The position numbers and the translations under genes are program-made. From Panorpa germanica (taxonomy: Eukaryota; Arthropoda; Insecta; Mecoptera; Panorpidae), in NCBI GenBank assembly GCA_963678705.1, contig OY783203.1:27324535-27388534 (forward strand): a stretch of 64,000 bases of DNA. Reading direction: 5' to 3'. Positions 1-64,000 of this stretch are shown here, in pieces. Position 1 is the stretch's first letter. Each line of letters begins with the position of its first letter. The notes beneath the pieces were generated by a model. That model worked only from the letters and a program-made list of their open reading frames with translations, was not told the origin of the DNA and made no database searches.

Positions 1-2202
1 TCGTGACTCCAATTTTTTCATGTACATCTTTTCGTATCGTTTAGCCTCATCTTCCTCTGGGTCCACACTGAAAATTATTTATGTTTTACGTCAAATTCGT
101 GTAATATGCCCCTACTAAATAAATGTATGATTGCATTTGACTCAAATCAATCAACCCTGGTTTGTGTTCAAACACATCTTAGCAATTTAAAAATATTAAG
201 TTTGAAGAGTAGGAATAGGATTGATTAGAGAAGAGCTGTCCAGGCTGGAAATGTTTAATCGAATTGTGTAAAATATTGAGAGTCATATAATCATATATAT
301 TCAAATTTTTCCACCTAAGCGTAAAGCCAGAGAGATGTGCTTGAACACAAGCCTATTAGGCCAGGAGGAGATATTGTAAGGAAAGAGGGAAGGAAGAATA
401 TGGATGGCGAAAGTAAGAAGAAAGAGAGATTTTAATTGTAAATTACAATGTATACATAAATAAATGATTAGATCTTTAACTATTGTTAACTTAGAATACG
501 AATTGAGAAGTAAATTTAAACAAACCTATTCCAATATTAGCCTCCGGGAATTTAACCCAAAAACAAAGCATTACAGTGACATAGAAGAAAAAGAGCAATA
601 TATGATTTCAGCCAACACAAATAAATGTAAATGTAATTGAAAATAGTTATAGTTCAAAACTTCAACTTCAAAACGCATACTTAAAAGAAGTTGTGGGGTA
701 TAAGCTGCCGATATAACTAAAAAGCACTGACTCACTTATTTTTCTATAATGCATATAGAAACGAATAAGATAAAACTAATTATCGTATTATAGATTTATA
801 CCGCTCTTATAACCTCTTTTAAGTATGAGTCGCCGCCGAACTCTCGTGATTTGGACTATAAATACCTGTACTTCACTCTGATATCCACAGATCTCTTAGA
901 ATCCTTTTGAGTTATATCGAGATAATCATTTTCTTCCTGAATTTTTAACATTTCCTCTTCACCTTCCACCTCCTCAACTACGGGCGCCGCAACTTCACGT
1001 ATAGACCTAATAATCACATATAAGCCTATTAATCTCTCATTCTTGATTAAAGGGGCTTATGACGTCGTCTTTGATAATGCAAATTACTAACACATAGATC
1101 ATAAGACATGCCTTAAAGTATCTTTAACTTCTGTTAAATCAGCTTTAACTCCAAATATGGCTTCCTGGAAAGGTTTCGCCATGAGATCAAACCTGGTCTT
1201 AGTCAGGTTGTATGTCAAACCTGTGGAGCAAGCAAAGACTCGAACCACTTCTCGACTATTTCTGGCTAAATTTGCAATAGGCCCTGTAGATTATTAATAA
1301 AGTAAAATATACATTAAATTAGTACTATCCTTTTAAATTTGTAAAGATTTTCAGAAGATTTATACCAATTGAGTATATTGTGTATTAGATACAGGTAGTC
1401 CTCGACTTATGACGCTTCGACTTACGATGATTTGCATGAACTAAGCTAATTTTAAAAAAACGAGTGCACAAAAGCAGATTAAGACAGCTCGGGCCATCGT
1501 GAGCTTTTTTAAATGAATTCGACTTACGACCAATGTCTGCGGGATAACGTAAATCAAGGACTATCTGTATTTTAAAACTATATTAAAAGATGAGACTATT
1601 TTAAATAATTTTGAATTCAATTTATGTTGTTAAACTGAATTTGACATACCCGTTATGACAAACGCCAGCACCATAGCTCTGAGACAGGATCGGCCGGCTT
1701 CGCCACAGAAGTTGGGAACAGTCAAAAGAGTTATGCATCGGATCTGTATCGAGGAAGCATTTCCAATGGCTGCAAAACAAAGAAAACTCTATAATATTTA
1801 CATAATAAGTCGTAGTTCAAAATCAAAATACAATCTAAATAATTCATACTAATGGAAACAAGAAAGTTATTACAAATATACTAGCCCCTACAACTTATGC
1901 AACTATTATAACTTCTTGGACTAGTTTTTAAGAGTATTTATCAGACTATTACCTAGCATAATTGACAAGAATATTCCTAAGCTACTGGATACAAATGACG
2001 AAAATCCCAAGTTGCGCAGCACAAAATAATAGAACAAGCCTCCTACCAAAGCACCGTATAGAGATCCACAAACTGTTTTAACCGTGCGACCTTCTCCATA
2101 ATCAGAATAAAATAAATAATAGAGCGGTGGACAAAATCTTTTAAGAAATAATTTGTAATATTTCTGCAACACGTTACAACAATTAAAAATAGCTTCCGCC
2201 AT
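1..2202 (-). CDS. DC-STAMP domain-containing protein (DCST1-like), 5' part
   Basis: The gene is read right to left in five visible exons: 2202-1953 (start ATG), 1769-1650, 1283-1112, 1006-866 and 67-1, where it leaves the window. The first exon encodes two hydrophobic segments around LYGALVGGLFYYFVLRNLGF. Exons 2-3 give a cysteine-containing block (TVPNFCGEAGRSCLRAMVL) and then GPIANLARNSREVVRVFACS and LTYNLTKTRFDLM, which resemble the N-terminal region of DCST proteins (sneaky/DCST1 in flies, DCST1/2 in mammals). In that family these multi-pass sperm membrane proteins act in gamete membrane breakdown or fusion. Exon 4 is acidic (VVEEVEGEEEMLKIQEEND). The exon 3 to 4 joint keeps frame only with a GC donor (AAG|GCATGT). 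The DC-STAMP domain proper must lie left of the window, so the assignment rests on the N-terminal pattern recalled from the family. DCST2 is an alternative. Confidence 0.7.
1392..1567. mobile_element. Short TIR element (pogo/Tigger-like MITE) in DCST intron 2
   Basis: The segment begins CAGGTAGTCCTCGACTTA and ends with the imperfect inverse TCAAGGACTATCTG. It is flanked by TA on both sides (1390-1391 and 1568-1569). The internal sequence repeats the motif TTCGACTTACGA. Size (176 bp), CAG termini and TA target site fit a non-autonomous pogo-type element. It lies between exons 2 and 3 of the DCST gene and has no coding capacity. Confidence 0.6.
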
Positions 2203-4160
2203 GACTGAAACTAAATTATCTTACATATCTAACAGAAGGATTACTCAACCACTATGTTTTTACAGTCCATATAGTGTTTTGTTTTACTATTTGACATAAA
2301 ACTGTGTTTTTGTCTCATCTGAAAAATATTCTGGAAATTTTTCAAATGTATTGAATTTCAATTCTTTTGACGAAACAAGACCAAAAATTTCTCAAATAAT
2401 TTAAAATACTAACCTAATTTATTTCATGTGCATGTGCATATAGTATGCATTTAGTTTTGAGAAATATAGCAGTATAAAAATAAGTAATGGGAAATATGCA
2501 AATAAAAAACAAAATATGCAAGTAAAAGTAAAACCCGAGAACTACCGATCAATAGTGCTAATATGAATATGTTGAATTTACAATATTAAATAAATGTACA
2601 TTGATGATTTTGATTATAATTTACTTGCAGCGTTTTTATTATGCAGTAGACTTCTCTTATCTGCACTTCCATTATCCACATATCTCCCATATGCGGGCAA
2701 AAACAAAAAACCGTTACTCATATTAATCATATATTTAATTTTTGCGCAGAGCAGAGTTCGATAATCTATAATTTTTATGGCCAAGGGACAATTAATAACT
2801 TTACAATGTGTAGTAATGATTTTATTTAACTGTCATTTTTGAAAATTACTGCTAGCATAGTTTGATTCTGCATCTCATTTACACTTCTCTCGTTGATCGC
2901 AATAGTGAACAAATGGTAGTGGGAAAGAAGATAAGAAAGGTAACGACGTCTATTAGTCATTTATATTTTAAATGACCATTTCAATCGTTAATAACATCTA
3001 TAGCATTGCAAATTGAATAAAAATAATTGGATATTTGAGAATCGGATAAATTCAGTTATGATTCACAACCTAATTATTTTTGGTTTTATATTAAAAAATA
3101 AAAAAAACGATTTGTTCAATTTGGTTCATTTATTTGATATAACTTTAAAAAAAATTTACATATCCTAACTCACAATAATATATTTTTTAATTTAAGCATT
3201 ATATAATAAAAAAAACTTTTTTTTTTAAATGTTTAATAGTTCCAATATAATTCCAGTGTAAGCAAGAAAAGAAATTAAATTGAACTGCAGAAATTGTAAA
3301 TTTTAAACCACAGTAACAGTTTGTAAAATAAACTATTATTGACATATTTCTTATTAAACGTTTCAAACATCATTGCAAATTAAAAACATCGTCATTTATT
3401 ACTGCCCGTCATATTTAATAACAATCAAATGGTATTTAGAATTAGTTGTTCTATGTTAAGTTACTGTTTAAAATATCTTGTATGTAGTTATGTTCCATTA
3501 AATTTTGCATTATTTGATCAATTAACTCGTGAAGTCCATAGCAATAGAACCATTTCTAAATAAATTAAACATTAATGAAGATTTTAATTTTCATTGACCT
3601 ATATTTTATTAAATTATAAATTAGTATAAAAATAACATTAAAATGCAAATAGCCTATATTCTTAATCTATAACAATATTTTTAACCACTTCTTGGTGATA
3701 CAGTTAAAGATTAGTTTGTGCTGCTCTTCTAAAAGGCAAATTTTATATCGCAGATATACATAAAATCGAAGCTTCCATTAAATAAGAATTAAAGATCTTT
3801 TAAAAATTCTAAAGTAAATTAATAGATTTACTTTTCTTAACCGAAAACAGAAAACAGAATTTGTTAAATAAATATTTTATTAAAAAATTGTTCAAATATA
3901 GAGTTGCACTTTTTTTAATCGTTCGATTTAGCTTACAAATATGCAAAATAACGAAAGGTTCTACTTTGATATATTTGTTTAGATAAATAAATTATTAATA
4001 AAAAGTTATATTAATTATTTTGATTTAAAATATTAGTTTTTATTAAATTATTTTTTAAAAATGTAAAGTTAATTTTACAAAAAAAAATTTAATAAGGAAT
4101 TTCAATGTAGAACCTTGCATCATGTACAATATTTTAATTTAAAAAACTACAATAATATTT
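2203..4160. other. Intergenic, AT-rich, no gene seen
   Basis: This is the upstream region of the DCST gene and the downstream region of Arp1, both on the minus strand. It is strongly AT-rich with poly-A/T runs and only very short reading frames. The part next to 2202 must contain the DCST promoter and the part next to 4161 the Arp1 3' UTR and polyadenylation site, but no specific element could be fixed. Confidence 0.6.
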
Positions 4161-6303
<2,143 letters not shown>

Positions 6304-6756
6304 TTTAATAAGACACTAATTTAAACTTATTATTAAATAATTTCTTTAGCAAGATTTAAGAACTTTCTAACATGAAGTACCAACTCCAAGTCTCATCAGT
6401 GAATAAAGTGTTGCCAGACTTTATTCATGTGTCAAAAACATACTATGACATACTATTTTGTCGTACAATTTTGATTTACATGAGTTTATGGTTATTAATT
6501 TATTATTTCCATCATTTATCAGTTATTATTTAGAAATTAATTTTAACGTTCTTTTACCAGCAGCTAGGTAATATAAAATATTCACTTTAAAGACTGCTTC
6601 AATATTAAAATGCATTTTACCTGTTTACAATACGTACACAACATTAACGAAGCTAACCTTTATGTCTATATTTCTGTGTTTACGATATTCTGATTTCGTA
6701 TGTTGATTGTTTAGGTATTTTAGATATTATTTTTAAGTAGTCTTTTGAAGATTACA
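6304..6756. promoter_or_regulatory. Shared upstream region between divergent Arp1 and Su(fu)
   Basis: Only 453 bp separate the two start codons, so both 5' UTRs and promoters must lie here. The interval is AT-rich without an obvious TATA box placed for either gene. The inference of a bidirectional promoter comes from gene orientation and spacing, not from a recognised motif. Confidence 0.55.
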
Positions 6757-9224
6757 ATGAATGAAAAGGAGAGATCTGCAGCGGGGCTACCGCAGCCTCC
6801 CGCAGGTCTAGAAACATTATACTCTAAGTGCAGGGAACTATATCCAGACCAAACAAATCCTCTCCAAGTTACAGCAATATTAAAATATTGGTAACTTTCT
6901 GTTATATTTAAATGTAAAAACCATTTCAGTAGGATTAAATAAATATGTTATTTACGATTATAGGTTAGGAGGACCCGATCCTCTCGACTATATTAGCATG
7001 TATGCAAATCCTGGAAATATTGATAGGAATATACCTCCGCATTGGCATTATATAAGGTTTGTCACTAATAATCTAAAATTGTTACGGATATGTAAATTGT
7101 TCCTATATATTTTATAGAAGAATGCGGATAAAAACTAATTTTGAATTTTTGTAGTTTTGGTTTGTCGGATTTGCATGGTGATGGAAGAGTTCATGATTTA
7201 ACAAATGGACCCGAAAATATTTCTGGTCTTGGATTTGAATTAACATTTCGCCTAAAGCGTGAACCTCAAGAATCCTCTCCTCCAACATGGCCCGCTGCTC
7301 TTTTACAAAGTCTTGCGAAATATGTATTTCAATCTGGTAAACTTTTAACTATTATGATTATAAGATCCTCAAAACAGTAACAACAATATAGACTTTAGAG
7401 TTACTCGTGATGCTAGATTATTTGTTTATTTTTACATTTCTATTTTCAATGTTAAATTAATGCGTTTTAAGCCTCATTACCACTCACCAAGTTTTAGTGT
7501 TAATGTAAGGTTTTAACCATAAATGTACGTTTTTGCTTGTGAAATATAAAGTAATAAAATCAATTATATTAAATATAAATTATATTAAACTGAGGTACTA
7601 ATTATTTATAAATAAAGTATGTTACTGACGAGCGCAACATAATTTTACAAGCTGAATTATACATTTACGGTTAAAAACTAAAATCTGTGAGTTGGAATGA
7701 TATTTTAATATTTACAAAATGCATATCGTCTGCACCGATTTAATTTGTCGATATACTCTAACCATGAGTTTTGATAATATATGCATTATTAAAATTTTAT
7801 GATTATGTGCATACATAATCGTAAACTTTTAAGTAAAACAACACCGCTGCGCACATATATGAGGTCACGACTCCATAAATGCCGCTAACATAATAGGAAG
7901 TCGTCCGTGATAGGAATTAATACGAATATCGGTTGACGTTAAATATTAAATAAAAAATAATAATAAATTTATAATTAACTATGCTTTGTGATTTTAGGTA
8001 ATAGACTTTGTGCAGGTGACCACGTATCTTGGCATTGCGCTTTGGATAACAGTGAATCGCGTTTGCAACATATGTTGATGTCTCAAGATGCACAACTAAC
8101 TAGAACACAAACACCTTTTGGATCAGTAGATTTTGTACAGGTTGTCGGTGTTTGTGCCGAAGAACTTCAAGCAGGGCAAAAATGGTTAGGGGAAGGAGTA
8201 CTTCACATGTTAAGAAGACATCCTGGGTAAATTTTAAATAATATTAATTAATATTGCTAATGATTAGTAAATAATTAATATATTTACAGCACGGGGGGAC
8301 CCTGGCTAGTTACAGACATGCGTCGTGGAGAAAGTATTTTTGAATTGGATACTACAGCTCAAGAGGAAGTAGAACGAGGCTTTGAAGCTGATGGATCCAA
8401 TTTAAGTGGAGTTAGTGCAAGATGTTCTTGGATAGAAGTTATCCCAGTTAGTTTATTATTTACTATAATAGGAACAAATAATTTGAATTAGATTTTCGCT
8501 TCTTATTATATAAACATAATATTTTTCAAGGAAATTAGAAAAGATCAACTAACATCTTCTAGTTCACAACAGTTATCACAGAAAGACTCAGATGAAATTC
8601 GTAGCATTTTAGCAAAAGGTCTACACACAATGAATAGAGATATTAAAACTGAACCCAGTAATCTTACTCACATTAAAATAGAAGGCAATTATGAATATGC
8701 TATAAAACGGCCTGCAGCTATACATATAACATTTAACTTGGAGGCAGGAAATCTACTTCCTTTAGCTATAAGGTTAATAAAATAATACTTATACTTCAAT
8801 AACTACAACAATATTTTAAAAAATATTTTACGTTGCAGAGGAAGAGTTAAGCATGGAAGACATTTTACATTTAAATCAATATTAGACGATACTGTCATTA
8901 CATTAGTAGCAGAATCTGTAACTGGAACTCAAGTATCTTTAGATCGACCCTATGCCTTGTTGGGGGGTTGGTTACAAGTGAGTATTTTGCGATACTATCT
9001 TGAACTGCATTATAATATTTAAATAAGACTATTTCTTATATAGATTATGTTTATAGGTATTGGTGCCAGATGAACTCGTTGAAAAAATGGATGATAGTTT
9101 TGACATGCTTTCACATCCGGAAAAATTAAGTCTTCCAAAAACATTTACATGGCCGGAACATCATCTATCTATTACTATAATTTCCGACGTGGTGCAATCA
9201 TATACCAAATCTTCTGTAATGTAA
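6757..9224 (+). CDS. Su(fu): Suppressor of fused, negative regulator of Hedgehog signalling
   Basis: Eight exons: 6757-6890, 6964-7056, 7155-7336, 7998-8226, 8290-8446, 8531-8772, 8839-8977 and 9057-9224. They total 1344 nt, 447 residues, close to fly and slightly shorter than human SUFU. Diagnostic N-terminal SUFU-domain stretches are HYISFGLSDLHGDGRVHDLT, GFELTFRLKREPQESSPPTW, GDHVSWHCALDNSESRLQHM and WLVTDMRRGESIFELD. The C-terminal domain is recognisable at IHITFNLEAGNLLPLAIRGR and FTWPEHHLSITII. The middle linker (EIRKDQLTSSSSQQLSQKDS) is short and serine-rich, as expected for the variable region. SUFU binds Gli/Ci transcription factors and restrains their nuclear activity. Intron 3 is the longest (661 bp). 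The model has complete start and stop with no disruption. The gene is divergent from Arp1. Confidence 0.97.
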
Positions 9225-9954
9225 TATGAATTGGTTTTTAATAATTTGCAAGCTGCTTTTTTTCTTCTATATAATAATTATTATGAAATATACCTTTTAT
9301 CTAATAGATTATTATTAGTAAAGCATTTCTGTAGGTTAATAAGTTATTAAGTATTTTTATACCGCACTGTTAAATATAAAACATTTATGATATGCGTTTC
9401 TCGAATGAAATTTTTATTTTTAATTTTTTTTATACATATATTTGTAAAAATGAAAATATACTATTTTACCAAAGACGAATGTTTAATTAGTGATGACGAT
9501 ACATCAGCGATGATGAACCTAATGCACGCGTCTCAAGAGTGTCTGGTTTACAGATGATAAATTTTAAATGTAAAAATGTTAAATTTATTTTTAACGAAAG
9601 GTGTAAAAAAGATTCAAATACTTACCATTCTAATGTTTCGTTCTGTATGTACTGCTTCTGGTTCCGGGTGTTACCGGTCATAAATGTTATTGTTTCAATT
9701 ATTATTTACAGAAAGATAGATCTAAAAAGGAATATTTTCATAGTATCACCAAACGCGTTAAATGTGCTCTTATTCTGCGGTTAAATTAAAGTTTCGTATC
9801 ACAGCAACCCTTTCTTTGTTAAATCAATATTGAAAATAAATGAAAAACTGTTTCCTAATCTCTGATGATATGTAACATATGGAGCAGCGGCAATTAAATT
9901 TGGAAAAATTTGTTTAGATAAAGTAGAAATTATTAATATATTATAAACGATAAA
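9225..9954. other. Intergenic Su(fu)-CFAP91
   Basis: This 730-bp AT-rich gap holds the Su(fu) 3' UTR and the CFAP91 promoter and 5' UTR. Small reading frames on both strands have no homology I recognise and lack exon-like composition. Confidence 0.5.
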
Positions 9955-12900
9955 ATGCCGGATCCACGAAAACCAAAATTTACGCCAGCAAGGGCACATG
10001 ACTATATTTATGGTATGTTAATTTATTTCTCATGGTTTATATATTTTTATAACTACTGTATTATTATTGAAATATATGTGCTACATAGTCTAATTGCAAA
10101 GGCTATTAAAAGAAAATATGTTAGAATATAGAAAACCAATGTTTCAGATCCTTGTTTTATTGTTTCCGGAAAGAAGGATCACATGAAAGCAGCCATGACG
10201 GCAATGATGACTGGAAATTCATTTGTAAGATGAACGACCTTTTATGCAATTGCAGTAATGTTTATTAAAATGAAATATTATTTTAGGGCATACAACCAAA
10301 TTTTAAATCAATGTTCAGTGATTTGCCTCATCGTCCAAGATTTAGATACGGTATGTACGGTGACTAAACTGTATATTTCTGTTAAGTTCTCGCTAATGAA
10401 GACGTACACTTGACTTCCTTGAAAACCCTTTTCGTGAATACTGCTATGTCTAAGTCCCCTATTTTATACCTTTTTCCCGGTGCCGTTTAATATACTGCAG
10501 ACTGTAAATATTTTAACGTAGTAGTAGTAATAACAAAGGTAAACCACTAATAAAACCGTATGTTCCCCATGCCTTTCAAAAAGTTACAAAATAACGTCCT
10601 AAGATTAGACTCTGTAGAAGAAAATGCTTATAAAGCGATAGCAAATCTTAGATGTTACCTTGCACTCATGTAATATTATACTAAAACAAAAACTACTAAT
10701 ATTTAATTTTATTATTTTACAGCTATTCTAAAAGCCTTTAATTCTTAAAAAAGGAATTTTTAATAGGTCATAAAACGATCTATATTAGGTAAAATCCTAC
10801 AGGTAACTTATGTTATATTGGAGAAACGTTAAATATATGTAACTGTATTCAGCGGGTAATAGCTTACCAGCTTAATAAATTTATATATACGAGTATAACA
10901 CAAACCAGACTAATATTTTCAGGAAATTACTGATATTTTTAATGAAATATTAAATTTTTCTTCATTTAATCATTAATAAATTCTTTTCTGTTCTTATAAA
11001 CTTATATAGTACTCCAAGGAAGTGGAGGAATACCACCATGTATTGATAGGTCATGGGAAGGTCGTCGACAAGCACTTCTGCATGACTTTTATAAAACAAA
11101 ACCACCAGATATCGTCGGAGTGGACCGATATAAATTTATTAAAAGGTATTGAATATAAAACATTATTCCATATATGTATATATATTCATAAGATATATCT
11201 AATAATATACATTTATAGTGCATTGTATCAGCCGACAGATATATGCACACAATATGTCGCAGCTGCTGTTAAATTACCAGGAGATATACCAGTTCATTAT
11301 GAAACAATAACAGAGGAAAAGATTAAAGATCAAGGAACCCAAACGTGTTATAGGTAAAATAAAATGATTTACTTATTATTTATTTCTAAACTTATCTGCT
11401 ACATAAATGTAACGTAAATAATACATTGGTATTTACATGATTAGTTCAAATATTTTATTATTACATTGTATACGTTGTTAATGTTATTATTCTGATTTAT
11501 AGAGAATCATCCGCCCAAACCTCTCCATGGCAACCAGATTACATTGTTCGACCTGGAGAAAATCCGGAAATATTAACATTGGCTTGGCTAGCATGGCGTA
11601 AATTTAAATAATTTTAAATTTATATAGTCCCTTACTGTATCATAATTTACTATAAAGATATGTAAAATTATTTTTGTAGGAGCAGGACTTCCTGCAGGAA
11701 TGCATGAAGTTGCCATCATAGAGAGAGCCCGTATTCGTCGTGCTTGGGAGAGTAGACTACCAGTACCAAGGAATCAAAAGGATTTAGATTTCCGTTCCAA
11801 ATGTATGGCCGATATAGAATTAGATGAATGGAAATTTAGAGAGCAAGAAATCGCAGACATACAAACGTATCGTTTCGAATTAATTTCAAAAATATATACC
11901 ACGCGTAAAGAAAGGTTGCATGAATACAATGACTTAAAACTGAGTATTCTTTGGGAAAAAAAGAAACAGTACAGAGACGAAAGATTTGCTAAAATTAAAT
12001 ATGAAACAAAGCGAGCTGTACGTAAACTTCAACAAAGTAACTTTGGAATATGCAACAAATACAAAAAAGAAAACAATACAATGGAATATATCAATTTTGC
12101 CTCCGAGTTACATGGCCCAATTAGAAGACATGGTGTACATCCGAGTCGGTTACACATGAAACTGCATCCTTCCAATTACAAGTCTAGCAAGAAAGGTATA
12201 TAATTATAGTTAAAAGTGTCTTATTTAAGAGTTATTTTGATTATATTGTAATTGTAGGTTTAGAAGGCTATGACACTACTCCAAGTTGGCTTTATACGGT
12301 ATCCAAGAAGCTTTTAAACCAATCTGCAACACAAAGCCCTTGTATGAAACAACATACTGATACAGATGAGCATCTGAAAACTATACATGATGATTTGAAA
12401 GGTTTATATTAAAACTCTAGCAATGATGTTGGCTCTGTTATATTACATTTATATTATCACCATTTTAGGATTAAGAGTTAATCGTATTTCGAAAGTTCCG
12501 AACATGCTTTTATGTAAAGCATTATTGAAGAGATTGGAAAAAAAATCTAAACGACCGTATACACCGGAATGTGAAGCTGTGCCTAAGATAGAAGAGGATG
12601 ATTATCAAGCTGCGATTTTCATGCAGAAAATTATTCGTGGAAGAGCAGTACAAGGATTGGTTGGTTTCCTTATTAGAGTTTCCAAATTACCGATGAAACA
12701 TTTCTTGACGATCAATACTTTTTATTCAAATTATAGATGTTTACTGGGCGTAATAGCTCGAAGGAATTAATTGCAGAATTACGCAGTACGCACAACCTTC
12801 TGCAAGAACCCTGTCCATTGCGCAAAATAGTAGCACGACAATTACGTTTCCAGGAAGGAATCATTTTTGGAGTAACTTTTTAATTACACTCTTCAACAAT

Positions 12901-15034
12901 CATAATACTTGAACATTTAATACTTTTAAATTATATTATTATTTAGGAAAAGCGAATAAAAGAACCAATGGATTACATAGAAGCCAATTCTCTTGGATTT
13001 ATGTTAGATTTTCTAAACAAGGAATTGCTTAGACTGAAAGATGAACGTCGGTCACATGCTTATACACTTCTCGCTATTCGAGAGCGCCGTTTACGAGAAG
13101 CAGCTGAAGCTGGAAGAAGGCAAATTGAAGAACGTAGAAGACGAGAACATGACGAAATGTTTAAACAGGTAATTATTTAAGTATATATACATAAAATTTG
13201 AAGTCTAATTATTATTTTTCAGGTAATGAAAGTACATCAAGATACAGTAGATTTGTATTTGGAAGATATTTTAATGGAGGGCATGGATAACTTGGCAGAT
13301 CATGAGGCTAGAGAATACATAAGAACTCTAGCTCATCAAATTGATATTACAGCTCATGAAGCTGCAACAAGGTATATTTCATGAACATTTAATCATCATG
13401 CTGTTTCTGATATTATGTTTTTGACAATATTATTACTTTTAGAGGCTCTACGAGGGAAGAGCAAGATTTAGTGACTGATATGATCCACCACTTTGTTGTC
13501 CCTGAAGTACAAAAGGAAATCGTCCGAGAACGAATGCGTCAACGTCAATCCAAACATTTAACAATAGCTCATAATGTTATTTGGAAAACATTTGATGATT
13601 TGTATCTATACGGAGCCTACCAAGGTGAGAGACGATATCTATATCGATCGACTAAATAAAAAAAGCAACATCGTTAATTATTTTTAATTATATTTTAGGC
13701 GATCTTTCACCGTCTGAAGGTAAAGTAAATGCTATCATATGCACAGTATTTCTATTATTATTACACTATTGTTACAATATATAATGTATGCTATTAATAT
13801 ATTTCAGAGGCATTACGAATTGTTAGAGGAATTGAAAGCGACTTAATGAGATGTATTATACCTGATCCAGGAGAAAGTAACATAGAGCTAGATAATATTC
13901 ACAAGTTTATTATGATTAATATTATTATACACCTTAATATAAAATATTTTTTTAGTTGCTCAGAAAATAGCTAAAGAAATTGAAGAAGACATATTACAAA
14001 ATATTGTACCTACAGACAGCCAAGGTAATCTCAATTCTTAAATTAAAATAGTACTAAAAGTACTAAATAGTATGTAATGATTATTGATTTATAACTTATT
14101 ATATCCCAGATATTTTCTATTTCAGTTGCATTACGAATAGTGAAAGAAATCGAAAGTGAACTTTTGCGATTGGCGATTCCGGGAGGTAAATATATTTTAA
14201 TAAATAATACATATCTAGTCGTGGCTAGCAATTTGAGACACTCCGCATATAAGCAAAAAGTACCAAAAGAATTTAAAAATAGAACGGTACTGTGTTTTAG
14301 GGTTCGATCCCCGAACCAAAGCTATATTTCTTTTGGTTGTTGTCAAAGTATTATTGATGATGTGAGAGCTCACAAATATCATAAACTTATTAGGCAGTGA
14401 TCAAACTGCCAACAAGACTATATGACTACAAGTTTATTTCAACCGACGTCAAATAAATTTAAAAAAAATTATTCAAAAATACTTTATCGTTACTGGTAAA
14501 ATTTTATAAATACTTTTCCCTCAACGATTCCTCAGGTTAAAATTTATTTCTTTTATTTTAAATATATATTTAACAGTATCAACCTGTTCAATACCTGTTC
14601 AACCTGCATCAATATGTTAAAAGCTCAACGACAATTTTACTTATATTTATATATTTTAATTTTATTTTTATTTTAGGCACAGAAATAGTTAAAGGAATCA
14701 CGGATAGTTTAATGAGAAGAGTTTTGACAGGCGGTAATTACTATAACAATTATCTTTAAAAACTTTTAAATTAATTTATTTTTACTTACAGTATTTTGTT
14801 TGTTTTGTGTAAATTGCAGAATTAGATTTGACATGTCCATGTATTGCCCTTCCACCTCGATCCTCAAGTGAATCTCTGTTTGGGTTAGAAGATTTCACTG
14901 ATAAGCTGCAGTCCACCGCACTTGCTACTACTCCCACTCCAACGGCAGAAGAGGATTCAAGCGAATTACATACGATTAAGGAACCTACACCTTTTGATGA
15001 AACTTCCAAGACACATATTGGAGAAGATAAATAA
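9955..15034 (+). CDS. CFAP91: Cilia- and flagella-associated protein 91 (MAATS1/AAT-1)
   Basis: Nineteen exons: 9955-10012, 10148-10224, 10287-10350, 11010-11145, 11219-11353, 11503-11597, 11680-12195, 12258-12401, 12469-12659, 12737-12871, 12947-13168, 13223-13371, 13443-13624, 13699-13719, 13808-13876, 13956-14024, 14126-14185, 14677-14733 and 14820-15034. They sum to 2595 nt, 864 residues. The N-terminus has the family motif RAHDYIYDPCFIVSGKKDH and MFSDLPHRPRF. The core (residues about 190-360) starts ERARIRRAWESRLPVPRNQK with long charged helices. An IQ-like segment AAIFMQKIIRGRAVQ and the coiled-coil RERRLREAAEAGRRQIEERR follow. CFAP91 is an axonemal adaptor of radial spoke RS2 and the calmodulin/spoke complex in motile cilia and sperm. 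Residues 709-793 are four similar segments, one per exon, absent from the vertebrate protein as I recall it. The final exon is low complexity (LATTPTPTAEEDSSE). Confidence 0.93.
10351..11009 (+). other. CFAP91 intron 3, longest intron of the gene
   Basis: This 659-bp AT-rich stretch lies between the exon ending MFSDLPHRPRFRY and the exon beginning LQGSGGIPPCIDRSWEGRRQ. A stop follows the exon 3 donor at once if unspliced, which fits a true intron. No other gene or repeat is evident. Confidence 0.7.
13699..14733 (+). repeat. Tandem phase-1 symmetric exons encoding repeats in CFAP91 tail
   Basis: Exons at 13699-13719 (21 nt microexon), 13808-13876 (69), 13956-14024 (69), 14126-14185 (60) and 14677-14733 (57) all begin and end in phase 1, so any can be included or skipped without a frameshift. 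The last four encode related helices: ALRIVRGIESDLMRCII, AQKIAKEIEEDILQNIV, ALRIVKEIESELLRLAI and TEIVKGITDSLMRRVL, each ending in a Pro/Gly turn or TG. Exon duplication is the simplest explanation. Confidence 0.8.
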
Positions 15035-16633
15035 ACAGATCACAGATAAATAATTGAAGTATTCAAATTCAATTTAAAAATTATTTTTTTGTGTCTGCAA
15101 ACTATTTTGTATTTTTGATATAGTTTATTAATTTTGATATATATTATTTGTAGACTAGAGAATATTTTTCTTGTTTCTTGAGAACTTGTTTCGCTCCGCA
15201 ACAAAATTGTATTATTAAATTTATTTGCAGTTATTTAAAATACTTGTCTGTGTTTTTTTTAAGCATAAATAATTTTAAAGGGCGAAGGATAATATGGAAT
15301 ATTCAAGATAATATATTAATTTTAATATACATACATTATATCGTCGATACTTTGGTCGTTACGTCGGAACACGGAACACGCTGTAGACGAGACTTTTACC
15401 GTCTATTGCGGGTGGCGTAGTAGGGCGCACCACTAAAAGGACGTTAAATATATTTAATATTAAATAAGGTTCTAAGTTACTTCAGTTGTTAATATATTAA
15501 CAACTGAAGTAACTTAGAACCTAAGAATACTGAACAAATCAGCTACTAGTGCTGATTAATTAATTTTAGGTGGAAACAAACAAACGACCTTCTTTAGACA
15601 ATCTCCTTAAACAATGTATTCAGAACGGGTCATGAAATTATATAGAGAGGCGTACCCTTGAACAAGATTCGCTTCATACAAAATTAATAGTGCTTTCTTC
15701 ACAACCTTTTAAGTGGTGTGTCAATTTTTCTACGAAAAGAAAAAGTCTGTCTACAGACTCTTGGCTTATATCGGTATTTTGTAATTTGGACAACCGATTT
15801 TATTTATCGTAAACCAACGTGATCTAACGTTCCTGAGATCCGTTACTAAACAGGTTCGAATTCTGGATGATTATGGATATTTATCCAGAATGAATAAACG
15901 AACGCGCATTTGTAGATCATGGGTAAGAAAAGTATGTGAAGTGGCTTTTTGTGGTCGCGCTTCTGTCACCAGAGATAATATGTGTACCAATTTGTACTAC
16001 CAACATAAAGACTGATAAAGATTTCATACGATATGAGGTTCTAAGAATATTTATTGTGGCAGTGCTAAATTTTTCTTGTCAGACCTTGTGAGTGACAAAA
16101 TATTTAGGTAAATGGTATTTTTATCTAATATTAAGTAGAATAGTTGCTGATTATAAATCTCTGTTCATAAAGGTGATAATTGACTTGCTTATTAATTTCT
16201 CCAAAGTTACTGTTTTGCATTACTCAGAATTCCTTCATATGCCAGATATTTTGCTTCAAGAAATGCCGCGTTCTAATTCTTATTGGTATGCGAGTTAATG
16301 CTAAATATTTGTTAGTAAATCGTGTCAAATACGTTGTTAATGGTATGGGTTGGTATGTGAATCAAGTGTAATCCGTCTTATATTTTTGTTATATGTATTA
16401 TTCAACAATCTTCTTTTCTGATAACCTAGCTTTTTACATCGGTAACATAATTCCATCCATGAGGATTAAAAGTACATAAATACCATCTTGTTTCAAATAT
16501 ATTTTGAATTAGTAGGTGATGGCTTATTCTATTTACATGTTAAACTTATTTGCGAATTTTTTTATATTTATTCGTATTGATTGAATTATTTTTTCACAGG
16601 CACTACGACAATTTCTTTAAATTTTCTCCAACT
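15035..16633. other. Intergenic CFAP91-ZC3H11A with palindrome
   Basis: This 1.6 kb interval holds the CFAP91 3' UTR and the ZC3H11A promoter. A likely 5' UTR acceptor (TTTTTTCACAG) ends at 16600, 33 bp before the ZC3H11A ATG, so an upstream non-coding exon of that gene is probable. The interval from 15340 to 15440 is locally GC-richer (repeated CGTCGGAACACGGAACACG-type sequence). No other coding exon was found. Confidence 0.5.
15467..15522. repeat. 56-bp perfect palindrome
   Basis: The arms AGGTTCTAAGTTACTTCAG and CTGAAGTAACTTAGAACCT are exact inverse complements, and the inner TTGTTAATATATTAACAA is itself a palindrome, so all 28 base pairs match with no spacer. It lies in the CFAP91-ZC3H11A gap. 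A related half-motif, GGTTCTAAGAATAT, occurs about 550 bp downstream near 16036. Confidence 0.9.
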
Positions 16634-18410
16634 ATGGACACACCACGAAGATTTAATGACTGCTATTATTACTACTACAGTACATGTAATAAGGTAAATA
16701 ATACAAAAATTTGTACGATGAATCATGAAACACAAACCTTTTTAAATGAATAAATTATTTTTCCTCATATAAAGTGTGTGAAGAAAGATTGCATGAAAGT
16801 GTGCATGTATAAATAATTGTCTTTATAATTCAGGGAGAAGCATGCCCCTTTCGTCACGAACCAGCTTCATTGAAATGTGAAATTATATGTCAGGATTGGC
16901 TTCATGGTAAATGTCATAATTTAAAATGTACACTACGTCATATGGAGTTACGAGTAAGTTTCTTATTTCTGTATGGCATGTTTAAATTGTGGGCAGGTAT
17001 ATCAATCTTTAGAAGGATTTGTTTTATTTATATTGAAGATTTAAATGAGCGTCAAATATTTCAATTTTTCGTATACAGTAATAATTCTTTATAATTACAG
17101 AAAGATAGAAGTAACATACCATGTTATTGGGAAGATCAGCCGAGTGGTTGCACAAAACCACATTGTTCTTTCCAGCACAATTTGGATAGACAAAGAGCAG
17201 AATTTATGGTTAGGCATCTTGGATTGGAACAAACTGTTATTCCTCCGTCATCTACTTCCATTGGACCGCAACACCAACAACAGACTCGTCCACGTCCTCG
17301 TAAAAATTTTGAATACAATAAGAGTATGTTTGCAGCATATTGTTACTGTTTGCACATTGTTATTATTTTCTTATATTAATTTTTACTCTTCAACATACAG
17401 GGAATGAGCCTGTTACATCTACAGAATCACCATATCAAACTGACCCTTCTGTGCCAGTATCATCAGACGATCAAGAAACATACGTATCTGCTGATTGTGG
17501 AGAAAAAAGACTCGTGACCACTACCATTCCTGATCCAGTGTCCAACACGATGCCTTACAATTCGGGCATGGAGTCTATCATAGTTAGTATTGAAGAAGGT
17601 ATGCGTTTGTACTAAGTATGTCGAAATAAGTAATGTCAGGCTCTATTTTATGTTCAAAAAAAAAATAATTAGTTTCATTAAATAGGGTTATAACCCAACT
17701 CGGTGCTAAGAAAATATAACACACCTAGAAGATTTCTAATAAAAATGTGGATTTTATATTAAATCCAGGTTCCTATTTCATAAAGCAAACCCACATAGGT
17801 AAATGCAGCTCTGTTAAGCTAAAATAACAATTATTGTTTTCTTATAAAAGAATCATATTTTTTTTCTTATTAGTAATATGTGGCGTAGGAAGCCTCCTTG
17901 TGTTAATTTAATGACTGAAATAGATTTTTTAAAATGATAATGAACTGTTGATAACAGGAAACATTACGTTTGAAATGTTGTAAATATCAAATCAGATTAA
18001 TAGCCAACGCTTTGTAATAAGCTTCACGGTTAGTGAAAATAATTTTACTGCTTCTCCTTTATTCGAAAAACGTTAAATAATTTATTTTAACTAGAAACAA
18101 ATAAATCACACTAAATATAAGCAAAATATTTTTACTTCATCTTGTGTACATTTTTGGTTAATTAGTTGAGTCAATAAAAATGTTAATACGAAATGTGATT
18201 TGGATAAGCGAATCTCTTTCAATAATGTTTGACCTTCAGTAAAATAAGTTTAAATTTTGAAATAATTTTTTTATTATTTGAACTTGTAAAAATAACGGAA
18301 AAGAATATTTATTTTATTTATTTTATTTATAATATAAATATAATAGCAATGTTAACTTTATTTTATATTAATTATAATTATCTGTTATTGAAATGAATAT
18401 ATATTACATG

Positions 18411-18476
<66 letters not shown>

Positions 18477-18613
18477 CATATATATATATATACATATATA
18501 TATGTATATGTATGCATATAATATGTAAATATATAATAGATAGGTATGTACATATAATATATATAGATATATAATATATATATATAGATATATAATATAT
18601 ATATATATATATA

Positions 18614-18663
<50 letters not shown>

Positions 18664-20394
18664 GTATATATATATGTTTGTTTGTATATAATATATATAT
18701 TTATCATATATGTGTGTGTGCATTTGTATATATTTTTGTATAATGTATATATCTGTATATATGAATGTGTGTGCATATATCTGTATATATCTTTATATAT
18801 TAGAGCATATTTATATATACATATATATATTTAGAATATTTGTTGAAATTACTTAGAAATAAATTGTATTATTTGGTTTATGTATTAAAGCAATTGGAAA
18901 CAATAAAAATTTGTATTGAATCAAAAACACTGTAATTTTTACTTGACTACTTCGTTATATCTCTCATTCTTTTCCTATATCTGTATGATACTACTATATT
19001 TTATTATTGTAAAAAGTAGTGTTAGACCTGTCATTTGCATTGCCTCTGCTCCGTTGGTCCAGTTGTTTTAATCATCTACAAATAACTAAAACACACTGTG
19101 ACTTTAGAAATTCAGTTTTGAATATAAATTATAAAAAATTATAATTTAGATCAAAACATTTTGGTGGATATTAAAGTTAACAACGCTAAAACAATACAAT
19201 AGTTACTTATTACTTAACAACTACAGATAGGTATATTTAAAATCATATTGAGCATGTAAGTTTGCATTTTATTTTGTAATAACTAATAATAGTATCTTTG
19301 CTATTTTAGTATTTACTTGTATAATGAAATAAAATATATAATTAAATTTATTTTACAGATAATTGCATAATTATTTGTACTTTGGCTTATTTAGTTTGCT
19401 GTATAAAATAGTCTTATATATTTTATTTGCTGCTTACACTTTTTTTTCGTTTCAATAAATGAGATACACAGAACTGTAGTTTTCGAAGGTACACTTTATT
19501 AACCACGTTAATAAACGAAACTGATGTAATTCGATTTGTGTGTGTAAACAAGTGTAAGATGTATTAATGAACAGTAGTAAACTAATTACAGATTCTGACA
19601 ACGAGACTCCGCTTTCGAAACCAGTACCTGCGAAGACTGAAACTATTCACATAAAAACTTTGGAAGAAATTCGATTAGAACGTATTCAAAAAGAATCAGC
19701 CGCGTATTATCAATACACGGAAAGTACAGAAGAAGAAACAAAATTGAATACGGCGTGTCAAGGAAAACCTATAAAGCGAAGCGTTATGGATCGTTTAAGC
19801 ACTAGATATCCCAGCGCTATTACTCAGGAAGATTTCAAAGGAGTTAAATCAAGAGAAGTGAAGAGAAAACAGTTTGATACTGATGCTCGAAGTGAAATTA
19901 TAAATAAAAGACGAAAAATATTTCCTTTGAAAAGTGTTATTGGTAATATCAAACATCCACGGCGAATTGTATTAGCTCCAGATTGTGATATCCCCAGCAG
20001 ACTACAGAACATACTATCGCCAGATCCTGAAAGTGAACCTGAGGAGCTTAATGAGATCCAAAATAAAATAAAAATCAATAAGAAATCTGTTAGTAATATC
20101 AAACAACGCCTTAATAATGGTAGGATCTACATTAACCCAAATTATAAGAGCATTAATAATTGTAGAAGACCAGACAAAATAATTTCGCCGCAACTTGATT
20201 TCACTATTAAGACATTGCAAGAAATTCGTGAGGACAGAAATAGAAAATTGCTTCAAACCACTGATGAAGATATGCAAATTTTTGATTGTCCCATGTCAAA
20301 CCAGACTGAACATACAAATCCCACCGACAATAAAAATATACATCTTACTGAATTTAATCTTCCGGCTGATATGGGAGAAATTGATGAATTATAA
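16634..20394 (+). CDS. ZC3H11A: Zinc finger CCCH domain protein 11A homologue
   Basis: Five coding exons: 16634-16693, 16834-16953, 17101-17323, 17401-17598 and 19592-20394, giving 1404 nt, 467 residues. Three N-terminal CCCH fingers are visible: C10-x7-C18-x5-C24-x3-H28, C39-x7-C47-x4-C52-x3-H56 and C68-x8-C77-x4-C82-x3-H86, with the family phrase [12 protein letters not shown]. The last exon has two copies of the ZC3H11A motif, [18 protein letters not shown] (about residue 219) and [16 protein letters not shown] (about residue 404). ZC3H11A associates with the TREX complex and aids nuclear mRNA export. The fourth and fifth exons join in phase 1 across a 2 kb intron with a TA microsatellite. 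The ATG at 19567 inside the last open frame is not the start, because the acceptor is at 19591. The protein is shorter than the human one (about 810 residues). Confidence 0.9.
17599..19591 (+). other. ZC3H11A intron 4
   Basis: The intron joins IVSIEE to [15 protein letters not shown]. It is AT-rich and contains the microsatellite at 18412-18835. No other gene is evident. Confidence 0.75.
18412..18835. repeat. (TA)n / TATG compound microsatellite
   Basis: More than 400 bp of alternating TA interspersed with TATG, TGTG and ATAG variants. The open frames it produces (long runs of Tyr, Ile and His) are artefacts of the repeat. Confidence 0.95.
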
Positions 20395-22232
20395 TCATTT
20401 TGTAAATACTATTTTCTATTTTCTATTTAACGCCATGAATTGTTTTAAAAAGACGAGACCCAATAATGATATTTTATATTCAGTTATCATCTATAGTTGT
20501 TATGAGTATATATTTAATTAAAATAATATTAAAAAAATAATAAATTGTAATTTTCAAGGTTTGTAATAATTTCTATAAACATTGTTAAATTTATAATCGT
20601 TTTATATTAGTTAGTAGCCGTTCTGATGTGTTATGTTTTAAGTCATGAGTTTGTTATTTTTATATTACTATTATTAGCCTTTTTTAAAGCCAGTTTAACT
20701 GAACAAACGTTTTGTTAAACCGTTCGAATACCTTACGGTTTCACAGATGAATTTTTTCAAATTAAAGCTTTAGTTGACATTTTTTTTGTAGCAATTATGA
20801 GAAAGTGAGATAATTTCATCTTGTTAGAATTACTTTTTTGTTCTGCCGATAGAACTTATTCTAAGTGAAACTTGGTAAAAAGGAAAAGGAAATGAAGTCA
20901 TTAAATTTTTCAGTTTCAAACAGTTATACGCAATTTACTCTTTTGATGAGGAATTTAACCAATGAATCTATAACAAATAGAATGTCCTTTGCATTAAGAT
21001 TTGTTATTTTTGGCTGTGACATTACTATCTTATTTTCATGTTATTGTTATCGATCAAAGTGACTAGAATACACCTAATAATATTTTTCATATTGTTATAT
21101 ACACTAAATCAAAACGTGTATTTTTATCACTGTTACTTCATGACGCTTAAAGGTCAAAATGTTATAATAAATGAGATACCTACAAAGGTCACTTAGTGAA
21201 TTTTTCATTTTAATTAAAATATTTATTTACATGTTAATTGTTATAAATTAATAATATGTACGAATAATACCCTTTGTAATACATATTTTTATAATATCGT
21301 AGATATAGTAAATCAATAAAATACAGGGCTGTATATTGTACAATAAATACGTAAAAGGCTAAAAAATAAATTTCATGAAATATGCGACTGTTAAACAATC
21401 AGTAGATTCATTTAATTTTTTTATATTATGTAAAAGTACTATATTGTTAAATAAAATATAAAATTTCTATTATTCTTTTATTATATTTTTATTATATTTA
21501 CAGTATCTACACTTGTTTCAATATCAATTCAACATTATATTACACAAATTTATTTGAAGATAATTATTAATAAGGATAATATTTTTTGGAACCATAACTG
21601 AGATCGTTAAGGCAGCAATATTTCAATGCTTGGCTACTACAACGATCCATAAGCTGCGTCTATATTATAGTTCTATTAATTTTTAGGTTGACGTAGTTAA
21701 ATATTATTAAATAAATATTTCATAGCACCATTTAAATAATGTTAAACATAAATAGGCAGTTCAATTAAATTAAATTTTGAAGTAATATTTTTATATTAAT
21801 ATAAGTCACACTATCGTTTGAACTTCTATTAATATAATATCGTTTGATTTTAAAAACGTAATTCAGGTTGCCTGCTCTCCAGGCTTTAAAATATATATAT
21901 ATTTAAACCTAATGTGCCATCTATTAATCAGTAGTACATAATGGAATAGTTTATATTTTGTTTAACAGGTATCGGGCCTATCATTCATAAGCGTCTGACA
22001 CTTTTTACATACAACTACTTTAACGTTCGAGTATATCAAAATGTTTTCTAACTTTATTTTGAATTTATTTGGGGAACAGATAAAATAAACTATACATTTT
22101 TATTAATTTTATAAATATAACTTTAATAAATATATTTCTTAGGTAACATTAACATTAAAAATAGATGTTGCAAATAATTAGACTAAAATGAAAACAAATC
22201 ATTTACAATTTTAATGGACTCTATGAATGAAA
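20395..22232. other. Intergenic between ZC3H11A and the sushi-fibrinogen gene (convergent 3' ends)
   Basis: The two flanking genes converge here, so both 3' UTRs lie in this 1.8 kb AT-rich stretch. Reading frames present have no recognisable homology. Nothing else is supported. Confidence 0.5.
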
Positions 22233-25200
22233 TTAAGATGATTTTCTTATCAACATCCTGGCGGATTTTAGTGAAGCTGTGTTGTTGAACATGTGGTACC
22301 AGTACATTGCATTGGAATCTAAAACAGCCGAGGTGTAGTATATACCGGTCGGATGACTGCAAAGAAAATATGATTTCATGAAAATTAACGGTTCAAAGTT
22401 TAGTGAAATTTTTCATAGAATTGCACCACAACACACAACTCATCATAATAAACAATTTGGTGATTTGGTCATGTTTTGCGAAGTTTCTGTTGCTATTGCA
22501 CTTTATATGTAGTATGGTTTAACTTTTCCGTCGGATTAATTCTAACAGGTGAAGTGGTTTGCCATTTGTAGTCCAAAATAATGACATTTTATATAAACGA
22601 CTATGACTGAACTCGAAGCGAACTCTTTCATGACAAAAATTCATTGATTTTTATAAAAATTATTACGAATGGAGTCCAAATTGTTTACTGAGATAGCTGT
22701 ACACAATTCTCTTAACGTACGACGTTAATACGAAATGAATTACTGCATTGCGTTACTTTGACTAAGAATATACTCTTTCCTTACCTGAAGTGACAATTGT
22801 TATACCACCAGCCACCTTTCCATTTCTCTGCGCAGTTCTCAGTGGATCCATCCTGGTCTTTGTCGTATGTTGAGAACATCATTTCATAGTGATGTTCTAA
22901 CGAATCGCCTGTAACATTAACAATTTTAGTTTGTAGCAAAATGTAAAGGTTTGAGCGTATTTATTATCTCTTTAATTAACGCCAATAAATTTACCAGCAG
23001 TTCCAGCAAATCCACCACCTGATAGCGTGTATCCTTTCATGACGTCGCTTACAAAGAATTTACTATACCGGGCAAACTTCTTCTCGCCGTTGTAGGCGTT
23101 TAAGTCGACGTATAATTCATAGGCTCCGCGGTTGGTAATCTAAAATCAGAAGCAAGTAATATTGAATAGTTCAAAAAAATTTAGAAATGAAATTTTAATA
23201 AATATAAAAATAAAGCCCTCACATGGTGAATCTTTTCAAGACCTAGCCAATATTCTGCAGAAGCTGAACCGAACCCGTCAGTATACTCCTGATAGTTCTT
23301 CTCGAAATTAACCGAGCCGTCAAATCTGGATAAAATCACCTAAAGGAAAGATTGAAAGTTTTTATATTAGATAAAAATGCTGGTATATGTTTATAGTAAT
23401 GGGTAAATATTAGACTTACAGTCCATTTTCCTCCAAGCAGGTCCATATCACAGTAAGCCTCGAACGGAGCACATCCTGGAGGTTGAATTTTGTACACACC
23501 AGATTTTGAACCTTCTACACCGCTACAATCCTCAACAGATTCTAAAAATCAGAAAATCGTTGTTAAAAATATTGAATAAGAGTAAGTTAAAATTAAAATG
23601 GTAATTTTTGTAAATTCTTACGTTGAGGTATACATTGAGGTAGTTGATTGGACCACTTTTCATCAATACAAGTTGATGAAACCATTCCAACCAAAGTATA
23701 TTTTGGGTCACATGAAAATTGTATCACGCTCAAGTCCTTCACTGTTTGACCAGGAGTTGGAGGTACATCGGATCCTTGGATGCGATATCGTCCGTTAGTT
23801 TGGAACGCGGGTAAAACACACACTTTGTTTCCTATAAATATTCAATACAATAAAGTACGGACATGTAGGAGCTATAAAATGCAATTGGATTGGATTAAAA
23901 TTACCATTGCAAACTGGTACTGCGGATGACCACTTTCCTGAAGCGCAAGTGCTAGTTAGTTTACCGACTAATTCCCAACCGTCTTTACATACGAATTTCA
24001 AAGTTGACCACTCCTCTACAACATCACCCGGCTGTGGAACAGTTGCTGAACCAATTAAGACATAACTTCCTTCTTGGGGTGGTTTAGGTACTACACAACT
24101 GCCTTTATCTAAAACAAGAAGATTAGATGTAACTATATAATATAACATACTTTGAATGCTAATAATTTTATTATAATTGTATGATTTTTTTACTAACCTA
24201 AGCATAAGGGAACTTCAGACGACCAGTTTCCATGAATACATTTACTTTGCGCCTCACCAACAAGAACTAATCCATCGTAACAAGTAAATTGCAATTGACT
24301 GTATTCAGCAACCGTAGATCCAGGCGTTGGTGGAGTTGATGATCCAATTAGTGTAATGGTTCCTTTAGCCGGTGGCTTAGGAACAATGCAACCAGTTTTC
24401 TCTAAAATAATTAAATAAATTGAAATTTTTCGTAGTTTAAACTTTGAGTAAACGTAGAAATCTAAGCAGAAATAACTATTCAGTTACATACACATTACAT
24501 TTTTTAGTTGATCGAATTTTGTTAAATGAATTCTACGTTTTATGTTCACTGTTCAAATGTGATAGACTACGTATTGAATACATTATCGTAGTTTGATATA
24601 TGTTTTACTTATATTTACCAACGCATCGCGGAACTTCAGTTGTCCATTTTCCTCCTAAGCATGTGCTCTTATCGCTACCAATTAGTTCCAACCCATATTT
24701 ACAGGTATACTCTAAAGTAGTTGCTTCGTCTACACTGGACCCTGCGATTGGTGGAGTGGCTGTCCCAGCTATCGTGTAACAGCCCTTGTCCGGAGGATTG
24801 GGGATAATGCAAGTTTTTGCTCCTAAAAATAAAATGTGTATCATAATAGGAAAAAAAGTTGTAAATTATTTATTTAGAAAAACCTTTGTGGTTTACACTT
24901 TAGTTGAAAAAGTAATTGTTAAATGTATACGATACGATATATGTAACGAAGAATATAAATTTGTCTCACCTTCACATTTTGGAACTTCGGTTGTCCATTT
25001 GCCGTTAAAGCAAGTGCTAGTCACGTTGCCAACTATTTGGAATCCTGGGTAACAAACAAACTGAATAGTTTCCTTATCTTCTACCTGGAATCCGGGTTCA
25101 GCAGGATCCGTTGATCCAATTATATCATATTTGCCATTTTGTTGGAATTCGGGCAAGGTACAATACTTAATTTCTGAAAATATAAAAATTATTCATTTTG

Positions 25201-28200
25201 AGTGTTATGTTTATTTAGTGCCGTTGCTTCTTTCAAGATTAAAACTAATTCTTACCTTTGCAAGTGGGCTGCTCACCCAACCACATGCCATTGGTGCAAA
25301 GTGCTAAGGACCCTCCAACTAACGTAAGCTCTCCATTACAAGCAAAGTATATAACTGTCATATCAGGAACCAAGTCACCAGGAGTTGGAAATTCAGTTGA
25401 ACCAATAACTACATATTTACCATTTGCTGGTGGTTTTGGCAACCGACAGTATTTTATTTCTGTAATTTTTTAATAAAAATTAAGTGCTTCATAATAGTCT
25501 TACGAGTGTATTACCACAAGAAATTAATTTGTGTTGTGTACCTTTGCAAGTTGGTGGTTCGGAACTCCACTTTCCTGCTAAACATACACTGCATTCTTGG
25601 CCAACGAGTTGGTACCCAGGTTTACAGCTGTATTGTAAACTCTCTTTCTCGTTTAATACGCCACCAGGAGTTGGACGATTTAACGATCCAATTATAGTGT
25701 AATCTCCATTATCGGGCGGATATGGTATAGTGCAACCAATTATTTCTAAACCAAATAAATACATTTTAATTAATGATAGCAGAATTATACATAGAGGAAA
25801 AGTAATGCAGTAATAATGAACCACCTCTTATTGTGTGTAATATTGTTCCCATTGTTTAAATAACTCACCTTCGCACTTCGGTACTTTAGATGTCCATTGT
25901 CCTCCAGAGCACGTGCTAGTCTCTTTACCCACCAGTTGGTAACCTGGTTTACAGGTAAATTGCAGTGTCTCTTTCTCGGCTATTGTCGTACCAGTTACAG
26001 GTGGATTTCCAGATCCAACTAATGACATGCTTCCTTTATCTGGGGCATAAGGTACGACGCATCCCTTTTGCTCTAAAGCAATTGATTATTTTATAATTTG
26101 TGAGAAAGTACATAAATACATTTTTTTGTATTATTATATTACCTATACACTTGGGAGGGACAATGCTCCATGACCCATCCTTACAGGTGCTACATTGCGA
26201 ACCAACCAACTGGAAGTTTGGCAAGCAGGTATATGTAATGGTTTCCTTCTCTTTCACAGTACCTCCTGGTACTACTGCAGCTCCTGAGCCTGCCAATAAG
26301 TAACTTCCATGTTCAGGGTATGGAGGCAAAGTGCAAGGCTTGAGTTCTGAAATATTAAGTTTTTGTAATTCATTATTTAATATTATTAGAATTTCTTATC
26401 CCTGGATTAACATTTTGAAAAAGGATTAATAATCTTACCAAGACAGATTGGTACTTCACCAAGCCATTGTCCTTCAACGCATACAGATACACCGCCTCCA
26501 ATCAGTTCGCAGTTTTTATTACAAAAGAACGTTAAGACAGTTAAGTCCGGCACCATTGTTCCAGGAATTGGGTTTACCTCGGATTGACCAGCAATTGAAT
26601 AGAAACCATTCTTTGGATGTTGGGGCAGTGAACAGAACTTTGTAATTTCTAAATTTAAATGTTCATGAAATTATTAAAAAATTTATTAAGTGTATTAATT
26701 CAGATGTTACTACTTATAAAGTTTTAATCAAGTACAAATTTGTGGAATAAAGTATGTATAGAGTATATTTAAGCATACAAGAAAACCACAATATTATATA
26801 ACAATGTAACCAGTGGTGGCATTAGCCATTACGAGGTCCCGGGCGGCAGAACTTTGTGAGGCACTTGTTCTTTGTGAAATTTATGTAAATTGAAAGTAAC
26901 TATTTTTGATGATTATTGACGACAAATGCAAAAGTTATAAATAAATAATTGTAGAGTTTTAAAATTTTATATTGAAAGATTTATAAAAGTTAGCAAACAC
27001 AAAGACGACAAATATAAATAATGATAAACTAAGGTAAATGAGTATCTTAGAAGAATACGTATTGATCCTAGTGGGTTTTCTAAAGCGCGAGGTTCAAATA
27101 CCTATACCTCCCAGTAAACATTTTGGAGTCACTTTGACTTCATATTGAAGATGCGTCATGATTTTTTTGTCATAAAAGAGTTCATTTATAGTTCAGTTTC
27201 TCACATTTTTTCATATAAAATGTCTACTTTATCGGCTACAGATGACGGAACCACTCCACCTGTCGGAATACAAATGTAGATAAAGTTGATACGAACTATA
27301 ATTGAAGTGAAATAGTGATAGAAACGTCACTAAATAGGGCACTTCACCAAATTGTTTACTGGGCTATAGTATTGAATTATTCCACTTGGGTTGTTCCGCG
27401 AGAGCGCGAGGCCCCGAGCGGTTGCCCTGCTTGCCACTTCCTAAGGCTGTCTCTGCATGTGACGCAATGTTTTGAATAAATTAATATTTTATCTGTTTCT
27501 TCTTGTTAAAAGAATTTTATTTATAACTGCATTTACCATTTCATATTGGTTTAATCTTTTTAAAAACTATGAGTTTGAAAATATACTTTTCAACTAAATT
27601 TAAAGCTTACCAGCACAACGAGGAACTTCAGGAGTCCATTTTCCTCCAGTGCATGTGATGGTGGAGGTTCCAACAAGTTTGAATCCATCTTTACATTTGT
27701 ATTGCAGTGTAGTCCCTTCACCCACAATAGATCCTGCAATGGGAGGGGAAGACGATCCAATAATGGAATAGTATCCATCTTTTGGTGGATTTGGTACTAC
27801 GCAGTTTTCCGTATCTGGTTCTAAAGAATATTAAAATTATTATAATTTGATATAAGCTAAAGTTGTACTTATGAATTATTAGGCTGTTACACTCACTTAA
27901 GCATGATGGGGCATCTGAGGTCCATTTACCACCTATACATGTGCTGACGTCTTTACCAACCAAGATATATCCCGGTTTGCAAACATATTGTAAAGTTTCT
28001 TTTTCATTAACGGAAGTTCCAGGTACTGGAGTAGATGCTGATCCCAATAGCGTGTAGTCTCCGTTTTGAGGAAAATTAGGCAAAGTGCATTGCTGATTTC
28101 CTGGAAATAATAACAAAATTAGACAATTTGTTGATCTATATAAGTGCCTACGATATAAGTTTCTTATATCATACCTTTTTTGCATGTCGGAAATTTCCCC

Positions 28201-30065
28201 AGCCATACTCCTCCACTACAAATAACAATAGAATCCCCATATAATGTATAATCATCCGCACAAGAGAAAGACAGCGCTGTCAAATCGGCAGCGGTTTGTC
28301 CAGGAACTGGTGAAATCGTTGATCCTATTATTACGTACTGACCGTTACTTGGTGGTTGGGGCAGCACACACTTGTCAGTTTCTGAAATACAACAATTCAT
28401 AGATGTAATAAAGTCATACTCATCCCGAGTCAATCTTTTGACCCTATTGCCGACCTAAAAGACCCCGTTTCTGGGTTCATGCAGGTAAAAAAGAGGATCG
28501 TTTTTGCTCCTCCTTTGGGCCTACATGTGGCAGTTATCAGACAAATTATGAAGTTTAGGCTCAAATGATTAATTGAATATTATTATGAGTATTGAAGAAA
28601 TATTATAGAACATACTTCTACAAACTGGTGGATTTGACGACCATTGACCATTTCGACAAACAGCAGTGTTTTGACCAATTAATACAAATGAAGTATCACA
28701 ATAATATGTCAGCGCTGTCCATTCTTTTACTTGTTCCCCAGGGTTTGGTAGGTTTGGTGATCCTATAATATTGTACCCTCCGTCTTTTGGATTTTCAGGG
28801 AGAGTGCATTCTGTGATTTCTGTAAGAATTAATTAATAAGTGTTAGGCAATCTGAGACTAGATTCATATTCAAACAACGTTAAACTTACTTTCACATTCC
28901 TGGAAATCTGTAACCCATTCATTTTGCAGACAGATGGCAGTATTAGAATGAACTGGTTTGTATCCTGCTTTGCACGTGTAGTATAGCACGGTGGAGTTGC
29001 CAACTGCAGTGCCTGGTGTAGGGGTGGTGCTTTGACCAGCCCCAAGAACTACATATTTACCATTAGGCGGTTGATTGGGCAAGATGCAATTCCTTTAAAT
29101 AACAAATTATTTATTCAGTATAAGGATGACGTCATATTTGTGATTAAAAGTTTAAAAAAATACTTACGAATCGCAAATATTCACGCTGCAAGACCTTGTG
29201 CAAATATCCGGTGCATTGGATTGGGCATGCAATCCTAAAAATAACAAAAATAATTATCAATTAAACAACAAGTGGATATAGAACTCTTGAAAATCGCAAT
29301 TGTATTCATACAAATCATATATTTTGTTGGTAAGAACCTATTTCACTGCTACAACATTTCTCTGTAACGCCATACTTTACATCACCATTTCATATTTTTG
29401 TAACAAGGCATCCATACAGAAAAAACTTTTTTACCTAATATTTTCTTAAAACACAACTCAAATAACTGCAAAATAAGTTTAACCTAACCTAATTAAGTTG
29501 CAACAAAAGAAAACTATGTTATTTTCCTGTTTCTTTTACTACAGAGATTGGAATTGTGGAATTTTTATAAGCCATATCCTGTATGTTCAGTTTGTGCCGC
29601 CCCTTCACGGTCAATTCCGTGTCACTTTTAACTTGGAGAAATACTGACATCACTGAATGTCACTGACACTGAATGCCGCGGCACGTATCGACAGTAATGT
29701 CTGCGCAGAGACCTCCAAACTTTTAAATATTGTTGGATGTTGCAACAGTGGATCGCGATTAATCATCAAACATCGTAAAAACACCAATGCAGCTCAGTGC
29801 ATCAATACAAAAAACTGTTAACTTTATTTGATTTTTGTTTAAATATTAAACGTTCTAACCAAGACAAAGTAGCACATAAAATTGCTACATTAAAAAATAC
29901 ATCGCACATCGTCTGAAGTACAATGTACCATTTGACCATCCTTACATTTGGAAACGCGTCGTATGTACTAAACATTTATTAAAATATTTAATTTAAATAA
30001 ACTAGCTACTCACCGTAAGGAAAAATTAAAAATATATAAAAACACGGCAGCAGCCACAGAACCAT
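22233..30065 (-). CDS. Secreted protein: 15 sushi (CCP) modules plus fibrinogen-related domain
   Basis: Twenty-two exons, 3831 nt, 1276 residues: 30065-30014, 29234-29168, then one exon per CCP at 29092-28890, 28819-28616, 28381-28175, 28100-27897, 27820-27611, 26648-26439, 26346-26143, 26072-25869, 25745-25542, 25459-25256, 25173-24970, 24822-24619, 24401-24198, 24108-23905 and 23831-23622. Five exons encode the fibrinogen-related domain: 23541-23420, 23339-23223, 23139-22995, 22908-22785 and 22356-22233. The N-terminus ([18 protein letters not shown]) is a signal peptide, and no transmembrane segment follows. Each CCP has the C...C...C...W...C pattern, e.g. [17 protein letters not shown] then [11 protein letters not shown]. 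The FReD (residues about 1067-1276) shows [20 protein letters not shown], a Ca-site-like [26 protein letters not shown] and [10 protein letters not shown]. By family knowledge CCPs bind protein ligands and FReDs often recognise microbial or acetylated glycans, so an extracellular recognition role is inferred. Confidence 0.9.
22446..22692. mobile_element. Decayed copy of the CCCAGTAAAC-family MITE in FReD intron
   Basis: Starts near TAAACAATTTGGTG and ends GGAGTCCAAATTGTTTACTG, the two termini of the family seen at 27110, 45045 and elsewhere. Internal words (GACATTTTATATAAA, GCGAACTCTTTCATGACAAA) match the 254-bp copies with many substitutions. It lies in the intron between the last two fibrinogen exons and is the oldest-looking copy in the window. 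Confidence 0.7.
26811..27455. mobile_element. hAT-like non-autonomous element, interrupted by a nested MITE
   Basis: The outer ends CAGTGGTGGCATTAGCC and CCTAAGGCTGTCTCTG form an imperfect inverted repeat and are flanked by the 8-bp pair aatgtaac/catgtgac (6 of 8 match), typical of hAT. Its sequence aligns with the copy at 30925-31370 on both sides of the insertion at 27110-27363. It sits in the intron between CCP5 and CCP6 of the sushi gene. Confidence 0.7.
27110..27363 (+). mobile_element. 254-bp CCCAGTAAAC-family MITE nested in a hAT-like element
   Basis: Begins CCCAGTAAACATTTTGGAG and ends CACCAAATTGTTTACTGGG. Comparison with the uninterrupted copy near 31260 shows the insertion point, with TATA on both sides a few bases away. 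It is 254 bp, the same length as the copy at 45045-45298, and non-coding. Confidence 0.85.
29235..30013 (-). other. First intron of the sushi-fibrinogen gene
   Basis: This 779-bp intron separates the signal-peptide exon from the short exon [20 protein letters not shown]. It contains no recognised repeat or gene. Confidence 0.75.
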
Positions 30066-32334
30066 GTTGACTTATTGACTTGATGTTTTATAATGCGAAT
30101 TCTTTACCGACTAGAACTTGTAGCCCTCAGTTTTCAGTTAAAAGAACAACCCAGCAAGGTCATCTCTTGTTTAAAAAGTGTTGAGTCTTCTTTATTACTG
30201 CGTTTAGATAATAGATTACAAATCTTTCATGAAATTAATGAACAAAAGAAATAGTTTTTGAACTAAAATGTTTACAATAACTCGAACTATACCAAAAATT
30301 TGTGTATTGTATTTTTAATTTTTATTAACTTGATTTATTCAAAAGAAAATTATTTTAAATTGAATTTGTTATTTACTTTTTATTTATTTCAATTTATTCT
30401 CTAAAGCAGAGGTCTCCAAACTACGGTCTGCCGAGTCGTTTCAAGCGAACCGCGGGCTCTTTTTTAAGAAAGTCAGAAATTAAATTTCATCAAATACACA
30501 ATATGCACAATAGAAAGTCAAGGCATCCTCAAAGCTTATCTATTGCAAATTTTTAATTGACACACAAAACTTTCTAAACACAAAACGTAAACTCATGTAT
30601 TATCTAACGTAATATTTTTTACCTAACGTTATTTTGTGTTATTTACCGAAGGTTAGCTCGTTATCAAATATAAATAAAAGACATTTAAAGATTTTTATAA
30701 ATACATTAATTAGGTATGTAACAAAACATTCATGTACATTCATGTAATATTTTACAATCACCTTGAACAAAACCTAGTAATATTTAATAATATGTTTCAT
30801 ATGTATAGCAATTTTGCGGATGATGAATGGGTTTCAAAGAGGCTTGAAGATATAAAGTCAAATATGTTGCAATAGAAAATAAAATAAACGGAACAGTGGC
30901 CGTTTTGTTTTCGAGTCCGATCAGCAGGGGCGGCATTAGCCATTGCGAGGCCTCGTTCGGCAAATTTTTGCGATGCCGCGAGCGGAACTTTGCCGGTCCC
31001 CGGGGTGGTAGATCTTTGCGAGCCCCTTGTTCTTTGTGTAATTTATGTAAATTGTAAGTAAGTATTTTTGATGATGATTGACAAGAAATGTAAAAGTTAT
31101 AAATAACTAAATGTAGACTTTTAAAATTTTATATTGGAAGAATTATACAAGTTAACAAGCACAAAGACGTAAATATTAATGAGGTACATGAGTGTCTTAA
31201 AAGATATACGCAGAGATTCTAGTGGGATTTCTAAAGAGTGAGGCGCGAGATTCAAATGCATATAGAGTAATGAATTTTTCTACTTGGGTTGTTGCACGAG
31301 AATACGAGGGCCCTACAAGAGCGAAGACCCGGGCGGTTGCCCTGCTTGCCACCCCCTAAGGCCGCCTCTGTGTCCAGCGTTCTATTTTCTGGGATTGGTT
31401 GGTTCTGATAATAAGTTAATTTAATTATGTTACCTCAAAAACACAAAATTTGTGAGGCAGCGGTGTTGTTCATATATATGGGGATTATTGTCATTGATAG
31501 AGGTCGTTGGTGCTAGGACTTAGCATCAGAAATAAGTCCGACGATAAATACATAAGATTAAAATAGAAATGATAAATAAAATTATTAAATTTAAAGTTTG
31601 CATATTAATCAACATTTTTCTCCTTTACTAAGATTTTGTAAATGAATTCAAATTGAAATATTTTTAGCTATTGTATTTTATAATACAGATTTATCAGCAT
31701 TGTTAAAAATGCATTGACCTTGGCAGTTTGTTATTTTAATTGAAACTACTGAATCTTGTTACAAATTCTGACAGTATTTGTAATTTTAGTCAGTGACGGC
31801 TTTCGTTGCTGGAGCCCCATTTCTTACGTGAAATTTTATCATTATTTTCTGTAATAAATACTTGCAAATTTCAAAGATAATGTAACAATATTTGAATATA
31901 TTTTTCTATAGAAAACTATGGAAAAACTGAAATAAATACATTTAGTAGATAAAATCTCTTTGTTCCAATTTTAATATGTAGAACCTTGTTCAAAAATATC
32001 TATTCCATAAATCATGCTCCACCCAAAATATTTCATTGGTGAAGATACATCCAATCATTCTCCGTAGGCGTGGCCAAAGGATGCTGCGTGTATCTTCTCT
32101 GTACCAAATGATGTATCATGATATTTATCTTGGACAAGATACATATGTTACAATTTAGGATACGAGTTTTTTGATTTGTATACAACATCTCAGTTATTAT
32201 CTTGAAACGGATGGTGAAAGTTTGTCAACTCGATAGTTTCTGTGATCTCCGTATATGAATACAAGGTGCAATATGTGCTATTAATTAAATACCGCGTACA
32301 TTGATTTAAATCAAGTGAAATCACTTTTTCCAAG
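30066..32334. other. Shared upstream region of the sushi-fibrinogen gene and the DM-domain gene
   Basis: The two genes are divergent across 2.3 kb. The interval contains a hAT-terminus-like piece at about 30409 (GCAGAGGTCTCCAAACTACG, without a matching right end) and the repeat at 30925-31370. The remainder, 31371-32334, is probably the dmrt promoter and 5' UTR but shows no clear motif. Confidence 0.5.
30925..31370. mobile_element. hAT-like non-autonomous element, uninterrupted copy
   Basis: Ends CAGGGGCGGCATTAGCC and CCCCTAAGGCCGCCTCTG form an imperfect inverted repeat. The body is homologous to 26811-27455 minus its nested insert. A clear 8-bp target duplication could not be identified here. 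Confidence 0.65.
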
Positions 32335-35300
32335 ATGTTGGGCTCCAGGAATTCTCGTGTGTCAGCTAGAGTTCCAAAATGTGCTCGCTGCAGAAATCAC
32401 GGGGTGATTTCCGGACTACGAGGGCATAAAAAGGAGTGCCTTTACAAGGGGTGCTTGTGTGCTAAATGTAACTTAATTAAAGAGCGACAAAGAATAATGG
32501 CGGCACAGGTAAAATATATCATTTCTACTCAACACTAATAATGAATTCAGATAAATCTATTTTGCATGATATCTTAGTTGCTGGTTTCACAAAAATGTCT
32601 AAGGTCTATATTGAGCAGCCTTAAATCATAAACACGAACAGTATTAAGTTAAATCAGTGGCGCACTATCCTACAAACTCTGCGCCTTACAGGGGCTTCAG
32701 ACTAATCCCTTATAAAAATGCAAATTAGATCAATTGAAATCTGAGGTTTTGCTGGTTTTTGTAGTAAGAAAGTTAAAATTATAATTGAAGTACCTTAAAT
32801 ATCAAATTGTCCAGTGCGCTATGAAGATATAATCTGTCTCGGGTCTTTCTGTCACTGAATGTCACTTTCCAAACCAACCCTAACCCCCCCCCTTCCCTTC
32901 CCCTGTTACAACTTGTTTCATACACATACAGTACTTTTCGTAAAACATAAAATGTTAATATTCTATTTAGGAAAGCCTAATTATATTTCATATTTTTTAT
33001 TATGCAATTTATTTCATGTAAATTAAACGCAAATTTCAATAAATAAATCAAATTTATCTTGATACGCAATGTTCGATATTAATTACTAAGCCGGAATTGC
33101 GTTTTGTGTAGGTTTATGCTTAGCAAATAAACTATGTTAAAAAAAACCATTCACGGCAAATTTTTTAAATCACCAATTAACAATAGTATAGTTAAAAATA
33201 GTATAAAAAATCAGTACAAAAGTAATCTTTAATGACAATGTTACTACCCAAGTAGAAAAAGAATCTTGGAATTAGTTTGGGGTAAGGTAGTAGGTGTGAA
33301 CCTTGCACTACAAGACAATTTCTATATGAGAAAATCAACCTGGCTGTAATAAAGCTTGTAGCAAGATAACAAGTGTAACTCTTGCACTGCAAGACAATTT
33401 TCAACCTTGGTATCAAGACAAGATTAATACATTGGATATATCTTATTGCTTTTTAAAATCATCGCTATATTTTACCATGGTATCTCTTATTAAGTAGCTT
33501 TGTGTGGCTTTACTCATACAAATGCGTCCACTGTTCAGTACCGTATGCGTCGAATTGACAGGCAACCTTGACAACTCCGTCATCTATTGCATGTGAGCAA
33601 ATGGAATGACGTCAGAATATTGAATGATACTGCGTTGACAGATCAGTATTTGTCGATTTGTATATTAAACAAATTCATTAAAAGCGTTAGTGTAAGGATA
33701 GTTGCATTTCCAACAATTGTATTCTGACTTTAGAGCTGTACCCCTTTTACAGTAAAGGAAAGGTGCAAAAGACGAATATCTTCCTGCTTACTTGTATATT
33801 CGCAGAAGAAGGAACGAATAGAATAAAGCAATCTATAACGAGATGCAAATAAGTGATTATCCAAAGAAATAATACTAAAATCCACACGACGTATCGATGC
33901 TTGCGGTACTGTCATGTGCACATACATGTACCATTATTGAATTCGTTCGATTCTGATATGTCAACGCGACCTAATTTAAGCCGTCCTTTTATATAAGGCT
34001 TTGTAAAATGTATAGTTTTTAAATAAAAATAAATTAAATTTGAATTATTTAAAAATTAAATTTGTAATGTATGAATTATTAATGCACTTTCTAACTATAA
34101 ACCGAATAATAAATAAGAATTCAGTGTGGCAGAATCCAAATCTATTTAACTGACTGTCAATCAAGTGCGGGCATATTGAGAATATGTTTAACAACATGGG
34201 TGCGTGTAATTTTATCCATATAATTCTAACTGAGTGAATAAATCTCAAGTGACTACGTAAATATTTACATTCTCGTCTCTCGGTGACGACGCGAGCGGAC
34301 AAACTCGACTTCATAGCATCATGGCATCGTGGCAACGTCCCTATCTATACTAAAATGGAACGAAATACATCACCTCAAGCAAGGATTCTCAATACAAATG
34401 ACCACTGGAAAAGAAAACATATTGTGATTATTACTATTTAAAACTGGTTGAAAATATTACAATTTCTGATTATCATTTTTATTCAGTTTTATAACTTTAT
34501 ATTTTAAATTTTGTTACTCTTTTGTTTTTACTCTTTTTGTTTCCTTTTAAGCTATTTAACTATTTTAATACTGAATCTTACATCTCTCTAAACATAGCAA
34601 TGTTCACCTTTTACATAACATTTTTTAGGTTAATATAATATAGGATTACAAAAAAGGCTATCCTTTGACATAAATTTATGTTTCCTGGCGCTAATAAATC
34701 TTTCCTTGCAAGATTATATAATAATTCATATTTAATTAATATATTAGTTAAATATTTTTAATTATTTAATTTTACATTGATTACAATAACGTAACAAAGA
34801 AAAATATACAGTAAAAAAAATTATGTGTCATGGTACCGGTATGCTATAATGGTTTTATGACAAATATTCCTATAAAATGAAATAAAAATTGCTATGATCT
34901 TCTCTAATCGGCCTTTTATACGAGCAGATACGGTTCTGAATCTGATTCAGATAGATATTCCAATCTATATCGATATTTCAATTCCATTAATTCCATAGAT
35001 AATTTAATTAATATTTTAATTTTAATAGTAACAGCTAGAAGTATCTCTTAACCTATGTCCACACTTGCGATGTTCGCTTATTCGTGCTCTTTGCCGATTG
35101 TCAGATTCCTTTGTTTGATTTGTTTTATTTAGCGCTAGTAGAACGAAAACATTTGAGTTCGTGTACGGATACAAGAATCTTTGCCTGTGAACTCGAACTA
35201 AGTATACACTCGAACACGAATGTGTAGACGAAGGGTTAGGAACCACTGGATATAAAACGATATACTGCAATAGTAGCACTTCAGACAGGGCAGGCCATAG

Positions 35301-38300
35301 GGACATGGGGTGCAAGGGGTGCAACACTGCAGTTCTATTGGCGTTACCATTTGTTGACTATATCTATCTATTAGTAACCAGTGTATTAAGTTACACAAAA
35401 AGCACGTCTAAAAGTTACCGGCTAATAGAATTTAAAAAAAAGTACAAATGTTTGCTCATCTCAAAAATAAAAACTGTGTTTTTAGAGCGTTAGATATGTG
35501 GTATTGTTGTTGGATATGCGGTAATACTAAAACTATTGCTGCCTAAAATTAGGCAGCGACGTCGTTCACATAAATAAAGCCTCTAAATCATTAAAACGTA
35601 GTAGAGAGTTCTTTCACATACATCTTACTAGACCAGATTGAATGTTGGTACCATTTCCAAACAAACTTTCATCTTCCAAAAATCTCTGTTCAATGCGCTT
35701 GTGTCCTATGTCTTAATTTCTATAATAGTGTACTATATATTGATAAAGTGGGTTATTAGAACTTCAAATGTTCAATTTTTTTCTAATAACTCCTTATATG
35801 TTAGGAGATGTTAAAAATTAAAAAAGTCATTCTGTCTCTTTAATTATTAAAGGGAATAAACGTTGTACAATTTTCCAAATGCATGTGGCCTCACAACCGC
35901 TATGTTGTTTCTGTTTTATACAACAGAGCGTAAAAGAGATATATTCTTGACAGAACTCTGACAAGTTTACAGGTTACTAACCTTACAGCTCATAAATCTC
36001 TGCTATATGTATTTATACAGTGAGTGTAAAAAGTATTCGTACACCTCGGTATGCAGAAAGAAAAACGAATTTGCTAGGCTTCCTGGTATATATTTTCTAA
36101 AAAACAAAATAGTATCAAACACTTCAAGGTTACAGCATTGTATTTATTAAAAAAAAAAAAGATTAAAAGAAAGACTGAGTGCGTGGTAAAAATAAATACG
36201 CACAATATATTCGAAATCACAAACAAAAAGTATTCGTACATTTCATAAATTAGTGATAAAATATAAAGAATTAGTGATGAAATAACAAAAAAATATAGTA
36301 ATTAATATTTTGTTGGTCCACCTCTTGCATTAATAATAGCTTGGAGTCTTCGTGGCATAGAATCAACTAGTTTAGAAGTGTAAGAAGACGGTATCAGAGC
36401 CCATTCCTCGCGAAGCGCGGTTTTTAATGTTTCTTTATTCGAAATGTGTCGTGTTCGAATTTTTTTATCAAGATAATCCCACACATGCTCTATAACATTA
36501 ATATCGGGTGATTGAGGAGGTATTTCAAGGTGTTTTGAAGTGTTAAAAGGATCCACATCTTGGTATTCCATGCTGTGTGCTTTGGATAATCATTATTAAA
36601 ACCCATTTCTGTTACACTTGCGGGAAGATTCTCTTTTAAGATATTAATATACACTTTTTGATCCATGATTCCATCAATAAATGCAAGTTTCCCCACTCCA
36701 GTAGCACTCATACAACCTCAACCCAAACCGTATTTAAAAATATTATATTTAGACACTGTTATACACTATTATATTTACACTGATGGTTGAAATACGGTGG
36801 TTCTGTTTTGGTTTGGGGTTATATAAGCCATTTCACGTCATAGAAATGTCTAACCTCTCTAGCGCTAAAATTACAATTCAAATTTTTAATTGCTATATTT
36901 CCATCAACATTTAGATATTTAATAAAATAGACACGCCAATACACATTTATTAATATCAATTTCAATTAACAATTGAAAAATCGACCACTAAAAAATGAGG
37001 ACACAAGCCCATTATTACTAGATACAAAAACAGATACTAAAACAATTAGTAATTCACATATAAAATTAAGTAAAATTTTACATTAAGAAAACCTCTGTCT
37101 TACGTAAGCTGTAATATTTGTTTTTATTTTGTGTCTATCGGATACCCACGGATGTAACACGTAAACGGTATTTGAAATAAAAGTTACTTGTAAAGTTCAG
37201 AGATAAAAAAAGTAAAGATCCACTATTGCTTAGAGTGGTGGACTGTTAGCACAGGTCCTGTGGTTTTAATCATCCCGTCTCCCGTGTTGAGTTTGTGTAA
37301 ATGTTAAACTTACACTAAATTCTAGAAACACGTCCACACGAGATATCCGCAGGCTCTTTTGTATTTGTTTTCAATAGAAAAACATGAGATCCATCTCAGT
37401 AATAGGATTAGGAATCAAAAAACGCGATAAAGCGGCAGAAACAAAATGAAATAAAGAAGGATGGTAAAGAACAGTTACGTGGCAATGTCAGGGTCGTATT
37501 AGTCACTAGGCACAATAAACACACGCCCTCGTAACCGTAATAAGGATATTAATATTAAAATTAATTAACATTACAACAAGTTACTCACAAAATAATATGT
37601 TAGTTACCTTTAGGCTACGTATTATGAATTATTTTCATTTAAAATTGATTACAATTTGTTCTATTAGTTTCCGTCGGTTAGCGTTCAAATTCTGGTAGAA
37701 TATTCTTTACATAATTTTGCACTGATTTCAGGTTGCCTTAAAGCGTCAGCAAGCTGCGGAAGATGCTATAGCCCTCCATCTTGTTTCAGCGGAAACCGGA
37801 TCCACATTAGAAGCACTGCCACCCGGAAGAATCTTTGGAATGTCAGTAACGAAACCCTGTGACTCTCCACCTGAGCAGGAAGTAGTGACATCATCAGCAT
37901 CTACGAGTCCTGCAAGTCCTGCTGCTTCTGTAAGTCCTGGGGCCTTCTCTGCACCTCCACCAGTTTCATCCACCTCATCATCACACGAATCTCCAGGACC
38001 AGTGAGTTCTGCGGCAGTTGACGTGTTAACACAATTATTTCCACATAGAAAAAGGTCTGTTCTGGAGCTTGTTCTGAGAAGGTACTGCTCGTTTCAATTA
38101 GATATTATTTTTAGATAGAAACTTGAAAGCCTATCTGCATTTTAAATTACTGTTTTATAAATTGCCTACGTAATAACTTGCTAACAAACGAGACAAATAT
38201 ATAATTTTAATTTTTAGTTTTTACTAACATAACATAAAGTTATCAGACAAAAGCAACCTGTTTAACACTTGTTTAGGTGATTGAATACTGCAATGACTTT

Positions 38301-38845
38301 TTAACTTTCATTTTACTTTTACCGACGCAAAAAAAACATTAAGCAAGACAACATCAAACATAAAACAACACACCCACCTGATTCATCGACTCGCTTTACC
38401 CTCGGATCGACACTGTTTTGCATTTGTAATTTTTTCAAAAGGCTTCATTTCACCTGTAGAGTTTTTGCAATTTTATATGACATATTATCGGATATAAACC
38501 TAACCTAAAATTGTAAACTGTTTAGCAAACTGTACAATTATTTCTAGGTGTGATCACGACCTACTGCGCGCTGTGGAACACTTCAGTCCTCGGCCACAAC
38601 ACCACACAGCAACGTCAGCATTCCGGCCCGCACTTGGAGCCCTATATCGTCCCCGAGGGCCCCATTCTTTAGCGTCTCTTTTAGGTTACCCCGAGTGGCC
38701 AGAGTGGCCCGAATGGCCGGAATGGTTACTACCTCCACACATGCTAATGCCAGCTTGTCCAGCAGCGGCTCCTCTGCCTCCACCACCTCCACCCCCACCT
38801 ATATCTTGTAATGTATCAAACTGCACTCAATGTAGACGAGCTTAG
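32335..38845 (+). CDS. dmrt93B: DM-domain transcription factor with DMA motif, dmrt93B-like
   Basis: Three exons: 32335-32508, 37732-38081 and 38548-38845, 822 nt, 273 residues. The DM domain begins at residue 14 ([20 protein letters not shown]) with zinc ligands C16, C19, H22, H31, C35, C40, C42 and C45, then [20 protein letters not shown] across the 5.2 kb intron. Residues about 154-190 form a DMA motif ([20 protein letters not shown]). The combination of DM and DMA excludes doublesex and dmrt11E. The divergent second half of the DM domain ([14 protein letters not shown]) and the EDAIALHL tail favour dmrt93B over dmrt99B, which is an inference from memory of the families. Ser/Pro/Ala-rich linkers separate the domains. 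The C-terminus has four EWP units, a polyproline run and [12 protein letters not shown]. The gene is a predicted nuclear DNA-binding regulator. AATAAA follows 5 bp after the stop. Confidence 0.85.
35690..37012 (-). repeat. Dispersed repeat R, copy 1, split by Tc1 remnant
   Basis: On the minus strand the repeat starts near 37012 with GGGCTTGTGTCCTCATTTTT, is interrupted at about 36836, and resumes near 36026 through CTGTAAACTTGTC-like sequence to about 35690. The same order is found at 58661-59190 and 63713-64000 on the plus strand. No coding capacity is evident. Confidence 0.7.
36027..36835 (-). pseudogene. Tc1/mariner transposase remnant
   Basis: Minus-strand frames at 36711-36490 and 36571-36302 encode transposase C-terminal pieces: [20 protein letters not shown], then [20 protein letters not shown] and [19 protein letters not shown], the typical DDE end of Tc1 elements. 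A frameshift separates them and the N-terminal half is missing. Around 36020-36050 lies a terminal-repeat-like CAGTGAGTGTAAAAAGTATT. On the opposite strand at about 36793-36831 the words [13 protein letters not shown] belong to the same protein family, so part of the element is inverted or a second copy is joined tail to tail. No intact transposase is present. Confidence 0.85.
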
Positions 38846-40155
38846 AAATAAAAGAAATTAATTGTAAAGAACTAAATCGTTTGTTCCTAAATCTTAAGAT
38901 TTCTGATAATGTCGCAAAAGATTAAGGTTATTAATGTAAAAGTTCACGAAAATAAACCGTTCGTTTACATACATTTTAATGTTGATAAAATTGAAATATT
39001 ACATAAAATATTTTACATAACCTATAAAATTTACTATGTAAAATATACCGGCATTATACATAACTGTGTTTAGCGGTATTCTATGTCTGTATGTAATACT
39101 TTGAACTACTGCTAATGTATGTGCTTCGACGTTCCAGTGTTTCTGTTCTTTTTATCACTTGTCTCCTGTCGAAAATTGTAATTAATAGTTTTCAAAAACA
39201 CGTAAATATTAATTTAGAAACTATAACATTTTTTACGTCAAATTAATGTAAAACTATCTCCTAGTTCTATTTAATCCGACCTACTGTTTTAATATATAAA
39301 TGTAAGTAGAAAAACTTACTTACAAACTTATTTTTGTTCAAAATGTTAAATTTGTTCATGACATTATAATTGTAATTATTTACTTATTATTTTAATATTA
39401 ATTAATTTAAATTATACAACACTATCTACTAAACAGTAAATATATTTAGTTGTTTGTAAAAAAATCAAAAGTAGTAACAAATGTTATAAATTATTTGTTA
39501 TAAAATATTTTTTAAGAAAATAAGTAATCATATATTCTTTGTTAAAAACTAGCAAATGTGCAATACTAATTGTAAGTATAATATGAATGCTGTATAATTT
39601 GTATGTAATGAAATCTTGTAAATTTTGATGTAAATTGTTTTATCATTCTAAAAGAAATAAAAATAAATATTGATAAAACATTTGTTAGCATTGTATTTAT
39701 AATTATATAATAATTGTTATATTTGGGTTGTGAATAATATCATTCTAGAAATATATATGATATGATTGAATTTTTAACCTCTAAAATAATCATCTAAAAA
39801 CCCAGAATAATTAAAGCTGCTAAAGTCTACAAAAAATTAAATGAAACCATGAATGTGATGTACATTCATACACACTCTATACCTTAGTATTTTATTTATA
39901 TTAATTAAATATTTTAATAAAGTTAATAGAAAAAGAATTTCTCCTCTTTACTGAGTTCAAACCGGGTAAACATAACATTTTGTACGAGTCCGACGCTTCT
40001 AACCAGTAAATCCTTTAGACTCCAAGTCCGCTGCCATCCTTAAAAGATAGTCGGTTCATCTCGTGACAAAGTGTACTAATTCGAAATTCTCTAATGCATC
40101 CTACCCAAAAATTCATATCTTAGACACAGCTAAGGCTAAATAACTATGAGAGAAC
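38846..40155. other. Region downstream of dmrt, AT-rich
   Basis: This stretch contains the dmrt 3' UTR (AATAAA near 38850, further AATAAA-like runs near 39655). No other gene or repeat is recognised. Confidence 0.5.
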
Positions 40156-41158
40156 CACTGGCGTAGCTAGGTATGGGCGAGTCGGTGCAGTGCACCGGGG
40201 CCCCCAAGCTCAGGGGGCCCTCGGACTTTTATAACTTATATTTTAACGGTTCACAGTGATGTAGTACTCTTAGTAAATAGTTATTCCCGACAATGCATAC
40301 AAAACTTTTATAACAAAAACATAAACAATAACAAAAATTCTAAATAGGAATGAATTTTTTTTATTGAGAGTGTATTTCATACTCACTTGTGTACAAATTT
40401 ATCGCTGAACATGAGGGAGGGGGGAAGCATGGACCAGGCAAGGGTCTAAGTCTATTACGTAATTCTCTCACGCAGAGGTACGCATTCTAGAATTGTTTAT
40501 GTTGAGATTAAGCTGAAACAAAAGTAGCTGCAGGATTGTACTTAGAGTCTTAGAGCGCAATATCGCTAACAATATACAGAAAAAGCAGATGTATATTTCC
40601 TTTGGTCTACTATTAAAACATCATAATAATTGATCTGGATAAGATAGAAGGAGTGACGTAAGTGCACATAATTTTGTGCAAAATAGTATACCCGCTAGTG
40701 AAGAAAGTAGGATATTCCAGTCCGTGTGTTTGCCACCCTTGCCTTCGGATAGGGGTCAGTTTTACACGCGGGTTGAAATGTCCTACTTTCTTCCCTCGGT
40801 GTGTAATATACTATTAATGTTTTATGTACAATAAATGTTTTACATACATACATGCATAAATCTTTTGATTTACTTCGTTTTATTGATTAATACCATTATT
40901 ATAAATCCAAGTATACATTCCTAAACTCTTCACCTAGGCGAGCACTAAAGCTCACACAAGACACACATACACATACATGTAGTAAGTAGTTTTGCTGTGC
41001 CATGTAGTGCACGATAAAGAGCTGATGATAAACTAATAGCTTTGTACCTTTAAAGTATTTATATATATTTATATCTGACTTGAAAAACCTAAACAGTTTA
41101 GTTAGGGGCCCAGATTTTTTTTTGCACCGGGGCCCTTGGTTACCTAGCTACGCCACTG
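40156..41158. mobile_element. hAT-superfamily non-autonomous element, 1003 bp
   Basis: Left end CACTGGCGTAGCTAGGTA and right end TACCTAGCTACGCCACTG are near-perfect inverse copies. Both sides carry the exact 8-bp duplication gagagaac (40148-40155 and 41159-41166). Subterminal GGGGCCC runs occur at both ends. Inside, 40702-40790 has a weaker inverted repeat (AAGAAAGTAGGA/TCCTACTTTCTT). No open frame resembles a hAT transposase. Confidence 0.9.
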
Positions 41159-42673
41159 GAGAGAACCGAGCCTGGAAATCATTTACAGACAACCCGATAC
41201 GCAATTAGAAATACTAGAAATTATGAATTGATGATAAGCCATGTACGACACAATGTACGTCATTATTCCATTGCCTGTGCATTAAAACAGTACACAGTAA
41301 CCATAAAGCATACAACATGGTCAACAAAAAGTACTTATTCGTTTAATGTAAATGTATTTTATTAACGCACACATATAATGTATAGTGTATACACAATATT
41401 GGCTACATCACTCTCCATGTCATATGTCAGTTCAGTTCAGTTCAAATATAAGCAACATGAAACGAGAAGAAAAACAAACTGAAGCCGCGAGGGACTGCAG
41501 ACTAGTACCAGGAGTAGGACTGCCGTATAATTAAATCTGCCGCAGTAGATTTAACTTAATTACACCTCCCCCAATATTTGACAAGACGGTATATATGTCA
41601 AGTTGTATCGTATATATGTGTATGTAAGCCTATGTGTGTGTTTCGACTATAGTAGCGATAGAGCTATCATCATAAAGATATAGGATTGAGTAAAAGCTGG
41701 ATTTAAGAACAGCAGACCTGACCTATAAGTATTTCTACATCATTAAACATTCCTTACGGATTAAGAAATCATGAAATTAATGTTACGTAAGTTATAGGTG
41801 ACCTATAATCCTTAAAAAGGTCTTCTTAAGAAGTTTTATGATTATATTAATGCGCAAAATAGTAAAGTAGACCACAAAACTTATGAGAAGTTCCTTTTAA
41901 GTATTAAAGAGATTATTAAGAACCTTTTTAGTTTAAATATTACTATGTTACGCTTAAATATAATATTACAGGAATGTAAGGTATAAAGTTCAAATAGTGA
42001 TGTGGACTATAATATCCATGTTTTGTGATTAGCGGGTAGCAAACTGGTATCCGCTTCTGGAGTAAATACTATTTTTTGGCAACCATTGTTACTTACAATT
42101 AGTTAACGGATTGAACAGAAAATTCGAATTAAAGTTGCTGGTCCTATAAATATTAAACACAAGCGACGGATTAAGCTTTCTGTTCTATATCTAACCCTTT
42201 TCTATCGGTTTTTTTGAAGAACATTTGTTTTTACAGTAGGAATTCTATAACTATATTTCTCATTACGCCGAATTACCCTTTTTTTACGTTACCACAAGTT
42301 CTGTTCTTTCCAGTCGCAAGTTATTATATTGGTCAAGTACATTTTATTCGTAATGTCAATTTGAGATCAGTGATACAGTAATTTCTAACGTCGGGACGCC
42401 GGGCAGCGATCACAGACACGGTGCAGTTAGCGATTGACGGTGACGACGACGACGGCGGCGGCGGCGTACGGCATGACGGCTGACGAACTGACGGGCGTGA
42501 CGCGTGTTTACACAGCATTTAGTTTCATATGATCTCTGTTGACTAAACAAATCTGGCGCCCAGGGTTGCATTCATAGCTTTTCGAAGTGTTAAAACGAAT
42601 TATATAAACAGTGACGTTGTTCCTTTTAGCGACCAGTGTCAGAATGTATACCCAGTTAGAAATAGGAAGTGTT
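41159..42673. other. Intergenic with CpG-dense patch
   Basis: Mostly AT-rich, but about 42385-42515 is sharply CpG-rich with GACGACGACGACGGCGGCGG and neighbouring CG-rich words. No convincing coding exon could be built. A promoter or non-coding first exon is possible. Confidence 0.4.
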
Positions 42674-43566
42674 CCCAGTAAACATTTTGGAGTAAATTCT
42701 ACTTAATTTCTATTACATATCATGAGTTTTTTGTCTGGAACGTGTTCGTTTTCTATTCAGACGTTCATAGGAAAGGCCCTTTTTATGACCTACAGAGATC
42801 GCAACGACGGTTCACTGCTGAATTAAAAGCGGAGTCGGTTTATGATTTATGACCGGAGTTATAAACTTGACACTAGCAGGGATAGCAGGGGTATAAAACT
42901 TAATGGAATTCTACTTGTTAGAGTCTGCAAAATATAAATATTTAAAAGAAGAAATAAATAGATGTAATCTTTAGTACGGATCGTGATTTTTTTAATGAAT
43001 ATTATTCATCTTCAACAATACTCGTTATATTAGTTTTTTACATTGTTTTGGTGATTCAAAAATCCACGATCGGCAGGTCTGCGTTAGGTTTAAAACCTCT
43101 GTCATACCATCGCTGCTTAGAGTATTCGTTTAAACACATTATATTCGGGGATTGAGGGAGATAGCGTCTGTCTATTACCATTAAAGAAATATTTGTTGAA
43201 AAAGGATAGCATATACTTTAAACATACTGTACTGACCGAAATATTATACAAGTATTCAAGTGTTACGGTGAAAAATATATTTTACTTGTCTAACCGCATC
43301 TCGTTTCTCTCTCACTTTGGAATGAAAGTGAACTAAGAATAATATGAAAGAAACAACTGCTACTTAATGAATGATGTTGGAAAAAGAAAGAATATTATTA
43401 TGAAAAAATTCTAACAACTAACACAAAATCTGTGACAGGTAGAGAATGAATTTGAACTAAAATTGGTTTCTGTGTTGTTGCTTCGAACTTGTAAAGCGTT
43501 AGAATAGAATTGTACGAGTGACTCGAACTTCACCAAATAGGGCACTTCACCAAATTGTTTACTGGG
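42674..43566 (+). mobile_element. Long CCCAGTAAAC-family element (893 bp)
   Basis: Begins CCCAGTAAACATTTTGGAGT and ends CACCAAATTGTTTACTGGG. The interior (e.g. CCACGATCGGCAGGTCTGCG, GGAAAAAGAAAGAATATTAT) is shared with the copies at 45968, 55707 and 59196. No transposase-like frame is present. Confidence 0.88.
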
Positions 43567-44762
43567 TTATACCCTCTATGGTTATACCTATATTCGCCGT
43601 TGGGGCAAGTGAAATATTAATAACTTGTTTATAATTATTATAAATACTCGAAGTGTAGGAGGGTCACGGTGGTGTACGCAGAAAGGTCTGGCCGTGAGAG
43701 TGGTTGGAGCCGTCATATTTAAAAGCTAATTTCAAGATTCATTTTTTACCTCTTATATAGAAATTGTAACATTGTAAGTGTGCAAGATTCAATTGATATT
43801 GTGGTACAACCTATTTTAAGTGTTATATTTCTACTTGGATATAAGTAATTCCAATTTTATTTGTATTTTGGCGCAACTCCTGATTCTACGCTTGTAGACA
43901 TTGCTCCATTGTCTCTGCTGAAAGAAGGAAGTTGCCTTAGTCCTAAATTCTATGTAATTGCGCTATATATACCTAAGTAGCGTAGCAGGACCTCAATTTT
44001 TAAGTAGTCACATTATTTTAACAGCTAAAATCTTAGTTAAAACTTAATTATTTTTAAAGGACAATAAATATGTTTAAACTGAATTTGCTTTCAATTACCG
44101 TGGCGTGTTTCAGATTTGGTTTATGTTTGTAAATGTATACATTTTTTTGAATTGTTCTCAAGCTACCTCCATGGCGCCTTGGGCCCCAAATATCGGGCTA
44201 ATGGAGCGCTATTTATATAGCGGGCCGAGAACCCAGTGCCGGTAGATTCGAATGTCAGGGGTCGCTCTGGGGTAAACGGCTCCTCCGTGCTCCAACCTCC
44301 AGTCGCTAGCCCACCCGTAGTATACAAGTCAAATAATAATATATTCATTGCTGGGTTTGTTTACATTGTATTTTAATATCAAACGTGGTTTTGTTTGGAA
44401 ACCTAATTTAATTTTTAAAACATTCATTTTGATTTATTTTAAATAGTAATTTAACATCTATTTGAATAGAATTGATAACAATTGTTTTGTTATAAAATTA
44501 TGTCTTTTATGAGTACTGTCATTATTTAAATATACCAACACTGGATTTCAGCACTGGCCCTAAAACCTGTTCTCAGGATGGAACGAGATTACAAATTGGC
44601 GACTTTTCGAACAGTCGTTTCTTTTTTGCACATTATACTGTTTATTATCTTTAGAAATTATAGCACATACTTTTTTAGGTATGTATTTGCCTATTTGTCT
44701 TATAATGCTGCTGACGAACGCTTGCCATAATAAATACGCAACAATCTTGTTACAAATGTGAA
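43567..44762. other. Intergenic with a GC-rich block
   Basis: Within this AT-rich interval, 44163-44325 is GC-rich (GGCGCCTTGGGCCCC, AGCGGGCCGAGAACCC). It opens a 61-codon minus-strand frame with no recognised homology. Its origin is unknown. Confidence 0.4.
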
Positions 44763-44981
44763 CCCAATAAACATTTTGGAGTCACTTTGACATCATAATG
44801 AAGATGCGTATGATTTTTTTGTCATGAAAGAGTTCATTTACGGTTCAGTTTCTCACAGTCGTTCATATGCAATGTCTATTTTATCGGCTACAAATGGCGA
44901 AACCACTTAATCTGGCGGAATTGAAGTGCAATAGTGATTGAAACGTCACAAAACAGGACACTTCATCAAATTGTTTACTGG
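44763..44981 (+). mobile_element. CCCAGTAAAC-family MITE, short class, slightly deleted
   Basis: Starts CCCAATAAACATTTTGGAGT and ends TCATCAAATTGTTTACTGG. At 219 bp it is shorter than the 254-bp class by internal deletion. It is in plus orientation, facing the inverted copy 63 bp downstream. Confidence 0.82.
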
Positions 44982-45044
44982 AAAGAGCTTTTTGAAAACT
45001 CTCTTCTTGTGTTTTTGGATTATATAATATTTGGATATATAAAA

Positions 45045-45298
45045 CCCAGTAAACAATTTGGTGAAGTGCCCTATTTAGTGACGTTTCTCTCACTATTTCA
45101 CTTCAATTATAGTTCGCATCAACTTTATCTTCATTTGTATTCCGACAGGTGGAGTAATTTCGCCATCTGTAGCCGATAAAGTAGACATTTTATATGAAAA
45201 AATGTGAGAAACTGAACTATAAATGAACTCTTTTATGACAAAAAAATCATGACGCATCTTCAATATGATGTCAAAGTGACTCCAAAATGTTTACTGGG
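45045..45298 (-). mobile_element. CCCAGTAAAC-family MITE, 254 bp, inverted
   Basis: Read on the plus strand it begins CCCAGTAAACAATTTGGTG and ends CCAAAATGTTTACTGGG, the reverse orientation of the 27110 copy and identical in length to it. With 44763-44981 it forms an inverted pair. Confidence 0.88.
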
Positions 45299-45697
45299 AA
45301 GGTCCATTGGTTTAAACAGATTGCAAAAGTGCACTGTACGTAAAAATTTTCAAATAAAATAAAAGATTCTTATTTTGCTTTCGTTAATGTTTTGACTCGG
45401 GGCTCATGTTTCCAGCACCCGATGCGGTCGAGACCCTAACCGGCTCTGTGCATATTATTCTACCATCAATAAGGTTTTCTTTTTTCTACTAGTTTTACAG
45501 TTTCAGATTTCATCTGGCTCATCATTGGTACTAAGCCTCCAGCAACAGGAAGTGCATATATCGCCCGAAACTTTTTAAATTTTTTATAAACTTTTCAGTT
45601 TCACGTTATGGGTGGTCTAATTCTAATATAAACAAATAAGCACCATTAAGAATCAATATGCATTTACTTTGACTTTGATATTGCGACCGTCTTACGA

Positions 45698-45724
45698 ATG
45701 AACGGCTGAACGGCTGAACGGCTG
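45698..45724. repeat. Short tandem repeat (GAACGGCT)n
   Basis: Three consecutive GAACGGCT units, a minor minisatellite. Confidence 0.75.
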
Positions 45725-45967
45725 GCTTGTGTTTTTAGTTAACTGATATTTTTATTATTTTAAAATATATTTGGTTTAAACCCTTTACTTTGGTATGACA
45801 CCTTCGGGACTTATTTTTAAATATTCCACTTGTTGATCTCATTCCTCAATATTTAACACTCTAACAACCTTCAAGCCAGTTCTGTTTTATCTTATAAGAT
45901 AAATAAATATCTGTCGGAAAAGTCAATTATTGAAAAGTAATTAAAAAATATAATAAACCCGTCTCTA

Positions 45968-46991
45968 CCCAGTAAACATTTTGGAGTAAATTCTACTTAA
46001 TTTCTATTACATATCATGAGTTTTTTGTCTGGAACGTGTTCGTTTTCTATTCAGCGGTTATAGGAAAGGCCCTTTTTATAACCTACAGAGATCGCAACGA
46101 CGGTTCACTGCTGAAATAAAAGCGACTCCAGTTTATGATTTATGACCGGAGTTATAAACTTGACACTAGTTGAAGGCCTGTTGTCTTCGTCAGGGATGGC
46201 AGGGGTATAAAACTTAATGGAATTCTACTTTTTAGAGTCTGCAAAATATAAATATTTAAATGAAGAAATAAATAGATGTAATCTTTAGTACGGAACGTGA
46301 TTTTTTTAATGAATATTATTCATCTTCAACAATACTCGTTATATTAGTTTTTTACATTGTTTCGGTGATTCAAAAATCCACGATCGGCAGGTCTGCGTTA
46401 GGTTTAAAACCTCTGTCTTAGCATCGCTGCTTAGAGTATTCGTTTAAACACATTATATTCGGAGATTGAGGGAGACAGCGCCTGCCTATTACCATTAAAG
46501 AAATATTTGTTGAAAAAGGATAGCATATACTTTAAACATACTGTACTGAACGAAATACTATACAAGTATACAAGTGTAACGGTGAAAAATATATTTTACT
46601 TGTCTAACCGCATCTCGTTTCTCTCTCACGTTGGAATGAATTTCAAATATATATCCTTGTGTGAAAGAAACAACTGCTACTTAATGAATGATGTTGGAAA
46701 AAGAAAGAATATTATTATGAAAAAATTCTAACAACTAACACAAAATCTGTGACAGGTAGAGAATCAATTTGAACTAAAAGCGACTTTTGTGTACCACTTT
46801 TGAAGTATTAACGAACTTGCTAAGACTACATATATCAGATTTTATTTCACAAAATCTTGACAGGTAGGGAATAAATTTGAACTAAAATTGGTTTCTGTGT
46901 TGTTGCTTCGAACTTGTAAAGCGTTAGAATTGAATTGTACGAGTGACTCGAACTTCACCAAATAGGGCACTTCACCAAATTGTTTACTGGG
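45968..46991 (+). mobile_element. Long CCCAGTAAAC-family element (1024 bp)
   Basis: Termini CCCAGTAAACATTTTGG and CCAAATTGTTTACTGGG are flanked by TA on both sides (45966-45967 and 46992-46993). It is the longest copy. The extra length includes a second ACAAAATCTTGACAGGTAGG segment near 46850, so it has an internal partial duplication relative to the copy at 42674. The 74-codon frame at 46507-46731 is not preserved in other copies and is unlikely to be coding. Confidence 0.88.
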
Positions 46992-48052
46992 TATGTACTG
47001 TTAAGACAAACTTATCCATAAGCAATCATGTAAGAATAAATATATAGTAGGCATTATAGTAATTATATTCAAATTATAAATAAGACAAATGAAGAAGTCT
47101 TTTAAGAATTAAAGGATTTTAGAATGGCTATAACATAATAAAACAAGACACTTTTAGGTTATGTTACTTGGTTATGCTTAAGAACAGGAATGACATAGCG
47201 GGTACATATATATTTTCCATTCTAATAAAGTATTGTTTTAACTGATATGTTTTTATGGTAAACGGAACAAAAACATTTTTTAATGCAGAAAATCTGTTTT
47301 TGATCTGAAGAAAAACAAACAGAATATTTTTGGTTTGAAGTCACTGATTAAAACTTATTGCAGTTTCTAATTTCTTCTTCCGGGTTATATTTTCCATTCC
47401 ACTTCGTTTTTTACATCAGCTCCTTGTAGCATGTAACTTATCTCATCATCAACATCTCTTGCAACTTGTTCCGAGCCACTTAAGGAAATTTAATCCTCAG
47501 CTGAAAGATTCGAACCACCCACAGTCTCAGGGCTCCGTGCTCTGCTCCCCTTAAGAAGTCTCTAACTCTAAGACACATGAACTATGTGTATAACATGTCA
47601 CATGTTGTAATTTTTTAATATATAGACCCAGCAGACAATTACTATGTAAATAAGAGATTACTTACAAAAATAGCTTCAAATCAGGCGGGTGAAAGTAATA
47701 CTAGGTAATTTGACAGCTAAACAATTGTAAGTGGCAGTAAATTAAAAACCACTGAATAGAGTTATGCAATGTTTGTGTTTTAACCAGGGCAGTGTGCGAG
47801 TCGGATGGAAAGGAATTTCTAGTCGGTGGAGTCTGCGTTGAGAACAATGTACCGACTTTGACACTGACCCTGGCTAAAACTGCATACAGTGAAGAATTAA
47901 ATTTCTTTCTTTATTTAATTTATTTAATGTGAGATTATTTCCCATACTGAATTCTACCACCGATGATTTCCTGCTGTGTTTATAAGAAATTGGGCAAAAA
48001 GTTCTATTAACATTTCTAACTTATTTAAATAATATAAATAAAATAATAAGCA
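46992..48052. other. Intergenic, with an imperfect hairpin
   Basis: AT-rich, no gene. At about 47784-47876, CCAGGGCAGTGTGCGAGTCGG and CCGACTTTGACACTGACCCTGG form an imperfect inverted repeat, possibly a small MITE. Confidence 0.45.
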
Positions 48053-49144
48053 ATGCGACGGGTATGGGGACTAGGGGAAAAGGTATTTGGGGGGGACATA
48101 CAAAAGAGAATATGGATATTTGATAGACTGATAGCCAGTATGATGTTGTATGGAGCAGAGGTTTGGGGGTGGAAGGAACAAGAAAAGTTGGAAAGAATAC
48201 AGGTGTGATATATGAAATGGGTACTAGGGCTGGTACAGGTGCACGCCAGGATACATGGTGATGGAGGAGCTAAAAATGGATAAGATACGAATTAAAACAG
48301 GGGAAAGAGCAGTAAAATACGAGGAGAAATTGAACAGAGCGGAAAGCAAAATTTTAAAGAAAATAAGAGAGGATAGCATAAAGAATGGTGGGGAGGAGGT
48401 CCAAAAAAGAGAAAGGAGTACTTTGAAAGCAATGGAATGGCGATCGAGGAGGCAGAGAGGAGAAGAGAAGGTGGCGCAAGTGTGGAAGAGGAGCTAAGGA
48501 GAAGGGATAAGGAGATACAACAGCAGGAGAGAATGGGAAAAATAGAAAAAAGTAACTACAATAAAAGATATAAGAGGTTATGGGAAAATAATGTGCCTCA
48601 GTACCTTATAGAAAAAGACATAAAACACATAAGAAGAACAGCAAGGTTTAGATTGGGAAATGAGGAAAAAGGAAACAGATACTGGGAAAAGAGTGAGGAA
48701 AGAAAGTGTAGAATGTGCGGAGCGGAGGACGAAACACTGGAGCACATTAAGTTTGAGTGTAAGGAAAAAGTAGCGAGCGAAAGGAATATTGGCCAGCTAC
48801 TAAAGGGAGGCAGTGAAGGAAAGAGGTGGATGGCGGAAATAGTAAGAAGGAAAGGAAGAACAGGAGAATAAATAAGCTGGTGGAGAATAATAGAGAGGTC
48901 AAGAGAAGAAGAAGCAGAAAGCACTTTTTAGAAGTACTAAAAGTCTAGACTAATTTTTTTTTAGTTTTAATAAATAAATAAAGTTTAGTTTTAAGTAAAT
49001 AATTAGTTTTAAATAAAATTAATAAAGTTTAGTTTTAAGGTTGAATTGTTAAGATAGGAATGAAATGTATTAAGAAATAGAATAGAATACGGAATAGATT
49101 GTAAAGCCGAAAGGCATACACAATTAATAATAAAATAAATAAAA
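48053..49144 (+). pseudogene. Non-LTR retrotransposon 3' end, truncated
   Basis: The reading frame from 48053 (MRRVWGLGEKVFGGDIQKRI, MMLYGAEVWGWKEQEKLERI) is the end of a reverse-transcriptase ORF. It has an in-frame stop near 48208 and frameshifts, then continues as IEKSNYNKRYKRLWENNVPQ and the Cys/His motif CRMCGAEDETLEHIKFEC, typical of the C-terminus of insect LINE polyproteins. The 3' UTR ends in AAATAAATAAAATAATAATT-like sequence around 49144. The 5' truncation and disruptions show a dead copy. Confidence 0.85.
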
Positions 49145-49847
49145 TAATAATTAAGTATAAGGTATCGAGTATAAGAAAGGACATGTCATTAAATTTCCTA
49201 TTTAATTATCCTAGTTCTTTATGTGACTATTGCTTATATCTTTATTACATAAAAGTTAATTCATTTCTAAAATTTAAGATAACGTTCACTGCAAGTTTCA
49301 AGCTTGCTAGCTTACTACAAGATAATTCTTAGGTTAATTTGCTACCTTTCACATATAAATTGCTAACAAGCTAATTCAAGCATTACATTTCTACTTGGAT
49401 TATTTAGAATCAATTCTTCTTTCATTTTTCTATTACACACATCCTAAATTTTTACTATATAATGTGCTCAAAGTCGGATGTTATTCTACCGACTCAATAA
49501 TTTATAATCATTACTCAGTTGTGCAGTTTTTAAAGTTAATGATAGGTTGTCCCCAATTCTCCGCTCAACCTCACGTGCACTTCAGTGCACTGGAAGGCAG
49601 CTTAATAATTTATCATTGTTGATTAAAGAGAAGCATCGAATGCAGTCATATTTACATAACAATTTTAAAAACATACACAATTTTCTAATTTGTTTATTTA
49701 ATTTCTTATTCATAATATTAGGATTACTATATAGACACAATCACCCTGGAAACAAAAGGTTTACACAATGTGTCAGTTGCAATTTCACGTTGACGACAAA
49801 CATATAAAAAGTATTTCAAACTGATCTTGTTTGCAAAAGTCTTCAAC

Positions 49848-52800
49848 ATGTTGTGGACGAACTTATCCACAAACGCATTGCCAGTTTTACTTCAACACAT
49901 AGGTACAATACTTACCTAATAATTGGTTTGTGTATTGTGTACTAGTTGAATTTAACCTTACAAATAAACCTGTTATAAAATTTATACCAGTTATAAACTG
50001 ATAATAAGCCTGTCCGGACAGGCTTTATACCTGGTATAAATTTCATAACGATTTTATGTGAAAGAGGAGCTAAGGAGAAGGGATAAGGAGATACAACAAC
50101 AGGAAAGAATGGGAAAAATCGAGAAAAGCAATTACAATACAAGATATAAAAGGATTTGGGAAAGTAATATACCTCAGTACTTAATAGAAAAAGACATAAA
50201 AAACATAAGAAGGACAGCAAGGTTTAGATTGGGAAATGAGGAAAAAGGAAACAGATACTGGGAAAGTAGTGAGGAAAGAATGTGTAGAGTGTGCGGAACG
50301 GAGGACGAAACATTGGAGCACATTAAGTGTGATTGTAAGGAAAAAGTAGTGAGTGAGATGAATATTGAGCAGCTCTTCAAAAGGGGCAAGGAAGGGAACA
50401 AATGGATGGCAGAAATAATTAGAAGAAGGAAGGCTGAAGCTTTTTACATTTTTTTAAGGCAGAAGAATGTAATGCCGAAAGTGAAAGGAAAAGGTGGATG
50501 GCGGAGATAGAGAAAAAAAACTAGGAAAGAGAAGGAATGGCAGAGTAGAAACAGGAGGGACAGTAGCAGGAGGAGCGAAGCAGTAGCAGTTTTGTTTTTA
50601 TTTTTATAAGGAATTTCATATATTTTTTTTTTCGTTTGAAATAAATGAGAATGTTTAGATTTAATAAGGATCAAAATTGAATTAAGCACAATGACATGTA
50701 TATAAATGAGTTAAGGCACAAGAATATAGTCCCAAATGGCAAAAACATTAAAAATAAAATAATATAACAGGTTTATTTGTAAGACGGTTACAGTTTATTT
50801 GAATTTCAACAAAATTATCAGAGATATAGTTATTTACATTTGTTTTATTTCAGTCTTGACTTATCTTGCAACTTATAGATGCAATGTAGTATTTTCGAAA
50901 GAAAGTGAACCTCTACTGTTTCCGCAATCGATATATGAAGGGCATCCTTTTATTTTCTACAATAGCCATCTTTTAGAGAGCTCAGATGAATATGTTCTGG
51001 CTGCTTTGGAAGTACCTTGCAATGTACGTTTGATGGGTCAGCTGAGTAAGAATTACTAAAATAGTTAGTCTTATTTATTGTTTTTAGGCATTCTTCATTC
51101 ATATGGCAAAACCGGAGGTCATTTTAGATGCTTACGGCAGGAGCTTTTCATTGGCATCTCAACGTTATAGTCAACGAAAGATCATAATACTGATGACAGA
51201 TTGTCAGTCGCCCACTGAACAAAGAGCGTGTGACATTCAAGAACTGTTAAAGCACCCTGTTTTTAGAGGTATTATTAAATAGTAGTATTGGAGCTGCAGT
51301 TTCTTAGTTGCACGCGCCATTGCATTATTTTCCTTTATAAAAATTGCATCTACATGGAAATGTTAAACTTTTTGTAGATTTACCAGATGTGTTAGTAATC
51401 CTGCAAGACGACAACGCAGATTTCGAAATAATAACAACGAAATTCAAAGGCAAATATAATTCATCAGAACCAATTTTATTAGACAGATTTTATAAAAACT
51501 TAACATTTCAAAGTAACTCTGATTTATTTCCAGATAAAATTAAAAATCTAGAAGGTAAGAGAAAGCTAGGCTGTGGCTAGGTGATTATATGAATATCAAA
51601 TCCTATTTCTTTAAGACATAAATTTCTTCATAAAGGGCGAGTCCTTCGACTGACAACGATTAACTACAAACCATATACAATGTGGGACCGTGTATCTGGC
51701 GGAGGTCAGGCCGGAATGCATAGCGAAGGAGAAGATTCGGATGGAACTGTTCAAATAGAAGGCACCGAAATGAAACTTATTCTCGAGTTTTGTGCGAAGA
51801 TCAACTGCACCATACGAATTGTACCAGGTGCTTTATTATAAAACAAAGTTTAACTCTAAAAAGTATAAGATATTTACCTTTAAATTTGTACTAACAGAGG
51901 AAGAGCATCTTTGGGGAGAAATTTGGGATGATAATCGCACAGGAAATGGAATTCTGGGTACGCTATTAAAAGGCAATGCGGATATAGGTTTAGCAGCATT
52001 GTATTCTTGGCATCATGAATATACGTATCTAGATTTTTCTGTTCCACAAACTAGAACAGGAATTACTTGCCTAACCCCAGCTCCCAGGTTAGCGAAATAT
52101 ATAAGCTCATATTAAGTTCGTAATTAATTTGAAGAACGCACTTGAGCTAACATCTAATTCATAATTCATCAGAGACCTAATAGCCTACATGGTTATATGG
52201 TTATTTTCATTTTCAGATTAAAAGCAGGATGGTTGATTCCCGCTTTGCCGTTTTCTAAATGGCTTTGGATTGCAGTTTTAATTTCATTTATTCTTTCTGC
52301 TGTTTCTATATATGCAATTGGAAAAATACTGAATCAGGAAAGTAGTTTGGGCTACGCTACATTTTTGGTTGGTGGGATATATTTACTGCAAGCACCATCT
52401 CAAGAATTAAACTCACCACAAGAGCGTCAAATGGTGGCTTGGATTCTTATAGTGGCAATGATGTTAGCCAATGTTTACGGTGGAGGTCTTAGCAGCATTA
52501 TGACGATTCCTAGGTAAGACACCTAAATACTAGTCCAATACTAATAACTAAAGATCTACAACAGCTTCTAATTCTTCAAGGTTCGAAGCTTCTATTGACA
52601 CAGTAGAACAATTAGCGGCCAGTGGATTACAATGGAGTGGAACCCACGATGCATGGACATTTTCTATCCTAACTGCTTCACAGGTATAACTAGAAAACCC
52701 ATTTAAATTATAATTCCTAAATTCCTTAATCATTCGTGAACATCATTTTAGCCTGACCTAGTGACACTTCGTAAGCAATTTAAGACTAGAAGCTTTGAAG

Positions 52801-54343
52801 ACCTTGTGAAACATTCCGTTTCCCGAGACATATCTTATGGAATTGAGAGGTTACCTGGTGGTAAGATTTGCTTCATACCCTTTAAATTAAGGAGGTACAG
52901 GACGTTAACGTAAATGTTGAAAACGTTGTGAAATTTGGAGGGCCAATACAAATAGTAAAAATACATGCTGTCTCAAAATTTTAGAGACCTAGAGTTCATA
53001 GTTTTCTTTTTATACATAATTAAAAATAGTCATTTTCCATACAAATCATAATTTTTAGCTCAATTTCACCACATAATATAACTTTTAACTATAAAAAAAT
53101 GGTGACACGGCTTTCAAAAAATTGGTGTATATAAAATAATCTTTTCTGTAACTATTGCAAAAAGAAAATTATCAAAAGGATACCTATTTACGAAAATATT
53201 TAAATAAAACATTTAAGAAACAGTAAATGTAGGTTATAAGCCGGCAACGTTGCAAATGCCAATTTGAGCGGGAAATTCAAAATCGGAATAAATGTTATAT
53301 AAAATATAACAATTTATTGGTCAAAGAACCAAATTACGCATGCGTCAACACACGTAAATTTACAGCGTTGCCAAATTTATTATTCCTTTTTCAAAATATT
53401 TAATTTGTATTTAAATTGAATTAATATAAATTTGATATTAATTATACGTAATTTTTAATTTATTAAACTATTATATGCATAAAAAATCATTTTAACTAGC
53501 AAAAAGCAGTTTAATAGGGAATTGAAAAATTCATTTTCAAAGGTACAGTCCCAATATTTGCTCGTCCCTCATGTACTTCGTATTTTGCATTTCGTATTAC
53601 CGAGAGATACATTTTTTGCATTGACGGTACGTCCTGTACCTCCTTAATGACATAAGTACACAAATAATTTATTTATTCTTCCTAAATTAGGTCACTTTGC
53701 AATTGGTGATTACATAACTGAAGCAGCATTAGGATATCTTCAATTAATGAAGGAAGATATTTATTGGGAACAAGTAATAGCAATGTTGCCCAAAAATTCA
53801 GCTTTTCTTGTCCACTATAACAACCTTATAATGAATATTTACGAAACTGGATTATTTGCTGTTTGGGAAACACAGGTTGGGACACGTTTTGAATTATTTG
53901 TTAAATAATTCGATACAATTTCATAAATAATAATTCTATTATTCGATTCGAGTATCGCATGTCTGCTAGCGATTATATTTGTGTTTAGATACCGTACATA
54001 CTTTTAATTATGCAGTAGCATTATGCCTAATAACAAGAAGTTGAAACAAGAAAGATTGAGGCTTGTCTTGAGGTAGAACAGTGGCTCAAATTCAATAATC
54101 TGTAGTGTCTGTTAAATACGGTTGTCTTTTCAGGTATCAATGCAGTATTTAAACAACAAGGTGCAGCTGGGGGTGAAGATATCGAACATGGGACACCATG
54201 AGGCAGACCCTGTAAAACTGCGACCAGACCACGTTTTGGGAGTTTACATTCTTTGGGGATTTGGACTTATTGTAGCAACTATTTCATTCTTCTTTGAGAT
54301 AGCAATTTATTATTGTCGAAATTCAAAATACAATGTTGGTTAA
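49848..54343 (+). CDS. Divergent ionotropic receptor (IR), copy A
   Basis: Eleven exons: 49848-49902, 50854-51023, 51088-51268, 51378-51554, 51636-51827, 51898-52087, 52217-52513, 52581-52683, 52752-52860, 53691-53875 and 54134-54343, 1869 nt, 622 residues. The start was placed at an 18-codon first exon (MLWTNLSTNALPVLLQHI) because copy B has an equally long homologous exon ending VLLQHI in the same phase. S1 ligand-binding lobe: TINYKPYTMWDRVSGGGQAG to YLDFSVPQTRTGI. M1 lies near WLWIAVLISFILSAVSIYAI, pore helix near GIYLLQAPSQELN, M2 near MVAWILIVAMMLANVYGGG, S2 from FEASIDTVEQLAASG, M3 near VYILWGFGLIVATISFFFEI. The iGluR glutamate-binding Arg of S1 aligns with His298 (SWHHEY). IRs are chemosensory, thermo- or hygrosensory cation channels. 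The subfamily is unresolved. Confidence 0.88.
49957..50783. mobile_element. Foldback/TIR element enclosing a retrotransposon tail
   Basis: The 21-bp sequence at 49957-49977 and that at 50763-50783 are exact inverse complements (core AATAAACCTGTTATA). Next to the left TIR, 49978-50043 forms a hairpin around a 20-bp perfect palindrome at 50006-50025 (AAGCCTGTCCGGACAGGCTT) with outer arms AAATTTATACCAG/CTGGTATAAATTT. The middle is a LINE fragment. Either a LINE inserted into a foldback element or the element captured it. Confidence 0.8.
50056..50515 (+). pseudogene. Second non-LTR retrotransposon fragment
   Basis: The frame from 50058 (KEELRRRDKEIQQQERMGKI, RRTARFRLGNEEKGNRYWES, CRVCGTEDETLEHIKCDC) closely matches 48480-48870 in protein and DNA. 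It lacks everything 5' of this point and continues into a decayed 3' part. Confidence 0.85.
52891..53643. mobile_element. TTAA-flanked TIR element in IR copy A intron 9
   Basis: Ends GGAGGTACAGGACGT and ACGTCCTGTACCTCC are 15-bp exact inverse complements, flanked on both sides by TTAA (52887-52890 and 53644-53647). TTAA duplication suggests a piggyBac-like non-autonomous element. It accounts for most of an 830-bp intron whose counterpart in copy B is 395 bp. Confidence 0.85.
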
Positions 54344-55706
54344 ATGAAGATTGGATCTTCGCAGAAATGCATCCACAAAAAAATAACTTTTCGATTTTTA
54401 GGTTAGAAAAAGATTAGTAGCTTTAAAAGAAGTTGCAACTGCAATAAATAGAATTTTAATATAGAAATACATTTCTTACTTTTCAAAAAAAATTAAATTA
54501 TTTTGGCAGAGTTTGTTCACGAAGGGTATTTAGCCACACTTCTTTTTTAGGTTATGACTTCTTTTTACTCATCACGCGATAAAAAATAGCGCCAGATTTA
54601 GAAGAAGATTAATCCGATACTATGTATACATAGGTTGGGCTCCAAGCTAAAAAACATGAAAGAATTCTTTTGAAGATGTCAGGTTGCAGCAATGTGAAAC
54701 AATTTGACGTATTGAACACTATTATTGCAAACTACTAATAATTAGATCTTAAGATACCCTTGTCGTGCTTACTAATTAATTAATTAAAAATTATCTTTAT
54801 TGAAATGTATACGAACAATATATTAAAACTAAGTAATAATTAAATTCATTTCGACCCTACAAACAGATATTAGTAGATATTAATATTGTTTAAACAAATG
54901 ACTATTAGATTAAGCGAATTTAATAAATCTATTTGAACATTAAATACGTACAAGTATAATTACGAAACGGTGAACCATTATTAAACTAGTAGTTACAGTC
55001 AATTATCCTACAGCCTGCAGCCTACAGCATGCAACCAGATATACTCGTACGAGTGTGTGTGGTATAGGTTTATTGCTACATGTTTAGTCAACAAATGCAA
55101 GACTCCCTGAAGAATTACACACGACATGTTTGCCCGTGACGTGATATTAAGAAATAGATCACGAGGTGAAGTAAAGGAGTTTTCGAAAAATATATTTTAG
55201 GCGTCTAGTTTTGACAGTATCTGATATTAAGCACAGCGCCGTAGTTTTAATCAGACAACAACATTAGAGTATAAAACAAAAATGATAGAGGTAAATAATA
55301 ACGAGCGAGGGACCAAGGGTAATTACGACTACGAATTGCAATATTATCGGCCCAAAATAGACCTATAAAACTCGATTTAATTATGACTATAAATATAATT
55401 GGATTGCTAAAAAGAGTAATGTCAGATAGTCTGGAGTCAAGTATGACTAGATACAATTAATTCCACGTGAGAACTAAAAATGTGAACTACACTCATTACC
55501 GCGACAAGCCCCCATTACTTTCGGTATGCCTTTGTATCTAATAAAATATAAATTATCATTAATCATTACTAGTTTATGATATTTAAACATTTTGGTCACA
55601 GAACGTAAACTGATACATTATTTACCATAATATTTTTTACATAATTTTATGTTTTATTATTTACCTTACATTTTTCATTCTTCCAAAATATTCTTTTCTG
55701 TGCATA
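54344..55706. other. Intergenic between IR copies, left part
   Basis: AT-rich, includes the copy A 3' UTR. No gene or recognised repeat before the element at 55707. Confidence 0.5.
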
Positions 55707-56562
55707 CCCAGTAAACATTTTGGAGTAAATTCTACTTAATTTCTATTACATTTCTATATCATGAATTTTTTGTCTGGAACGTGTTCGTTTTCTATTCAGT
55801 CGTTCATAGGAAAGGCCCTTTTTATGAGCTACAGACATTGCAACGACGGTTCACTGCTGAATTAAAAGCGGAGTCGGTTTATGATTTATGACCGGAGTTA
55901 TAAATTTGAAACTAGCAGGGGTATAAAACTTAATTAAATTCTACATTTTAGAGTCTGCAAAATATAAATATTTAAATGAAGAAATAAATAGATGTAATAT
56001 TTAGTACGGATCGTGATTTTTTTAATGAATATTATTCATCTTCAACAATACTCGTTATATTAGTTTTTTACATTGTTTTGGTGATTCAAAAATCCACGAT
56101 CGGCAGGTCTGCGTTAGGTTTAAAACCTCTGTCTTACCATCGCTAGGTACTATCTTCGTTTATATACATTCTATTCGGGGATTGAGGGAGATAGCGTCTG
56201 TCTATTACCGTTAAAGAAATATTTGTTGAAAAAGGATAGCATATACTTTAAACATCTGTACAGAACGAAATATTATACAAGTATACAAGTGTAACGGTGA
56301 AAAATATATTTTACTTGTCTAACGCATCTCGTTTCTCTCTCACTTTGTAATAAATGAAATGAATGTGAATTTAAAAAAAATATATCCATGTGGGAAAGAA
56401 ACAGAAATACTTAATGAATGATGTTGGAAAAAGAAAGAATATTATTATGAAAAACTAACACAAAATCTGTGACAGGTAGAGAACTTGTAAAGCGTTAGAA
56501 TAGAATTGTACGAGTGACTCGAACTTCACCAAATAGGGCACTTCACCGAATTGTTTACTGGG
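55707..56562 (+). mobile_element. Long CCCAGTAAAC-family element (856 bp) between the IR genes
   Basis: Termini CCCAGTAAACATTTTGG and CCGAATTGTTTACTGGG are flanked by TA (55705-55706 and 56563-56564). The interior is collinear with 42674-43566, with small deletions near the right end. Confidence 0.88.
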
Positions 56563-56776
56563 TAACTGAAAACATTATCGATTGATATCTTCGGGTTAGA
56601 TCTCTGGATCACCGCTATATTTTAGATAGCACCTCTCACTAACATAGACACCATACAAAGCAAAGATGTTTTTTGTAGTCATTATTTTATGTATTTCGAA
56701 AACAACAATAAAGAGTATCAAAGTATATATAAGGTTCTCTCATTATAAAAAATCATTCTACATTCCTTTAATCATA

Positions 56777-59700
56777 ATGTTATTAGAAAATGGAGCTGTC
56801 GAAGCATTTTCAGTTCTTCTTCAACATATTGGTGTGTATCTTAATTTTATTAGAATAATATGTTAACTAAAAATATAATTATCAAAAATGAATCATTTTG
56901 TATTTCAAGCGCCTGTAATAATAGCAACCAATAATACATAATAAGTTATTTAAAATATTTTTTTTCAGTGGCGGCATACCTCACACATCTTCATTGCACC
57001 GCAATATTTTGGGATAAATCTAATGTAGTTCCCTTTCCACCATATTCAGCAACATTTATTAATTATCTCTACCACCCCGAAGATGATTTTGACGAACATG
57101 TCTTGGAGGCGCTCAACAAGGGCTGCCATGTTAGTGCTTTGAGAAATTAATTACAGCGCTCTATTAATTTTCTAACTATGTACTAGAATTATAGTCTTGC
57201 ATGTGCAGTACAGAATGGTTTAATAATAGATGCGATGCTGCATTATGCAGATAAATGTTTGAAATAAATTAACAACAACAAAGAGTAAAGTATCATACCT
57301 ACTCACTGCTCTAATTTTATTTTGTATTTAATTTAAATTGTTTAGCATGTGGAGATACGCGTAGTCATTCACAGTACCATTTTTAATTTAATTTATTTTT
57401 TAAGTTTTCTTAGTTTTTTTAGAACCTTACAAGGTCCAATGTTTTAAATTAAAAATATTAAATTAAGAAAAACTATACTATATTATAACCTCCAAAATGT
57501 GACAATCTGTCAAAATGCAGTATGATTTAATTTTAAAAGAAGTTTAATGTCAGTTTTTGAAAAATATAGAAGTGAAAACAATTTCTATTACTAATTGTTA
57601 TTAAAAATAGCAATTTTAATTATTTCACATACAATTTTGTCGAACTGTCAAAATGTATATTACTAACGATGCATAGGTACCAGCTAAATTAAAACACAAA
57701 TGTGAAAAGAAATGCTTAAACGAAAACCTGAAAATATTACAATATTAAATAAAAACAGCAAATTAAATATCAAAACAGTGAGTGAGAATAAGGCTTAACT
57801 ATGTGGGCTATGAGTTCGTAAGATAATATATAGATGACACCACCATTGATACCTTCAAACGATATGTGTTAAAAGTTCATGACATTCCAACATTTAGTTT
57901 ACGAGTTACAGTTTTAATTGCGTTACTTTTTATGGGAAATGGGTTGCGTTATCAACACAGGTACTATTTTTTATGGGAAAAAATACCGAGTCCAAATAAC
58001 ACTTGTCAAGCAATTACGTGGGTTGAACATATTTTTTTCAAATTCAAATAGTTGTCAATAATGGCGCCATCTTTTGGCGATGTCATGACATATTCAATAC
58101 CTTTTAATAGGATTGCAAAGCATGCAATAAATCAAAACAATAGGGGAATTGCTAATTATGTATATGTTCATAATTTATTGTAGGCATTTATAGTGCCAAC
58201 CATTATTTCAATGCAATTTTTGGATTCTTTCGGTAAAGGAGTTTTAGAATCGACCGAGCGGAGTGCAGTAAGAAAAATTATACTATTTGACATGGAAGAT
58301 AATTCTGATCCATACAAGAATCAATTGATATTGAAACATCCAGTATTCAGAGGTAGACAAATTTCAAATTAACAAATTGACTTTTTTTATTTATTTTTTT
58401 ATTTGTCGGACAAAAAAAATATTTTCAGATCTCCCAGATATGTTAATTATTACAAGAAATCAAAATGAAAGTTATGATCTGATAACTACAAAGTTTGTAG
58501 GAAGAGACAATCACTCGGAACCGCGTTTCTTAGGGAGATTCTATGATAATCAGACCTTCTCTCAAAAGGGTTATTTATTTCCGGATAAAATATCCAACAT
58601 GGAAGGTTCGTATCTAATATCAAACTAAATATAATAATAGTAAACTAAAGGATCAAATGAGCTTGTGTCCTCATTTTTTAGTGGTCGGCCATATTTGTAT
58701 GACGTGAAATGCATTTTAACGTCAGTTATTTGTTGATTAGGTCAGTGCTGTGGTAATGTTTTGTAGCTGTTGGTAGTCGAAATTACCAAGTCAAGTCAAA
58801 GAATAATAAGTTTTTATTATATTTAATCCTGCTAAAACAGACATAATATTGGAATTTTATTGTTCCTTGAAATAGCTGTAAATAATATTTGATATTTTGA
58901 TATATAAATACATATAGCAGAGATTTATGAGCTGTAAGGTTGGTAGCCTGTAAACTTGTCAAAGTTCTGTCAAGAATATATCTCTTTTACGCTCTGTCGT
59001 ATAAAAAAGATAGCAACTGGCGGTTGTGATGTCATATGCAATTGGAATGTTGAACAACGTTGAATCCCTTTTAATAATTAAAGAGACAAAATGACTTTTT
59101 TAATTGTTAATATCTCCTAACATACAAGGAGTTTTTAAAAAATAATTGGACATTTGAGGTTCTAGTAACCAACTTTATCAATATATAGTACACTTCCCAG
59201 TAAACAATTTGGTGAAGTGCCCTATTTAGTGACGTTCGAGTCACTCGTACAATTCAATTCTAACGCTTTTCAAGTTCTCTACCTGTCACAGATTTTGTGT
59301 TAGTTGTTAGAATTTTTTCATAATAATATTCTTTCTTTTTCCAACATCATTCATTAAGTAGCAGTTGTTTGTTTCACACAAGGATATATATTTGATTAGT
59401 TCATTTTCATTCCAAAGTGAGAGAGAAACGAGATGCGGTTAGACAAGTAAAATATATTTTTCACCGTTACACTTGTATACTTGTATAGTATTTCGTTCAG
59501 TACAGTATGTTTTAAGTATATGCTATCCTTTTTCAACAAATATTTCTTTAATGGTAATAGGCACACGCTGTCTCCCTCAATCTCCGAATATAATGTGTTT
59601 AAACGAATACTTTAAGCAGCGAGGGTAAGACAGAGGTTTTAAACCTAACGCAGACCTGCCGATCGTGGATTTTTGAATCACCAAAACAATGTCAAAAACT

Positions 59701-62694
59701 AATATAACGAGTATTGTTGAAGATGAATAATATTCATTAAAAAAATCACGATCCGTACTAAAGATTACATCTATTTATTTCTTCATTTAAATATTTATAT
59801 TTTGCAGACTCTAAAAAGTAGAATTCCATTAAGTTTTATACCCCTGCTAGTTTCAAGTTCATAACTCCGGTCATAAATCATAAACCGTCTCCGCTTTTAA
59901 TTCAGCAGTGAACCATCGTTGCAATGTCTGTAGCTCATAAAAAGGGCCTTTCCTATGAACGACTGAATAGAAAACGAACACGTTCCAGACAAAAAATGCA
60001 TGATATGTAATAGAAATTAAGTAGAATTTACTCCAAAATGTTTACTGGGTATTGTCATCTAGAAATACTATTTGATGTTGGAGTATGCTATCTCTTTTAC
60101 ACTCTGTTGTGTAACAAAGACGGCAATTCATAAAAGGGGAACAGCTAATAAACAGTTCCCAGTAAACAATTCGAACTTCGTTCGAAATCATAATCATTAC
60201 ATTCTATGAATTTTGAGATCCTGATAAACAATTTTATCAATATATGGTACAGTGGTATAGAAATAAAGCATGGTTCACAAGCCCATTATGTTATCCAGGT
60301 AGAGGTTTAAGAACGGCAGTGTTCAACTATAAGCCATATTCTGTTTGGCGAAGAGTTGAAAGTGGCGGTAATGCAGGAGTAGAAAGCGAAGGAGAAGTTG
60401 CAGATGGGACAGTATATGTTGATGGAACAGAAATGAGGGTAGTTCTAGAGTTTTGTCGCAAGCATAATTGCACTGTGCGATTAGTTTTAGGTAAAGTAAA
60501 TTGTTAAATAACCGTACCTGTATTTTGTATCCATATGCTAAAAAAAAGTTTATGTCTACAGATGAGGTTCATGAATGGGGTGAAATTTGGGACAACCGAT
60601 CTGGGAATGGAATTCTCGGGGCTCTTTCTGAAGGTCGTGCAGACGTTGGGTTTGCGGCATTATACACATGGTACCACGAGTACGGATTTCTAGATCTTTC
60701 ACTTCCGCAGGTCCGAACCGGTATAACGTGTATAGCACCTGCACCACAGTAAGTCAAAATGGTGAAAATATGTTTGGAATTATTCGAAAATAACAAATAT
60801 GTCATAAACAGGCTGGTAGCTGGGTGGTTGATTCCAACATTGCCATTTTCTCATTGGCTATGGTTGGCAGTATTTGCTTCAATTATTATTTCAACGGCAG
60901 CTATATATTGCATCAACAAAGCAAAAGGAACCAAGAGTAGTTTGGGAGGTGCTGTATGGCTAGTTGGAGGGATATATCTGCTACAACCGCCAGCACACCG
61001 TATGTCCTCTCCTCAGGAACGTCAAATGGTGGCGTGGATCCTTCTCGTGGGGCTTATGCTGGCAAATGCCTATGGTGGGGGTCTAAGCAGTGTTATGACA
61101 GTTCCCAGGTAAAATATATTTACGTAAATATGTATAAAACATTAGTGAACCATATTATTTTTATCTATATAATGTAAGTGTAACACCTGAAGTACTGGCA
61201 ACTACTTTGACGTTATTTGTGATGCTATTATTTCAGGCGTTGTTATTTCTATGAATCAATTTGTATCATATATATCTTTTACTCCGTTGTGTTTTTGAAT
61301 AAAGATATTTATGCTCACCTATCTTACAAATCTTACTCGTATTTAAAATATATTTTTAGATATGGCCCTTCAATCGACACTGTGAAGCAACTGGTAGATA
61401 GTGGACTTGAATGGGGGGCCACACATGATGCCTGGATATTTTCGATATTGAATGCAGAGCAGGTAAACTCCATACAAAAATACACAAAATAATTTTAAAG
61501 GTTTATGAGTAGCTAATAATAATTTCAAGCATCTATTTAAGTGAACTTTAAAATGTCTGCCGAATTTTCAGCCCGATATTGTACAGCTCGTTAAAATGTT
61601 TAAAACCATGGTTGAAGAGAAACTTCATGAGAGAACTACAACAAGAGATTACGCATTTAGTGTCGAACGCCTACCTGCAGGTAAAATCACATAGGATCAT
61701 CTTTATCATCATCATCACCATCTTGGAAATTAAGATTTCTTTTTCATTCTATCCTATTTCTTCTTTCCTCTTCCAATTCACGACACCCTATCCTTTATGG
61801 TCCTGCTCCATTTACTCATTCTTTCTTCTCTCATATATTTCCATATTTGTTATTATTCTCCACTGTCAAATTAGTTCAATAAATGTCCGTCTTGATCAAA
61901 CCCAGAGACAGATTATAACGTAAAACACAGACGTGCCCATTAAATAGTAAATTGTGACTGGATACAATTTAACTTGAGGTAAAATTTATTCCCAACGGCC
62001 AAGGCGCACAGGCAGTTTATTCCGTCATTGACTAAACTGTATTTAAGTCACAGGCTATAACTCTACCTTTTTAAGGACACTTTGCAATTGGTGATTATAT
62101 AACCGAGTCGATCTTAGAGAATCTACAACTCATGAAGGAGGACATTTATTGGGAACAATGCGTCGCCATGACACCTAAGAGCTCCGCTTATATTATGGAA
62201 TACGATAAACTAATCCTCCGCATTCATGAAACAGGCTTACCAGCAGTTTGGGAATCGCAGGTTTATGAATTCTTTACACTTAACCTAATGCATCTTTTTG
62301 TTTCTGTTGAAAAATAATACATAGTTCATGTTCTTAGCTGTCAAGTGTCTTTAGTATTTCTTATTTCACAAAATGCCTTCTATATATTGCTAACAAATAG
62401 TTTACTTGTATATTTACAATGTATGTTAAATTACAGGTGGTAATGCAATATTTAAACAATAAAGTACAACTAGGTGTAAAATTGTCGAATATGGGACATC
62501 ATGATTCCGGCCCAGTCGAGCTCAGACCCGATCATGTGCTAGGTATCTACATCTTATGGGGTTTGGGACTTGGATTATCAGCACTTGTATTCCTTGGCGA
62601 ACTAATAGTTCATAATTACCACACTGCTAAAAATAGACGAGATTACTATAATAGACATGAAAAGACCTTTAAAGGGTACTCCAAACATAAATAA
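56777..62694 (+). CDS. Divergent ionotropic receptor (IR), copy B
   Basis: Eleven exons: 56777-56831, 56969-57129, 58184-58352, 58429-58605, 60299-60490, 60562-60748, 60812-61108, 61360-61462, 61572-61680, 62076-62260 and 62437-62694, 1893 nt, 630 residues. Exons 1, 4, 5, 7, 8, 9 and 10 have exactly the lengths of their copy A counterparts (55, 177, 192, 297, 103, 109 and 185 nt) and all intron phases agree. Conserved blocks: FNYKPYSVWRRVESGGNAGV, YGFLDLSLPQVRTGITCIAP, PQERQMVAWILLVGLMLANA, SGLEWGATHDAWIFSIL, LMKEDIYWEQCVAM and VQLGVKLSNMGHHD. The S1 glutamate Arg position is His (WYHEY). The C-terminal tail is about 15 residues longer and basic. An alternative upstream ATG at 56666 exists, but the 18-codon first exon matching copy A is preferred. 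Intron 4 has accumulated a TIR element and repeat R. Confidence 0.88.
57130..58183 (+). other. IR copy B intron 2
   Basis: A 1054-bp AT-rich intron against 64 bp in copy A. No recognisable element was found in it. Confidence 0.65.
58661..60260 (+). repeat. Dispersed repeat R, copy 2, in IR copy B intron 4
   Basis: Starts GCTTGTGTCCTCATTTTTTA like the copies ending at 37012 and starting at 63713. It runs to about 59190 (CAATATATAGTACAC), then the element at 59196-60049 interrupts. After it, 60060-60260 repeats related words (ATCTCTTTTACACTCTGT, TTTATCAATATATGGTAC), suggesting a second partial copy. Confidence 0.65.
59196..60049 (-). mobile_element. Long CCCAGTAAAC-family element (854 bp), inverted
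   Basis: On the plus strand begins CCCAGTAAACAATTTGGTG and ends CCAAAATGTTTACTGGG, the reverse of 55707-56562, with the same interior. It lies in IR copy B intron 4 and is inserted into repeat R. A further isolated terminus CCCAGTAAACAATTCG occurs at 60158. Confidence 0.88.
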
Positions 62695-63712
62695 TTAAAA
62701 TTGAACTGCACGATCCTCTGCTCCAAAAACTTCAGAAGTTCTAATTAAATTTTAGTCTATATATTATTTACTATATAAATCTAAAAATTATAAGTGTTTA
62801 AAATGTTTAGCAGAATAAATAGAGTAAATATATCTAATAGACAAATGTAATTGTATTTTAATTATGGAATTGTTCGTTCTATTTATATAAATATTGAAAC
62901 GCTAGATCAAGTAATTATCAATTATAAGAATATACAACTGCACCTAGACATGCTGCAACCTAGGTTGCACCATTTCGCTGCATGACTTCTTTATCAAGTA
63001 CACTCTAAGTCAATGTTTTTGTTCGATTATTTTAAAACAAATTTACCCGGACCTCAATTATTTTTTAAGAAAACTCACATTATTATAGTATATATTAACT
63101 ATTACTAGTCCTTAAATAGTCCTTTTTATGTCTGCATTCATGTAAAAAATAAATTGTCCTGCAACGTCACGTTCGATTCCTACCCTTTTATGAATTGCCA
63201 TCTCTTTTATACGATATACTGTAAAACAGATGCATAAGAAATGGTAATCGAACGTTAGTTATTACTTATAACTGGTTACTGCAACACATAAACTTTCAAA
63301 ATTAAATAAAACTGATAAACATTAAGCGGCAACACGGAAATTCAAATTTTAAATTGCTGTATCATAGTCAACTATAATGATTCCGTCAACGATATTTAAA
63401 CTTTTCAACAAAAATTATATGCCATTTAAACCGCGGGAAATTTGAAAACCAAACTTCTAGTTTTCATATTGATTGATTATTTACAGTAAATATACAAACG
63501 AAACATCGCACATAAACAGGACTTTTGCGTTGAGTTTTCTACATTTGTCCTTACTTTTCGTAATGACGGTTATACTGAGCGTTGTTAATTTTATATATGG
63601 TATAATATCTAATACAATTATTTTTATTTCTTTATATTTCATGCAACTTCACAATCTGAACCTTAGAAGTTAAACTTTTTGAACTCACTTGAAGCTAATC
63701 ATTATATATAAA
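62695..63712. other. Downstream of IR copy B
   Basis: AT-rich sequence containing the copy B 3' UTR. At 63185-63240, words such as ATCTCTTTTATACGATATAC resemble part of repeat R. No gene found. Confidence 0.5.
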
Positions 63713-64000
63713 TGGGCTTGTGTCCTCATTTTTTAGTGGTCGATTTTTCAATTGTTGATTGAAATTGATGTTAATAAATGTGTATTGGCGTGTCTATTTT
63801 ATTAAATATCTAAATATTGACGGAGATATAGCAATTAAAAGTTTGAATTGTAGTTTTAGCGCTAGAAATGGTTGGCCATATTTGTATGACATGGAATGCA
63901 TTTTAACGTCAGTTATTTGTTGAGTAGGTCAGTGTTGTGGTAATGTTTTGTAGCTGTTGGTACTCAAACAATCCAGTCAAGTCAAAGAATAATAAGTTTT
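63713..64000 (+). repeat. Dispersed repeat R, copy 3, runs off the window
   Basis: Begins GGGCTTGTGTCCTCATTTTT and is collinear with the left part of the other copies, including GGTCAGTGTTGTGGTAATG and AAGTCAAAGAATAATAAG. It retains a 150-bp stretch (63750-63870) present at 36850-37000 but missing from 58661. Confidence 0.75.

Follow-up and report, generated by a model that had tools for sequence, protein, structure and literature searches.

Large germline repertoires of lectins with diversity in their binding domain are best known from molluscs, and recognition diversity in insects is usually credited to Dscam splicing together with smaller families. Snail FREPs carry immunoglobulin-type domains N-terminal to a fibrinogen-related domain (FReD), and FIBCD1, ficolins and tachylectin 5A have collagen, a coiled coil or a membrane anchor in the position taken by a stalk of sushi (CCP) modules in the Panorpa proteins described here. 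The FREPs of Biomphalaria glabrata form a large family of secreted FReD proteins, for which PMC12074976 names gene conversion and point mutation as routes of diversification. Those of Tribolium have a C-terminal FReD and varied N-terminal parts (PMC2375007), and the ligand contacts and five-residue pocket of human FIBCD1 are named in PMC3908420. A partial search of the openly accessible literature found no paper on an insect CCP-FReD family or on such genes in Panorpa.

Here, we analyse a gene of this kind and its relatives. In our best overall explanation, put forward as a whole with moderate confidence, the gene is predicted to encode a lectin-like protein that is secreted and built as a 15-CCP rod with a C-terminal FReD head in which the calcium-site pattern is intact; as a conserved X-linked member, it belongs to a large CCP-FReD family of Panorpa that has spread on chromosome 5 as about 90 shorter copies; and that family would consist of lectins diversified toward many ligands, as predicted from sequence statistics.

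The X-linked gene and its paralogue

The window, by which we mean the whole 64-kb stretch of DNA analysed, carries on its minus strand (30065..22233) a script-assembled model of 22 exons, whose 3,831 nt encode 1,276 residues with zero internal stops. All 21 introns are GT..AG, CCP1 begins in phase 2, and every later CCP joint is in phase 1. The encoded protein begins with a signal peptide and a brief Cys-rich stretch, continues through 15 CCP modules that each occupy a single exon, and ends in a FReD spread over five exons. Every exon listed below belongs to the gene model; the CCP exons were also identified by CCP alignment and window scan, FReD exons F1 to F3 by Pfam and window scan, and F4 and F5 by residue alignment and window scan.

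30014..30065, minus: exon 1, signal peptide (17 residues), 52 nt; equal-sized exon in paralogue L009
29168..29234, minus: exon 2, brief Cys-bearing segment, three Cys in a 10-residue stretch; matching exon in L009
28890..29092, minus: exon 3, CCP1
28616..28819, minus: exon 4, CCP2
28175..28381, minus: exon 5, CCP3
27897..28100, minus: exon 6, CCP4
27611..27820, minus: exon 7, CCP5
26439..26648, minus: exon 8, CCP6, one extra Cys
26143..26346, minus: exon 9, CCP7, one extra Cys
25869..26072, minus: exon 10, CCP8
25542..25745, minus: exon 11, CCP9, one extra Cys
25256..25459, minus: exon 12, CCP10; no counterpart in L009
24970..25173, minus: exon 13, CCP11
24619..24822, minus: exon 14, CCP12, one extra Cys
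24198..24401, minus: exon 15, CCP13; duplicated in L009
23905..24108, minus: exon 16, CCP14
23622..23831, minus: exon 17, CCP15
23420..23541, minus: exon 18, FReD F1
23223..23339, minus: exon 19, FReD F2
22995..23139, minus: exon 20, FReD F3
22785..22908, minus: exon 21, FReD F4, with the calcium-site Asp and N413-C414-H415 equivalents; counterpart hypervariable in chromosome 5 relatives
22233..22356, minus: exon 22, FReD F5 and stop, with the equivalents of 431, 432 and 443; counterpart hypervariable in chromosome 5 relatives

A signal peptide, 15 single-exon CCPs and a terminal FReD in one model of this length had been proposed by the first-pass annotation, and both the GT-AG exon structure and Pfam bear it out. 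The domain check that it had suggested placed Sushi (PF00084; 8.9e-95, 311.5 bits against a cut-off of 20.7) and Fibrinogen_C (PF00147; 1.7e-57, 195.2 bits against 22, residues 1077-1273) far above their cut-offs, and Pfam returned no other domain at E<=0.001. Eleven CCP stretches pass singly, and the remaining four display the four-Cys pattern in the alignment of all 15 modules. Searching the window with a CCP profile and the FReD exons recovered 15 CCP and five FReD exons in order and nothing beyond them at E<=0.01, with zero matches in the reversed sequence; the profile derives from these very CCPs, which makes their scores non-independent. The 962-bp long intron was also considered as the site of a 16th CCP, which was ruled out as the scan is empty there at the same threshold.

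A second X-linked gene, L009 (about X:29181686-29188850), lies 1.8 Mb away and has a near-identical order of parts: its signal peptide again sits on an exon of 52 nt, followed by a counterpart of the N-terminal Cys exon, by CCP exons and then by the same five FReD exons. Its CCPs align with CCP1-9 and CCP11-15 of the window gene; because it has no partner for CCP10 and has CCP13 twice, the equal count of 15 is partly coincidence. With dN/dS between the two genes at 0.33 in the CCPs and 0.20 in the FReD, this shared plan, under constraint and with its parts arranged almost alike, indicates that the window gene is one gene and not two and, judged on sequence, a functional one.

The window FReD contains the equivalents of D393, D395, C401 and C414, and keeps those of N413, C414 and H415. 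At the positions of Y405, H415, Y431, A432 and W/Y443 it has W, H, D, S and N, which does not match the pocket set, and we therefore do not file the protein as an acetyl-binding lectin; by residue alignment, the textbook acetyl-binding pocket is kept in part only. The window gene and L009 have the same residue at most pocket positions, so the hypervariability described below is not common to the X-linked pair. By these comparisons hypervariability is not a feature of the window gene, which is itself conserved; both X-linked genes would be conserved family members whose ligand is fixed.

A family concentrated on chromosome 5

Among the best 150 of 289 candidate places genome-wide, 95 carry a core F3 exon (79-100% identity), a count that leaves out a second FReD subfamily (F3 identity 52-75%) with at least 55 places among the same 150. 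Chromosome 5 holds 88 of these 95 core exons, a listed CCP exon lies on the same strand within 10 kb upstream of 88 of the 95, and F3 contains an internal stop at four of the 150 scored places. The union of 166 places (the best 150 FReD rows with 113 of 150 sushi rows) is not a gene count.

Seventeen core genes were read, with exon phases imposed by the script. Each has matches to all five FReD exon types, with at least one FReD exon truncated, internally deleted or unplaced by the script in seven of them, and the 17 have three to seven CCPs. The 52-nt signal-peptide exon was found in the window gene, L009 and six of the 17, the other stretches possibly stopping short of it. Several alternative F4 or F5 exons per gene were considered and ruled out, one F4 and one F5 being found per core gene (apart from a weak opposite-strand F5 match in L010 and a match to only part of F5 in L020), with the limit that scans at E<=0.01 could miss diverged alternatives. 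The CCPs of L012 (C13) are of a different type with no FReD match in the 10 kb read, and were rejected as family members; L029 and L030 on chromosome 1 have one CCP match each and no FReD match in the 10 kb read.

Variation at the ligand pocket

Over 11 family genes, dN/dS was 3.33 (gene bootstrap 1.82-8.33) at the eight FIBCD1 contact positions, a set fixed after the F4/F5 variation had been noticed and the letters displayed, compared with 0.61 (0.41-0.93) in the rest of F4/F5 and 0.26 in F1-F3. When eight F4/F5 columns were drawn at random, none of 20,000 draws reached the contact-position pN and 10 of 20,000 reached its pN-pS excess; the five paper-named pocket residues alone gave a dN/dS of 3.27 (46 and 106 of 20,000 draws, respectively). 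Removing L020 (truncated F5) and L024 (truncated F3) left nine complete-model genes and a dN/dS of 3.63 at the contact positions. Adding the invariant Cys414 to the set lowered the value to 2.73, and adding the S3-site residues 297 and 390 given in PMC3908420 lowered it to 1.15. The pocket tests were run without L011, whose FReD is the same as that of L010, and without L015, L016, L018, L019 and L021, whose FReD exons are truncated, part-deleted or unplaced. Across five disjoint gene pairs, the pocket columns and two columns either side accumulated 104.2 nonsynonymous changes over 262.2 sites versus 6.8 synonymous changes over 55.8, and the rest of the FReD 240.3 over 2,188.3 versus 128.7 over 580.7.

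Pooled over whole exons, dN/dS is below 1 (F3 0.70, F4 0.72, F5 0.89). In a close group of genes, tested with L019 and again after its removal as a check, it was 0.88 in F4, 0.85 in F5 and 1.63 in F3, an exon outside the pocket with few synonymous changes. F4 and F5 were each more divergent than the intervening intron in 22 of 22 gene pairs with an intron difference below 6%, these pairs not being independent of one another, and differences in F4 and F5 do not track those in the remainder of the gene, nor do the two exons track one another. Four genes read later supplied F4 sequences of which three were new to the set. Within the close group, pS was 0.21 in F4/F5 versus 0.03-0.06 in introns, and such raised synonymous change means that some of the excess comes from sequence that is old or has been exchanged. 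Taken together, the statistics suggest that the ligand pocket coded by F4/F5 changes under positive selection in the chromosome 5 copies, with a scaffold (CCPs, F1-F3, calcium Asp and disulphide Cys) that appears largely constant.

Competing explanations and known systems

The F4/F5 excess could also reflect relaxed constraint or pseudogene decay, as the defective FReD exons in seven of 17 core genes might suggest; we consider this improbable, given that all five FReD exons are open in the nine complete-model genes, that Asp393 and both Cys are invariant over the 11 genes compared, and that pocket pN exceeds pS, beyond what relaxation alone yields. The idea that a CCP gene and an adjoining FReD gene were wrongly joined by eye deserves hardly any credence: L033, the sole second-subfamily place read, has no CCP match in the 3.2 kb upstream, as separate genes would allow, but L009 keeps the same CCP-then-FReD order, CCP exons precede nearly all the core F3 exons scored, and phases are compatible across the exon 17/exon 18 joint from CCP15 into the FReD.

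As to function, the X-linked gene might encode an extracellular matrix protein with a structural or developmental role, the chromosome 5 radiation having taken another job. The constraint on the window gene and L009 (dN/dS 0.20-0.33), the long spacer that 15 CCPs would make, and the presence of tenascins, MFAP4 and angiopoietins among the PDB relatives of the FReD all point that way; the calcium-site Asp, disulphide Cys and lectin-pocket N-C-H retained in the window FReD argue against it, and we judge it unlikely, although it merits serious attention. Selection of the kind seen here is also shown by reproductive, venom and salivary proteins, and scorpionfly males offer a salivary nuptial gift. 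Pockets could accordingly diversify via sexual conflict or gamete recognition in a reproductive or nuptial-gift family whose lectins act in seminal fluid, in the egg coat or in that male gift, which binding-pocket selection and a large family fit as well as they fit immunity; against it, a title in the reference list of PMC6208332 links FReD proteins of invertebrates mainly with defence, and we rate this origin slightly lower again.

We thus favour a lectin family diversified toward many ligands, for which an immune role, the recognition of parasites or microbes, would be the likeliest cause of pocket selection. Each secreted lectin would bind a different surface ligand through its own pocket, the CCP rod would cluster the lectin or recruit effectors, and exchange between copies would keep the scaffold alike as selection keeps the pockets different; the window protein is perhaps linked to further copies via its N-terminal Cys cluster. 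A bolder version, advanced tentatively and with somewhat less than an even chance, would be a repertoire of about a hundred germline-encoded CCP-FReD lectins whose F4 and F5 exons act as diversity cassettes, shuffled and selected, with exchange keeping scaffold and introns alike: an insect counterpart of the snail FREPs with a different architecture. The window gene had been put forward as a candidate receptor, of the pattern-recognition or complement-like kind, for hemolymph or eggshell; its secreted multi-CCP/FReD architecture stands and a recognition role is plausible, but the strongest support for that role comes from the relatives on chromosome 5 and not from the window copy. Against this family background, the X-linked 15-CCP gene is the conserved relative of a fast radiation. 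With about 90 scaffolds that are alike but differ in their pockets, and that sit mostly on one chromosome, lectin-pocket evolution would become testable through expression and binding.

Among known systems, factor H and other CCP complement regulators share the tandem CCPs (factor H is the best PDB match of CCP10-13, 1.2e-43), but the window protein has a FReD head, and the likeness is in the CCPs only, leaving C3b-type binding unsupported. In Tribolium, CCPs are named with C-type lectin or protease domains and not with FReDs in the available part of PMC2375007, whereas the window gene joins CCPs to a FReD. FIBCD1, ficolin-1 and tachylectin 5A match the window FReD at 1.5e-44, 1.6e-44 and 7e-29, respectively, and acetyl-binding FReD lectins share with it the Asp393/Asp395, Cys401 and Cys414 equivalents and N413-C414-H415; Y431, A432 and W443 are lost in the window gene, and in the chromosome 5 copies the pocket is hypervariable. 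Somatic change is described for snail FREPs, whereas the Panorpa genes are known from one assembled haplotype only. Like the snail FREPs, the Panorpa family is large, secreted and FReD-bearing; where those proteins have immunoglobulin-type domains, unmatched here in Pfam (E<=0.001), the window protein has CCPs.

Gene model and X-linked paralogue

The window gene lies on the X chromosome (contig C21, 47.99 Mb) and is encoded on the minus strand (30065 to 22233 of the window). A script printing all splice joints assembled it as 22 exons totalling 3831 nt, which encode 1276 residues with a single terminal stop. The first-pass annotation had drawn the same signal peptide, 15 one-exon CCP (sushi) modules and fibrinogen-related domain (FReD), and the scripted model agrees with it to the residue count.

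Features of the window gene (scripted splice model)
Exon 1, minus strand: signal peptide
Exon 2, minus strand: short three-Cys segment
Exons 3–17, minus strand: 15 CCP modules, 203–210 nt each
Exons 18–22, minus strand: FReD

Both domain types named in that annotation were recovered by Pfam (Sushi, 8.9e-95; Fibrinogen_C, 1.7e-57), with no further Pfam domain in the protein at E ≤ 0.001. Pairwise identity among the CCPs is 27–56%, with an aligned common pattern around GS..P.PG and one extra Cys each in CCP6, 7, 9 and 12.

A genome sushi search identified a paralogue, L009, also on X and 1.8 Mb away. Its 15 CCPs and five FReD exons are preceded by a signal-peptide exon of 52 nt and by a counterpart of the window gene's Cys exon. 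The two genes group together in a tree of the first three FReD exons, F1–F3 (95/89). In module-by-module scoring, CCP1–8 of L009 were best matched by window CCP1–8 (CCP7 nearly equally by window CCP11), and CCP9 by window CCP8 (236) ahead of CCP9 (223); L009 CCP10 matched window CCP11, CCP11 matched window CCP12, and window CCP13 was the counterpart of both CCP12 and CCP13; CCP14 and 15 paired with their namesakes, leaving window CCP10 without a partner among the L009 CCPs. The doubled CCP13 exon (L009 5574–6370; 4 differences in 204 bases, within a 423-base repeat of 95.5% identity) is a recent exon duplication. The 14 CCP pairs are 61% identical and the two FReDs 67% identical, with dN/dS of 0.33 and 0.20, respectively, values that are only rough because synonymous change is large (0.82 and 1.10). 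The shared plan and these ratios speak for the CCPs and FReD belonging to a single gene that is under constraint.

Several other features were observed in the window. An interspersed element, recognised by eye, is present in two similar copies, at 26800–27480 (within the CCP5–CCP6 intron) and at 30900–31390 (a short way upstream of the gene). The adjoining gene on X, at 32305–38118 (plus strand), is of Dmrt type, with one exon carrying a DM domain and another a DMA motif. Two similar ligand-gated channel exons (52158–52517 and 60753–61112, plus strand), each under the Pfam cut-off, may belong to two ionotropic receptors arranged in tandem. A CFAP91 exon lies at 11646–12203 (plus strand), and two similar retroelement-end fragments at 48377–48871 and 50049–50510 (plus strand), the former with a weak zf-RVT match under cut-off.

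Copies across the genome

The genome searched comprised 249 contigs totalling 464,208,970 bases; since 254 scaffolds are given in the Panorpa germanica genome note (PMC11464959, excerpt), a few may be missing from the set searched. Chromosome names (1, 5, 6, 8, 11, 13, 14, 16, X) follow Table 2 of that note (excerpt). A Pfam FReD search gave at least 226 matches with the best 150 of 995 candidates scored, and the 150 listed fell into at least 102 clusters, at least 53 of them on contig C5. Searching with an F3 exon typical of C5 genes, the best 150 of 289 candidates separated into 95 at 79–100% identity and 55 at 52–75%. The former are places rather than proven genes: 88 on C5 (2.4 to 24.6 Mb), with a further two on C6 and single places on C7, C11, C14, C35 and C84. 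Among 150 listed CCP exon matches and 32 from the genome sushi search, a CCP exon lay within 10 kb upstream on the same strand in 88 of the 95, and a CCP2-type exon upstream in 71.

The first 24 regions read (L009–L032, 10 kb each) yielded F1–F3 with at least one CCP in 21 cases, a fraction that does not estimate CCP frequency among FReDs because regions were picked from sushi matches. These comprise 17 core genes of chromosome 5 type, which form a single clade in the F1–F3 tree (99/97), together with L009, L023, L031 and L032; within the regions read, F1–F3 with a CCP were not found at L012, L029 or L030. L032 (C8:9850000–9859999) has one CCP followed by three F1–F4 sets in tandem. L033 (C5:24557000–24566999), a FReD gene of a second subfamily with no CCP match within 3.2 kb upstream, was the only one read of at least ten listed F3 places of that subfamily between 24.39 and 24.79 Mb on C5. 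We are highly confident that the window gene and a CCP-FReD family exist.

Ligand-pocket positions

In human FIBCD1, ligand contacts include pocket residues 405, 415, 431, 432 and 443, sugar contacts 381, 398 and 413, and a backbone contact at Cys414 (PMC3908420, excerpt). In the window gene N413, H415, the two Cys and the calcium-site Asp are retained; position 405 is occupied by W, and positions 431, 432 and 443 by D, S and N, respectively. L009 differs at 432 (F) and at outer positions 381 and 398. Given this agreement, the X-linked pair looks like a putative fixed-ligand form.

Eleven core genes aligned to FIBCD1 keep Asp393 (11/11), Asp395 (10/11), Cys401 and Cys414 (both 11/11), and vary at 405 (R Y R N H Y H R Y Y L), 413 (A N D N K S V V A Y A) and 415 (G G G S G M S S G K G). 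Mean entropy was 2.31 bits at the eight contacts, a set fixed after the residue letters and the variation in the last two FReD exons (F4 and F5) were known, so not chosen blind and omitting invariant Cys414, compared with 0.60 at the other 200 scored columns; this was matched by 0 of 100000 random column sets overall and, when draws were restricted to F4/F5, by 2 of 100000. dN/dS was 3.33 at the eight contacts, 0.61 in the remainder of F4/F5 and 0.26 in F1–F3; nine genes of complete model gave 3.63, and 4.14 at six inner positions.

Alternative position sets (11 genes): dN/dS; draws within F4/F5, of 20000, reaching pN; reaching pN−pS
Five named pocket residues: 3.27; 46; 106
Five pocket residues and Cys414: 2.55; 409; 368
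All nine S1 contacts, including Cys414: 2.73; 14; 29
Nine S1 contacts and S3 residues 297 and 390: 1.15; 127; 3637

The fall to 1.15 when S3 residues are added confines the excess to the S1 pocket rather than every named residue. Over whole exons, pooled dN/dS (7 to 16 core genes depending on exon) was 0.35, 0.38 and 0.41 for CCP2, CCP3 and the last CCP, and 0.22, 0.14, 0.70, 0.72 and 0.89 for F1–F5. A close group (L013, L017, L019, L026, L028) gave 0.88 for F4, 0.85 for F5 and 1.63, on few synonymous changes, for F3; the group of L014, L024 and L027 gave 2.01 (F4) and 2.09 (F5). As judged from these substitution patterns, diversifying selection very probably acts on the pocket in the chromosome 5 copies.

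Proposed exchange between copies and possible role

Across the ten pairs of the close group, introns flanking F4 differ by 2.7–8.3%, compared with 15.7–27.5% for F4 and 15.3–22.9% for F5; among the 11 genes compared, both exons were more divergent than the F4–F5 intron in all 22 pairs whose introns differ by <6%. Exchange between copies would keep most of the gene alike, while selection would shield the pocket exons from it. Excluding L019, which combines introns of the close group with an F4 start resembling L014 of the other group, introns differ by 0.028–0.061 and F3 pS is 0.022, with pN and pS of 0.223 and 0.212 in F4 and 0.202 and 0.212 in F5; silent sites in F4/F5 are therefore raised too. 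A mutation process targeted at these two exons may alternatively be at work. Neither F4 nor F5 distances track the rest of the gene, nor do they track one another (r −0.04 to 0.40, p ≥ 0.055; F4 with F5, r 0.00), whereas distances in F1 and F2 agree with one another and with those of the F1 intron (r 0.76–0.94). The F4–F5 intron also poorly tracks F1 (r 0.07), and the mosaic history thus extends beyond F4/F5. Five places read later (L034–L038) yielded previously unseen F4 and F5 exons in L034 (F4 start uncertain) and L035, an F4 and F5 near those of L014 in L037 and a new F4 in L038; the script found no F5 in L038 and neither exon in L036.

Selection on the pocket and exchange between copies are our preferred reading. 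No earlier account of the family was found among the open-access literature matches listed, and we consider the chances of an immune role evenly balanced. By sequence, the nearest solved structures to the window gene are FIBCD1, ficolin-1, MFAP4 and tenascin for its FReD, and factor H for CCP10–13.
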